Source: Mesostigma viride (lineage: Eukaryota > Streptophyta > Mesostigmatophyceae > Mesostigmatales > Mesostigmataceae). Taken from it: 64,000 bases of DNA. A program made the translations under genes and the position numbers. The notes below the pieces were generated by a model. The model made no database searches and had not been told where the DNA came from. It worked only from the letters and a program-made list of their open reading frames with translations. Where the stretch lies: assembly GCA_009746045.1 (NCBI GenBank), contig RPFO01000003.1:232501-296500 (forward strand). The letters run 5' to 3'. How positions within the stretch are numbered: position 1 is the stretch's first letter; the number at the start of each line of letters is the position of its first letter. Positions 1 to 64,000 of this stretch are shown piece after piece.

Positions 1-282
1 GGCCACTGGCCACGCATATCAAGTTCAGGTATTCCCGACCTGTAGCGCAGCAGATTTCTGTCGGAAGGCATCCTAAGCATCGTGATAAAAGAAATCCGAA
101 CAATAGACATTCATGCTGCATCTAAGGACATTATGGCATTTGTATATACTGCAAGTACATGTATCGACATTGCCGTGATTGCTAACCCCGACTCACCATG
201 AACAGGAACTTTCCCTCTGCCTCCATGAAATGTACTTCGTGAAATGTACTGTAATACATATGATGTACTACGATGATAATCA
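1..282. other. Left edge, no gene recognised
   Basis: I see no supported gene here. Copies of a short motif, GAAATGTACTTCGTGAAATG and variants, occur around 222-250 and recur inside the adjacent hairpin arms, so this edge probably belongs to the same repeat or element. Confidence 0.4.
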
Positions 283-897
283 TCCCAGCAAAGCCATAGC
301 ACACCTTCCGTTTCGACCGCCATGTCGGCCACTAGTCCGGATAGCTCAATGTGCACCTGACCTTGACACTAATCGCACAAACAGCCACAATTTTGCAAGC
401 AAGAAGACATGGCTACCTCGGCATTTCATGAAATGTACTTCGTGAAATGCATTTCGTGAAATGTACTAAGGAACGTGATTGGCCGGCGTTCGCTCGCCAA
501 ATCTCGCAAAATGTACTAAGGCACGTGATTGGTCCCGCAAAATGTACTAAGGAACGTGATTGGCCGGCGAAGATTCTGTTTGCTGCAATTAAAATTCCCT
601 ACAGAATCTTCGCCGGCCAATCACGTTCCTTAGTACATTTTGCGGGACCAATCACGTGCCTTAGTACATTTTGCGAGATTTGGCGAGCGAACGCCGGCCA
701 ATCACGTTCCTTAGTACATTTCACGAAATGCATTTCACGAAGTACATTTCATGAAATGCCGAGGTAGCCATGTCTTCTTGCTTGCAAAATTGTGGCTGTT
801 TGTGCGATTAGTGTCAAGGTCAGGTGCACATTGAGCTATCCGGACTAGTGGCCGACATGGCGGTCGAAACGGAAGGTGTGCTATGGCTTTGCTGGGA
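283..897. repeat. Giant inverted repeat (fold-back, ~297-bp arms)
   Basis: Bases 283-579 are the reverse complement of 601-897, with a spacer of about 21 bases (580-600). Paired positions add up to 1180 wherever I checked. Each arm contains several copies of an AGTACATTT-type motif, with CACGTGATTGG or ACGTGATTGGCC between them. ATAATC occurs just outside each arm (276-281 and 899-904), which may be a short target duplication. The right arm carries the start of the ORF at 824. This could be a fold-back transposon or a recent inverted duplication. The transcript would form a perfect long hairpin. Confidence 0.85.
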
Positions 898-1330
898 CAT
901 AATCGTGGCTATCTGCTTCCTGGCTTTCGCTATCATGGTGATGGGACACCATGGGAAGCGCAAGTTCGCAGCCATAGTGCTAAGCGGCAGCACCCATGCC
1001 GGCAGCCTAGTGACCGACGAGACGTTCGACTGTAAGTGCGGCCACGAGTGCATGAAGCCCATTAGAATATCACATCTCCAGGCATTGCGAAGCGCCTGGT
1101 TTTCGCCCGGGCGGAAGCAAGAGGACAGGAAGGCGGCGATAAAGCAGCAGCTGCACCAGGGGGGGTACGACGCCATAACCACGATGTCGTCATCTACTCG
1201 TCACAAGTTCGTTCATGGCGCTGGTTTTCGGTTCGTTCTCGACGGGGGAGTCAAGGATATGAACATAGGGTTTGTGACCCCTTTTCACTTTCGCGTTTCA
1301 CTTTCGAGGCGGCCTTCAGGCACTGCCTGA
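824..1330 (+). CDS. Hypothetical protein, 168 aa, Cys cluster
   Basis: The first ~25 codons lie in the right hairpin arm, so the same N-terminus is also encoded on the minus strand in the left arm. Residues ~25-45 are hydrophobic (IIVAICFLAFAIMVMG) and could be a membrane segment. A short Cys cluster follows (CKCGHEC), then a basic stretch with LRSAWF and GRKQEDRKAAIKQQL. Cys clusters followed by this kind of basic helix are common near the N-termini of transposon proteins, but I cannot place it in a named family. It may be an exon of a larger element gene together with the ORF at 2141. Function unknown. Confidence 0.3.
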   Translation: MHIELSGLVADMAVETEGVLWLCWDIIVAICFLAFAIMVMGHHGKRKFAAIVLSGSTHAGSLVTDETFDCKCGHECMKPIRISHLQALRSAWFSPGRKQEDRKAAIKQQLHQGGYDAITTMSSSTRHKFVHGAGFRFVLDGGVKDMNIGFVTPFHFRVSLSRRPSGTA

Positions 1331-1854
1331 AAATTAGCAACCACGTTTGGAACTCTTCGGACCACCTGTGAAACTAATCACATTTGATGATGTGCTGGCG
1401 GGCCTGGGCATCGCATTTGAGCATTACTTCGAGCAGGGCTCAACAAGCTCGATTCGCCAACTCAACCCGAAGAAGCCCTAAGCTGCGGTAAGACATATAT
1501 TTGTGTGGATGGCTCTTGATATCATGCTGAATTTCTAGTCTTCTCTAGGTGGACAGTTCATGTGCAGCCATACAGGTCATCCATGTGTGTTTTAACCATG
1601 TTGCATGTGCCACAGATATTATGAGCAGTATTTACTAAGTGTGCTGGAGTCGTTGTTGCATGCTTGTTGTATTTCACAGTTCACGCCTGCATGAACGCAT
1701 CGTTGATACTAATGATTATTCATATTGCATGACTGTTCTATTGGGGACGCCGCGCTTGATGTCACAACGTGGCCGAAAGGGTGCATCCACCGCGACGGCC
1801 GGTGGGTGAAATCGATGGACGCATTTCCGAAGAAGCCAGCCGCGGGCCACACCC

Positions 1855-2092
1855 ATGGCGCGGGCGGGGCGCGGGCGGGGGCGGGGGCGGGGGAGAAGGC
1901 GCGGGTGCGGGCGCGGGCGCCACCCAAGCGCGGGCGCGGGCGCGGGCCCGGGCGGGGGCGGGGGCGGGGCGGGGGCGCAGGCGCCGGCGCGGGTGCGGGC
2001 GCGGGCGCCACCCAAGGCGCGCGCGCGGGCGCGGGCGGGGGTGGGGGCGCAGGCGCCGGCGCGGGTGCGGGCGCGGGCGCCACCGCCGACTT
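1855..2092. repeat. GC-rich (GGGCGC)n-type tandem repeat
   Basis: This is nearly pure G and C with degenerate hexamer units such as GGGCGC, GGGGGC and GGGTGC, and a larger repeated block ending in GCGCCACC. All three plus-strand frames and the minus strand stay open through it because of composition, giving Gly/Ala/Arg-rich or Pro/Ala-rich readings that I do not treat as genes. Confidence 0.85.
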
Positions 2093-2140
2093 GGATGATG
2101 AGCCAGCAACCGAAAGAGGGAGAGGCACCGCTCTTCGAAG

Positions 2141-3511
2141 GTGTTCGATCTCGAAGTGTTTTGGGGCCCGGATATGACCGTGTATGTCCGCTGGCGCCTA
2201 GCCGCATCGGAGACGTTGGTAAATGCACCGGTGAACAAGTGGCAGCCCACAGGGCCTAATGGCGAGGCTTGTGACGGGGTCACGCCCATTGGGTACACCC
2301 CGCAGGGAGATCCTGTCTATGGGTGCCTCCTCATAGAGCGTGGCAAGGCCCCCAAAGGAAGTCCTGGTCTAGTGCCGCTTTTTGAATGGGACGAGGGCGG
2401 TGCCAGGAGATGTACCTGCGCTAGCCTTCACAGCCTTTTTCCTGACATCGTCGCCGCTGAGAAGCAGCAGTTGCTGGACGGATGGATTGAGCAGGTGCCA
2501 AAGTCCGTGGAGGATGTGCGTGCCAACAACGAGAATCTGTTCGACATCATGGAGCAAAAGCTCAAAGAGAAGCGTGAACTGCAAGCGAACAAGGCGGTAC
2601 CCTTACCGCTGCGATCTGCAGGCGACCAGTCGGTTGCGCGGGCAACACGAGCACTGAGGCTGCCCATAAAACAAGTCATCTCACACGTCGCTTGCCCTGC
2701 CCGCGAGATTCAAGCGCAGATCAACCGCGCATGTGCGCCCGCTGCGCGAGGGAGCACATCAACGGCAACGCCCGCTTTGCGCACACTGATTTCCGGCAGG
2801 CACACCTTCAAGGTGAATGGAAGCCTCATACGACGCAGCGACCTACTCGTTGTTAAGCGGCCAGCCGTCACCTGCGGGCAGGGAATGCCGTGGGCACCAC
2901 ACATGCTGGTGAAGGTCCTTGATCTGGAAGGCGATCGCACGGAGCGTGACAGCATTGTCGCCTCTCCTTACTACGCACCGTCGTGGACGGGCCAGTTTTC
3001 TAGAGTGACATTAGGTGGCGGCAGCGCAGGGATGACGGTCCCCATTTCTGATGTACACCTGCAGCACTGGACAGTGGGCGGTACGGCAGAGGTGCACCAG
3101 CCTGAGCTGATCAGTACCGGCAAACTGTCAGCTGCCACGGTGGCGGCGTTGAAAGAGCACCCGCAGATTGACTTTGAGCATTACAAGACTGCCACCGCCG
3201 CCAGGGCAGCAGCAAAGGATGACTGCAATGCCTACTTTGCCGAGCATGGAGCACGTGCGCTTATCGGGATGCGCCTGTGTGCCCTGTTTCCGGGGATAGC
3301 GAGGAAGAGGGAGCGCTTCCATGGCTGGGTCACTAAGGTTCAGGAAAGGGGAGGTCACCTGCTCATCAAGGCGATGTGGGCTGATGGGCAGGACTATCAT
3401 GCCCTGGCGGAGGTGACGCAGTTCGTGTGCGGCTGCCCACACCCAGTCGAGGCATTTGGCCGCGCTCGCTTCTTTCCACAGGAGCTAGGCTGGCACCGTG
3501 AACGCAGGTGA
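2141..3511 (+). CDS. Hypothetical protein, 456 aa, mobile-element context
   Basis: An uninterrupted frame of 456 codons, with codon use biased to G/C at third positions and no low complexity, so it looks like real coding sequence. The start is uncertain because the preceding GC repeat may be part of the protein or an intron. I see no known catalytic motif. There is a charged segment (EKQQLLDGWIEQ), a His/Cys-containing C-terminus (FVCGCPHP) and no signal peptide or membrane segment. It is followed by a purine tract and a ~172-bp tandem array. The same arrangement, ORF then array, occurs at 8155-10690 with a transposase-like gene. I therefore infer it belongs to a DNA transposon, but the function is unknown. 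Confidence 0.5.
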   Translation: MFDLEVFWGPDMTVYVRWRLAASETLVNAPVNKWQPTGPNGEACDGVTPIGYTPQGDPVYGCLLIERGKAPKGSPGLVPLFEWDEGGARRCTCASLHSLFPDIVAAEKQQLLDGWIEQVPKSVEDVRANNENLFDIMEQKLKEKRELQANKAVPLPLRSAGDQSVARATRALRLPIKQVISHVACPAREIQAQINRACAPAARGSTSTATPALRTLISGRHTFKVNGSLIRRSDLLVVKRPAVTCGQGMPWAPHMLVKVLDLEGDRTERDSIVASPYYAPSWTGQFSRVTLGGGSAGMTVPISDVHLQHWTVGGTAEVHQPELISTGKLSAATVAALKEHPQIDFEHYKTATAARAAAKDDCNAYFAEHGARALIGMRLCALFPGIARKRERFHGWVTKVQERGGHLLIKAMWADGQDYHALAEVTQFVCGCPHPVEAFGRARFFPQELGWHRERR

Positions 3512-3551
3512 TGGCACCCACATAGACGATGCCGTCCCTGCTGTGCACAGT

Positions 3552-3722
3552 GACAGTGAAGGCGGGGAGGAGGAGGAAGAGGGAGAGGAAGAGGGGGAGA
3601 AGAGGGGGAGGAGGAGGGGGAGGAGGGGGAGAGGGGGAGGGAGAGGGGGAGGGAGAATGGGAGGGGGAGGGGGAGGAGGAAGAGGGAGAGGGAGACGGAG
3701 AGGAGGATGCGGAATGGGAGCC
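3552..3722. repeat. Purine-rich GAGG/GGAGGA tract
   Basis: About 170 bases are almost entirely A and G on the plus strand. It starts roughly 40 bases after the stop of the 456-aa ORF. Long polypurine runs like this can form triplex or G-rich structures. Open frames over it (Glu/Gly-rich on plus, Pro/Ser-rich on minus) follow from composition. Confidence 0.85.
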
Positions 3723-3741
3723 GGGGATGACTGGTAGATGA

Positions 3742-4162
3742 GACGGTGCCATCTACCGGCGCATGGAATGAAGTGGTACACAAGTTTACTCATGGTTATC
3801 GGCAAGTAGAGCATGCACGCCTGGCCTAGTTGAATTTAAATCAATGAGTTGAGTTTGGAGAGGCTGCATTTTGCTTGGATGAAGAATGTGTTAGCATGGC
3901 CAAACTTTTATGGCTTGTAGCCAAATCCTCTTGGGGTATGCAGTGTACTAGCGGTGTGCAATTGCGAGGATTCCTGTCTTGTAGCGATGTGGCCTCTCAC
4001 CCTGCAGCCTGGTAGATGTGTTGGCATGCAGCCACCCATCATTGGTCATCCGATCTGGTGTGATTTGCATTTGCACACCTTGTATTAAGGCCATGATTTA
4101 ATATTGTCTTGTTATTTTTAATGTGTATATGCGAAAAGAGGCATAATCTGCTCATATATAGT
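3742..4162. other. No gene recognised
   Basis: AT-richer sequence between the purine tract and the tandem array. I see no ORF, RNA gene or clear repeat in it. Confidence 0.5.
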
Positions 4163-4870
4163 GCTAGCAAATGTCACTACCTTTACCTATGCCTGACCTT
4201 ACAAGTTGAGGATGGTCTAATGTAGTGGCAAACAGGTTATTTACAACAATTCACAGTTTTCTGACATAGTTTGAGGCAACTATACTTACCAAAATGCTTG
4301 AAAAAGGCAAAAATTGCACCATTTATGCTAGCAAACGTCACTATTTTGAGATCAAACTGGGCCCAAACTTGGCCCATGGTCTAATCTAGTGGTGTTTAGG
4401 TTGCTTCCAACATTTCATAGCTTTCTGACATAGTTTGATATTGTTTAGTAGCTTACACTGAGCAAAATGCTTGAAAATGGCAAAAAATGCACCATTTATG
4501 CTAGCAAACGTCACTATTTTGACATCAAGCTGAGCCCAAACTTGGCCCATTGTCTATTCTAGTGGTGTTTAGGTTGCTTCCAATATTTCATAGCTTTATG
4601 ACGTAGTTTGATATTGTTTAGTAGCTTATACACTGAGCAAAATGCTTGAAAATGGCAAAAAATGCAGTATTTATGCTAGCAAACGTCACTATTTTGAGTT
4701 CAGATTGACCCCAAACTTTGTGCATGGTCTATTCTAGTGGTAATTAGGTTGCTTGCAAATATCCATGATGGTTTGACGTGATTTAGTACTGTTTCCTATT
4801 TATTACTATTTAATTTAATTTAAAATGACAAAAATGTACCTGTATTGCTAGCAAATGTCACCAAGATGAC
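4163..4870 (+). repeat. ~172-bp tandem array with GCTAGCAAAYGTCAC core
   Basis: The core GCTAGCAAAYGTCAC begins at 4163, 4327, 4500, 4675 and 4847, giving spacings of 164, 173, 175 and 172 bases. The middle units are very similar along their whole length (GTGGTGTTTAGGTTGCTTCC is shared); the outer ones have decayed. The same core and spacing recur at 10156-10690 and, in degraded form, at 42244-42600. I infer a repeat tied to a transposon family rather than a centromeric satellite, because each array has only about four or five units. Confidence 0.85.
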
Positions 4871-5007
4871 GTCCGATCGATACCAAACTTTGTACGAGGT
4901 CTATTTTGGTTGCAAACATCATGCATGACAATTTTCAGCATAAAAAGACAAACTTCGGTACGAAGTACATTTTGCGTGCTGGAGTACATTCTTAATGGCT
5001 GGTAGGG

Positions 5008-6150
5008 CGGCGGGGCACGCCCGGCGTGTCCACTGTCGTCAGTCCTAGTGTCTTCCCTGCCTGCGTTCATGAAAAACAACAAAAGACCTACGCGGGTATA
5101 CTACACTGTGCCGACTGGATGGGTCTGCATGCGAGCTTGAACGATCAGGGGAAGGCTTGGCTTCACTCCGTTTCCCTTGAGGGGAGCGTGGGGTCCGCAT
5201 TCCTGCGCGCCCTCCCCATGAGCCCTTTGTTCACACTGGTTCCGGCCCTTTACGCCATCGCTCTCCGCCACCAGCTCTTTGCCCCGCAACCTCTCATCAC
5301 GGCGGGTGCGTCCTGCGGCAGCTGCGGGCTTGCTCTGGATACTACTGGGACGCACTACATCGCGTGCATGGGTGGCCAGCAGAACCAGAACTGGTTCCTC
5401 TATCTCCATACCGCTCTCCTCCGGGTGGTGTGTGCCATGGTTCGGTCGGTCTTTCCCCACTCCACCATTAAGTGCGAGGACGCGGATGGGGCCGCCCTCT
5501 ACTCACCCAACCACCGCCCCGACATTACCGTGCTTGACTACGACGGGCAGGGTTGCCACCTGCTCATCGATGTCTCCGTGGCTCGGCCGCTTTCCGGTCG
5601 CCACATCCTCCGGGCGGCTGTGGATGCCGGCGCTGCTGCCGCTGTGGCTGAGCGCGACAAGTTTGCCTCCTACGGCAATGTGGGGCCCCACCGGGTCATC
5701 CCCTTTGTCCTTGAGGAGTTCGGGGCCATGGGCCCCAAGACAGCGGAGTTTTTCCACGAGTGCTGCCAGCGCCGTGAAGACCGCCTCGACCTCGAGGGTC
5801 AGACCGCCCCGTGGTCGGCCCGCACGTGGTCCTCGTATTGGCGGCAGCGTCTGTCACTCGCCCTCACTCGCACCGTGGCTGATGTGTTATTCCGCCGCAC
5901 CCGGGCCGACTTTGTCGCGACCCATGCGGTCTAGATTCCTTCCAGGCCTGCATGGTGGGCCGGCAGCGCTGTTGCTGCGTGTAGTTTTGTGATGTATAGT
6001 TAGTTGTACCTTGTGCCGCTGGCGTGATCCTTGGATGTCTGTGTCAGATTACTATTAATTTCTTCAGGGTTATTCTCCCAGTTCTCGGGTTTTTCCTTAT
6101 GTTGCATGCCTATCTCACCTCCGTAATCTATCATTCTCAATGAATATATA
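5008..6150 (+). mobile_element. Non-LTR retroelement, 5'-truncated copy (RLE type)
   Basis: This holds the 3' end of a non-LTR retrotransposon: the C-terminal coding region (5026-5934), then a ~215-bp 3' UTR ending in CTCAATGAATATATA. The same 3' UTR ends the copies at 34943 (minus strand) and 39711 (plus strand), which fixes the 3' boundary. The upstream edge falls where similarity with the copy at 38640 stops. Loss of the RT region is typical 5' truncation during target-primed reverse transcription. Confidence 0.85.
5026..5934 (+). CDS. C-terminal part of retroelement protein: zinc knuckle and restriction-like endonuclease
   Basis: An open frame of 302 codons. Near residue 100 is a Cys/His motif, CGSCGLALDTTGTHYIAC (C-x2-C-x9-H-x3-C). 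At about residues 163-187 is RPDITVLDYDGQGCHLLIDV, matching the PD...D-x-S/T pattern of the PD-(D/E)XK-like endonuclease that follows the zinc knuckle in R2-type and other site-entering non-LTR elements. In the family this domain nicks target DNA to prime reverse transcription. The RT domain is missing, so the apparent start codon is only the first Met in a truncated frame. The C-terminus (residues 240-300) is Arg/Trp-rich. The frame is intact, which suggests a recent copy. Confidence 0.8.
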   Translation: MSTVVSPSVFPACVHEKQQKTYAGILHCADWMGLHASLNDQGKAWLHSVSLEGSVGSAFLRALPMSPLFTLVPALYAIALRHQLFAPQPLITAGASCGSCGLALDTTGTHYIACMGGQQNQNWFLYLHTALLRVVCAMVRSVFPHSTIKCEDADGAALYSPNHRPDITVLDYDGQGCHLLIDVSVARPLSGRHILRAAVDAGAAAAVAERDKFASYGNVGPHRVIPFVLEEFGAMGPKTAEFFHECCQRREDRLDLEGQTAPWSARTWSSYWRQRLSLALTRTVADVLFRRTRADFVATHAV

Positions 6151-6679
6151 CGTGGTGATGATGATGCCTTTATGACTGATTATTGAATTTTATGATAAAG
6201 CTGTTGACATGTCTTGTTTCAACTTTGCATTGTATAATGTGCATGCATTAATTAATTAATTAATTAAACTCGTGCTCCCGTCATGGGGAGTCACGGAGCA
6301 CTGAAGTGCTTTTAATCCCTGGGTGTGCACTACAAGAGAAAGGGCAGAGACCCCCAGTCTCCTTCATGCCAAAGGTATGCCACAGCTGCAATCGGGCGCG
6401 CTAGCTAAACGGACAGGCTAACGATCCGGCAAACTGTGGGTGCAATAAGATCCATGTAAGCGGGGCATAACAAGTATAGCGTGGGCAAGTAATCTGACCA
6501 TAGCACGGGCGTAGCATGGCTGTGCTAGGACTAGGCTAAGGCTATGGCTGGTTGTGTACCGTGCGTTAATTGGCGGCACGTGACTAGGTATGTTGGCACA
6601 GCTAGGCGAACATTCTATAGGCATGGCTGCCTTAGCGGCAGTGACTCCAATGGTTACAATTGCTAGGGCTATTGCTATT

Positions 6680-7255
6680 CTAGCCCGCTGGGGGCGTCCA
6701 CATCTTGTGGTTGATCATCAGGTCCCCGCCCCTCCAGTACACCTTGGGCTTCTGGGGGTCCTGCTTATGGCGGAGGTATTCCGGCCACAGGTCGCGTCGC
6801 TGCTGTTGCTGAGCGGGGGTCAGGTCGTCATCCAGCGTCCAGGTGAGGTCGTGCAACCTCTTGCGACGAGAGAGGAACCGCTGCTTATCCTCAGGGGAGG
6901 GGAAGGTGAGCAGGACTGGTGGGGGAGCCGCCTTGTCCCGTGAGTGGGGAAGGCGGTGGCACCCACGCAGTTCTACCTCACCTACCAGGCCCATGAGGGT
7001 AAGAAGCTGGTTCTTGAGCTCGTCAGCAAGAGAGGTTGACGTCTCACCTGGCTTCTGGGGGAAGCGACGTAGCACCAAGCGGCACTCGCGGCGAGCGCGG
7101 TCGGTGACCTCCCGTTCACTGGGCCTGGCGGTGGTCCTCAAGCTCCTGGAGCTTCGTGGCGATGGCGTCGGTGGTGGAGGCGGTCGCTGACCGCAGCAGG
7201 TCCGCGTAGGAGAGCGGGAGGTCACCAGCATCCTGCCGGGGTGGCTGGGATGCAA
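6680..7255 (-). CDS. LINE-1 ORF1p-like protein, RRM and C-terminal domain part
   Basis: This is the C-terminal half of an ORF1p-like protein. From about residue 75: LADELKNQLLTLMGLVGEV, then a basic stretch with RLPHSRDKAAPPPVLLTF, then FLSRRKRLHDLTW, LDDDLTPAQQQQRRDLW and VYWRGGDLMIN at the end. This order, a conserved -R-x-K-x-P-hydrophobic strand followed by DLTP/QQ..RR.LW, matches the RNA-binding and C-terminal domains of LINE-1 ORF1p, an RNA chaperone that coats element RNA. The N-terminal coiled coil is in another frame (7116-7709), so the gene is broken once near 7120-7190. The element at 33109 encodes a related but clearly different version. Confidence 0.6.
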   Translation of the reverse strand: MHPSHPGRMLVTSRSPTRTCCGQRPPPPPTPSPRSSRSLRTTARPSEREVTDRARRECRLVLRRFPQKPGETSTSLADELKNQLLTLMGLVGEVELRGCHRLPHSRDKAAPPPVLLTFPSPEDKQRFLSRRKRLHDLTWTLDDDLTPAQQQQRRDLWPEYLRHKQDPQKPKVYWRGGDLMINHKMWTPPAG

Positions 7256-7709
7256 TGGTGGCCGTCTGCTCCGCTATCTTGGGGACCTGTGTGGCCAGGG
7301 CCTCGGTGTGGGCGGTGATGGCCTCAAGCTTCTTCATGAGCACGCCGCACTTGCCCTCCACCTGGTTAAGGCGAGAGACAAGTGCAGCATGCGTTTCCGA
7401 AGCTTGCGCCGCGGTGTGCAGCGTCGTGAACTGGGGCTGGAGCTTGTGGACGACCTTGGTTTCCACATTGGAGACCCGGGCCTCCACCGTGTTGAGCGTT
7501 GTGTTCAGCGATGTCAGCTTCTCGGCCAGCGGCCAGGTCACGTGCTCCTCCAGCACTGCGCGGTGCATGCATTGGTCACCTCTATTATCAATGATATAAT
7601 TAATGCATAATAATATGGGTTGGGCTGGGTATGAATGCAGTAGTGGAAAGGGAAATGTCACAAGGTTTGAATGCGAAACCTGGGTTGAGGGGCTTCCAAC
7701 GCACGACAC
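7116..7709 (-). CDS. ORF1p-like protein, coiled-coil part
   Basis: Residues ~50-150 are rich in heptad-like Leu, Val and Ala with charged residues between (TKVVHKLQPQFTTLHTAAQ; LVSRLNQVEGKCGVLMKKLE; TEALATQVPKIAEQTATI). This predicts a long coiled coil, as in the trimerising N-terminal half of LINE-1 ORF1p. It ends with LQELEDHRQAQ just where the RNA-binding half takes over in another frame. The Met at 7709 lies upstream of the coiled coil and may not be the real start; MHRAVLEEHVTWPLAEKL at ~7570 is a better candidate. One frame change separates it from 6680-7255. Confidence 0.55.
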   Translation of the reverse strand: MSCVGSPSTQVSHSNLVTFPFPLLHSYPAQPILLCINYIIDNRGDQCMHRAVLEEHVTWPLAEKLTSLNTTLNTVEARVSNVETKVVHKLQPQFTTLHTAAQASETHAALVSRLNQVEGKCGVLMKKLEAITAHTEALATQVPKIAEQTATIASQPPRQDAGDLPLSYADLLRSATASTTDAIATKLQELEDHRQAQ

Positions 7710-8039
7710 CTACAGCAAGCATACCTCTCGGGGTTACAGATTACAGCAGGACGATAAAGCGCCTGAATGAGGGTCTCGCCATCAGGCAGAAAGAGATAGG
7801 GAGGCTGAAGGAGCACAATGATGTATTGGTACGTAGAGTGCAGGATCGAGCTAGAGGCATTGGTAGAGGAGTTGAGGAGGGAGGCCAAGCAGGCCAAGCG
7901 GTACGCTGCTGAGGCACGTGTGGAGGTGGGCAGGGCACCGGTGGGCAGGCCCTTGGGTTGCAGCAATCCAAGGGCTGTGGGTGGGAAGGCAGATCCCAAG
8001 AAGAGGGAGTATGATTTCAGTGAGAGGGTGGCCAACTAA
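7631..8039 (+). CDS. Coiled-coil ORFs, start of transposon-like unit (two frames)
   Basis: Two overlapping frames, 7631-7912 and 7818-8039, read as one coiled-coil protein if joined once around 7830: RTIKRLNEGLAIRQKEIGRL, then ELEALVEELRREAKQAKRYA. The second frame ends shortly before the ORF at 8155. The segment is probably an N-terminal exon or the N-terminal part of the transposase-like gene that follows. No catalytic motif is visible. It overlaps the minus-strand ORF1p frame at 7631-7709, so the border between the two elements is not resolved. Confidence 0.35.
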
Positions 8040-8154
8040 GAGGTTGCAGGCTAGAAGAAGTTGCAGTAGAGGTGGCAGGTGATGTCATCCCATCATTATT
8101 ACCTGGCCCACAACCCTGAAGTGCTAGAAGCATACATCAGGGATAGCGGCATGC

Positions 8155-10131
8155 TTGAGAAATGAGAAACTGCATGAGGATGTGGTAGGGGAGGTTGAGG
8201 CGGCATGGGACCTGGTCCTTGCCATAGCCTTGAAGCTCAGGATGGGGATTAGCTATGACAAGTACAACACATTAAGGCAGCTGCTTAGTTGCATGTTTGA
8301 TGAGGCCACCCAGTCGTACCTGCCTATAGGACCACGAGCGCAGGGGCCAACTTCCCAAAGCTGCCCACCAAGCACAAGATAGCAGAGGAGATGAAAAACA
8401 TGCTAGAAGAGATGGGCATCGAGCAGAGTGAGGACGGCACGTTGGTCACAAGCAGCTTGCTGGCAGCCTTGATGCAAGACCTGCGTGCCGACCCGAGCGG
8501 GTTCAAGGGTAGGCAAAAGCTTCTTTACCAGATCTTGGGAGATGGGGCCAAGATGGCCCGGGGCTTCAAGGCACTGAGCATCGCTGGCCGCCTCATGCGC
8601 CATCAGGGCCAGCCGGGCAGTGATCGAGGTATGGATGCACCAATCCCCTATAGCAAGCTGCAGGAGCTCGTCATGTCCAAGGGGCGTGATGATGACTACA
8701 ACATCCTTGGTGAGGTCACGGAACGATTGGTGAGGGAGCTTGAGGAAATCAGGCAGGCAGGGGGGGGGTGGAGGGCAGCCTGAGGCGTGAGTTGGAGGTG
8801 GCATTGGGGGGGACCTGGCGTGGCTGCACGCCGTGCTGGGGTTGGTGGGGTGCTCAGGTACCTACCCCTGCCCCTGGTGCCACATGAGCAAGGGCCAGCT
8901 CCACGAGGGGACGCTGGGACGCGTGGTGCACGACCTGAGGACGCTAGAGGACATGCGGAAGATGGCACACGCGTATGGTGAGTTCCCATATGACTGCCCC
9001 GCGTGTGGTCTTCACTTCCACGATGAGGATGACCAGGATGAGAGTGAGCCCAGGAACCCCACACAGAGTGCGGCCTTTGCTAGGGCCCACTATGGGCAGT
9101 TCTTTGGCAGGCCACCCATCTTCAACGTCCCCCTCACCCACGTCATCCTATGCATGCTGCACATGGAGCTCAACATGGTGACAACATGGCTGCAGAGGGT
9201 AGTGCTAGACCACCTGATGGCCAAGGATGAGGACACTCTCTTGCACGTGCTGAAGGATAAGGTGCATTGTGCAGTCAAGAAAGAGCAGGTGAAGGCACGG
9301 AAGAAGACGCAGGGGAAGGGGGACTTGAGTGAGAGGGTGACGATCATCGGTAGGGAAGCCCACAGCGTGCTCAACAGTGGCGACATGCTGTTGGACATCG
9401 TGTTCCCACCAGGGCACAACATGCGCCCTGTCATGCAGGGCTCCCTAGACGCCCTGAGAGGGTTCTGGAAGGAGGTAGCCAGGCCATTTGAGGATGATGG
9501 GGTAGAGGGCAGCCCAGTCAGGCAGGGTGTGGCAGACAGGGTCAAGGCAGCTGCCATCAAGGCGTCAGATGCCCTAGTCAAAGCCACGGCAGCTGAGAAC
9601 CTCACCCTCTACTACCACATTGCGGTAGACCACCTGCCAACTGCCATCCTCAAGTGGGGTAACCTACAGTTCTTCTCTGGCCAGGCATTAGAGCACACGC
9701 ATGCACTGAAGAAGGGGGTGATGAGAACCCAGACCAACCGTCGCACCCACCCCTCCACCTGCCCCAAGGGTGAGGCCAAGCGTGCCATGGGGGTAGGGGT
9801 GCTGCAGCAGGTCACCAACGTCAGGGTGCTCCACAAGCTGGTAGATGAGAGCCTTGGGGGCAGGCCCTTGTCACAGGCAGAGAAGAAGAAAAGGAAAAGG
9901 ATGCAGCAGGGCCGTGAGAATGTGCCTCCGGGTGCATGTGGCATTGGCCATCAGCTAGCTGGCTATAGGTGTGTTATTCATGCATTGTATTATGTGCGTG
10001 TGCCCCCAAGTATGCATTCCTGCATTGTAAATATGATGCATAATGTAATGATGTGTTGTTTTGGAACCTTATATACACCAAAGTGGATGATTGCCATGGA
10101 CATGCGTGATAAAACCCTTGGAAAACCATGA
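8155..10131 (+). pseudogene. Broken transposase-like gene (RNase H-type, zinc-ribbon insert)
   Basis: Four frame segments read as one protein. 8155-8382 and 8391-8783 are helical (LVTSSLLAALMQDLRADP). A short piece in a third frame (VEGSLRRELEVALGG) follows. The long part runs to 10131 and begins GGDLAWLHAVLGLVG before the first Met at 8833. Then come SGTYPCPWCHMS and DCPACGLHF (two CxxC pairs, a likely zinc ribbon) and, near the C-terminus, WGNLQFFSGQALEHTHALKK. A conserved Asp before a CPWC insert and a late Glu in FSGQALE fit the general plan of DDE transposases with an RNase H fold. I cannot assign a superfamily. Two breaks sit exactly at G runs (8760-8768 and 8806-8812), so they may be slippage or assembly errors. 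Followed directly by a ~173-bp array. Confidence 0.55.
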
Positions 10132-10690
10132 AAAACTGCATTTTGGGGTATTTATGCTAGCATTTGTCACCAATTTGTCATCCAACCAGCCTGAAACTTT
10201 GTGGGCATGCTGCATGGGATGTGTTTAGAACATGTGCAAAGTTCCAGCTCCAACTGAGCTCATTTGGTATGCATATGTGTGATAAAACCCTTGGAAAACC
10301 ATGAAAAACTGCATTTTTGGGTATTTATGCTAGCATTTGTCACCAATTTGTCATCCAACCAGCCTGAATCTTTGTGGGCATGCTGCATGGGACGTGTTTA
10401 GAACATGTGCAAAGTCCCAGGCCCAACTGAGTTCATTTGGTGTCATTATGTATGCCTATGTGTGATAAAACCCTTGGAAAACCATGAAACTGAAAACTGC
10501 ATTTTGGGGGTATTTATGCTAGCATTTGTCACCAATTTGTCATCCAACCAGCCTGAAACTTTGTGGGCATGCTGCATGGGACGTGTTTAGAACATGTGCA
10601 AAGTCCCAGGCCCAACTGAGTTCATTTGATGTCATTATATATGCATACATGCCAGAAAGTGCTGAAAATACGGTATTTTTTGCTAGCAAA
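10080..10690 (+). repeat. ~173-bp tandem array with GCTAGCATTTGTCACC core
   Basis: Three well-conserved units and a decayed fourth. The core GCTAGCA begins at 10156, 10329, 10518 and 10682. Each unit also contains GATAAAACCCTTGGAAAACC, CATCCAACCAGCCTGAA and GGGCATGCTGCATGGGA. The array starts within the last codons of the transposase-like ORF: the sequence encoding its end (GATAAAACCCTTGGAAAACCATGA) is itself the start of the unit. Unit length and core match the array at 4163-4870, although the rest of the unit differs. Confidence 0.85.
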
Positions 10691-11544
10691 TGTCACCATG
10701 TTACCATGCTGCCGACTCCCAAAAAATTTTTTGACCACATGGCATCATAAGATATCTGATAAGGAACCTTGGTGCCAAATTTGAGGTCAAACTGACCATT
10801 ATTCCATCTCCAAATAATTTCCAGGGGAAGAAAATGGGTTTTCGGATTGATGTGGCTCCTGCATGCCTAGAATAGAAACACGATGCATGTGCAATGCGAA
10901 ATGCGACGAGCTCCTCTTAGTACCCGGTAGCTATGGTCGTCATCTGCTAGCAATGTGCGTGCGTTGAAAGTGGCGAGGGCCAAGGAAGTGCACCTGCTGG
11001 CCCAACGTACAGGGGAGAACGGCGATGGGTGATGGGGGTGGATGCAGCGGCTCAGGTGGGGGTGGGGATGGAACGGAGGGGGTGGAAACGGAGGGAATAG
11101 TGCTTTTCATCGCATATTGATTTTGTCCTGCAAGCGTAGGATGCGAGCCTGCCGCTTGCTCGGGGTATTCGGGGGTGGGGCTGATCGATTCGGCACTTGT
11201 AACGCCGAGGCGTAGGTAATCTAGCACGCGTTGGGTTTTACGAATCTGACAGTTGACAGATGAAGTTGTATAGCCCGTTCGAAACACCGGCACCACCATG
11301 TCTATCACCGGACGGCTAGGTCGAGGCATGGTAGTGGAACGGGACTGTTTAGGGGCTGTCCCGGCCCGAAGCCTGTTAGCCGCGAGCCGGCGAGGAAGGT
11401 TGTCTACCTACTGGCACCATGCACCAGAGGCAGCACCCTTCTTAATATAATTGCTAGACACCTCACGAGACTCTGCTCCGGTGGTGTGAATCTGAACACC
11501 ATTAAAGATGAGATCGAAGAAGCGGGAGCGCCCCTGCCTTATAC
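10691..11544. other. No supported gene
   Basis: A 129-codon minus-strand frame (10940-11329) has a Pro/Ser-rich end and no recognisable motif; I do not support it as a gene. The sequence around 11330-11540 shows no repeat or RNA gene that I can name. Confidence 0.4.
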
Positions 11545-12870
11545 CCCGCGCGCGGGGAAGGCGATGCATGGTTGACCAGCTTGCAATCTCACCAATCGAA
11601 GGCCCATGCGATCAAGGATTTTGCTCTCAAACGCTCGTGCAAGCTTCTCGGAATTCTCACCTTCCTCCATGTCGAAGTTCTTGACGATGACGTTACATAA
11701 GGCTGCGCTTGGCGAGCTCGGCCTCCTCGCGGAGGTCGAGCTTCTGCTGCTGGAGCTGTGCTGCAACGGCGGAGGTGGTGGAGGTGGTGTGTTGCTTAAG
11801 CATGTCCGCCCAGGTCTCAGTGGGTGGACTGAGGAGCAGCGCCAGCCGGGCCAGCGCGGGGGCTGGCCGGCTTGGCGGCAATGTCCTTCACCGCCTGGGC
11901 GGTGAGTCCTGCGGTGTTTTGCAGGACCTCGATATGGCGATGGTGTTGTCCTTGAGGCGCTCAGGTCGATGTCGCGGAGCTGGGCGGTGATGGCGTCGGA
12001 GGTGGGGTACGTGGTACTAGTGGTGGAGGAGGCGAGGAGGGTGGAGGTGGCGGTGCAGATGGTGGATCGAGAGGAGGGGGAGCTCGGCAGTCAGCTTGCT
12101 TCCCATGGCCGCCACATCTGCAGCCGAGGGGGGCCATTTGCTGCTGGAGGCCTCCCTAAGGAGTGAGCGGATGGAGGATTCGGTCAAGGTGGTGGTGAGG
12201 GGCTGGGGGGGCCAGAGCTAGCTCCTCGAAGGAGCGTCCAAGGAGGGACTCGGAAGAGGGCGTATTGCTGAAGATGGCGGCGGCGTTGTTTGGGGACATG
12301 GTCGAAAGTGCAGACGCAGGTGCGCCTCCGGAAAGCATCGAAGAAGCAGCCCTGGATGAAGATCTGCTTGCACAGTTCCATAAGCGAGGCGTGCGATCCA
12401 AAAAACAAGCAGGCCTGGATGCGATCGTGGGTGAGCTTGCCAAAAAAGCCGGGCTGGCTGGCGTCAAAGTCGTACTCCTCAAAAGTCGATCGGCTCGGCA
12501 GGGCGACTGCGCTTAAGGTTCAAGCGGCGCTGCTGGCGAGGCGAGCCCAGGAGGGGGCTGGGCGACCACAAGGGCTTGGCTAGTGGCGCCGCTGCCTTCG
12601 ATCAGGGCCGGAGGGCGAACTAGCTGCAGCCGGAGCTGCAGACGTATTTTCAGGGCTGAGCGCAGCCGCCAGGCTGCGTTGCGCGGAGGAGCGTTTGCTC
12701 GCCATATATTGCGTAATAGCTTCGGAAAATTATATGATTCAGCGTGTGCGTCTTAGAAAGACGAAGCGATTGTGATATTCACGGCCGAATTTGGAGCCCA
12801 AACGTCAAAGTTATGAGCTCCGCCGTCAGCCATGGCTACCTCGTGGCTCGTGGCTCGTTGCTCAGTCATG
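11545..12870 (-). mobile_element. ORF1p-like element, decayed copy (minus strand)
   Basis: This is colinear with the better copy at 33109-34640. Shared landmarks, read on the minus strand: the 5' leader with TATTGCGTAATAGCTTCGG next to the start codon (12700), TWADMLKQHTTSTTSAVAAQ at ~11800, VIVKNFDMEEGENSEKLA at ~11660 and CCCCGCGCGCGGGG at 11550. The 3' part encoding the C-terminal domain is absent. The frame is broken several times, so this is a pseudogene. Confidence 0.75.
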
Positions 12871-12879
12871 GGAAGTCCC

Positions 12880-14384
12880 ATTGTCAAGTGTAAGTTACCC
12901 CATTAGCACTCTCGTGGGATGGAATGGATGATGTAAGCTAGTTAGGTCCTAGTTACAGGGTTGTGGGCACCACGGCCCGAATCGCTATGAATGCCATACG
13001 CGGTCACATGCGGAGCCCCCACAGACTTGGGGGTGGTTTCCTTCATCACTAGTTGCCATCTATCCTTGCGTACCATCTGCCTCCATATTACAGACAAACC
13101 AGGAGGCTGCTCGCGGGTGTGAGCCCGTCACGTATAGTGTAGCACATGTCCATGCCGAGTCTATCACGAAAAGTGCACGCGGGTGGCGGCCCTAAGGCGC
13201 GCATAAATGAGGTCAGCTAGTAAATTCTGCCTGTTGGTCGGCCCCCCTTCCCCACTGAAGCTCGTTCGTGATCACTAGGCCAGGGGCACGGCTAGCAATG
13301 CCTCACCCATCATGCTCGGAGCTACCCAATAAAAGTCAGCTGCACAAATCTCCGCTTAGCCGAGAGCCTGGGCGTCAGGAATGAATAAAAATGTGTTACA
13401 AAGTCGATACACCGTGGAAATACCAAGCATGGTGCCGCAGCAGACCCGAGTCTTGCCGTAATAATATGTATGCCGATTTCCAGGGTTCCCGCATAAAAGT
13501 TGGGTGAGAAACTGGAATAATCTACGTTTCCTTTGCCCGGGCAGTACCTCGAAAAACTCGTAGAAACCTACTTATCAACCATATGCATCATATACTGAAC
13601 AAGTCTCGCGTGCAGACACGTGTGTAGTACTCCTACACACAGATCTCGAGTGATTTATCTAGTACCAAATCCGAAAGGCTTGCATCACTCCCCGGACAGG
13701 AGAACTTTTGCGGATGACTGTAGGTGTAAGTTGGCGATGCCATGGTAACCGGAGACGTCCGTCCTATAGTCAGCAAAATTGGTGCGAGAGGTCCCCAGTT
13801 CGATTCCGGTCGGATTCATTTGCAGATCGCGTTTTTCCGCGTTTTCCGCGGCCCGGTACTGAACGCAAATGGTTTTCACCTTTGCGGAGTGCCTGATCAA
13901 ATATGCATCATTGTGGTCGTGCCACCCAACAGCCACTGAACTTAGCGCAAAGACTGGCGAGATATACCTGCCGCCATCACCGTCGTCTTCACCTTCGTCC
14001 CGCAAAAATGCCTGATTTCAGTACTTAGAACATATTTGTTTGCAGCTGTCACAAAAAAAAATCGAAAAAATACCAGGATTTTTTCTTGAATTCTTACAAC
14101 GCGATACATAGAGTTCTAACCCTACAACGCGATGTATCACGTTGTAAAAAAACACGGGTTAAGTTAGGCAGCATGTCCCTCCTTTTCTGGACAGCATGCC
14201 CCCTTCAACAGGACGATTCCTCCACATGCCCCTCTATATTGTTAACAGGATTTCTGTGATAAGCCACCCCAGAACTAACAAGCGGGGTCACCCTCACCTG
14301 CAGCATGGCATGCTGAGGGTCCCTATATCCCCATAGCAAGGGCTCCTACACACCTCTAATGCTTTAGTCAGGAAGCATGCCCCG
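12880..14384. other. Long stretch without a supported gene
   Basis: Mixed sequence between the decayed element and the repeats downstream of the zinc-finger gene. There is a near-palindromic pair of ACAACGCGAT motifs around 14097-14150 and a 15-base GTTCGATTCCGGTCG segment at 13798 that recalls a tRNA B box but does not fold as a tRNA. A 106-codon minus-strand frame at 13685-14005 has no recognisable domain. Confidence 0.4.
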
Positions 14385-15034
14385 TGCCCCTCCTACATGC
14401 TCTTCCTGCGCCAGTGTCACCCCCCGCCTAACGGGACCGCATGCCTCCTGAACTCCTTCATCCGCCACATCCTCTTCCTATCCCCGGCCATCACTCCCAA
14501 ACAAGGCCATCTCTTGAATATCTTCTTATCTAATCGCGTGCTCTTCCTGCGCACGTGCCGGCAACCACTTGACCTACTCCCCCACAGCCTCTGCATCCCC
14601 CTGAGCCCTAGAAAAGGGGGATCCATTACCTAGGAGATTTTTGTTGGCCACCCCCGCGCCAGATCAAGGTCGCAACATCCCGACCTCGATCACACGCTCT
14701 TCCTGCGCCCAGCCGTGGCTCCCCAACACGACCGCATGTCAACATTCCTCCGCAACCATCATGTCAACCCGGCACCAGGCACACGCTCTCCGTGCGCCCG
14801 TGTCTCCCCACACTAGACACACGACATTACTGTAAGCCAATCAACGCCTTCAAGGGGTGAAAGCGAGGTGCGTGACTATTCTTCTCCACCCCTTCCTTCG
14901 CCCCATGGCTCCCCAAAGAAGCCATGTGTCAACATCAAGGTCGCCACGTTCCTTCCTCAACCATGATGTACGCACTTCCTGCGCTCGGCCCTAGCTCCCA
15001 AATAAGACGATTTGGCAATCAAGTCCTTCCTCCA
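14385..15034 (-). repeat. Decaying copies of the zinc-finger gene's 3' end
   Basis: On the minus strand, the last codons and stop of the zinc-finger gene contain GGGCGCAGGAAGAGCACGTGA (15035-15055; the copies match all or part of it). Similar copies follow downstream near 14970, 14780, 14700, 14540 and 14400, for example CGCAGGAAGAGCGTGTGATC and CGCAGGAAGAGCACGCGATT. Between them are further shared pieces such as TTGGGAG and GGAAGGA. Spacing is irregular (about 70 to 190 bases) and similarity is lower for some copies. I read this as an old tandem expansion seeded by the end of the coding exon. Confidence 0.65.
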
Positions 15035-16237
15035 TCACGTGCTCTTCCTGCGCCCCGTCGCCACGTCCAGCATATGCGCCGCCTCCTTCTTCCACTCCGC
15101 CACGCACTCCAACGGGTCCTCCTGCGCGGCCTCCAGCACCAGCGCGGCCAGCAGGCACACCTTGGTCGCCTGGAAATCAATGATCTCCTTCATGCAGAAC
15201 CGAGCGATGCGGCGCAGGGCTTTCGCCCCCGCGGCCGCGGCCTCGCAGCCCACCCAGTCTGACACGGCGCATGATGACGTGAGCGCCCCAGCGGGCTCCG
15301 CTGAGGGGATTGAGCACGCTAACGTGTCGGTGACCCCCCGCGCGATGGCTGCGTCGAGCTCCTCGTTACTGCTGGCGAGCTCGACGCGCGTCAGCCGGTG
15401 GTCGTTCACCAGCACGTTGGTCACGATCGACGCGATGTGGAGGGAGGGGATCATGACCGTCTCCGCCATCTCGTTCAGGCTCGACGCCGTGAGCGCGCCG
15501 CCACCAGTCGCGAAGAACCGGAGGAAAAACGTCTGGAGGCTGCCCCGCGCCGCCTCGGACGCCTGCGCGGCCGCCTGGGAGGGGTTGAGTGCCCGTGAGG
15601 CGTCCGTGATGGCTCGCTTGCGACGGAGGAGGCTGTACAGGCCGACCACGCAGCGGGACTTGATGAGTTCATGGTAGACATTGCTGCGTCCGGCGCGCGC
15701 ACCTTGCTGGAATGGCTCGAGCGCGCGCTTGAGTTTGGACGTCACGTACTGGATCGCGCTAATTATAGTGTTGAGCTCGTGAGAGACGTTGATCCCGCCG
15801 ATTTCCTCGGCGTCCGCGAGGACCGTCGGCCGGCCTATAAATAGCTGCTTGTCCTCCGCCTCGGTGTCCTTGCTCTCCAGCTCGAGTTTCTGGAGATCGT
15901 CCTCGAGGACCGTAGTGCCCTCGCTGGTCGCGGCCAGGGAGGAGAAGGACCCACCGGCCTTCTCGCGCTCACGGATGAACGCGTCCCACTCGGCGTCCGT
16001 CATCCGGCGCGTCGCCTCGGTCTCGGAGAACGGGTATGACCGCTGCTTGTACACGTGGGTCTGCTCGTGCGCGCGCAGGCTGGCTTTGAAGCATTTCGAG
16101 GTGCAGAAAAAGGAGCGCTCGTAGTCCTTACCCCGGGCGGCCAGCTCTTTGTGGCACTCGAGGCATTCCGGGCACTCGAGCAGCCGCGACGCGGGCTTTT
16201 TGCACCCGGAGCAGGTCACGGAATTCTTTTTGGACAT
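15035..16237 (-). CDS. Zinc-finger (C6H2/MYND-like) protein, 400 aa, host gene
   Basis: A single uninterrupted minus-strand frame of 400 codons. Residues ~8-60 form a Cys/His cluster: CSGCKKPASRLLECPECLEC, then FFCTSKCFKASLRAHEQTHV. The spacing resembles the zf-C6H2 domain at the N-terminus of type 1 methionine aminopeptidases and the related MYND fingers, but no peptidase domain follows. The remainder (residues ~130-395) is Ala-rich and predicted helical with no motif I recognise. There is no signal peptide or membrane segment. It is divergent from WDR17 with 1217 bases between the start codons. Third positions are strongly G/C, like WDR17 and unlike the AT-richer flanks. Function unknown; the finger suggests protein or ribosome binding. 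Confidence 0.85.
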   Translation of the reverse strand: MSKKNSVTCSGCKKPASRLLECPECLECHKELAARGKDYERSFFCTSKCFKASLRAHEQTHVYKQRSYPFSETEATRRMTDAEWDAFIREREKAGGSFSSLAATSEGTTVLEDDLQKLELESKDTEAEDKQLFIGRPTVLADAEEIGGINVSHELNTIISAIQYVTSKLKRALEPFQQGARAGRSNVYHELIKSRCVVGLYSLLRRKRAITDASRALNPSQAAAQASEAARGSLQTFFLRFFATGGGALTASSLNEMAETVMIPSLHIASIVTNVLVNDHRLTRVELASSNEELDAAIARGVTDTLACSIPSAEPAGALTSSCAVSDWVGCEAAAAGAKALRRIARFCMKEIIDFQATKVCLLAALVLEAAQEDPLECVAEWKKEAAHMLDVATGRRKST

Positions 16238-17454
16238 TGCGGGGGGCTGGGCGCGGAGGCTGCTACCGTTCTACTGGAATCGGGCTCCCATTAATGGCCT
16301 CGAATGCGGCTATTCCTTGACAGGGACAAATTGAAAGGCTCGGTAATGGCACGCCAGTTGGGACAGCTACACCATCACCCCGAGTAGATCCCAACAAAGA
16401 ATCAATCACACAGCTAAAGATTAGGAATCTGGCTCACCCATGCGGAGCCCGTCTGAACGTTAGACCGTCAGACCACATTGCCAAAATGAGGTCGACGTGC
16501 CTGCCTCACAAACGACAATGCCAGGATCTTCAGATATTGCCCGTTTCTCTCAAAATGGAATCTGCCTTTCTCCCTTATCAGGAGAAGCTCGCGAGTCAAA
16601 ATCGTATTTCAGATCGTCTGGATAATACACCCGTTCTGAGAAAGGCAGTCTACCACATTGCAAGCAGTAAGCGCTACCGAGAAATAATGGCGAACTGAAT
16701 CTCCATGCGTGAAGAACTGAAGACCCTCCCGGAGCTGTGCATACCAAACATTCGCCAGGGTTATAAGCCAAGGTGGAATAACGGTTTCTGCCGGGTGGCA
16801 TCACGTGGTTGGCCACAGACGCAAATAATGCCCGCATCAGGCCCGCATCAGAAATTTACTGTATGAAGTGTGAACCCTGCAGATATTGCAGGGCACCTTA
16901 TAATCTATGGTCGACTCCGTACAGTATGCTGTAAAGACTTTACACACCGGTTATGTTCCAAGCTTACCTTGGTTTTCTTGCACGCGGACACTGGCGGGAG
17001 GGGAGGCATACTGTATACCGTAATATACGGCGACACGAGATCGCTTCACTGGACAGGTCTATCTGGCCACGATCTGTGCACGACGCCGGGAGTTCCACCT
17101 AATTTGGTTATGGGGGTCGAAACCGGTGGACCCCAGAGAGCGATTGGGGAATTTTACTGTTAAAGGAAGATTGGTTGTAGATCCCCACCCGCTAGACCAG
17201 GGGGGAATCATAATTCTGTTCCCATTGAGATGTCAGTGCCACGATGCTCCATGCACTGTGGTGTGTTTCGACAAGTTTTCTGTCAAAGCATGCTGTAATT
17301 ACTGCCCATCCACGTTAGAACTTCGTCAACATGCATTGGCGTGAGAATCTGGGTATCAAGGTTTTTTGAGGTGTCTAAACGCAGATTGAAAGAGTTTTTC
17401 TAGGGTCGTCAGCGCGTGTGCCTCCCTAGGAGTCTCCCAGTTTGCTTTTTCACC
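16238..17454. promoter_or_regulatory. Divergent intergenic region, probable shared promoter
   Basis: 1217 bases lie between the start codons of the zinc-finger gene (minus) and WDR17 (plus). No ORF longer than about 100 codons and no transposon signature are visible. Both 5' UTRs and both promoters must lie here or nearby if the starts are right. I do not see an unambiguous TATA box. Confidence 0.45.
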
Positions 17455-20400
17455 ATGAGGCAGATTAAACTGTTCCCTTCTGGTGTGCAGCAGTGGGTCA
17501 CCCGTGTAAGTGCAACACAGCGCTGATTTCATAGGGCTAACTTACCGCGGATTGCTTTTTGTCTGTGTGCTTGGACGCATGTTTGGATGAGCATCGCCCA
17601 GGATCTGCCGCATCGGTCTGGGACCGATTTCTGGACCAATCTGTACAGTTGGGAAAGTGTTGCTGTCATTACTTAACGAATGCATGCTAGTCGGCGGTTA
17701 ACATGGATCTTACTGCAGGTATGCGCTGCCAGCACGACCCGATTCGCCTATTGCTCGACCCTGGCCATCTACGTCTATCGACTGGAGGACTTCTCGTTGG
17801 AAAAGGTAGCAGCGAATGCACAAACTGCCGCAAAAACATTTAATCCACCAGTTGAAAGTCAGGAACAAGGCGCAGAATTACATAAACAGTCACCGAATGC
17901 CTCGGGCGCGTAATGCACGTTTAGACAGAGGATTTAAAAGCATGCAGTATCGAGGTGCCCCTAGTCAGACAAAGTTTGCACAAAGTTTGGCTCCGAATCA
18001 ATGTCTCCATGCAACCAAGCTTGCAACGTCTAGACACGTACCTCTTATGTAGCACCAACGCTGCAAAGACTAATTGTAAATCTATAAATAGAATGTCTGC
18101 CGTTCACTGCCTCAGGGCCTTTATGAATGTCTGCTGTTCACTGCCCCCTGGGGGTCACTGTCGGACCATTCCTGCGGTGTAGGTCATCGTGGGCCACGAA
18201 AAGACCATCACCGCGATTACATGGAGCCCCCATGACGACACCCTGCTGGCTGCATGCAGCACCGACAACGTCGTCAAAATCTGGAACGTGGAGTCGGAGA
18301 CGGAGGTGAGCCCATGGCTATTCTGGCACACGCCTGCTGTTGCTGTTTATCAACATCTGGAACGTGGGGTCGAATCGATGTAAGGTTATACTGATACAGG
18401 CGTTGATTTGCAGTTGTGTACTATTAGCTGAACACGGAGTCTGAAACCGAGCTGAGCCCCCTCGGTATGCTAGCAGGTATTGTTAAAGTCGAAGCTTGGT
18501 CTGCCAGCAGGTGTTCACCGTTGTGTATGATTTAAGTCGAAAGGTGGGGGCTGACGTGGAGGTGAGCCCCGTAGGATGCTGGCAAACGTCCACATTTGCC
18601 ACTGACTGCTAGTAAAGTACACCGGTAGCACATTCGAAGTAATGTATTTGTAGTAAATAGCGCTTGTGTGGTATCGATGTAGTAAATTATTTGTAGTGCG
18701 CTGCACTTTAAGTCCTCTTTGCGGTTCTCAATTTCAATCAGAAATCGTTTCTTTTCTGATTCCATGACGGCGGAATATTAGAATAATGCTGGCACAATTA
18801 TACAGTTGCATTTTATTAAAAGTGGGACATTCAGACTGAGACACAGTTGGGCTGCTATCATTCTGGGAGCTGTTTACAGAATTGCTATTCGCGGCTGTTA
18901 TATAGTACTCTACGCCCATAGCCTTGTCTGCATCTCCTGAATCTGTCCGTGTGTGGAGACCGAGTTTGTAGCCATTGGCGGGGTAGTTGTCATGCTTCTG
19001 TGGTAAACCAAAGGGGAGGCGGTAAATCAAAGGGGAGGTGGTAAACCAAAGGGGAGGCGGTAAACCAAAGGGGAGGCAGTAAATCAAAGGGGAGGTGGTA
19101 AACCAAAGGGGAGGCGGTAAATCAAAGGGGAGGCGGTAAATCAAAGGGGAGGCGGTAAATCAAAGGTGAGCTTGTATTCATTCCATGGCAGGTGCGTGCA
19201 GTTGCTGTTTATCTAGCTACATCGTAGTGACCATACATGTAGTCCTGTTGCGCCTTGTACACCTCGTGGATACCCCTTGGCACATGGAGACAGATCTCGG
19301 CCCGCTATATAATCTTACCACACCGTGGCAGCTGCATACGGTCAAGCCAACCATGTCCAGGAATCGCACCACGAGCGAGGCTTGAGTCACAGGCTCACAG
19401 CTAGCTCATGGCTCCTCACCGCCTACCCTTATCCTTACCCTCATCGCCTCGTGCTGGAAATGGGTACATCTGACCCTTCACATCCATCGGTTCCCAGGCC
19501 ACCTCTTCTTCCCCCTGCTACCCCCCCTTCCCCCCCCCCCCCCACTTCCTCGTGGCCCTTCCAACAAGGAGTCCCGGGCTCAGGTCCTATTAGGCAATAA
19601 AAGCCAAGTCAGGCCAAATCCTCTTCCCCCCTTTCCTTCCCTCCTCCCGCCCCCTTTTCCACTTCTCCCCTTTCCCTCCCCCTCCCTCCCCTCTTCCCGC
19701 TCTATTGCCCCCAAGTTCAAAAGCTGCCCATAAAAAAAAATTCCACACCATCGCGATTCGCTGACTCGCGTGATGCCATCCTTCCCCTCCCCACTTCACT
19801 CTTCCCCCCTTCTCTCCTCCCCTTCTCTCCCCCCCCCCCCCCCCCTTCCTCCCCGGTCCAGGTTCAAAAGCTGCACATCAACGAGTCCCACATCATTACG
19901 TCGCTCGAGTGGAACCTTAAGGACCCCTACCTGGTCTACATCGTGGCAGAGAACAGCATAAAGGCGTGGGACTTCGGCAAGGGGGCGGTATCCACCTTCA
20001 AGGTGAGTGCATAGTCCAGCAGTTTTTTTTTTAGAAAGGTGTTCGTATAACAAGCATTAAGGCGTGGTACTTAGGCCGTGTCCACCCTCATGGGGGCGTG
20101 GGTGCATCATACAGCAGGTCTCTTAGACGGTGCTTTTGAAGGTCTTATACAAGCTTTAGGCATGGGACTTGGGCTGTGTCCACCTCCAAGGTGGGTGCAT
20201 CGCACAGCAGTTTTCTTAGAAGGTGTTCAGGAAGGTTCTATGCAGGCATCAAGGGGTGGGGCTTGTCTAAGGAAGCGGTGTCCACCTTCCGGTGGGCAGT
20301 ATCGGGGGCGGGGGGGGGGGGTTAGATGGTATCATAATAGGTATTATGGATGGGCCAGGTGTTGCGAGGTCAAAGGTCTGCAGAAAGAAATTGAATATTC

Positions 20401-23400
20401 TCGGACATCCTTCGGTAGATTATCCTGAAAGGCAGCACGTTTACCATTGGAGCTGTGGTCTATAAGAGGCCAAGATCCGCTGGTCTGCTCATGCTCAGGT
20501 CGGCTGGGGGACATGGACGGTTGGTAGACATGGACGATTAATGCTGATAGACACCAAGGTCCGTGAAGGCGGCCAGTAACTATGGATGGTCATTGGTCCA
20601 CAGAAGTAAAAGTCCGCAGTACGAGGACCGTGGTTGGTGGCGGACTAAGCCTGAGGACACTCTTGGGCGTGGTCGCATCGGCACTCGAATTGTCTGCTTC
20701 AGAACAAGGTCACTTCCGCAACAATGTCCATGTTCACGGATAGAAGTACAGGTGTGAAGTGTGAGGCCAAGTTAGGCAGACATTAGTTCTTTGATTTAGA
20801 TGTTTACGACTCTCTCCCTGCCTCTTTTCCCATTCGTATTTTCTGCAGCTGCCTCGTTTCTCATCCACCTGGTTTGCCTCTGTCTCTGCTCATGCCCTGT
20901 CCCCCTCACGCCCCCTCACGCCCCCTCACGCCCCCTCACGCCCCCTCACGCCCTCTCATGCCCCCTCATGCCCCCTCATGCCCTCTCATGCCCTCTCACG
21001 CCCCCTCATGCCCTCTCATGCCCTCTCATGCCCTCTCATGCCCTCTCATGCCCTCTCATGCCCTCTCATGCCCTCTCATGCCCTCTCATGCCCTCTCATG
21101 CCCTCTCATGCCCTCTCATGCCCTCTCATGCCCTCTCATGCCCTCTCATGCCCTCTCATGCCCTCTCATGCCCTCTCATGCCCTCTCATGCCATCTCATG
21201 CTCTCTCATGCCCTCTCATGCCCTCTCATGCCCTCTCATGCCCTCTCATGCCCTCTCATGCCCTCTCATGCCCTCTCACGCCCCCTCATGCCCCCTCATG
21301 CCCTCTCATGCCCTCTCACGCCCCCTTTATCCCGTCTCTTTCTCCTTTCCATCCCTCTGCACTTTTTCCCTGCTTTGGCCATGCATCCCTGCCTTGGCCT
21401 CACAGGAGTTTGGGTCCAACACGGTGCACGTGCTGCGCATCAGCAAGGTGGAGCACAGCCGCATGGTAGGGAAAGTGCTTTTCAAGAAAGATTCAAGCAA
21501 TCGGTGCATGGCTCGTAAGCAGGGTGGTGCATAGCGCATCCGGCCGATGCTGCGCAGCAGCATGGTGTGATGGAAAAATTGGGGTTAATTACAATCAGGG
21601 TACATGGGGCATGCTTGAGTGAATGGAGTATTTGGTAGTAAACAGTCAGTAGCACCCCGCACAGTGATTACCATGCAGCATGAGCGGCTTCCCTAGGAAA
21701 GCCGTAGCAGGGATTTCGGTGGGTGAAACAATGTCGGCATGGAGGCGTACGGCACGAGGAGTCTGCCTCTTTGGGTGTCGACGCCTATGCATGAATGTTG
21801 CTGGCACATTTTAGCGTGGGAGGTGCGTGCGGCAACCTGAGCGGCTGTGGCTAATGAAGATGCTGCCCACGTTTCAGAATTTGGGGTGGGTTCTTTATCA
21901 CCATCACAATTTCTTGTGTACAAGCACTGTACGATCTGTATGTGGTTAGTCAAATACAATTATTGAGATACCATCTTGATCATTGTTGCACCGCTGTGCG
22001 CTGTTGCTGTGCACTGTTTGTTGTGCGCTGTTGTTGTGCACTGTTGTTGTGCACTGTTGATGTGTGCTGTCATAGTGCATTGTTTTTGTGCGCTGTTTTT
22101 GTGCATCGGTGTTGTGCGCCGCTATGTGTTGCTCTAACACGGCTGGCTCTCCCTAGCATAGCATGGAACACCATCGCCAGTGAACCTTGGTCTCCTCCAA
22201 ACAAACGCACTTGGTTACCCTCTTTGTAATAATGTACTGGGCGGCCAAACTCATGGTTCCTCTCTTTGTATTAGTCTATTGGGCAGCCACGAACATGCTT
22301 ACCCTCTTTGTATCAATCCTCGGCTGTGCCTGCGTTGGATGGACGCGTCGCTCGTGCGTGGCCGCCACATTACTTGGCCGACACGCTGCTTGCTTTGTGG
22401 TGGACACATTGCCTGCGTTCGGCCCACGCGTTGCTTGTGCGTGGCCAGGCGGTCGGCACCAGCGATGGCACGCTCCACTTCCTGAGCACGCAAGACAAGA
22501 AGAGCTCCAAGAAGAAGTTTGACCACCCGGTGAGTGGCCAGAACCAAGCGCTCCTTGTGAATAGGTAAGCTGTGCGAGAAGCTCCAAGAAGAAGATTGAC
22601 CACCCGGTGCTTGAGGGCCAGAACCAAGCGCTCCTTGTGAATAGGTAAGCTGTGCGAGAAGCTCCAAGAAGAAGTTTGACCACCCGGTGCTTGAGGGCCA
22701 GAACCAAGCGCTCCTTGTGAATAGGGTAAGCTGTGCGAGTAGCTCCAAGAAGAAGTTTGACCACCCGGTGCTTGAGGGCCAGAACCAAGCGCTCCTTGTG
22801 AATAGGGTAAGCTGTGCGAGTAGCTCCAAGAAGAAGTTTGACCACCTGGTGCTTGAGGGCCAGAACCAAGCGCTCCTTGTGAATAGGGTAAGCTGTGCGA
22901 GTAGCTCCAAGAAGAAGATTGACCACCCGGTGCTTGAGGGCCAGAACCAAGCGCTCCTTGTGAATAGGGTAAGCTGTGCGAGTAGCTCCAAGAAGAAGAT
23001 TGACCACCCGGTGCTTGAGGGCCAGAACCAAGCGCTCCTTGTGAATAGGGTAAGCTGTGCGAGAAGCTCCAAGAAGAAGATTGACCACCCGGTGCTTGAG
23101 GGCCAGAACCAAGCGCTCCTTGTGAATAGGGTAAGCTGTGCGAGAAGCTCCAAGAAGAAGATTGACCACCCGGTGCTTGAGGGCCAGAACCAAGCGCTCC
23201 TTGTGAATAGGGTAAGCTGTGCGAGAAGCTCCAAGAAGAAGATTGACCACCCGGTGCTTGGCGCATGTCCTATGGTTTCATGTTGTATTTTTGAATCACG
23301 CTCGCTTTTGAATGTTATAGTATGAATGTTATAGGGTGGAGTCACTAACCAAGCTTGACGACCCAGTGAGTGGCAGACCTCTTTGGGTAAGATCTGCTCT

Positions 23401-26400
23401 TAGATTCAGATCTGCTGATTGTGTTTTCTCATTTCATTTTGTCGCGTTACTCAACAAGCCTGACCATCTTGTGAGTGGTGTGGCGTGCGCAGGACAGGAT
23501 AGGCCGCTTGCAGCCTGTGTTTCCCCTGGTTAGGCGGCTGGAAGCGGGGTGATGTAGCCATGGATCAGTTGATTGTGGCGAGTGCATGGGAAGTACCGGT
23601 TAGATTATACTGAGAGCTGAGATAGTTGCGGGAGGTAACATGTTAGTTATGATAAAGAGGGAAGGTACTATATAGAGTATACTGTATCTAGAGAGAGGAT
23701 GGTTGAGATGGAAGATAATCATGAGAGGTGAGATATCATGGATGATCGAGAGGTTAGATAGCAAAATATGCAGACAGAATATACCATATGTAGAGTGAGG
23801 ATGGTTGAGAGGGAAAACAGAATTTGAAGGTAATTGGCTGGTCGCCCGCCGCAGTTCACCTGCTTGCGCGGTACTGTTGGGTGGCTGCATTGCAAAACAC
23901 ACATATTGTAGTAGTACATACATTGTCGGGTCTTGAATGTGCGGTAGTGTATCATTCCTAGTTTCATTTTGAATATGATTCCTTCCTGGGTGTGATCCTC
24001 CAATGGTTCACCGCCCCTCGATCTCACGGCCTGCCACTTGGTTTGCTGCCTCGTTTGGTTTGCGGCCTCGTTTGGTTTGCTGCCTCCCTCTAATCCTCAC
24101 GGCCGGCCACTTGGTTTGCCGCCTCCTTTTGTGTGCTGCCTCCCTCTATATAGTACACAGCCTGCCACTCGGTTCGCTGCCTTTTGTGGCTCGCTGCCTC
24201 TTACAAACGCTGCCATGCCACGGTTCCAAAATTTTTGCTGCACCCTCTTGCAAACGCTGCAGGTGGTAGATGTGCAGTGGGATCCTCTGTCCTCAAACTA
24301 CATCCTCGTCGCGCTCAAGAACGGCCAAGTAAGTACGCTAGCATGTAAGTAGCTGTGTAGGCTCGCTAGTTACGACCGCGGACCGTGTATACAACAGCTG
24401 TCCCTCCAAGTGCATCCTCGTCGCGCTCAAGAACGGCCCAGTATTTGTACTAAGATCCAATAGCTTTACGTGGCTATCTGCGAAAGTGGATGGTATGTGC
24501 AATAGCAGTCCCCCAGCTACCTTGTGGTGCTGAAGAGCGGCCGTGTGTATGTCTACACTGCACTAGATACTTTTGTAGACTATACTTTCATACACTATAC
24601 TTTGGTACATTATACTTTCGTACACTATACTACACTATATACTTTCGTAGACTGCGTAGGTGCCATGGGCTTGCCCATGGCACACAAACTTTTCAATACT
24701 CCATGCTGAAACGCGGACTGACATACCCGCTCTTCCACGGTGATCTTCACAGGCGGTTAGTGCGCATTGATAGGCTAGCTCGGACTGCGACCCCAAAGAA
24801 ATGCTTCGAGGTATGGAACGTGCGCTTTTGAACATAACAGACCCGGCTGCGTCCATCCCTCCCCTCCGCCCCCCCCCTCCCCCCCTCCCCCACTAGGCAG
24901 GCCTTTTTCTTCACTAGACAGAAGCGCTGAGAGGACTTGCTTGCGTGCTCTCTGGTCACTCCTAGCCACGTTTCACCGATCCTCTTGTTCCTTGCAGGCC
25001 GAAACAAGGCTTCCTCACAAGCGTCTTTGTCGATCCCCCCACTATTGGCCACTCTTCCGTTGACCGCTCTATTCCCCCACTCACTATCATCATCTGTCTC
25101 CCCCTAGGTCTCCTTGCAAAAAACAAACAAACTTGCGGACATGTGTGGGGACTAGCTCCCTTCCCACCCGTTGCCTCCTCCCTCCCCTGTGCGCCTTCCC
25201 TGCCTCCCTTCCTGTTGTGTGCCACCCTCCAACCCGTTGCCTCCTCATTCCCCTGTACTCCTTCCCTCCCCTCCTTCCTGTTGTTTTTTCCGCCCAGGTC
25301 TCCTTGGGACAGGCGCACGCACGCGCGGAGGTGAACCCCCTGCTCACAAGTTGCTTAGTAACTGCTTCCATTCCTTTCACCGCTTCCTGCCGCTTTTCCT
25401 TTTTATCCTTGCTCGCCGCCAGGTATCGCTTGAGGAGGCGGACACGTGTGCGGAGATGAACCACTTCAGCAAGCAGCCCGCGGGCCTGCGGGGCGTTGCC
25501 TGGGTGGGGACCATCCCTGGAGGTTTTATCTCTTTCAGCGACCGAACTGGTGTCGCGCGCCTCTGGAACGTGTCGCAGTCGCACCCGACCACGGTGAGTT
25601 GACTTTGCCAGCATAATGGTGTGCATAAACAGATGGGAAATGGGAGAGTCGATTTCGCTTTGGGACATGTTATACCGGGGCTCATGCTGCCTTTTGTTGT
25701 CACCGATGTGCACCAACCCGGCTCGTCTCCCTTGTCTGCCGCAGTCGCTCAAGTCGCCGCATATTAATATGTTATAAGAATATGTAATATGCTTATCTAG
25801 TTTGGCTTATGTAATTAACTGATTTTATCCACGCGTGCTTCTGTTCCTCGATTGCTTCCCGCTTCTTTCTCATTCCTGCCAGTCGCTCAAGACGCTGGGC
25901 ACAGGCATCACCGCGCTCACCTTCATCCCGGGCTCAGACCGATTCGTCTGCACGTTCAAGGTACGGCCCACTTTTGCATGTGTCTGTCTGCATCTTCGGA
26001 ATGGCTGCTTTTCAAATCTGTGCTCCCTCAAGCTATAATCCGACTGTGAGGTGTCGCACCTGCATGGAGTGGTTGGACCGCTTTCTGTACACCTTCAAGG
26101 TACAGCCGCTACTTTTGGTCTGCCCGTTCAGGGTGCTTAAACCTTAATCTATATAATCTATAACGCATATACTCGGCAGATTAGCTTAGAGTTAGCTTAG
26201 TTCGGTTTCGCGGCTTCGCCCACTTCCATCCATCCAGCAAGGGAATATGTGCTACATGATCTCCCAACGGAGTCATGTTATAATTTAATTTAATATACTC
26301 GGCCCCCCAGCCAAGGGGAGAGTAAGTTCAGTTCAGTTCCATGAACCTTCAACGTGTGTTAGGATATTATATAATTTTCCTCACATGGCCTTCCTTCCAC

Positions 26401-29400
26401 TCCCTCCCCCACCCATCCCCCAGCGGCATGGTCGGTGGTTCCTTCATCCAGTCATTTTTGTTTGCCCGCCGCCTTTTGCCCTCCACATGGCCTTTCCCCC
26501 TGATATTAATTCTTTGAATTGAATATATGCAACATCCCCCCTGTACACCCCCCAAGGACGGCATGGTTGTTTTTCTCATTCCTTCATGCCATGTGCTGAC
26601 CCACCATCTTTGCCCGCCCGCATGGGCTTCTCCCTTCCCCCCCCCCGCCCTGCCCCCCTCTCGCCCCCCCCCCCCACACACACGCACACAGGATGGCATG
26701 GTCGGCGTCTACTCGGTCAGCAAGCGGCGGCTGGAGTGGAGCACGCAGGGCGGCCACAGCGAGACGGTGTTCGACTGCAAGTTCTGCACAACCGACCCCA
26801 ACGTGCTGGCGACCGCCTCGTACGACGCCACTGTGCGCCTCTGGGACGTGGCCAGCGGCGCCAGCATAAAGACGTTTGCGACGGGCGTCAAGTGCGTGCT
26901 GTACTGCGTCGCGTGGTCCAGCGACGGGACGCGCATCGCGTCGGGGTCGTCCGATGGCAAGGTGGGTGTGGGGGGGGGAAGGGGGGGGGCGTCTGATGGC
27001 AAGGTGGGCGAGGGGGCTGTGCGGAGCCTGTTTTGGCGAGCCTATATGTCACCCAAAAGCCGAAAAATTCTTTTTAGTTATTGGCGTCGGGGTCGTCTGA
27101 TGGCAAGGTGGGCTGAATGAGAGTGAAGGTGGGGTGGACGAGAGTGGAGAGATATGAACTTATAGCCCCCCCCCCCATACAGGTGCACTCTTATTCGCTA
27201 TCCAGGTTTCTCACATCCATTACCAACGCTTTATATTCCATGCTAACGATTGGGTGCCCTTCTCGTTATCCCTGTCCAGGTGTTCATATTCGACGCCAAC
27301 GCACCTGACGGGTCCAACCCCCTGAAGGTCTTTGACGCGCACAGTGCGGCCATCTACCACATTGCATGGAACCCCGCGGAGCCCTCATTCCTGGCCAGCA
27401 GCTCCGGGGATGGCTTCCTGGCGGTGACCCGCGTGACGGACGGCACTGTGATCCAGCGCATCCAGCTGCCGGGCATGGTGTACGGGTGCGACTGGTGGCC
27501 GAGCGCCACGCGGAAGCACATCGTGGCCGTGGGGTGCCAGGTGAGGGTCATCATCAATGCCTACAGTAGGGTGCCTTCATGGTGAAGGGTTTTCTCGAAA
27601 TGTAGAGTAGCTTCAAGGTGAGGGCTGTCCTCATTAACCCATCTGCCTTCCCTCCTAACCCATCCCCCTCAATCCAACTGTCACTTCCCCTGCCCACCCC
27701 ACATTCCCATATGGACCCACCCACCCACCCACCCACCCACCCACCCACCCACCCACCCACCCACCCACCCACCCACCCACCCACCCACCCACCCACCCAC
27801 CCACCCACCCACCCACCCACCCACCCACCCAGGACGGCATTGTTCACGTGATGGACCTGAACACCCCCGGGGGGAGCGTCAAATGGGCCCTCAAGGGCCA
27901 CAAAGCCAAGGTCTTCAACGTGGCCTGGTCCCCCTTGATTGACGGCCGCCTGATGAGCGGGTCTGACGACAAGACCATCCGTGTGTGGGACGTCCAGCTA
28001 CCCACCCCGGGGACCGCCCCCACCGCGGGCACGAGTGGGAACTTCACCGAGGTGGCCGTGCTCGTCGGCCACACCAGCAACGTGCGCGCGCTCGAGTGGC
28101 ACTCGGAGCTGCCCTGGGTGGTGGTGTCTGGGTCATGGGACGCGAGCATTAGGGTCTGGGACACGAGGACCTCGGCCTGCCTCGCGGTGAGTCGGGACCA
28201 CCACGCTGACGTGTACGGTCTGACGGCGCACCCGTCGCGACCGTTTGTGTTCGCGTCCAGCTCCCGGGACACGACCGTGCGAATGTGGAGCGCCGACCAT
28301 CTGTTCCCCTCCCTCAGGGTCGACCTGCTGCTCGATTGCCTCCGTGTGGGGGGGGTGCAAGTCGGCGGGGACGGCGCCGGCGCGGATTCCAGCGAGAATA
28401 TCGGCAAGTCGTGGCGGGTCGACAACCCCGCCGTCACGCTGGCGCAGGTGCCGCCGGGATCCGCCCCGCTGGCGGTCCAGCTGGCAGGGGCCGGGTCAGC
28501 CCGCCTGCTGACCAAGCTGCGCGAGATCCTTCGAAGCCGGGCCGACTCCGCCGGTGGGTCGAGGGGTGGGGAAGGGCTATCCCCTGACGCGTTATTAGAC
28601 GCCTGCTCCGTCGCGTTTGGGTTCTTGGACGCCCCCGGTTGCGCGGCGGAGCTCTGGGAGCTGGCGCGCATGGTGGTGATGGGGAAGATGAAGGTGGGGA
28701 ACGTTCGGAAACCGGTGGTGCCCCACATGGATGACGTCAGGGCGCTCGCGGCGGCCAAGGCGGAGGAGGCGGAGAGTGTGCGGGGGGGGAAGTTCCGGGG
28801 CGTGGGCGCGGTGCGCAAGGAGGACTCGTTGCGAGAGGCGGCGGCGATCCACATCAAGCTGGGCAACGTGCGCAAGTAGGTGGATATGCATCTTGTGTAC
28901 ATAGTTCTGTGTATATAATACTGTACTGTACTGTGTGTATATAATACTGTACTGTACTGTGTGTATATAATACTGTGTATATAGTTCTGTGTGTATAGTA
29001 CTTGAATCCGGTTGTATATAGGTACGCCATGAGCGTGTGTGTATGGGCACGTCATGAGCATGCCGTCGTGATCGGTACCATCGCATGCCCTGTGCTGTGC
29101 AACGTGCGCAAGTAGGTGGCACGGGCGGGTGGGTGGGTGGGTTGACTGATAGCATAAGCATATGTTTTGAATCAGCATGTTCTATGCATGCGAAGCATCT
29201 CTTGGCTATGTGTTTATGCTGAGGAATGCCCTCACAATATGTCATGCTAGTGAGTCACACTGTCATGCTAGTGAGTCACACTATGTCATGCTAATGAGTC
29301 ACACTCTTGGTCACACTTGCTGTTCTCATCGCTTGGATCCGTGGATGGTCCCCCCACCCCCCTCGGCTGTATTCTGTGGATGGGCCTCTGCTGTCGCATG

Positions 29401-31911
29401 CCGTCCTCTCCCCTTCCCCCCCCTTCCCCTGCTCCCCCCCCCCCCCCCCCCCAACCACCATGCCCCTAACCATCACCCCCCAGGTACTGCGAGATCATGA
29501 AGGAGGTCGGTGAATGGGACGCCGCGCTGATCGCGTCCCCCGCGGTGTCGGTGGGCTACTGGCAGCAGCTTGTCGCCGAGTACGCAGCCCACAAGGAGAA
29601 TGAGGCGAAGATGGCGGCCGAAGGGCAGCTGGGGGGTGGCAGTGCCACGGTGGACTATGACGCGTTGGTGCCGCTGTTTGTGGTCTCTGCGCAGCCTCGC
29701 AAGCTGCTGTCGTTGTTCACTTCGCAAGGGGCCATGGAGGATGCATTTCTGGCCGCAAAGGTGGCCATGGAGGGGCGGTACCCCCCCCATTATGACCCCT
29801 CCATGGCAGACAGTTCCGGGGGGAAATTGGGAGATGGGAAGGGTGGGCGGATGGATGGGGGTGGCGGGGCAGGGGGGGGGGAGGGGGCGCTTGGGGTGGG
29901 GGACTTGAGGGGGATAAGGGGACAGATGGCGGAACGGTACGCGACGCAGGGGGAGCCCGTCGCGGCGGCGTGCTGCCACCTGTCGGTGGGCGACGTGGAT
30001 GGCGCGGTGGCCAAGCTGGTCAAGGGGAACTGCATAGAGGTGGGTAGTTGGCACAGCATGTCCATGTTTAAGACTGTTGGAAGAGAACTGCATCAACGTG
30101 GTTGGGTGGCATGTCAACTGTAAAACTTGGTCGGATGCTATTGCATCGAGGTGCGTGGGTGCCGCTGTAGTGAAGTGCTAAAGCCTGCTAGGGGAAGTGC
30201 ATGGAGATGGGTGGGCACGATGTCAACGGTTCAAGGCCGGCGATACGAACTGCGTAGATGTGGTTGGGACGCTTGAGTAGTGCTTGTCGATTCTCTTGTG
30301 CTTCTAGGATGGCCCTGGAAAACTAGGGCGTCATCTCCTAGCATGGTTGGAGGGAGCAGTGCAACAGAAGACCGATGTATTTGCCCCAAAAGGTCAATGC
30401 CCACCTTATGTCTAGATCCTGCCAAAGAAACATGAAAAACAGAAGCCCACTTATGTGTCCACGTCGTGTCGTGTCTTCTTTGCCTGAGTCTCTCGAGAAT
30501 GTGGTCACTGTAGCTCACGCATCTTGGAGCCCTACAAGTAATGGGGAAGCGGATCATTTCAGAGCCTCCCACGCCATTCCTCCATCCCCCCCCGCAGCCC
30601 CCCCAACTGGCCGTCTCTGTCCCCTTCCACCCACCCACCCACCCACCCACCTACCCTCGTCAATCTCTTCTCTTCCTTCAACCTTCCCCGGAATTTCCTT
30701 TTCCAGTCCTTCTGAAGCCCCCCGCCCTCCCCTACAAAAGTCCTGTTGGCTCCTCCCGCCCTACACACGTTTCCCCTCACAAATGCACGCGAGCACACAC
30801 ATACGTACACCCACCCACCTACACCCTCGCTCGCACCCCCTGCCCCCCGCCACTTCCTCAGGCTGCCCTCGCGTTGGCCACCGCACTCTCTCTCCCGCCC
30901 GACCGGATGGACAACCTCCGCGAGCTGGCGATCCTCCGCTGCCAATCCGCAGGCCTCTGGTCCCCCGCGCTCTCCTTTGCCCGCTCCCTCTCCGCCTCTG
31001 AGTCCGCGTCCACTGCAGTGCAGCGGCTCGCGGCACACTACCGCCCGTCACGCCCCGCCGACGACCCCGACGTGGCCTCCTTTTACGCGCGTGCGGGTCT
31101 GCCCGCGCCTTCCAGCTTCTCCGACGCGGCATCTCACGGGAACCGCGGGGCAGGTGGCCCCGCGGCTGTAATCCTGGCACACGCGTTGGCCCGCCAGCAC
31201 GAACAGGCCGCGCAGGCTGCGGTGGAGCACCTCCGGATGACCCTCGCGTCCCGGCCAGGGGGCATCGCAGCCAATCAGGCGTGGCCGATCGCCGACCTGC
31301 TCCCCGTGCTCCGCTCCGCCCATTGCGTCTCCGCCGAGTCCCTCCCCCCACCCCTCCGCGCCGAGTTCCTCGCCTACGTGGCGCTGCTGGCCGCTGCCCA
31401 GGCCATGCGCGACGGGCTCGCGCCACCTGTCGTCCACTACCTACTCGTGTGCGCGCGCCAGCTGGCAGGCCAGCTCGGCATGGGCGTCTTCCCCGTGTCC
31501 CCCCACGAGATGGCGCTCCGCGAGATGGAGAATCTGGCGCTCTCCGACCCGGATGCGGCCGCCCGGTCCCTGTCGGACCTCGCCCAGGGGCCCCAGGCGA
31601 GCGCCGAGGTCAAGAGGGCCGCCGAGCTGGCGTTGTCGGCGATCAGCAAGATGCCGCCAGCAGCGAGGGAGGCGCGGGCGAGGGAGGCTGGGTCACGGGG
31701 GGCGGTCTTTGTGGCGGGCGCGAGTATACCCTCGGGCGGCGTGCGGCACGTCAACCGCGTGTCGCTCATATCGGGCGAGAAGCTGCATGGGCCCGCGGTC
31801 TTGTTGGAGGACGGGTCCTCGCTTGTCTCACTTGCAGAGGCGGTCATGTGGGCGCGCGTGTGCCCCTTCTCGCCGCTGCTCACGGGCAAGCGCATGCCTG
31901 CCGTGGCATAG
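17455..31911 (+). CDS. WDR17: WD repeat-containing protein 17 orthologue, 14 exons
   Basis: Exons: 17455-17505, 17719-17805, 18183-18305, 19862-20002, 21406-21465, 22449-22529, 24263-24328, 25423-25593, 25883-25960, 26692-26961, 27280-27540, 27833-28875, 29484-30039, 30862-31911. All introns are GT-AG. All junctions are phase 0 except the one after exon 12, which is phase 2. Total 4038 nt, 1345 codons, close to vertebrate WDR17. Exon 1-2 junction VTR/VCAASTTRFAYC matches the family N-terminus. WD signatures: VKIWNV, ARLWNV, VRLWDV, IRVWDV, IRVWDT and VRMWSA (residues ~80-610). The helical C-terminus has SLREAAAIHIKLGNVRKYCE, AACCHLSVGDVDGAVAKL and, at the end, LEDGSSLVSLAEAVMWARV. The family is an intracellular beta-propeller scaffold of poorly known function. 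No frame breaks. Exon-end copies fill many introns. Confidence 0.92.
18351..18590 (+). repeat. Intron 3: three decayed copies of the exon 3 end
   Basis: Exon 3 ends ATCTGGAACGTGGAGTCGG...GAG/GTGAGCCC. Degraded copies of this exon end plus donor follow at 18351-18385 (ATCTGGAACGTGGGGTCGAA), 18430-18470 (ending GAGCTGAGCCCC) and 18541-18590 (GACGTGGAGGTGAGCCCCGT). The downstream intron bases (TGCTGGCA-like) are copied as well. Confidence 0.75.
19002..19168 (+). repeat. Intron 3: 19-bp tandem repeat, ~9 copies
   Basis: The unit GGTAAAYCAAAGGGGAGGY repeats every 19 bases (for example starts at 19021, 19040, 19059). Every unit contains GGTAAA, a donor-like string, in the sense orientation. Variation is limited to a few positions, so the array is young. 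Confidence 0.9.
20051..20310 (+). repeat. Intron 4: three decayed copies of the exon 4 end
   Basis: Exon 4 ends AAGGCGTGGGACTTCGGCAA...TCCACCTTCAAG/GTGAGTGCAT. Copies follow at about 20051-20128, 20152-20225 and 20243-20310, each with AAGGCGTGG or GGCATGGG, then GTGTCCACC, a CAAGGT- or CATGGG-type donor region and CACAGCAG. Units are about 100 bases long. The real donor is the first. Confidence 0.75.
20899..21330 (+). repeat. Intron 4: 10-bp repeat CCCTCTCATG, ~43 copies
   Basis: An almost perfect 10-base repeat, with CCCCCTCACG variants at both edges and CCCTCTCATG in the centre. It is pyrimidine-rich and lies about 75 bases before the exon 5 acceptor. Long open frames across it (up to 244 codons) follow from the absence of stop codons in the repeat, not from a gene. 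Confidence 0.95.
22485..23270 (+). repeat. Intron 6: 80/81-bp minisatellite built from exon 6 end and donor
   Basis: Ten units, the first being the true end of exon 6 and start of intron 6. Each unit contains AGCTCCAAGAAGAAG, then TTTGACCACCCG or ATTGACCACCCG, the junction GGTGCTTGAGGGCCAGAACC, and AATAGGGTAAGCTG. The first two units are 80 bases, later ones 81. Only the real junction reads CCG/GTGAGT; the copies read CCGGTGCTTG. Two further decayed copies lie at ~23353 and ~23455 and still read GTGAGTGG. An 81-base unit equals 27 codons, so several frames stay open on both strands. Confidence 0.95.
24404..24560 (+). repeat. Intron 7: two decayed copies of exon 7
   Basis: Exon 7 has TACATCCTCGTCGCGCTCAA then GAACGGCCAA/GTAAGTAC. 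A copy at ~24408-24450 reads TGCATCCTCGTCGCGCTCAA then GAACGGCCCAGTATTTG. A weaker copy at ~24503-24560 reads CCCCAGCTACCTTGTGGTGC then TGAAGAGCGGCCGTGTG. Confidence 0.8.
27717..27831 (+). repeat. Intron 11: (CCCA)n microsatellite at the 3' splice site
   Basis: About 28 tandem CCCA units run straight into the acceptor AG of exon 12, replacing the usual polypyrimidine tract. The minus-strand open frames with GWVG repeats over it are by-products. Confidence 0.95.
28905..29020 (+). repeat. Intron 12: TGTGTATATAATACTGTACTG-type repeat
   Basis: Three to five imperfect copies of GTGTATATAATACTGTACTG in the first part of intron 12. A 20-base exact copy of the exon 12 end and donor (CAACGTGCGCAAGTAGGTGG, original at 28864-28883) lies further on at 29100-29119. 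A separate CATGCTAGTGAGTCACACT repeat is at ~29240-29305. Confidence 0.8.
30080..30280 (+). repeat. Intron 13: four decayed copies of the exon 13 end
   Basis: Exon 13 ends GGGGAACTGCATAGAG/GTGGGTAGTTGG. Copies appear at ~30083-30120 (GAGAACTGCATCAACGTGG), 30137-30160 (ATTGCATCGAGGTGCGTGGG), 30187-30235 (GGGGAAGTGCATGGAGATGG) and 30243-30275 (CGAACTGCGTAGATGTGG). Some also repeat the following intron bases CATGTCAACTG. Confidence 0.75.
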
Positions 31912-32666
31912 GAAAGCATCAGCTAAGCTCATTCTGGTTGTGGCACAGAGGGAAAAGGGAGTCTGCACGGAGCGAGTGTGGAGGGGATGTGCTCATCGGC
32001 TCCGTTGTGGCCAACGGGAACAAAAAGGCCATCCGTGTCGTGGCATGGAGGGAATGGGCTTTGAAACACAACGGACCTGAATGTCAGCTGAGCATGCCAT
32101 GAAGGATTTTGATGGGAACCGCGTCCACAGGCGGGAAGGAAACTCGACCACTTGTTAAGGTGGTGATGAAGGTGGAAAAGCTGGTGGCTAAGGGGTTCAT
32201 GTCGCCTGGCAAGGGATTTTACGGGGCAGAAGGGGGGTCGGTCGGCGTGACGACTGGGCATGTCCTGTGGTCAGACATCCCCCCCACACACACAACATGT
32301 CGGACCTGACGACTTGTTGTCTCATCTACACAAGGAAGGAGTCGGTCGCACGCATGACGGTGGTCCTCATATTTTCAAGATTTTTTGTCAGCAATTTCAT
32401 AGTAGTATTCATTGATCACTTGGGGTATCTTTTGCGCCCCGATCGGCAGAGACAGTTGAAGCTCCTGGTGGCCCAATGGACAAATAAACGAACAGTATCA
32501 ACACCCACATCTTGCGGTACTCTTCCGCTGGGGGGTGAAACACAACAGGCCGTTTCAGAGTTTGATCAGCATGGCCATCGCTCGATTGTGTGGCAACCTG
32601 CTGGGTGGTTGCCTTTGCAAGAGCTCCGCCTTTTCTACCAGTGGGCTGCATCAGATCTGCTTGTAA
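31912..32666. other. WDR17 3' region, no further gene
   Basis: This holds the WDR17 3' UTR and downstream sequence. Variants of GTGGCATAGGA, which spans the WDR17 stop codon, recur as GTGGCACAGAGGGA and GTGGCATGGAGGGA within 150 bases. This again looks like copies of the exon end. No clear polyadenylation signal could be fixed. Confidence 0.5.
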
Positions 32667-34640
32667 GATTAATTAATTAATTAATTAGGAACATAACTCC
32701 GTTGGGAGTATATGTAGCACATAGCCCTGAGAAGGGGCATATGAGCCTATAATACATTCTAAGCTACTTCCTGCAAGGGTGGGAATGTAAACAACACTTG
32801 CTCTAGGTGCACCAGGGCACCCGCACCCTCATGGTCTATCACGCTATGCCCGGGTAAGGGGGAGCATGCCTGTGAGGGGGAAGATCATCATGGCTATACA
32901 AGAGCTATGGCATGGCTTCTCAGCAGAGAGTGACTCCCTGCATGGGCACAACATTACGAAATAAGGCTAGGCATCGTCTGGAGTGTGGCACATCATAGGC
33001 ACACATGTACATGACTAAAAAGGCTAGGCCTCAGCTGGTATAGTGCCTGTAGTAGGCGGGCATGTACAAGGCCACTGTCTAACTATTCTACACTACTGCT
33101 GTATTCCCCTAGGCTGGGGCTGGAGTTGCTGGGGCCGCGGTGGTCGAGGGGGTCGCTTGCCAGGGCTTGTGGCCGACGTAGATGGCCGCCCCCTTCCAGT
33201 ACACCGGCTGGCCCGCCTTGGTCTGCCGGAGCTGGAGGTAGGTCGACCATAGCTCCCGTCGTCGTTGTTGCTGTGCCAGGGTCAAGTCGTCGTCAAGGGT
33301 GAAGAGAGTCTTCTCGAGCCGCTTGCGGCGTCTGAGAAAAGAAATCTTGTCCGCCGGAGTCTTAAAGGTGAGAAGGAGCGGGGGCGGCCCGGCCTTACCC
33401 CGCGCGCGGGGAAGGCGGTGGGCGGCCAGCTCGATCTCACCAGTAAGGCCCATGCGATCAAGGATTTCTCTCTCAAAAACACGCGCAAGCTTCTCGGAAT
33501 TCTCACCTTCCTCCATCTTGAGATTCTTGACAATGACGTTGAGGCTGCGCTTGGCGAGCTCGGCCTCCTCGCGGAGGTCAAGCGTCTGCCGCTGGAGCTG
33601 GGCTGCGACGGCGGAGGTGGTGGAGGTGGTATGTTGCTTAAGCATGTCCGCCCAGGTCGTGATGGGAGGAGCATCGCCGGCCAGGCCAGCCGAGGCGGGC
33701 TTGGCGGCAATGTCCTTCACTGCCTGGGCGGTGAGGCCTGCTGTGTTCTGCAAGACCTCGATAGCGATTGCATTATCCTTGAGGCGCTGGTCGATGTCGC
33801 GGAGCTGGGCGGTGATGGAGTCGGTGGAGGCGGAGGGGGGGGGGGGTGGAGGCGAGGAGGGTGGCGGTGGCGGTGGGGATGGTGGGAAGCTCAGCAGCCA
33901 ACGTGCCGCCAAGTGCCGCCACATCTGCGGCAAGAGGGGTCACGTGCTGCTCGAAAGCGTCCTTGAGGAGGGTGCGGATGGTGGCTTCGGTGGGGAAGGT
34001 GGAGGGGGGCGGGTCCCAGATTGCGGATTCGGAGCGTCCAGCAAGGGAGCAGAGGGCGAAGCGTTGAAGCTTGGGGCGACTCATGCGATGGAGGATTGGG
34101 AGAGCCTCGGCGGGGTCGACAAGCTGGCCATTACCAGGCCAGCGGCCGCGGTTGTGGGACGTGAAGTGCACGCACAGGGTTAGAAGCGAGGCGTGATTGC
34201 CGGAAAACACGTCGTCCATGAAGGCTCCTATGCCTTGGCGCCAGTAGCTGGAGGCGTTGGCGTCAAAGGAGCGCTCTTCCCAGGGCGGCTCAGCAGAGCG
34301 ACTGCGCTTGGGGTCAGGCGAGGCAGATGGCGAGGCAAGCCCGGGAGGCTGGGCGAGCACCAGTGCACGACTAGTGTCACCGTTGCCATCTGGGCCGGTG
34401 GGCGAAGCTGCAGCCGAAGCTGCAGACGTATTATCATTGCCGAGCGCAGCCGCCAGGCTGCGTTGCGTCGAGAGGCGTTTGCTCATCGTATATTGCGTAA
34501 TGGCTTCGGAAAATTACATCAGCATGTGCATCGTAGAAAGACGCATCGATTGTGATATTCACGGCTAAATTCGGTGCTCAAACGTGAAAGTTATGAGCTC
34601 CGCCGTCAGCCATGGCTACCTCGTGGCATCGGCTGCATAA
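32667..34640 (-). mobile_element. ORF1p-only non-LTR-like element, best copy (minus strand)
   Basis: From right to left: a 5' leader shared with the copies at 12700-12860 and 41060-41200, ORF1 starting at 34486, its stop at 33109, about 420 bases of 3' UTR and a (TTAA/TAAT)n tail at 32667-32690. There is no RT, endonuclease or second ORF. Short sequence next to the tail (CTCCCAACGGAG) recurs in intron 9 of WDR17 near 26260, so another 3' end may be inserted there. I infer mobilisation in trans by an autonomous partner. Confidence 0.7.
33109..34486 (-). CDS. LINE-1 ORF1p-like protein (one frame break at a G run)
   Basis: Two overlapping frames, 33773-34486 and 33109-33933, form one protein of about 450 residues if shifted once at the 12-G run 33835-33846. 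The N-terminal ~150 residues are Ser/Ala/Pro-rich (start MSKRLSTQRSLAAALG), with a short helical part before the Pro run. Then a coiled coil: STDSITAQLRDIDQRLKD and LREEAELAKRSL. Then the RNA-binding half: NVIVKNLKMEEGENSEKLA, ILDRMGL, RGKAGPPPLLLTFKTPADK, FLRRRKRLEKTLFTLDDDLT, RRRELWSTYLQL and PVYWKGAAIYVG. This is the order of domains in LINE-1 ORF1p (coiled coil, RRM, C-terminal domain), which binds element RNA in cytoplasmic particles. The C-terminus is Ala/Pro/Thr-rich. Confidence 0.7.
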
Positions 34641-34942
34641 TGTTATCTTACCGCAAAACGATTGTAAGATAGTACACTAATACCCTCTTGGCTTGCAGTG
34701 CCCTACATGATTAATTGATAAATAAGCACGTGACTGCATCACATTTTCGCGTGCAGAAAGCTCCACCAACTACTTGTGTGGAGAATATGGCTTGGTAGGC
34801 AAGACGACCCCAACTTAGTCTGTGGGGTTGACTTGCACATGTGACCCAATACGGCAAACAGAGCGATTCAGGCTGGGGAGCCCGCAAACCCAGAACTAGA
34901 GCTAGGTTAGATAGCCGCACTGGTTACATTCCACCCATAATT

Positions 34943-35762
34943 GCATTGAGGATTATATATAGTCATTGAGAATGATAAATTACGGAGGTGAGATTGGCAT
35001 GCAACATAAGGAAAACCCCGAAATGAAGAAGAACCCTGAAGAAAATAATAGTAATCTGATGTGCACACTAGCTTCAACATCCAAGGATCACGCCAGAGGC
35101 ACAAGGTACAACTGACTACATCACAAAACTACGACACCCAGCAACATCGCTGCCGGCCCACCATGCAGGCCTGGGAGGGATCTAGAACGTATGGGTCGCG
35201 ACAAAGTCGGCCCGGTTGCGGCGGAATAACACATCAGCGGCACGGTGCGAGTGAGAGCGAGTCAGTGACAGGCGCTGCCGCCAATACGAGGACCACGTGC
35301 GGGCAGACCACGGGGCGGTCTGACCCTCGAGGTCAAGGCGGTCTTCACGGCGCTGGCAGCACTCGTGGAAAAACTCCGCCGTCTTTGGGCCCATGGCCCC
35401 GAACTCCTCAAGGACAAAGGGGATGACCCGGTGGGGCCCCACATTGCCGTAGGAGGCAAACTTGTCGCGCTCAGCCACAGCGGCTGCAGCGCCGGCATCC
35501 ACCCACCCGGAGGATGTGACGACCGGAGAGCGGCGCCGAGCCACGGAGACATCGATGAGCAGGTGGCAACCCTGCCCATCATCGTCAAGCACGGTAATGT
35601 CGGGGCGGTGGTTGGGTGAATAGAGGGCGGCCCCATCCGCGTCCTCGATCGCACTTGATGGTGGAGTGGGGAAAGACCGACCGAACCATGGCACACACGG
35701 CCACCCGGAGGAGAGGCGGTATGGAGATCTAGAGGAACCAGTTCTGGTTCTGCTGGCCACCC
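34943..35762 (-). mobile_element. RLE retroelement copy, 3' half (interrupted)
   Basis: This is the 3' UTR and endonuclease region of the same family as 5008-6150, on the minus strand. The coding part (35182-35762) keeps HRPDITVLDDDGQGCHLLID and the C-terminal EFGAMGPKTAEFFHECCQRR, with at least one frame change near 35640. It stops abruptly at 35762, where another element begins. The upstream half resumes at 38270, so the original copy ran from about 39215 to 34943. Confidence 0.8.
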
Positions 35763-36842
35763 TGTCGCGTTTGCGTGCCATATCATCCTAGACTGGTCAT
35801 TACCGCTTCTTGGAATGCATCCACTATCAGCAGTAATCATGTGTGAGATATGCCACCTTAAAATGAGAATGAAAGGTGCGGTCCTTTATGGCACCGCCAC
35901 CTTCATGACAGGCAATCCGGCCCAACCAGCCGATTCTTGAGACCATGCTTTATCATTAAAGCAACCAAATGACATTTCAATTCCAATGAGATACATGACG
36001 AATTACAAAGAGTGTCGAGTTGTAATGTTGTAGTTATAAGAGCAGCTGTGAGGTCCCTTGGTTGACGCCACTGCAGGCCCCTTGTGGCGGCAGTGCGCGT
36101 GTGTTCCCGACCTAGTTCCTACTGGCATTCTTGCCAACGACGACCAGGGTGCCCGAAGGCCCTGTCCCTTGTCTCGTTCTCAGTCTTACACACATTCTTA
36201 ACAAAACCAATACATTGTCATATCCGTCAGTCCATCCTCATGGCAACTGACTGCATGCAACCACTCACGGGGGCTGCTCCGGGCTGCTCGAACTATTTCA
36301 CCCCATGAAGACAACAAACCAGTTGTGAGGGAGAGAAACGGACGAACAACGACCACCATGGTTCGTTGCTCATCCTTCTATACTGCTCAAAGCTCAAGCC
36401 TGGCGGCTGGCGCCACTACGCCACTTTAGACATCAGCCAATCATAACATTGTCTAATTTCCGACAAGCTAAACTTCAAGCTTTATCTGTCAAGCGAACAC
36501 AAATATACAAGGGCAAATCTATCGGCTATGCCAGGCACCGCCTGGGGCTTCCTTGCATTTGTGTCTGGTGTCCCACGTTGAAATCCTGAAATTGCACATC
36601 TGCTCAGTGCCTCGCCGGCTTGCTGCGTACCAGCATTCGGCAAACTGCCCTTGTGACGAATGTCAGTGAAATTCAGGTCCGCCCAAAAGTTCCGTCAGCA
36701 AATTCAGCGGACTTGGCGCGTGAGTACAATTGAGATCCGCGGCGTCAGTACCGGGCCGCGGTATAGCAACCCGCACAAGGCTGCGGACGTCAGAATTACG
36801 CTAAAATCTGAATTGCGGACGTGATAGATCACGGACGCGACA
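35763..36842. mobile_element. TG...CA element, unit 1 (1080 bp) of a head-to-tail pair
   Basis: Begins TGTCGCG and ends CGCGACA (terminal inverted repeat of 7-8 bases). Together with unit 2 it is flanked by ACCC on both sides (35759-35762 and 38270-38273), present once in the intact retroelement, so it is an insertion with a 4-bp target duplication. No ORF above 81 codons and no known protein motif. TG...CA ends and a 4-bp duplication fit either a solo LTR or a non-autonomous DNA transposon. Confidence 0.75.
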
Positions 36843-36844
36843 GC

Positions 36845-38269
36845 TGTCGCGTTTGCGTGCCATATCATCCTGGACTGGTCATTACCGCTACTTGGAATGC
36901 ATCCACTATCAGCAGTAATCATGTGTGAGATATGCCACCTCCCCCCCACTATTTAGCTCACAACAACGTGAGAGCAAAAAGTGAAAGAAAGGCATCTCAC
37001 ACTAAAGAAGGAAGCCCAAAGAGGGCGTCATTCCAGGCAGCAGCAAAAAGGAAAAAAAAATCCAGCTGCTCCAAGATGCTTTTCCAGGATCAGCAACAAC
37101 CTTAACATGCATGCTTTTAAAGGCTTAGCAATAACCCCTTCAATGGCTTTTTACCGGGAAAAGCCTAACCTCTTCAGATGCTTTTGAAGGCTAAGCAATA
37201 ACCTCTTCCTTGTGCTTCCCTGGGTGAAGCAGGAGGAACATCCAGGCTGGCCGGACTGAACCCATCATGGGTTGTTCGTCCGTTTAAAATGAGAATGAAA
37301 GGTGCGGTCCTTTATGGCACCGCCACCTTCATGACAGGCAATCCGGCCCAACCAGCCGATTCTTGAGACCATGCTTTATCATTAAAGCAACCAAAAGACA
37401 TTTCAATTCCAATGAGATACATGACGAATTACAAAGAGTGTCGAGTTGTAATGTTGTAGTTATAAGAGCAGCTGTGAGGTCCCTTGGTTGACGCCACTGC
37501 AGGCCCCTTGTGGCGGCAGTGCGCGTGTGTTCCCGACCTAGTTCCTACTGGCATTCTTGCCAACGACGACCAGGGTGCCCGAAGGCCCTGTCCCTTGTCT
37601 CGTTCTCAGTCTTACACACATTCTTAACAAAACCAATACATTGTCATATCCGTCAGTCCATCCTCATGGCAACTGACTGCATGCAACCACTCACGGGGGC
37701 TGCTCCGGGCTGCTCGAACTATTTCACCCCATGAAGACAACAAACCAGTTGTGAGGGAGAGAAACGGACGAACAACGACCACCATGGTTCGTTGCTCATC
37801 CTTCTATACTGCTCAAAGCTCAAGCCTGGCGGCTGGCGCCACTAGCGCCACTTTAGACATCAGCCAATCATAACATTGTCTAATTTCCGACAAGCTAAAC
37901 TTCAAGCTTTATCTGTCAAGCGAACACAAATATACAAGGGCAAATCTATCGGCTATGCCAGGCACCGCCTGGGGCTTCCTTGCATTTGTGTCTGGTGTCC
38001 CACGTTGAAATCCTGAAATTGCACATCTGCTCAGTGCCTCGCCGGCTTGCTGCGTACCAGCATTCGGCAAACTGCCCTTGTGACGAATGTCAGTGAAATT
38101 CAGGTCCGCCCAAAAGTTCCGTCAGCAAATTCAGCGGACTTGGCGCGTGAGTACAATTGAGATCCGCGGCATCAGTACCGGGCCGCGGTATAGCAACCCG
38201 CACAAGGCTGCGGACGTCAGAATTACGCTAAAATCTGAATTGCGGACGTGATAGATCACGGACGCGACA
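36845..38269. mobile_element. TG...CA element, unit 2 (1425 bp) of a head-to-tail pair
   Basis: Nearly identical to unit 1 and in the same orientation, but with 344 extra bases at 36941-37284. Only GC separates the end of unit 1 from the start of unit 2, giving the perfect palindrome CGCGACAGCTGTCGCG at 36836-36851. The extra block contains three imperfect copies of a GATGCTTTT/AAGGCT-AGCAATAACC motif, and its right end (GTTGTTCGTCCGTTT) is the reverse complement of 37762-37776 in the same unit. Unit 1 may be the internally deleted form. Confidence 0.75.
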
Positions 38270-39215
38270 ACCCATGCACGCGATGTAGTGCGTCCCAGTA
38301 GTATCGAGAGCAAGCCCACAGCTAGCTGCCGCAGGACGCACCCGCCGTGATGAGAGGTTGCGGGGCAAACAGCTAGTGGTGGCGGAGAGCAACAGCATAA
38401 AGGGCCGGAACCAGCGTGAACAAAGGGCTCATGGGGAGGGCGTGCAGGAATGCGGCCCCCACGCTCCCCTCAAGGGACACGGAGTGAAGCCAAGCCTTCC
38501 CCTGATCGTTTAAGCTCGCATGCAGACCCATCCAGTCGGCGCAGTGTAGTATGCCCGCGTAGGTCTTATGTTGGACTTCATGAACGCATGCAGGCAGGGA
38601 AGACACTAGGACTGACGACAGTGGACACGCCGGGCGTGCCCCGGGGCAGGCGACGGTGGAAGGCCTGGGCGGGGCGGACCAGGTCGCAGGCCTGCTGGAT
38701 CCCGAGGTAAGAATCCTGCACAGCCAGCACAAAGGGAAAGGGGGATGGGGTGACCAAGTCGGGAATGGCGCTGACGGCGCTGGGGACCAACCGGCGGATC
38801 TCCGCCCAGGCCTGAGCAACAGAGCCAAGGAAGGCGGCGGGGGCGAGGCGGGCGGCACGGGTGAGCCCACACCCGCCCATGCGGCAGGGAAGGGTGGCCA
38901 AGCGCATGGAGTGAGCTGGCACAGGCTAGGGCTGGGGAGGAGCACCTGCAAGGCGGCCTGAATGCGCTCGTCGTGGCCTGCAAGCCGCACCAAGTGGGGG
39001 GGAGCGCCACGGAGCCAGTGAACCACCCACGGGTACGGGCGCAAAACCACAGGAGGAGCCCTTTGGTCTGGGGGTCTTTGAGGCGCGCCAAAGACTCAAG
39101 GACATGGGTGCGCTGTTCCACGGTGGCCCGGAGTTCCTCTTCGACGAAGTCAGGGTCACCCACAGGGACGCCCACCAGGCACGAGAAAACACGGGCGCCC
39201 GCGCCAAAACACGGG
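38270..39215 (-). mobile_element. RLE retroelement copy, upstream half
   Basis: Continuation of the copy broken at 35762. Read on the minus strand, it gives the end of the RT-linked region (DPQTKGLLLWFCA, MGGCGLTRAARLAPAAFLGS), then KTYAGILHCADWMGLHASLN and FLHALPMSPLFTLVPALYAV, leading to the zinc knuckle CGS-like region at 38272-38340. Frame changes occur near 38930 and 38600, so the gene is a pseudogene. At 39215 it meets a plus-strand copy. Confidence 0.75.
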
Positions 39216-39216
39216 T

Positions 39217-39711
39217 CATCCCCTTAGCTTTGTCCTTGAGGAGGAGTTCGGGGCCATGGGCCCCGAGACGTACAGCGGAGTTTTTCCACGAGTGCTGCCA
39301 GCGCCGCGAAGACCGCCTCGATCGACCTCGAGGGTCAGACCGCCCCGTGGTCTGCCCGCACGTGATCCTGGTATTGGCGGCAGCGCCTGTCACTCGCCCT
39401 CACTCGCACAGTCGCACCGCACGTGGCTGATGTGTTATTCCGCCGCACCCAGGCCGACTTTGATCGCGACCCATACGTTCTAGATCCCTCCCAGGCCTGT
39501 GCACATGGTGGGCCGGCAGCGATGTTGCTGCGTCGGTCGTAGTTTTGTGATGTAGTTAGTTGTACCTTGTGCAACTGGCGTGATCCTTGAATGACCGTGT
39601 CAGATTCCTATTAACTTCTTCAGGGTTCTTCTTCTTTTCGGGGTTTTCCTTATGTTGTGCATGCCCCTCTCACCTCCGTAACTTATCATAATTCTCAATG
39701 AATATATATTT
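39217..39711 (+). mobile_element. RLE retroelement, short plus-strand 3' copy
   Basis: Starts with CGGGTCATCCCC, equivalent to 5693 in the first copy, and runs through the protein C-terminus and whole 3' UTR to AATGAATATATA. The frame is broken. It lies head-to-head with the minus-strand copy on its left, and at 39712-39775 it is followed by about 60 bases of the same 3' end in inverted orientation (ending in GGCATGCAACATAAGGA). Confidence 0.75.
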
Positions 39712-39775
39712 ATTGGGAATGGTAAATTACAGATCGAGGTGATCGAGAGTGGCATGCAACATAAGGAAATTTACG

Positions 39776-41059
39776 CTCGCGCCGGGAGTCCCCGTCCGGA
39801 GTCTGCTCATGAACTCTGGCCAGCTAGATAGCTTGTCACTGGAAGCGCGGGCGTTGGGGCTTATGCAGGTCAGCAAGAAAACGGAGGTAATCATGGCCGG
39901 CCATCGGCTTCCCCGCTGGGACCACTCCCTCAGACCCTCACCCACCGGCCCTCCTCCTCAGTGCTGGACGGAATTAAGCCCCGTCTCGATCCCCGGCGAC
40001 TCGCTTCAATTAAGCTCCTTGGCAGCTGCCACCAGCTCCTTGGCAGGCTCCCCTCCACGTACGGCCGACGACATCAACACCCGCATTGGCCGGCTAGCTA
40101 TAGGCCTGGGCGGCCCTCCGGCCTCCGCCGCCTCGACAGGTTCTGGAGTCATGAATGCACATGTCGCTATACCTGAGTGAGCGGCGCAAGCGCATGCAAT
40201 CTGTTCCAGGCTCTTGTCCTCAGCATCCTCCTCAGTTTACGGGCCTGCAAGGCGTGGCCGGACCAGTGGACCAGCTATAGGCGCTGAGCAAGCAGCTTGA
40301 CGGCACTGTCACTCGAATGGTCCATCACATCCGGCTGGGCGTCCGGCCGCTACCAAGATCGAGCTCCGCACCCGGGCCGAGCTCTACTGCGAGCTCCACC
40401 ACACAACTCCATCTTGTCAACCATACTGGTCATCCGACACCACCGCCTCCTCTTTGCCAGCCATGTCGTGCTCGCACAGACCAGGTGAAGTCCGATGTGG
40501 GCCCTGCGCCGGGCGGCCGGGCTTAAGACTGGCCAACCAGGTACGTAGTAGGCACCTGAGTCCTCCTATGGCAGGGTTCCCTTGTCCCGTCGCAACCCAG
40601 TGTCAAACGTGCGCGCGCACCCCGCACCGACGCGGCGCATGCACCTATGTGTGACACAACTATAAATGGAAGATTAACTAATGGCTTGACGGGATGCAGG
40701 GCTTCTGGGACTATCTATCTGTACTCCATATGCCCGCAGGGTACCTAGCTAGACAAGCAGAAGACATTGGCTGCTGTCTGCGATAAGCACCAGTTCCTGA
40801 GGGGCATGCTCCTGTTTTATGCCCACGGCCGGGGCCCCGCGGCCCATTGCTAGAATGCAGGGTATAGAAGTCCGCAGGTGGAGGTTATTGATATTGCCCC
40901 TCGATAAGTGAGGACAGCCGCCTCGTCGAACTACCGCCTCGTCTGCCATTACAGTAGAGGACAGCTCAGATGAGGATTACTGATCCCCCTCTAGTGACTC
41001 AACATGCATGGACGGGGAATGATGCAGACATGAATGCATGGCCTATATGAGCTGCACGA
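39776..41059. other. No supported gene
   Basis: A 143-codon plus-strand frame at 39749-40180 has no recognisable domain and starts inside the inverted 3' tail of a retroelement. I regard it as doubtful. Nothing else is recognised apart from scattered CAGCTCCTTGGCAG-like repeats near 40016-40050. Confidence 0.4.
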
Positions 41060-41910
41060 GCCACGAGATATAGCCATGGCTGACGGCGGACGGGTCATAA
41101 CTTTCAGTTTGGGCACGTTTGGGCTGTGAATCATCACAATCGCTTCGTCTTTTAAGACACACGCTCTGATATATTTTCCCAAACGGGCCGAAGCTATATA
41201 ACACAATACTATGACGAGCAAAGGCTCCTCTACGCAACGCAGCCAGGCTGCATGGCGGCTGCGCTGAGCGGCAATGAAAATATGACTTCAGCTCCGGCTG
41301 CAGCTTCACCCTCAGCTCGGCCTAGCTAGCTGGAAGGCAGCAGCGCCACTAGCCTTGGAAGCGCTGGTGCAGTCGCCCAGCCCCCCCCCGCGGGCTTGCC
41401 TCGCCCTCGGCATCGCGCCTGAGCCCAAGCGCAGTCGCCCTGCCGCACCGCGAGCCATGGACCGAGCGTGACTTTGACGCCAGCCAGCCCGGCTTTTTTT
41501 AACAGCCCCCAATCCGGCTCCTGGATCACGTGTTTCAGTATGGGTCGCACGCCTCGCTCCAATTAATTGCCCTGTCTGTGCCAGCACCTTAATTAATTAT
41601 ACACCACCATGCGCCTAGCTACGCAATGGAGCTGACGGCCGGTAATTTTCCCACCGTGGACCTGACCTGCCCCTGCCCAGCCGGGTATTGTCCTCGCCTT
41701 CAGCTCGCCGCGATCTCTTCTCAGTCCCTCTCTGGCGCTCTGGCGCGCCCCTGCCGACGACCTCTGGGTCCCCTCGGCCCCCTTGACCGAAGCCACCTGT
41801 AATCAGCTCCCTCGATCCTTCAGGAGGCCATCACGCAGCATGCGCGTGACTCTCCTAGCTGCGGATGTGGTAGCCATGGGCAGCACGCTGGCTGCCGAGC
41901 TCCCCATCAC
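41060..41910 (+). mobile_element. ORF1p-like element, decayed 5' fragment (plus strand)
   Basis: Plus-strand counterpart of the copies at 11545 and 32667. Shared pieces are the leader (GCCATGGCTGACGGCGGA, AATCGCTTCGTCTTT), the start region ACGCAACGCAGCCAGGCTGC at 41235, GTATGGGTCGCACGCCTCGC at 41538, and further on GCAGCACGCTGGCTGCCGAG at 41881. About 240 unrelated bases containing TTAATTAATT interrupt it at ~41565-41805. The 3' half is missing. The minus-strand ORFs here are shadows. Confidence 0.65.
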
Positions 41911-42229
41911 AACACCTTGAAATGGCCTTTTTTTTACATAAATTATGACCCATGGCAAGTTTATTGTCAGATTGACCTAGGATTGGATCCCACCACTCCC
42001 CGGGATGTGTCTGGCTAGTGGTGGAGTAGTTGAGTCAAAATGTTAAGTTTACATGGTACTCCCTGCTTAAGTTAACTCCAGATCCAAGGCCAAAACTGGC
42101 CAACTAAACCACTTGCACTTGCATAGAAACAATATTTAGTTGATCTCAGATTATTATGCTGTAACTTTGCAGTGGTGATGAGTAATAGTTGTTCTAACCT
42201 TGTACAAAGTTCTACGCCATTTGGAGCCC

Positions 42230-42610
42230 TAGTTGGTGACAAATGCTAGCAAAATTTTGCTAGCATTTGTCATTAATGGCCATTTTAAATCAATATTTAA
42301 CCCAAATAATGTCAGAATGCCACCAAAACTTATTGCCATCATGCCAGCACCTGAAGCAAGGTCTCAACAAGTCATGAGCAAAAATTCAGATCATGCTGAG
42401 CCCAAAATGGTGACATTTGCCAGCATTGTCACCATTTTTTGCTTTTTTACTCACAATTTTAACAACATTAACCACCAAAACATTCTCCAAGCTGGGGCAC
42501 ATCATTTAAATCTTTGCAGGCAACTCAAGAATGACTAGTACAAACACTATGCAAAAACTTGGTGCATGTGAACGCCTGAGTGGCGACCATTGCTAGCAGA
42601 ATCCATCATG
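42230..42610. repeat. Degraded ~173-bp array, third locus
   Basis: GCTAGCA-type cores at 42244 and 42258 (an inverted pair, ATGCTAGCAAAATTTTGCTAGCAT), a related GACATTTGCCAGCATTGTCAC near 42414-42434, and GCTAGCAGAA at ~42592. The spacings of about 173-175 bases match the arrays at 4163 and 10156. There is no associated ORF; the Ty3 element lies about 120 bases to the right. Confidence 0.55.
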
Positions 42611-42726
42611 TAAGGTAGGCATTGCCATGCAGTATGCCACAAAGCTGTGATGTGCAGTGCATGTCCATATGTATTTAAAAATATAATTACTTACAGCAGA
42701 GTGAAATCACTCAAACCAAAGCAAAC

Positions 42727-43313
42727 TGTTACGTCCCGGCCCTTTAGGTCGGACGTAACAATGGAATAAATCACTAAGGCCTTGTGGCCGTTGTACTAAG
42801 TTTTATGGACATTGACTATTGTGTGAATTGGACTAGTTATTTTGGTCCTAGGTTGCCCTTTTAGGGACCGGTGCGGTGGCGCCGCGCCAGTTCTAAATCT
42901 ATCCGTAACACTAGGCGTGGATCCTGTAGTTGAGGGTCGATGTCGGCCCGGATCCTACGCGGAATGTTTGGCTTGGATTGGTCCAGGGAAATTGGCATGT
43001 ATCTGCGCCGCAATCAACCTAGGTTAAATTGGTCCGAGGACGAGAGTCTCGTCCTCTTGGTTTGATGAATGATAAGTGCGAATACGCCTACACATTGAAC
43101 CCGGGGCAATTATCCATTTGTAATTGGTGTTGCTAGCCAATATAAGTGTGTACTAATTAGCTTGACATCAAGCCGTGATGCCAGATATCTCACGACTCAC
43201 GTCGTGAAGCGCAACCTACTTTAGGCTACCTTGAATTATTCCTAATTCCGGCAAGAAGGGTCTTTCGCTACGTAGCTCAGGCTATGTAGGTGTGTCTGGG
43301 CTGGGACGTAACA
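42727..43313 (+). repeat. 5' LTR of Ty3 element (587 bp)
   Basis: Starts TGTTACGTCCC and ends GGGACGTAACA, an 11-bp terminal inverted repeat. GGACGTAACA also occurs at 42751-42760, so the first 34 bases form a hairpin that repeats the end sequence. A perfect 10-bp inverted repeat with 1-base loop (GAGGACGAGA-G-TCTCGTCCTC) is at 43036-43056. A TATA-like AATATAAG lies near 43139. Confidence 0.95.
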
Positions 43314-43314
43314 C

Positions 43315-43332
43315 TGGTTATCGGAGGAAATG
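43315..43332 (+). other. Putative primer binding site
   Basis: TGGTTATCGGAGG lies one base after the 5' LTR. It begins with TGG, as expected for pairing to a tRNA CCA end, but differs from the initiator-Met site TGGTATCAGAGC used by most chromoviruses. The matching tRNA was not identified. Confidence 0.55.
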
Positions 43333-43419
43333 TGCTGGAAAGGTTAGCTAACTCTCGCGGAGAGGGTTAGTGAGCCAATTAGGATACCAAGGCTGAGTTT
43401 GACGTAGGTAGAGGTTCCG

Positions 43420-43650
43420 GAATTCAACGACTGCTGACTGGTCGGCGGCCAGCCCGTAAAGGGATTCAACGACGACCTAGCCAGCAAGCGGCCAGTCTGG
43501 GATACTCGGCGGGGCTAGCAATAGTCCTGTGGTGAGGTGCTGTAAACGATAGCGTTCAGCTCTCCTGCTTTCAACGACACCTAGTGGCGGCCAGGGCTTG
43601 CCTTCAACGACACCGGGTGGCGGCCAGCTCAGGAGGATTTAACGTCATCG
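43420..43650 (+). other. Leader with four TTCAACGAC / GCGGCCAG repeats
   Basis: TTCAACGAC occurs at 43423, 43465, 43570 and 43603, each followed within ~35 bases by GCGGCCAG. It sits in the untranslated leader between primer site and first ORF, where packaging or dimerisation signals are found in LTR elements. The function is inference. Confidence 0.6.
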
Positions 43651-44055
43651 ATTATGGTGCGTCCCCTAGATAGGATCCTTTCTTTACAAGCGATGCCTGT
43701 GGAAGGCTAGCTGGCATGCTCGCTTCCTCTCCGGGTTCGCACGCGTAGGGGTTCTCGTTATACGTTGTGCCTCTATAGGGTGTGAATGTCGTTGGTTCGA
43801 ATGGAAGTTGCGGACGACAACCATTCGTTGTTTTACATGTTGTGGGGGTGAATACCGTCTGGCTGTTGCCGACTGTGTTGACGGTGTTTACCTCCGTGTA
43901 ATCGTTGTATAGCCCCTTTGCCGCGGAAGGCTGGGGGCGTGTGCTGTGCTACACTCCGTGCTCTCTCCTCGTTTGTTTAAGGTCACTGCATTAGAGGTAG
44001 CCTGGGTTTCCCCTTTCTCTCCTGCTTGCAAGCCGCTGCCAGACTATGATGTAAC

Positions 44056-44394
44056 ATGCCCCGACGTAAAATAAACAAGGGTGGACAGTCTGGATTTCCT
44101 TACTATGCAGTAGCTCACGACGGGGATAAGGGTAGACCTGCTATATTCTACAGCTGGAAGACTTGTGAGGAACACATTAAAGATAAGATATTGTCCCAAG
44201 GCTCTAGTGCTAAGTGGAAAGGGTTTGATAACATTACAGATGCAGATAGGTTTGTTAGGGAACACATGCCATTGCCTGAGGGGATGCACATCACACGTGA
44301 ATGCTCCAAGCCACCCACGCTCAGCAGTCAGGGGGAGGGGACAGCAGTTACAGTTACCTTCTCTCAGCTGACCATTGGCCCTAGCAAACAGTAG
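44056..44394 (+). CDS. Small ORF with RNase H1-type hybrid-binding domain, 112 aa
   Basis: An intact frame between the LTR leader and gag. Residues ~13-72 carry FPYYAVAHDGDKGRPAIFYS, W-x2-C, then KWKGFDNITDADRFVREHM. This matches the small domain at the N-terminus of eukaryotic RNase H1 (YAVARG....GIY.SW.EC......AKFK.F.....A..F), which binds RNA/DNA hybrids and double-stranded RNA. The same fold occurs in the caulimovirus inclusion-body protein. There is no catalytic RNase H domain here; the element's own RNase H is in pol. The protein may bind the element's RNA or hybrid intermediate; that is inference. The tail is Ser/Thr-rich. The start Met precedes a basic PRRKINKGG stretch. Confidence 0.75.
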   Translation: MPRRKINKGGQSGFPYYAVAHDGDKGRPAIFYSWKTCEEHIKDKILSQGSSAKWKGFDNITDADRFVREHMPLPEGMHITRECSKPPTLSSQGEGTAVTVTFSQLTIGPSKQ

Positions 44395-44521
44395 AGGATA
44401 CTATTACTAGGTAGTAATACTAGGTTCTATATCTATAGATCCATAGCACGTGGTTGCTCTTTCTCTCTCTCTTCTTCCTGGGGAGGTGATGCCTGCTGTG
44501 TAAGGTACCGGTACGAGCACC

Positions 44522-44836
44522 ATGCCAACACGGTACCAAACAAGGAACGCCAGAGAGACAGAAGACGAGCTTAGGGAGAGAGATTCAGATAATAGAGAGA
44601 TAGAACCGGTAGACAACCACGAGCACGGTACAGAAGGGCTAGAGGTACCACCACAAGTCCAAGTAGAGACAGGTACAGGTGAGGTCATGGAGAGACCTGT
44701 GGAAGGCTCCCTACGATCCAGATCTAGTTCCCCAGCGGATGGGGACAATCTAGACGCCTTGACAAGGCAGGAAGAGGACAGAAGTGACCAAGAGATACTC
44801 CAGGGGGGCTCGCAGCAGCAGCAACATCAGCAGCAA

Positions 44837-44880
<44 letters not shown>

Positions 44881-46245
44881 GCAACGACAGCAACAGCAGC
44901 AGCAGCAGCAACGACCGCAGCAGCAGCAGCAGCAACCACAGCAGCAGCAGCAGCAACAACGGCAACCCCGGTTACAGCAACAACAACTCCAGACGAGACC
45001 ACAATGGCCACCATCGGATCCTGAGCAGCAGGGGACGAGCATGAAGATACCCTGCACTACCGCCATCAGCAGCCAGCCACCGGGCGGCCAACGCATCCTT
45101 GGGCAGGTCGGGGGCGGCCCCAGGGACCTCCACCGGGCCCCACACACCGGGGCAGACGCAGAGTGTCCTTCGGCAGCACGTCTCTGTTACCCACGGCGCT
45201 CTGGTATTCGGATGAGGAAGGGGAGATCCCAGGGGCAGATGGCGAGTTCGATGACCTGGAAGGGACTAACGAGGCGGACGAGGGAACTGTCACGCAGGGC
45301 CCGCCCGTTGGTACTCATAGACCACGGACCAGCCCAGGGGAGACCAGGAGCAGTGTCACCACCAGAGACGAGGAGACTCACACGCCAGTCCAGCGCCCGG
45401 CACCTCAACCGCAGCGCCCACGGGTGCTTGACCAAAGCGCGGTCCCCTCGCCAGTGCCTGCTGGCAACCTCAGCTTCAGCAGGGTGGCCTTGGATGACCC
45501 GGGGTACGAACACCCCTCATCCGTCCAGGTGCGGCGGACTCATGGTACGCCGCCCAGATCCAGCTCTCTCCCCCGGTCGCAGCCCCCCGACTTCGGCGAT
45601 ATCCCCCACGTAGACGTCGGTGGGCCCGTCACCGCCGCGGTAAAGGCCCCACCGATGCCCAATTTCAAGAATGTACCCAAGCTGCACGCGGACATGAAAC
45701 CGCGCGAGGTAGAGGAATGGGGACGCATGTGGCGACGGCAGTATACCATCTGGCGCAACCATCACAACTGGCAGCTGGCCACCAGCGATCTGATTGATCT
45801 CGTGATTAACTCCTGTATGGACCCCTCGGTGATAAGCATCTTGAACTGTGAGAGCATCGCGTCCCAGTCATACCCGCAAACCTTGGCGGAACTGATGGAC
45901 CGAGTGCGTCGCAAGCTGGTGCCCCCAGATGCTACACTCCACGAGCGGATGGCCTTCAGCAAGCTGCGCCAGGGGACCACCCCATATCGCGAGTTTCTGT
46001 CTAAGTTCGAGTCCAGCGCCGCCTACCTGGCTGACATGACCTGGTACGAGTACAAGAGCAGGTTCATCGAGGCACTCTGCCCCGAGCTGCAGGACGAGGT
46101 ATTCAAGCACTATGCTGATGTCCCTTGGGAAGAGTGGGACATCTTGAATATCCAGAGGTATCTCCTACAGGTGGCCGACGTAGTGGCTCGCGGGCGTGCC
46201 CCTCAGTGCGCCGTTTCTTCAGACCTGCTCCCCCGCGACGGGTGA
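44522..46245 (+). CDS. Gag: poly-Gln N-terminal region and capsid (two frames)
   Basis: Frame 44522-45613 begins MPTRYQTRNARE and carries a poly-Gln tract encoded by CAG/CAA repeats at ~44813-44990. Between ~45025 and 45160 the reading moves to the frame of 45163-46245. That frame holds the capsid-like region: MPNFKNVPKLHADMKPREVE, WGRMWRRQYTIWRNHHNW, TLAELMDRVRRKLV and FLSKFESSAAYL, the usual order in Ty3 gag capsid domains. The N-terminal part is acidic and Pro-rich. The frame change may be mutation, assembly error or programmed shift. The poly-Gln tract is long and unusual for a gag protein. Confidence 0.75.
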
Positions 46246-46835
46246 ATCAGATGTACTCCACTGATTTCGCCGGCGAGGAGGAGGACGAGTACCTCGACGA
46301 CCCTGACGAGGGCTACACTGACCATGGCGTCAACGCGATCGACGCTAGCAAGGCGCGCTGCTTCATGTGCAGCGAGGTGGGGCACCTCAAGCGCGACTGC
46401 CCCAAGCTCCGGGGCAAGAACGCCAGTCGTGGGACAGGAGAAGGGACACCCAGTGTTCGTTTCTCCGGCCCGGCCTTCGGCAGCCGCCCCGACTCCTCCG
46501 GTCCTCGGGACCGACCCCGCAACGCGGGTGAGCGTGCGGCTCGCCTGCAGCACGCCAGACAGGTCCCGACGCAGTACCAGCAGCCGCGACCACCCGCGAC
46601 CAGCTCTACCAAGGGTGTGTTGCGCGCGGTCAACGAGATTGAGGCGCGGCGACAGTCCTCCTCTTCCGGCCAAACGCAGGCAGTGGCTGGCTACGAGTAT
46701 GACGACGAGGAGGGGGCTGACGAAGAGGAGGAGGGGGGGAAGAGGGCGGGTGGTCGGGCGAGGCGGCCTCCCGTCCCACCGCTCCTCGGGAGTAGTAGCC
46801 CTGCCCATGGGCTTGGGTCCCGGGGTAGGGGATAG
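46125..46835 (+). CDS. Gag nucleocapsid part with CCHC zinc knuckle
   Basis: The coding frame continues here after a shift near 46200. The zinc knuckle CFMCSEVGHLKRDC is at 46359-46400 (C-x2-C-x4-H-x4-C), the nucleic-acid-binding signature of retroelement nucleocapsids. An acidic stretch (EEEDEYLDDPDEGY) precedes it and a Ser/Pro/Arg-rich tail follows. The start Met at 46125 is out of frame with the real upstream coding and should not be used as a start. Confidence 0.75.
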   Translation: MGRVGHLEYPEVSPTGGRRSGSRACPSVRRFFRPAPPRRVNQMYSTDFAGEEEDEYLDDPDEGYTDHGVNAIDASKARCFMCSEVGHLKRDCPKLRGKNASRGTGEGTPSVRFSGPAFGSRPDSSGPRDRPRNAGERAARLQHARQVPTQYQQPRPPATSSTKGVLRAVNEIEARRQSSSSGQTQAVAGYEYDDEEGADEEEEGGKRAGGRARRPPVPPLLGSSSPAHGLGSRGRG

Positions 46836-46939
46836 GGTAGAAAAATCAGATGGTAGCCCAGACGCGGAGTCAACTAGAGTAGAGGTAGACGTCAATAACG
46901 TGGCCGCAGACGCGTCCACCCAACCGGCGGCGCGTGCAT

Positions 46940-47441
46940 CTCAAGGAGATTCGCGGCATCTGTTTCTTTTCAGCGGAGGGTTACTGGTCCCTCCCACCGT
47001 CCTTGATCCGTATTTGAAGGAGAAAACGATCATGGACGTGAAGTTCCTGGTCGACACCGGCGCCTCCACGTCCTTCATCAACGAGGCCCTGGTGCGTCGG
47101 CTGGGCCTGGTACCCGACCTCACACCACGGCAGTATATGTCACCTACTCAGACGGTCGGCGACACCAATCGCCGGGCCTAGCAGACATCAAGGGTGTGCT
47201 GCAGGGCACGCCGGTGGACCTGGTGGCGACTATTGCGCCGTTGGGCGCTGCCGACATCATCATTGGAGTGGACTGGCTGGACAAGCAGGATGTGGACATC
47301 AGTGTGCGCCGGCGGGTAGTTTGGTTTCCGGATGGTTCATTCTGGTGCCCAGACAGCGAGTATAGGGCACAGGCCGCGGAGGTCCATAACATTACACACG
47401 AGCGCTCGGCGGACGGGCCCGACCAGCGTCCCAGATCCTGA
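46940..47441 (+). CDS. Aspartic protease region (two frames)
   Basis: The active-site motif FLVDTGASTSFI is at about 47044-47079 (VDTG at 47050-47061), in the frame that ends at 47181. The second half, IIIGVDWLDKQDVDI, is in the frame 47196-47441. VDTGAS then IIG-DWL is the standard pattern of retropepsins in Ty3 pol. The frame break lies between ~47160 and 47196. Confidence 0.8.
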
Positions 47442-50400
47442 TGAGTAGCAAGACGCTGGCGCGCCAGCTCCGGAAGGGCAAGGAGTACGCGATGTATCGC
47501 ATAGACCTGGACAGCACTCAGGCTCTGCTTAACGAGATTGGTGCCGGTTCACACCGGACGAGCTGGCGCGGTTCAATGCCGTCCTGGAGAAGCGCACTGC
47601 CCTCTTCGCGATCGCACCCCCCAGTTCCCTCCCAATCGATCGGTGTTACATCGTGTCCAGCTCCAGGAGGGTTCCGGGCCTACCGTGTCTCCCATGTACC
47701 GCATGGGCCCAGTCGAGCTGGTGGAGCTCAAGAAGATCCTCATTTCACTGCTCGACGCTGGGCTCATTGAACCCAGCAACAGCCCCTTCTCAGCGGGCGT
47801 GCTGCTCGTTCCCAAGCCAGGGGCAAGTGGCGTCTGGTGACTGATTACCGGAAGCTGAACGCCATCACCGTCAAGTCCCGGTATCCTCTACCGCGGATCG
47901 ACGACATCTTCAACCGTGTCCAGGGGGCTACGTGTTTCACCGTCATCGACTGTGCGGACGGGTTTTGGCAGCTGCGCATCGCGCCAGAAGACTGCCACAA
48001 GACCGCGTTCGCTACGCCCTTCGGTCACTATCAGTTTCGGGTGGCGGCAATGGGGCTGTGTAATTCGCCTGCGTCCTTCCAGATGCTGATGAATGACATC
48101 CTCCGTCCGGTGATGGGCACAGCCCACTTGCCGCAGGTCTCCCAGGACCTGGCGGACCCGCAGAAGGGGGCGCGCCCGCCCTGGACCTACAAGCGCACGT
48201 GCGCGCTGGCGTATCTGGACGACATCCTGGTGTACTCCAAGACGTTCGAGGAGCACCTGGAGGATGTGGACGCCGTGCTGCAGATCATGGAGGATGAGCA
48301 CCTTTCGGCGCGGAAGGCCAAGGTGCGCGCCGGTCGCTGCGTGCCGTTTCTGGGCCATACCCTGTCCGCGGACGGCATCGCGACCGACCCTGAGAAGATC
48401 GAGTCCGTCCAGCAATGGCCTGTCCCTACGGACGTGAAAGGGGTGCGCAGCTTCCTGGGATTGGCATCTTACTACCGACGGTTCATCCCGCGGTTTGCCA
48501 CCATCGCCGCCCCGATCAACGCTCTTCTCAAGAAGGGTACCCGTTCCTTTGGGCTGAGCAGTGCCAACAGGCTTTCGAGGCGCTCAAGCGCCACCTCACC
48601 ACAGCGCCAGTCCTTATCCTGCCGGACCCGGCCCTTCCTTTCGTCGTGGCTACGGACGCCAGCAAGGTGGCCATCGGGGGTGTTCTCCTGCAGGACCACG
48701 GCAAGGGCCTTCAGCCCATCGAGTACATCTCACGAACGATGATTCCGGCGGAGCGGAATTATCCAGTGCATCAGCAGGAACTCCTGGCAGTCGTCTACAG
48801 CTGCCACACGTGGCGTCATCATCTCTTGGGGGCCCAGTTTTCGGTGGCCATCAGTGAGCAGGGGGATCTCGACCCCCATCGCCTGGTGATCCACACGGAC
48901 CACCGGCCGCTCACCCACCTCCTGGTGCAGCCCAACTTGACGCCCCGCCAGGCGCGGTGGATGGAGTACCTGTCACAGTTTGCGCCGTTCAAGATCCAAT
49001 ATGTCAAGGGCGCGGACAATGTGGTGCCCGACGCTCTCTCGCGACGGGCGGACTATTGGTTCTACGAGGACATGGACGTGCTGCATACCACCTGTGTCCC
49101 AGTGGCCGCCCCGGGGACCGCCTACGGTGTGGAACCACGGTCTCCCCAGGCCCGCCACTTGTTTCATCTTGGGCACACCACCATGGATGACCTGTCACCC
49201 CTCCCGGAGGAGACGGTTCAACCAAGCCCACGAGGACGTGGACACCCCCGGGGAGGGGGAGGGGTCGCATGCGCGCGTGCCCCTTAGTCATGTGGTGCCG
49301 CCCCAGGGAATTTTTCAGCTTCAGCCGCTCGGCCCTCCCACAGTCTTCTCAGAATTCGTCAACCAGGCGGGTACGGATGCGGCAGAACCGGCTGCGGACG
49401 CGTTCACAGTCACGTCGGACTTGGAGATGCTGATCAGCCGTTTCACAATCACGGAGGAAGCAGCACTTGAAGCCATCCGGGCACATCCCCAGCAGATGGG
49501 GGCCTATCCTTGCAAGTTCCAGGAGGGGAAACTGTTCGTGAGTCCCCAGCCGGAGGAATGGCGGCTGTATGTTCCTGAGCTCTGTAGGGCTGCCTTGCTT
49601 CACGAGCTCCATGATTCTCTTCTGGGCGGACATCAGGGAAGTCACCGTCTCCTTCCCCGGGCACGTAAGCACTTCTACTGGCCAGGGATGAAGGAGTATA
49701 TCGAGACGTATGTGCGCCAGTGCCCCTCGTGTCAGATCATGAAGTCCAGGAACACGGGCTCTCAGGCCGTCCCTAAGACGCTGCCGGATCCTATGGGTCC
49801 TTGGGATTCTATCATGATGGACTTCATCGGCCCGTTCAAGAAGACGAAGAACGGCAACAGCATGGTCTTGGTGTTCGTGGACCGCCTGACGCGCATGTGT
49901 CACCTGGCCCGTGTCCGGTCGACCTCACAGCGGAGGAGTGCGCCAAGATATACCTGACGCACGTGTTTCGGTTTCACGGGCTCAGCCGGCAGTTCATCTC
50001 TGACCGCGACAAGCTCTTCACGGCCAAATTCTGGCAGGAGTTCTTCGAGCAACTGGGCACCAAGGTGTCGCTGGGCACGGCCTACCACAGCTCGTCGTCG
50101 CACCTGGTGGAGCGGTTGAACCGCACGGTGCAAGAGACCATGCGACACTACACCGACACGGTGGGCAGCAATTGGGAAGAACTTCTGGGCTTGGTGGAGT
50201 TTTCCCTGAACAATGCCCCCCAGGCCGCCCATGGGTTCACCCCCTTTTTCCTCAACTCCGGCCGACACCCTCTCACACCGCTCGACTTGCTTGGGAGCCA
50301 CGAACTGGGAGAGGATCAGGTCAAGCTGGATACCCTGCAAGGGGTCGAGCGGTTGCTGCAGCGGATGCACCAAGCGCATAACAGCGCGGTTCAGGGCTAT

Positions 50401-50934
50401 CGCGCAGCGGCAGCGCGGTATCTGGAGAGGACAGCCGGCAAGCGGGATCACAGGGCGCCGTCCATCGAGGTGGGCGATTGGGTCCTGGTTGAGGGCCCGC
50501 AGATCGGGCGATTTTCGCACAAGGTGGAGAAGGAGCTGAAGACTAAGCTCCGACCCATGTTCCTGGGACCCTACAAGGTCCTCACCAAGTTCGATGACGT
50601 CATGTTCCAGGTGGACATTCCAGTGTCATGGAACCTCACGTCCAACCGTTTCCACCGTGACCAGCTCAAGTTGTATCACCAGAACACCATTCAGGGTAGG
50701 GTCAATCCCCCAGCCCCACTGGAGTTCAATCCGGATACGGGGGAACAGGAGGACGAGGTGGCCGCAATCGTGGGTCACCGGGATGTCAAACGGGGACGAG
50801 GGGTCCAGCGACAATATCGGGTGCGATGGCGATTCGCACAACACGAGTCTGAGGACTCCTGGCGCACCGCTATCGAGTTGGCGGGGTGCGCCCGCTTACT
50901 AGAAGCATACAAGAAGACGCACCAGTTGCGTTAG
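47441..50934 (+). CDS. Pol: reverse transcriptase, RNase H, integrase, chromodomain (several frames)
   Basis: In order: RT start (YRMGPVELVELKKIL, then LIEPSNSPFSAGVLLVPKPG), RT core from 47837 (DYRKLNAITVKSRYPLPRID; YLDD at 48212-48223; FLGHTLSADGI), RNase H (VVATDASKVAIGGVL; HQQELLAVVYS; HTDHRPLTHLL), integrase zinc region (H-x3-H ... CPSC at ~49710), catalytic Asp in MMDFIGPF, Asp in FISDRDKLFT, Glu in HLVERLNRTVQE, the GPY motif MFLGPYKVL and a chromodomain (~50755-50920, HRDVKRGRGVQRQYRVRW). Frame changes occur near 47550, 47835, 48590, 49250 and 49920. The chromodomain is expected to guide insertion into heterochromatin. All catalytic residues are visible. Confidence 0.9.
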
Positions 50935-50959
50935 CAGACCACAGCCGGTAGGGTGTAGG

Positions 50960-53579
50960 GTGAGGGTGGTGCGTGAGCCAGGTATTTGGTACGCGTCGAC
51001 TAACGCCCTGACATCTTGTGTGTGGGCTGTACAGGGGGACGCCGCGGAGGCGCTTCCCAGAGACCAGACTTCCGTCGGCGCCGTGGAGGCTGCTGACGCA
51101 GGATTCCGGGTTGCAGATGGGGAGTCCAGTGAGGGGGATTTGGTCGACATGGATATACCCGACGATCCGGAGGTCCCAGAACCGGAAGCGGGGGTAAGGA
51201 CGCAGATAGCTCGCGGAGAGCCTGCGGTCCGAAGGGATGCACCAGGGGCCGGGGGCTCGAGAGATGGTGGCGGACAGACGGGGCCCTCCTCTAGTCGCGA
51301 GCGCCGGCAAGAAACCTCGTCAAGGCCTGGAGCTCCGGACGCGCGTACGTTGGAGCTGGTAAAGGAGCTGCACGAGGAGACGTTCAATCCCCGGGTGTTC
51401 TTGCGTGACTACGGTCGGGAGGGGGAAGCCCTGGTGGAACGACGACGGCGTCGTCGTAATCAAATGCCGTCGCACCTCCGCGCTGATTCTATCATGGCGC
51501 GAGTCGGTCCTGTGCAGATGGAGACTTTTCGAGGGTTCGTGAGGCGCAACGTGAGATTCCGGATCGAGACCCGCACGGCTGCGCGCAACGGTGTGGTGGT
51601 TGGGACCGACTGGGAAACACATGAGCGGGAATGTGCCTGTCACGGGTGCATGAACACGCTGGAAGCGGGCCTGGCATTCCCATGGGCACGGCTCCTTCTC
51701 CTCTTACTTCCACCCCCAGTGCGGAAGCTGCTGGAATACCACTTCCCCCGGTATCTTCCGCCAGAGGGGGCGCTACGGGGTGAAAAATGCCTGCGAGAAG
51801 GGCAGTATTCGTTGCGGCAGGCTCTGGATCGCATCGTGGCGATGGATGATGAGGACCAGGATGATGGGAGTGAGGGGTATGACTCCGGTTCCGACGACGA
51901 CTATCCTCCACACCCCTCTCGTTCCCCCCCGTGGGATCCGCCTTCTCGGGGTTCCCAGCTAGGGGAGCGGCGGAAGAAGCCGTCCTGTGCCTCGTTATGC
52001 GGCGCCACCGCCGGCGACGGGCTGGGGGCGACCTTCAGGGCGCGAGACGCGGAGTCTTCCGAGGGCTACCGGATGGGGTGGGGGCATGCAGCCAAGCCGC
52101 TCCTCGACGTGGTCCGGAGGGGCCGGCACGTCGTCGCTCGCCATCCCCGCCCTCCCGTTCGCGTTCCCACTCGGACTCCGGGACTGATGTACGCCCCGCT
52201 CGCCAAGCGTCACCACCATCTCGCCGACCAGAGGATCGGCATTGGGAGCGCACGTGGGGGTCGGCGGTGGAGTTGGAGCAAGAGCGAGAGAATCGGCGAC
52301 GGCGAACGGATCCGACAGAGACCGTGGTGGCCATGGCCGAACGGCCGGCTAGAGAGGAGCCGATTGATGAGGTTCCCGCTAGCAACCCGCCCGATGCGGG
52401 CCAAGAAGAGACTACCTTTCATGTCTCCCTGGAGCCTCGCTCCCGAGTGGAAGAGGTCCCACCGGAGCCCCACTTCTTGGTCTCCTTGGAGCCTCGTCAC
52501 CGGCCTGCCCAGGCCGAACCGTCGATGTCACGTCCTGCGGAGGGACCCAGCAGACCTACCACCTCGGACCGACACTCGCACCTTCCCGCGGAGGGACCGT
52601 GCTTACATACCGTACGGAATGCCGCGGAGGGTCCCAGCGTGGCGGGTGTCATGGTGCCGGCGGAGCCCGTGGTTACCATTGAGACACTCGTGGCATGGCG
52701 GTGCAATCAGGGCAGGGTCTCATACAGCGGATGTTGGACCAGCTCGGGCGCCAGGGCGATCATTCAGTCGCCACCTCAGTAGGCTACGAGGCCGCCTCCC
52801 GGGCAGCCTCACATGAGGAGTGGTCGTTGGGGGACTTCATACGAACCATTCCGGGGAGGACCGTAAGACACGGTGGGCCGGGGCCTCGCACGGAGAAGTT
52901 GTGTGTGGTGTTCGAGGGACCCTTGTTCCCGGTCCCTCCCGGTATGCACCTGCCCGCCCCTTTGGTTTTTCAAGCGGGCCCTTGGTGCGCGGTTGACCGT
53001 GGTGCTTACTGGGAACAACTCGAGATCACCTTCTTCCCACAGGCGCCGCTGCCCTTGCCGCAACCTGACGACCTTCGTTTTCCCCGGACGGTGGGCAACA
53101 CGGTGCGGTTCGGTACCGAGGATTGGTGGGATTGGAGGTATCAGGTGGATGGAGTGGGGCACGTGGTTACGCCGCCCAAGGTGGCCCCGGCGGAAGGGCG
53201 CGCCTTCCTGGATCGGGTGGTGCCGGACATTGTAGGGGCCCCCAGGGCAACCATCCTTGAGGATCACGTGCGCACCGAGGTTTTCATGATGGGGGTGAAG
53301 TTTGTTCGTGATCACCGCTGTGGGGTGGCGGATTGGTCGGCGCTGACCCTTCTCTTTACCCACCCCCAGTACCTCGCCGGGTTCCTGGCCATGTGGCCCC
53401 AGGGCACGTGGGTGGAGCTGTCCCGGTTGGGTCGGCAGAAGACGTCCCCATATCAGATCGCCTTCGAGGCGGACCTACGTGCGCATCCAGGGGTGATGAC
53501 TCATATCATGACCCCCGCGGGGCGACGGGCTCTCCTTGAGGCCCAGCAGCTGCGGCGGGCTACTAGCGGCGGACGCTAG
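50960..53579 (+). CDS. Extra ORF after pol, ~850 aa in three frames, unknown function
   Basis: Segments: 50960 to ~52000 (frame 2), ~52000-52690 (frame 1) and 52695-53579 (frame 3). The first part is acidic, then has RTLELVKELHEETFNPRVFL, an Arg run and CACHGCMNTLEAGLAF. The middle is low complexity with repeated VSLEPR and AEGPS. The last part is a globular-looking 294-residue frame with WSLGDFIRTIPGR, WWDWRYQVDG and FLAMWPQGTW, ending just before the polypurine tract. It holds the position of env in other elements, but I see no signal peptide, furin site or clear membrane anchor, so I do not call it env. Function unknown. Confidence 0.6.
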
Positions 53580-53783
53580 AGTAAATAGTTCAGTTTCGGG
53601 ATGGATAGCGGAGTCCAATCCCCAAGGTTTTGGCTACTACGTCAGGGTTGGGCATGTGTATCGACCTCTAGAGGAACTGGCATTACTGACCTGCGGGTGA
53701 ACCGAGGTCGGGACATAGTACTCTCATAGTAGTCTTGTTGTGTGATCCTATTATACCTTTGTACGGTAGGGACTACCGACCCC

Positions 53784-53799
53784 CGTGGGGGGGGAGGAG
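53784..53799 (+). other. Polypurine tract
   Basis: GTGGGGGGGGAGGAG directly precedes the 3' LTR at 53800, the expected primer for plus-strand synthesis. Confidence 0.85.
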
Positions 53800-54382
53800 T
53801 GTTACGTCCCGGCCCTTTAGGTCGGACGTAACAATGGAATAAATCACTAAGGCCTTGTGGCCGTTGTACTAAGTTTTATGGACATTGACTATTGTGTGAA
53901 TTGGACTAGTTATTTTGGTCCTAGGTTGCCCTTTTAGGGACCGGTGCGGTGGCGCCGCGCCAGTTCTAAATCTATCCGTAACACTAGGCGTGGATCCTGT
54001 AGTTGAGGGTCGATGTCGGCCCGGATCCTACGCGGAATGTTTGGCTTGGATTGGTCCATGGAAATTGGCATGTATCTGCGCCGCAATCAACCTAGGTTAA
54101 ATTGGTCCGAGGACGAGAGTCTCGTCCTCTTGGTTTGATGAATGATAAGTGCGAATACGCCTACACATTGAACCCGGGGCAATTATCCATTTGTAATTGG
54201 TGTTGCTAGCCAATATAAGTGTGTACTAATTAGCTTGACATCAACCCGTGATGCCAGATATCTCACGACTCACGTCGTGAAGCGCAACCTACTTTAGGCT
54301 ACCTTGAATTATTCCTAATTCCGGCAAGAAGGGTCTTTCGCTACGTAGCTCAGGCTAGGTGTGTCTGGGCTGGGACGTAACA
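53800..54382 (+). repeat. 3' LTR of Ty3 element (583 bp)
   Basis: Same ends as the 5' LTR. Differences seen: CCATGGAAATT versus CCAGGGAAATT, ACATCAACCCG versus ACATCAAGCCG, and loss of 4 bases in CAGGCTAGGTGTG. Followed by CAAAC. Confidence 0.95.
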
Positions 54383-54469
54383 CAAACGCCCAGCTATAAA
54401 CCTATGTACAGAGCCATGTCAAAGCTCTATACTACGATAAGACCAATGGAAACGCCTAACGGGAGGAAC

Positions 54470-57244
54470 CTAATAGCCCTGCTGCACCGCAAAATCGGCC
54501 CGCGTACGGCGGAGCATGATGTCAGCCATGGCCCGAGTCAGCGCCACCGACAAGCGCTGACGCCAATATGACGTCCAGGTCCGCGCCGACCATGGGGCCC
54601 GCTGGCCCTCCAGGTCCAGCCGGTCCTCCCGGAGCCGGCAACACTCCTTGAAGAAGGCGGAGGTCAGGGGCCCCATGGCCCCAAACTCCTCCAGGACAAA
54701 GGGCACCACACGATGGTGCCCGACGTCGCCGTAGGCCAGGAGCTTGGCCCGCTCCGCCCGGTCCGCCGTGTAACCTGCCGTGAGGGAAGAGCCAAGGGCC
54801 GCGCCACCGAAACGTCAATAAGCAGATGCCGGCCACCCCCCTCAAAGTCCAGCACCACGATGTCAGGCCGGTGGTTGGGGGAATAGAAGGCAGCGCCATC
54901 CGCATCCTCGGACCGGATGTTCGCGTGGGGGAAAACCGACCGAATCATGGCGAGCACCACCGTCAGGAGGACAGTGTGCAAATACAAATACATACCAATT
55001 CTGATTCTGTTGGCCCCCCATGCAGGCAAGGTAGTGAGTCCCCGTGGGATCCAGCGGCTGCCCACAGCTACCACAAGGCCGCCCGGCCGGAACAAGAGGC
55101 TGCGGGGCAAATAGCTGGTGCCGGAGCGCCACCGAGTAGTGGCTGGGAGCCAAGGCGAATGGGGGGGCCATGGGAAGAGCACGAAGGTACGCCGTCGAGC
55201 CCACACTCCGCAAGGAAAGGGAGAACAGCCACGCACGTCCCTGGGCGTTGAGGTCCGCGAAAAGAGCAATCCAATCAGCCGTGTGCAGAATACCCGCGTA
55301 GGTTTTCTGCCTGTTTATCGATGACGCGAGCAGGGAATGCGGCGGGAGATTGAACGGAGGCGACCGAGGGAGTGCCGCGAGGGAGGTGGCGCTGTACCGC
55401 CTGAGCGGCACGGACGGGAGAACAGGCCTGCTGGATCTCAGCATAGGCCTCCTGGATCGACGATGGCGGTGACGAAGGGCAAAGGGCTGCTGGGGTCCAG
55501 GAGGTCAGGCGCTGCCGTTGCCAAAAGGGGCAGGAGCCGGCAGCTTTCCGCCCACGACTGAGCGACGGAGCCCAAAAATGCTGCTGGGGCCAGCCGGGCG
55601 GCACGAGTCAGACCACAGCCACCCATCCGTGCAGGCAGGGAGGCAATGCGAATAGCATGTGGCGGGAGGTCGGGGCCCGGGACCAGCTGCGCCAAGGCCG
55701 ACTGGATGCGGTCGTCGTAGCCCTCGGCGGGCAGCCGGACCTGAGCCGGAAGAGCGCCCCGGAGCCAGTGAACGACGCGAGGGTGAGCGCAAAACCACAG
55801 AAGCAGACCCTTGGTCTGCGAATCATGAAGGCGCGCAATCAAGGGCAGTACCTCAGTGCGTGCCTCGAGGGCGGCCCGCAGAGCATCGATGACAAACGCG
55901 GGGTCGCCAACCGGAACGCCGAGGACATCCAACCCATGGAGGCGCTCGTCCCGGCCCAAGAGCTGGGGCGGAAAGCCGGAGCAATCACCTTGGGGCGAGT
56001 ACACCGCGCACTTGGCCAGGCACAACTGGAGGTTGATGTCGGCCACCGCGGTCTGCAGTGCCAGCAGAGCCGCGGTGGTGTCCGGCACAGGGCCCAGAAT
56101 TAAGGTAGATATCATCCAAGTAGGCCTGAATAGCGACCGCCGGGTGGGCAGCATGGACCGCTTGGAGGCAACCCTGGAGGCGAGGGGGGCGGCAAAGTAC
56201 AGGGGTCCCAGGGGGTCCCCTTGCTGGGTGCCCGACCGCGACAGCAGGCCGCCGCGAGTGCCGTCCTCCATGATGTGAACCAGTTGGCCGGGCTGGCCGT
56301 AGCACACGGCTGTCCAAGCGTACAAGTCCTCGAAGGACTCCATGACGGCCGCAAACATGCTGGCGCGGGACAGACTGTTGAACGCGTTGTGGCAGTCGAC
56401 CTTGACGACAGCGTGGGTGGGGTGGGCCTCGAGGTAGGCCTGCACCGAATGGATGAGGATATCCGCCCCGCCTGGAGTCGTCACCCCCAGCTGGGCCGCC
56501 ACCGAGGTCTCCTCACCCGCTGCGAGGGGCGGGCAGAAAAAGGCACGGAGCTCGGGCGCCTTTTGGCGGCAGATCACTTTGCCCACGAGCTTGCGGAGCA
56601 CATCACCGCAGGCGATCGGGCGCACCTTGCCCTCGGGGGGGGGCAAGACACCCTTGAGCAGAGCGAGGAGGCGAGCGCCCGCTAACCACTCGCGCGCAGC
56701 GGGAGGAACGCGACCAGCCGCCAGGTCAATGAGGGTGTCAAAGAGAATGTCCTCGCCCCCATGCCCCACCAAGACCTCCAAGTGCTCGTAGCGCCAGCCC
56801 GACGGCCCGGTAGAGGAAGCCCGCGGGACCGCACGCATCACCTCCAGGAAGCAGTCGCGGTCCAGCCGGAGGGGGGCCGCCGGCCGGCAGGGGGTCCGGC
56901 ACGGGCAGCTGGAATCCGGGCTCCGCAGGGTGAAGAGCCTCCAAGGCCGCCAGGGTAGCCGCATTGGCGGGGGCCAGCTTGGCCATTTCCAATTAGCGGG
57001 TCATGGCCCGGCTGAGCTGCCCCTCGCGGACGAGGCGGATGACGTCGGCGGCCACCCGCTCGAAGTTGACCTCCCCCGACAGCCGGGCCGTGCGCGGGGG
57101 CGGCACGCCAAACAGCCCCTCCCAGTCCCCCTGCAGAAAGCGTCGGCAACGGGCAATTATAACCGCACCCTGGAGGCCGAGAGGGGTGAGGAGCAGGCGG
57201 GGGGTCACCATGTGCAGTTTAATATTTCCATATGTATACCCCAT
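54470..57244 (-). pseudogene. Reverse transcriptase / zinc knuckle / RLE polyprotein, frame-broken
   Basis: The upstream piece is 57244-56993 (RRFLQGDWEGLFGVP; VRLVREGQLSRAMT-like). The main frame is 56964-55438: SSTGPSGWRYEHLEVLVG, GKVRPIACGDVLRKLVGKV, AVVKVDCHNAFNSLSRASM, SGTQQGDPLGPLYFA. The catalytic AYLDDIYL is at ~56105-56125 in another frame, so one shift before and one after it are needed. DERLHGLDVLGVPVGDPAFV and MGGCGLTRAARLAPAAFLGS follow. Then the zinc knuckle CGSCGQPLDPTGTHYLAC (frame 55444-54863), HRPDIVVLDFEGGGRHLLID (endonuclease) and the C-terminal EFGAMGPLTSAFFKECCRLR. At least five frame changes. The complete order RT, CCHC, PD-D identifies the family architecture for all copies in the window. 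Confidence 0.85.
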
Positions 57245-57250
57245 GACACC
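54470..57250 (-). mobile_element. RLE non-LTR retroelement with RT domain (minus strand)
   Basis: The longest copy of a family related to 5008-6150 but clearly diverged (for example KTYAGILHTADWIALFADLN instead of HCADWMGLHASLN). It includes the region before RT, RT, zinc knuckle and endonuclease. Its 3' UTR lies toward 54383, where the Ty3 element is inserted. The 5' end is unclear near 57250; the upstream sequence turns into CCA-rich repeat. Confidence 0.8.
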
Positions 57251-57499
57251 ATGCCTCTAAACTACTTGGCACATTGCAAAATGGGAAGGAAAGGTGAATA
57301 ATACACGCCACATCACTAACACAGCCATTTGAATGCTACCAACACGCACCATGCATGATATACACTACGTGTACAGTAATACATGTCGAGAATATGCCGG
57401 GTGAGCATAGCAAGGTGCAGTGACCCCAACGCTGGCACATGTCACCTGGCATCCACGTATGCTCACATGATATGGCATTGGCATATCCCATGTCTCCAT

Positions 57500-58740
57500 C
57501 TCTTGCACTTTGTGCGCGCCAAGCCACCCATGCAGTCGCCCACCCATGCAGCCACCTGGCCACCCACCCACACAACTGCTCGCACACTCGCGCGCCCGTG
57601 CACCCAGACAGCCACCTGTCCTCCCACCCAGTGACCCACCCACCCAGCCAGCCGCGCACGTGCTTAATTACCCAACTTATACAACCATGCGTGCACCTAG
57701 GCACTCAACCACCTACCAACCCACTTGGACATCCACCCACCCACCAAGGCACCTGCGCAACCCCCACACCAACTAGGTAGGCATTCCCCCATCCAATGAG
57801 CCAACCACCCAACCACCCAACCACCCAACCACCTAAACACCCAGCCAGCTGGCCCCATATGCACCCGTCCGGCCACCCACAGTTGACCCACCCACGGCCC
57901 ACGCACCTACCCACTCAACCACTCACTGCCCCCACACCCTTATACCCACTGACCCACCCACTGACCCACCCACACATGCATTTTCTCAGCCAGCACCCCG
58001 GCACCTACCTCACCCCAAACCTGCACAGCCCTTCACCCGCGATAGGTGAGTCGGTCCCAACCATAAACCCATCCACGCATCCATATCTGTGCGCCCACCC
58101 GTCCATCTACCCGTCCCTTCGCCCACCCACCCACATCTAGTCATCTACACATCCACCAGCCACCAACCACCAATGGCCCACCCACCAACCCACACACACA
58201 CACACATCCCTAACCAACCGACCACCAACCCACCACCCTCAAAAACGTGCAGTTGTTTCACTCATGCATCCAACAACCCACCCACTTCAAAGTCCCCAAA
58301 ACCTATCATCACCCAGCCACCTGGGCACTGATCTGCCAATAACCGACCGCCCTTGCACTCATCCACCCACCATGACCAGCCAGCCAGCCACCCACCCTCT
58401 CCAACTGCCTGCGCTCCCACCTACGCAGCCAGCCATTTACCAAGGCATCCACCTATCAGCCACCCACCTGCCATTGAACCCACCCACAAGGCATCCCTTG
58501 AAGCATCTATAGCCCAAGCCTCCCACCCAAGGCTCTCTGGGCAATCAAACAACCAAACAACCAATCACCCAGCTAAACAACCACCTAACCACCTAACCAC
58601 TCAACAACACAATCACCGAACCACCTAACTACCCAACACCCACACCAGCCAGGCATGTGCCCGCCTCGCATGCCCTCACCATTGCAACACCCCATACACA
58701 CCCCGCTCACCTAGCCAGCCACACACCCAGCCAGTCTCCT
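57500..58740 (+). repeat. Degenerate CCAC/CCAN-rich repeat, ~1.2 kb
   Basis: Long run of CCACCCA, CCAACCA and CAGCCAGCCA words with no constant unit, strongly C/A-biased. Open frames rich in His, Pro and Thr on plus and Trp/Gly on minus are by-products. It is probably an old expanded (CCCA)n tract like the one in WDR17 intron 11. Confidence 0.8.
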
Positions 58741-59934
58741 GCTCAACTCACGCATGAAGGCAATATCAGCCATGCGTTGCCTCACCTTGCATCACTTGCA
58801 TTGCCTGGTTAATTTGCATGAGACAGCTTCCATCTCATTGTCAGCAACTGAAAAGGCTCTTTCTTCACAGTAATAAGCAACAACGTTGGAAACGCTCTCC
58901 CATCCCTCTTTAAAACAGTCTTTTAATCAGAAAGACAAGGGCACATATCTGGACAAGGTGGCAATAACCACTGCACCATGCTCTTGAGAAAGTCTTAACA
59001 ATCCAGCTTTCTACCCTTTTAGAAGCAGCCTTGCGTTAGCAACGATTCTGGGCCCTCTGGCTCGCTCACCTTGCTTAATCTGCGCTTCTGTATGGCTGCC
59101 GGGATTATATGCGAAGCTTGGGCCGAGCGTGTCGTGGCGAGGTCGTCTGCCCGACTCATCACATCTCGAAACCGCACTGCCGACTAAATAAAAACGATAC
59201 CCCCCTTTGCCTTTTGTATCTGGCGTCAAAAGAACAATGAACTCGCTTGGAAAACACTGTCGCAAAGAGCTTCCTACAGGCATTATAAGCAATTTTCACA
59301 GCTTTTACCGCACTTACTGCACATCCGGAAGACCATTAGCGGCCTTAGCGCGGAATCTTGGGCACGCCATATCTTCTGCTGACTCATCGCCGCAGGCTGG
59401 CAGTATAGGAAGGTCGGGCATAGCCTAAAGAGCTGATTATCTGACGACAAAGATATGCATTGCATGAAGCAAGAAACAGACGGATTTCGCACCCCCATAT
59501 TTATTCACGTCAATGCCGGACAATTCAAAGCGAAACTCAAAAAACGAAAACACTAACGTTTTCGGAAATATTATAACGAACAAGCTGAGCTATCGTGCCG
59601 GGATTTTCGTTTCCTCCCGTATCCAGGACCTTGAGACACGTACCACCGAGAAATCCGGTTTTCGCGAAAAACTGGTCCGCTGTGAAAAAAACTTTTTGTC
59701 TGGTTCGATGCCCGCGTCGCAATCACAGCGTATATAAGTCCAAAGTTATTCCATGGATTAACCGTGATGTAAGCTTCGTTTTGACACCTCGAGCGGCTGC
59801 AATGACGCAAGTTTCAGAACGCTAGCTCATGCTCGACCGCCATGGGTGTTTTCGTCGTTTTCGTCATTCGTGGCGCGGGAAAAATCTAGATCTCGGACGA
59901 ATTCCGGACAATAATTTATGTAAAAAATTGGCGG
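58741..59934. other. No supported gene
   Basis: AT-richer sequence with only short frames (under 95 codons) on both strands and no motif I recognise. A TATATAAG string at 59731 is the only promoter-like feature. Confidence 0.4.
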
Positions 59935-60470
59935 GGCTCGCGGTGTTGTCATGCACCATCTCCACCGCCACCTCCACCCTCCTCGCCTTCACCTCCAACA
60001 CCGCACCACCGCCACCACCGCCACCACCGACGCCATCACCGCCCGGCGCCCAGCTCCGTGACATCGACTAGCTCCAGGACAACGCCATTGCCGGCCATCC
60101 GGAGTGCCTGCAAAACACCGCAGGCCTCATGCACTGCATGCCCAGGCGGTGAAGGACTAGCTTTGCCGCCAAGCCAACCCTCGCTGGCCTCGAGGCGATG
60201 TTCCTCGATCCCCCCACCCCTGGGCCGCCATGCTGCTGAACCACACCACCACCAGTCCACCACCACCTCCGCCATTGCAGCACAGCTCAAGGTCTCAAGC
60301 AGCATGCGCTCGACCTCCGCGAGGAGGCCGATCGAGCTCGACAACCGCGTCATCGTCAAGCACTTCGACCTGGTGGAAGGTGAGAACTCCGAGAAGCTTG
60401 CACAGGCGTTTGCGGACAAAATCCTTGCCCCCGTGGAGTTAACGCCGAGCGCATTGGCGTGTACCTGATT
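59935..60470 (+). mobile_element. ORF1p-like element fragment, plus strand, decayed
   Basis: Matches the middle of the ORF1p-like gene at 33109-34486. Shared stretches: CGCCCAGCTCCGTGACATCG at 60046, CTCCGCGAGGAGGCCGA at 60315 (LREEA), then GTGAGAACTCCGAGAAGCTT at 60383 (GENSEKL). Frames change repeatedly. It lacks both ends. Confidence 0.65.
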
Positions 60471-61217
60471 CGGCATATCTCTGCGATTCCAGCGGCACCG
60501 GAACGAGTTCATTCCGACAAGTATCAAGAAAGTTATGGCGTTCCGACTTCCCGGTCGCGCGCGAGCGCGAGCCGGCTGTTCGTCTAAGTCGGACGTGAAT
60601 ATTTGCCGACGACATATGGGGTCGACAGTAATTCCTGGGCTGACAGGAATTAGGTGCTGAACCTACGACGGTATTGGATTAATACGTCGTACTCAGGAAA
60701 TAGGAACCTTAACCTGTGGTCTGTTGGTACCGCAGGCTTAGTCCTGGACTTCTAGGTGCAGATGCAATAGTCACTGTGGACTGTGCTCTGTGGTCACTGT
60801 GCCTGTATGGCAGACCTACTGTATAGGAACTGGGCGCTGTACAGGTAGTGAATACTGTACCGGGGTGTTATTACTGAGCAGGCCTCCTAGGCTGCTCAGG
60901 ACTAGCAAGCACAGTGCACAAGTATATAAACAATAGGCCAGTGCCAATTGGGCATCTCTTGCGAGCCCGCCTCACGTGTGTGCCTTGACTTGGCAAGCGC
61001 GTGTACAAGCCTCAAGTGTGTGAGCGCTGTAACATTATCCAATTTTAACAAAGCTCCGTTTCCAACCATATTCACACATTGCTGCATTGCAACCATATCC
61101 TTCACATTGCGTTTAAAACGTTAACTCAAATTACAACCAGTCTCAGCGGAACGGCCAGGAGGGTCGTTGCGGTTGCGGTGTGCAGCGTTGACGACGCGAG
61201 AGCTCGTCCGGTGGTGA
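60471..61217. other. No supported gene; possible LTR of the next element
   Basis: This holds short repeated words (TGTGGTC/TGTGGAC; CAGGCTTAGTCCTGG) and no ORF. If the gag-like genes from 61218 belong to an LTR element, its 5' LTR should be here, but I could not identify the boundaries because the partner LTR is outside the window. Confidence 0.3.
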
Positions 61218-62129
61218 ATGGTGCAGGAAGAACAACGGCAGCAGGATTTCCGGTTTCGGCAGTCTGCTGGGGGTTCGATTTCGCCTGAATTGCGTCGTGT
61301 CGTTCGAGATCTATCTTTATTGCTTGCAGATCGTCCGCCTGTTAATCGCAGCTTCGTGCAATTCGTCGACGACCAGGTCGAAGATTGGGAGCGAATTCTG
61401 CGCACCAAACCATCGTCATTCCGGAGCACCGGAGCATCGACGACCTCGAGCAGGAGCTTCACGGTTTGGTCGGCATCCAGACGGTGATTACAGCAGTAGC
61501 TGAGCGGTGCGTGCGGAGTTGGCGGCAAGGCGAGGCGAGGTTGCGGAGGCAGCTGGCGCAGTGCGACACGAGTTTGTGCCGACAGCAGCGGGTGCGGGTG
61601 TACCACGTACTTTCGCAGGCGTAATCGGCGACGAGGGTGTTGCAGCGGGACCAGTTACGTGAACGACGCGGAGCGGAGCGCTACAGGCGGCTTGCAGAGG
61701 TCGGGCGACAGCGGAAGCCATCACCGGAGGACAGCGGCGGCACGAGTCGGCAGGTTTCCGGAGCGAGCAAGGGTTCCTTTTCAGGAACTGCCCCAACCCC
61801 TTCGCGTTCGTGTGACGCGTTGGGAAGAGTTTGCCCCTCTTGGTACGATAGTGACCTTGAGGTGGGAGCAGGGGGTCGCTGGGCTAGGCGACGAGGACTT
61901 GGCGACCACGAGGTGCCAAGATACAATCCGCGGGGTGCCAACGACGGGTTGTCACCTGTCTACTACCAACGGTGACGATTCAGTCATCGCGGGCCGACAG
62001 CGGGTCGACGACGGCGCAGCGGGTAGCAGGGTGCCAGAGCTGATTGTGGTGAGCGACAGCGACAGCGACAGCGACAAGGAGAACCAGGACGCGCCTGGGG
62101 CCACCGTGGTGGTCTTGCCTGAGTGGTAA
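61218..62129 (+). CDS. Broken ORF upstream of gag, unknown function
   Basis: 61218-61487 (frame 3) reads ISPELRRVVRDLSLLLADRP and VQFVDDQVEDWERIL, then continues in frame 61385-61624 (SIDDLEQELHGLVGIQTVIT; RSWRQGEARLRRQLAQC). An in-frame stop at 61622 and another shift lead to 61659-62129, which ends with the acidic SDSDSDSDKENQD and a stop. Helical and charged, no known motif. It occupies the same place, before gag, as the small ORF in the Ty3 element but shows no similarity to it. Confidence 0.4.
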
Positions 62130-62216
62130 CACTTGGCACTTTCCTTTCTTGTTCAGTAGCTTATAATTGCTGCTTGGCCACTTGGCTGGCTGTAGCAGAT
62201 CTGAACAGAGGCCATC

Positions 62217-63401
62217 ATGAGTGAGGGAGCTATTGACCAACAAGCGGGCTTTATGGGCTTTGCGCGGCGCGGCGCTGGGATGGATGGACGAGATGGACGC
62301 GATGGACGCGGTGGACGCGATGGACGCGGGGACGGCCAGGCGCTGGGAGACCAGGCTGCGGTGCCAGATGATCAGAGCCAAGGATCGCAGGGCGGTCAGA
62401 ACGCGCCAGCCGCAGATCAAGCGGCGCCTAAGCGACCGACCGTGGCTGAGGGGTACGCGGTGCTAGGCCAGTTTCAGTCCATCAAGGACAATTGGCAGCC
62501 CCGGGACGCTGAGAGGATGTTAGAGGACATGAACTTGTACACGGAGATATACACCGGTGACAAGCTTCGCATCCTGGCGTCTAGTGCCTACATAAGGCAG
62601 TCGGCGAGGCGGCTGTTCAAGTTTGTTCGGGAGCGACACGGCGGGGGACACCTGGGCGGCGTTTATGACGCGACTCAGGTCGTTCCTGAGTGACAAGAGG
62701 ACCATAGATGGGTCCCACCTGAAGCAAGAATACCTGGACTACAAGCCCATCAAGGGGCAGCTAGTGGTCCACGCCTTTGAAGACTTCGTCAAGCTGAGGG
62801 AGGACGCCATGGCCAAGGGCTTCTTCGTCGCAGATCGGATGGCCATGGGCGACTTTCTCAAGTCGCTGCAGCTGGATCCGGTCACCATGGATAATGTGAC
62901 CATCCACATGCGACAGGTCCATGGCTGGGCAGCCATGACGGACCAGTTGTATGAGTGTTTCAGCGGCAAGTACGTGGGTGGTAAGCGCCCTCGTCAAGTG
63001 ACGAGGAGGCCACTGAACCTGCGGTTAAGTCCATGAGGGGATCGGGCCACGGGGGCCCAGCGTCCTCGAGAGGGCCTGAGACCTCTTCAAGGGGTCGAGG
63101 AAGGTCCAGGAGGGGGCGTGACAGAAGGGCTGGACGGGGGACCCCGCCGAAGTCGGGACATCCACAGTCCCAGTTTGACTTCAAGAGGGTGGGTGGTCCT
63201 CCCAAGGCTGGGCCCAGCAGTGGGACCTCACGGGACATCAGTCAGGTGGAATGTTATTTCTGCCAGGGGAAGGGTCACTTCAGGAATGAGTGTCCCTCGT
63301 ACCTGAGGCAGGAAGGTCAGAGCAAGCCAGCTCAGGGTGGCAGCAAGGACAAGGCTGGTCCATCCCAGGATAAGGGCAAGGGCAAGGCTGCTGATCATTG
63401 A
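62217..63401 (+). CDS. Gag-like protein with CCHC knuckle (frame-broken)
   Basis: 62217-62693 starts MSEGAIDQQAGFMGFARRG, with a Gly/Arg/Asp repeat (GMDGRDGRDGRGGRDGRG) and then YAVLGQFQSIKDNWQPRDAE. Coding moves to the frame 62623-63036 (FMTRLRSFLSDKRTIDGS; FEDFVKLREDAMAKGFF), a capsid-like helical region, then to 63033-63401 with Arg/Gly-rich sequence and the zinc knuckle CYFCQGKGHFRNEC (C-x2-C-x4-H-x4-C) near 63252-63293. It ends with a Lys-rich tail at TGA 63399-63401. The knuckle after a helical domain identifies an LTR-element gag. Confidence 0.75.
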
Positions 63402-64000
63402 CTTGAGCCTGCACACATCCCTGAACCCTGGAGGGTGCCCCCAGGGGTGTGTAATGTAGCTGCTAGTGACGGCAGTGAGGGGCAGCCCCATGCTCTAGTG
63501 AAAGAGCCTATTGGACACGATGGGGCAAGCTTGGTTACCACAGAGAGTATGCCAGCTGTAGCTGCAGTGGTTACTCGCCAACGTGCCCGCCATGGCGGTG
63601 CTGAGCCTGAGGTAGGACCTGGTGATGTGGACCCAGGTGGATCTCAGAAGCATTCTGACCGTGCAGGACTGGCACAGGATGGTCAGGATGAGGATAGGGC
63701 TGGAGACAGTCTGACAGGCACGACCCTGGTGCCTCCTGTACATAAGGGATCTGTACATACCTTGAGTGCTAATAATGACAATAAAAGGTTTTCTCTCTTG
63801 TATGACATTGCCTCAAGGTTGCATACCATGTTTGGCCATGCAGCTCAGTCTTTGCAAGTTGCTAGACGGCTGGGAGGAAGTGAGTTGTACTCCATCTGCC
63901 AACAGGTTGCTCAAGCTTGCAAGTGCAGGCTAGTTGCTAGAAAGCCCAAGCAGTCTCATGCCAGGACTCCTATTTTGCAGCCAGGCCATGTGCAGGTAGA
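63402..64000 (+). CDS. Pol-like frame, in frame with gag after UGA, cut by window edge
   Basis: The same frame as the end of gag stays open for 199 codons after the TGA, to the window edge. It encodes an acidic linker (VTRQRARHGGAEPEVGPGD; GLAQDGQDEDRAGDSL) and then RLHTMFGHAAQSLQVARRLG with a Cys-containing stretch ICQQVAQACKC. H-x4-H followed by Cys residues may be an integrase-type zinc region. That would suggest integrase precedes RT, but the evidence is thin. There is no Met needed if it is made by readthrough. Confidence 0.45.

Follow-up and report, generated by a model that had tools for sequence, protein, structure and literature searches.

We identified copies of the exon end and splice donor downstream of the junction in nine of the 13 introns (3-7, 9, 10, 12 and 13) of a WDR17-like gene in Mesostigma viride. 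We propose, with a probability of about 0.8, that these copies result from ordinary local tandem duplication of noncoding DNA, made visible by the frozen exon, with no special splicing process. Exon-edge copying occurs genome-wide and is milder elsewhere than in WDR17.

Copies at the exon edges of the WDR17-like gene

The gene lies in the window, that is, the whole 64-kb stretch of DNA analysed here. Its 14 exons form a single open reading frame and are separated by GT-AG introns. The name WDR17 comes from the original prediction and is presumably correct. Exon 12, used as a query against two other sequence collections, returned no relative.

17455..31911, + strand: WDR17-like gene, 14 exons
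17455-17505, 17719-17805, 18183-18305, 19862-20002, 21406-21465, 22449-22529, 24263-24328, + strand: exons 1-7
25423-25593, 25883-25960, 26692-26961, 27280-27540, 27833-28875, 29484-30039, 30862-31911, + strand: exons 8-14

Donor queries, composed of the last 40 exon bases and the first 12 intron bases, were searched in the remainder of their own intron. The queries of introns 4, 5, 6, 7, 9, 10, 12 and 13 outscore every mid-exon control window (197 to 200 per intron) and that of intron 3 is equalled by one of 197, while in the same search those of introns 1, 2, 8 and 11 are not distinct from the mid-exon controls. When the search was narrowed to the next 250 nt, a score of at least 16 was reached by 9 of the 13 donors, versus 18.5% of 579 intronic windows; the intronic background is 0.10 to 0.16 as a per-intron mean and 0.18 to 0.24 when pooled. 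The same score was attained in 4.3% of 1618 windows outside the gene and by 0.23% of 1300 shuffled donor queries, and 129 exon-interior windows compared with the exon sequence that follows them had a 99th percentile of 13.5. Drawing nine matches from one random window per intron has a P of at most 1e-5 at equal threshold, and of 5e-5 to 1.4e-3 when the background threshold is deliberately relaxed to 12 or 11. Windows were also compared by their position relative to the exon end: 100 bases upstream of it none of 7 has a downstream copy, at -40 and -20 the figure is 69% (13 windows) and 58% (12 windows), and at intron offsets from 0 to 380 it is 9-25%. Given that the donors exceed the shuffled and mid-exon controls and that this profile peaks at the exon end, we conclude that the pattern is real and centred there. 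All eight introns originally singled out (3, 4, 6, 7, 9, 10, 12 and 13) hold, and intron 5 is newly added.

18274..18599, + strand: donor array of intron 3; block from about 18274, repeated near 18350, 18430 and 18534; gap of 2 nt between block and first copy
19952..20294, + strand: donor array of intron 4; block from about 19952, repeated near 20049, 20158 and 20246
21411..21576, + strand: intron 5 donor copy, at about 21509-21576; absent from the original list
22498..23262, + strand: intron 6 donor array; near-perfect, 81-bp unit, 9.4 copies, 98% matches
24264..24581, + strand: donor array of intron 7, repeated near 24398 and 24491
25918..26117, + strand: intron 9 donor copy, at about 26057-26117
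26938..27134, + strand: donor array of intron 10, repeated near 26985 and 27084, the far copy non-contiguous
28858..29119, + strand: donor copy in intron 12 at 29094-29119, matching at 25 of 26 bases; 236 nt away, with sharp edges, non-contiguous
29986..30275, + strand: donor array of intron 13, repeated near 30074, 30127, 30183 and 30247

The duplicated block, comprising exon end, donor and intron start, runs straight into its own copy in introns 3, 4, 6, 7 and 13 (in intron 4 the alignment stops at the query end, 7 nt before the first copy), and this contiguity indicates tandem duplication. Same-orientation contiguous copies are thus found in these five introns and not at the far copy of intron 10 or in intron 12. 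Alignments place both exon end and intron start within the blocks of introns 3, 4, 6, 7, 9 and 13. The positions first given for intron 12 (28864 and 29100) and intron 10 (26953, 26995 and 27099) proved exact; 24408 in intron 7 should read about 24412, and 25739 at the exon 9 acceptor about 25740. The divergence claimed to rise along each series does so in intron 7, but not in intron 4 (58, 76.5 and 52 with distance) or intron 3 (42.5, 42.0 and 42.5).

Copies were also found on the acceptor side:

19672..19791, + strand: acceptor-side copy before exon 4
25261..25350, + strand: acceptor-side copy before exon 8
25736..25757, + strand: acceptor-side copy before exon 9, passing the mid-exon control and failing the wider-query shuffle control
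26388-26451 and 26536-26567, + strand: two weak acceptor-side copies before exon 10
27182..27229, + strand: weak acceptor-side copy before exon 11

The acceptor queries of introns 3, 7 and 8 outscore all 194 to 199 controls, and those of introns 9, 10 and 11 are matched in score by 7, 13 and 3 of 193 controls, the intron 11 match being a CCCA repeat. With a wider query, introns 3, 7, 9 and 10 exceed the 99% shuffle level and intron 8 fails. At a score of 16, acceptor copies are present in 2 of the 13 introns. Of the acceptor-side copies predicted before exons 8 and 9, the former (intron 7) passes both controls and the latter (intron 8) the mid-exon control alone.

Exon edges elsewhere in the genome

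The scan of exon ends originally proposed for all genes was run on samples only. The genome sampled comprises 2243 contigs totalling 439.9 Mb. Searching it for the Pfam kinesin-motor domain yielded 129 exon-level matches, of which 70 were chosen before any intron was seen and 60 were analysed; we chose mostly matches ending inside the domain and skipped contigs resembling second copies. The donor places are predicted from sequence alone, and several exons come from one gene. Copies are present at 15 of 60 donors, 8 of 57 acceptors (three loci lack upstream sequence) and 157 of 1179 intronic windows; for windows placed 80-140 nt ahead of the donor, the share copied in the intron is 0 to 1.7%. 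Donors exceed intronic windows about twofold, with a P of 0.001 unadjusted and of 0.16 under a lax threshold that allows for double fading. The difference between donors and acceptors has a P of 0.17. Among the first 40 exons, copies occur at 12 of 40 donors, 7 of 37 acceptors and in 75 of 720 intronic windows; the last 20 exons have fewer (donors 3/20, acceptors 1/20). Five of the 12 donor matches in the first 40 exons adjoin their copy within 5 nt (L031, L034, L040, L045 and L047), including a 127-nt unit with 97% identity over 126 nt and a gap of 0 in L031, and the other seven have gaps of 14 to 159 nt. One kinesin intron (L042, G000:C1502:243610-244510) holds several fading copies of a single junction, CATCACG/GTGGGTGG. 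In a further stretch (L002, G000:C1691:222501-232500), 5000 of the 10000 bases are N.

We also examined 220 kb beside the window using a simple exon finder trained on WDR17, with genes picked by eye. Six neighbouring genes, which appear to resemble L-aspartate oxidase, threonyl-tRNA synthetase, RPA and lysyl oxidases, provided 26 exons with a coding score of at least 18, with copies at 7 of 26 donors and 6 of 26 acceptors; some of these ends are doubtful, as for one exon that runs into an array. Across the whole 220 kb, 5.1% of 3469 windows have a copy. In a lysyl-oxidase-like gene (joined L004-L025, 120098-120546), a copy of the exon end and donor was mistaken by the exon finder for a separate exon. 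Compared with a genome rate of 25%, the 9 of 13 donors of WDR17 are an outlier (P 0.001), and some excess from choice is expected, as this is the gene in which the effect was noticed; part of it may be a genuine local or edge effect.

Introns with donor copies are longer. In WDR17 they average 1028 nt (nine introns) versus 293 nt for those without (four introns; P 0.0056), and among the kinesin introns the medians are 1122 nt with a donor copy (10) and 601 nt without (24; P 0.0038). The kinesin lengths are distances between matches for 34 of the 60 exons, taken with donor scores known beforehand; 15 exons without a listed neighbour were left out, as were 11 set aside by hand where an exon seemed to be missing or the next match was far away. 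Tandem duplication thus probably makes introns grow, a cause that we read from the observed correlation.

The only other host gene recognised in the window is intronless and is followed by a comparable series.

15035..16237, - strand: intronless gene with a MYND-like (zf-C6H2) zinc finger; open reading frame from the first ATG, Pfam match below the family cut-off
14399..15054, - strand: fading copies of the coding end and stop codon region of the zinc-finger gene; original at 15029-15054

The coding-end window of this gene scores 16.0 downstream of the stop codon. Exact repeats of a 13-base core of the coding end lie at 14696, 14540 and 14399, and imperfect ones at 14972 (one mismatch) and 14785 (two mismatches). 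Allowing two mismatches, the core has 9 matches in the window including the original, versus 2.3 expected and a maximum of 6 in 100 shuffles. Three wide alignments at the same end (51.5-54.0) lie above the 99% shuffle level (50.0) and below the largest shuffle (59.5). That a gene without introns has a similar series beyond its stop codon indicates that the copies are not restricted to splice junctions. The WDR17 stop codon scores 12.5, with nothing over its shuffle level. Seven further ends of long ORFs in the window were scored: that at 10131 has a copy (score 42), and the other six score 6.5-10. Tandem arrays of 173 bp lie at 10102-10628 and 4290-4758, and the former starts inside the end of the long ORF 8791-10131, so that this coding end is duplicated downstream. 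Start codons have no upstream copies (scores of 9.5 for WDR17 and 9.0 for the zinc-finger gene).

Elsewhere in the window, an LTR retrotransposon-like block (44504-51000) contains a gag-like ORF and an aspartic protease (Pfam match), as well as reverse transcriptase and integrase-like ORFs recognised by eye. At 505-675, a 31-bp tandem pair (505-563) is accompanied by the same unit, roughly reverse-complemented, at 617-675, possibly a mobile element end.

Origin of the copies

We propose that the turnover of noncoding DNA in this genome is driven by frequent tandem duplication at short range, with block sizes of about 40-130 bp where the copies are contiguous, as in several introns. Blocks falling wholly within exons would be removed by selection, as their absence suggests, and blocks wholly within introns would decay on both sides. 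Blocks crossing an edge may be tolerated as long as the outermost true signal (the first donor, the last acceptor or the first stop) presumably stays in use. With the exon side frozen by selection, such a copy would fade on one side only and could remain visible up to about twice as long as an intronic one, as simulation supports. Repeated events would leave copies of differing age, and the copied donors would be by-products. Slippage-like duplication filtered by selection on the junction had been one of the causes originally considered, and it fits the contiguous units in several introns and the scarcity of copies from deeper exon sequence.

Simulations of uniform duplication with frozen exons, in six settings picked after 60-setting simulations of WDR17, gave donor rates of 0.226-0.339 at backgrounds of 0.125-0.209. 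The nearest setting has 0.236 for donors, 0.228 for acceptors and 0.125 for the background, versus 0.25, 0.14 and 0.13 in the kinesin sample, in which acceptors (14%) are thus below the simulated 23%. At low duplication rates no uniform setting approaches WDR17. High past rates followed by quiet gave 9 of 13 donors with a background of at most 0.16 in no more than 2 of 30 runs in any of the 60 settings; very high past rates, with mean backgrounds of 0.18-0.22 that are nearer the pooled WDR17 value, gave 9 of 13 donors in up to 9 of 30 runs. Unlike in the data, donor copies in the uniform simulation are independent of intron length, and introns therefore seem to differ in their amount of past duplication. 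Other local copying may also contribute, given the gaps at 7 of the 12 kinesin matches and the non-contiguous copies of introns 10 (far copy) and 12.

Alternatively, coding edges, above all 3' edges (donors and stop codons), may be hot spots of tandem duplication beyond the intron rate. The 9 of 13 donors of WDR17, the 25% of donors versus 13% of intronic windows at the 60 kinesin exons (P 0.001 unadjusted), the preponderance of donors over acceptors (15/60 versus 8/57) and the score of 16.0 at the zinc-finger stop codon all point this way. Yet the kinesin excess is non-significant under the lax background (P 0.16), as is the contrast of donor with acceptor (P 0.17), the WDR17 stop codon (12.5) passes no shuffle level, and only the end at 10131 (score 42) among the seven other long-ORF ends has a copy, the rest scoring 6.5-10. 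We regard this alternative as unlikely. Its stronger form, in which 3' coding edges are true hot spots, introns grow mainly from exon boundaries and long introns are stacks of fading edge copies, strikes us as doubtful. An exon-anchored ratchet, in which the conserved exon stays recombinogenic and throws off copies by unequal exchange, would account for the serial copies and the WDR17 excess, but in the simulated settings that ran to completion its donor hits did not exceed those of the uniform model, and we consider it very improbable.

The original prediction also raised the possibility of decoy or alternative donors, and copies might be retained as decoys or spares that regulate splicing. 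Hand-picked older copies gave a hint of conservation of the donor core (85.9% versus 74.4% for the exon flank, P 0.016, with one interval misaligned), which vanished once copies were chosen by their exon part alone. In 19 copies found in this way, the core matches at 6.05 of 9 positions (67%), compared with 3.98 of 9 at random places, and 13 of the 19 retain GT, against an average exon-part identity of 88% that is inflated by the selection of copies; the core is thus kept no better than the flank. In addition, the exon extension would contain an in-frame stop at 21 of the 25 listed WDR17 copied donors, eight of which belong to one array. A regulatory role of this kind is accordingly most improbable. 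Least credible of all is seeding by splicing or by reverse-transcribed RNA, which the original prediction had also offered. It would fit the presence of copies at junctions in most WDR17 introns, but several copies directly abut the original as tandem blocks, the intronless gene has a comparable series beyond its stop codon, and intron starts are unlike the start of the next exon in the 13 introns. As the copies include the intron start, spliced cDNA was not their template. Acceptor copies likewise count against such seeding, as does a donor excess of about twofold, close to what freezing of the exon side would give.

Relation to known systems and implications

Intragenic tandem duplication reportedly shapes introns in other settings, with Zhuo et al. 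2007 said to have treated introns from tandem arrays and Gao and Lynch 2009 internal gene duplication. Within WDR17, the junction queries of other introns score at most 13.0, and there is thus no shared family inside the gene. In searches of open-licence papers for exon-edge copies in introns, no listed title or abstract opening describes the pattern.

PMC2812944 describes tandem repeats internal to human genes of segmental duplications, located at exon-intron boundaries. As in that system, tandem blocks cross exon-intron edges and affect intron structure here. The human repeats concern recent paralogs and new introns or alternative splicing, whereas we find young and old copies, in existing introns, at about a quarter of the sampled donors. 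According to PMC3443670 and PMC2891723, introns may be gained by tandem genomic duplication of an exon segment bearing AGGT, a process that resembles ours in that duplication touches splice sites. That model predicts that the intron start resembles the start of the next exon and the intron end resembles the end of the previous exon (PMC3443670, PMC2891723). This cross similarity is absent from the 13 introns (scores of 5-8.5 and 3-8), and we rejected intron gain by exon-segment duplication. Introners likewise change many introns, but they share one sequence among genes, whereas here each intron copies its own exon; PMC9860276 is a paper on such elements.

At about a quarter of the sampled donors, the adjoining exon end is found again downstream. 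We know of no other genome with such a proportion, the present genome being the only one measured. Gene finders are at risk from these copies, as the exon finder used here called copied junctions exons. With one side held constant by the exon, each copy would be a datable fossil of a duplication, and the growth and turnover of introns may thus be measurable from a single genome.
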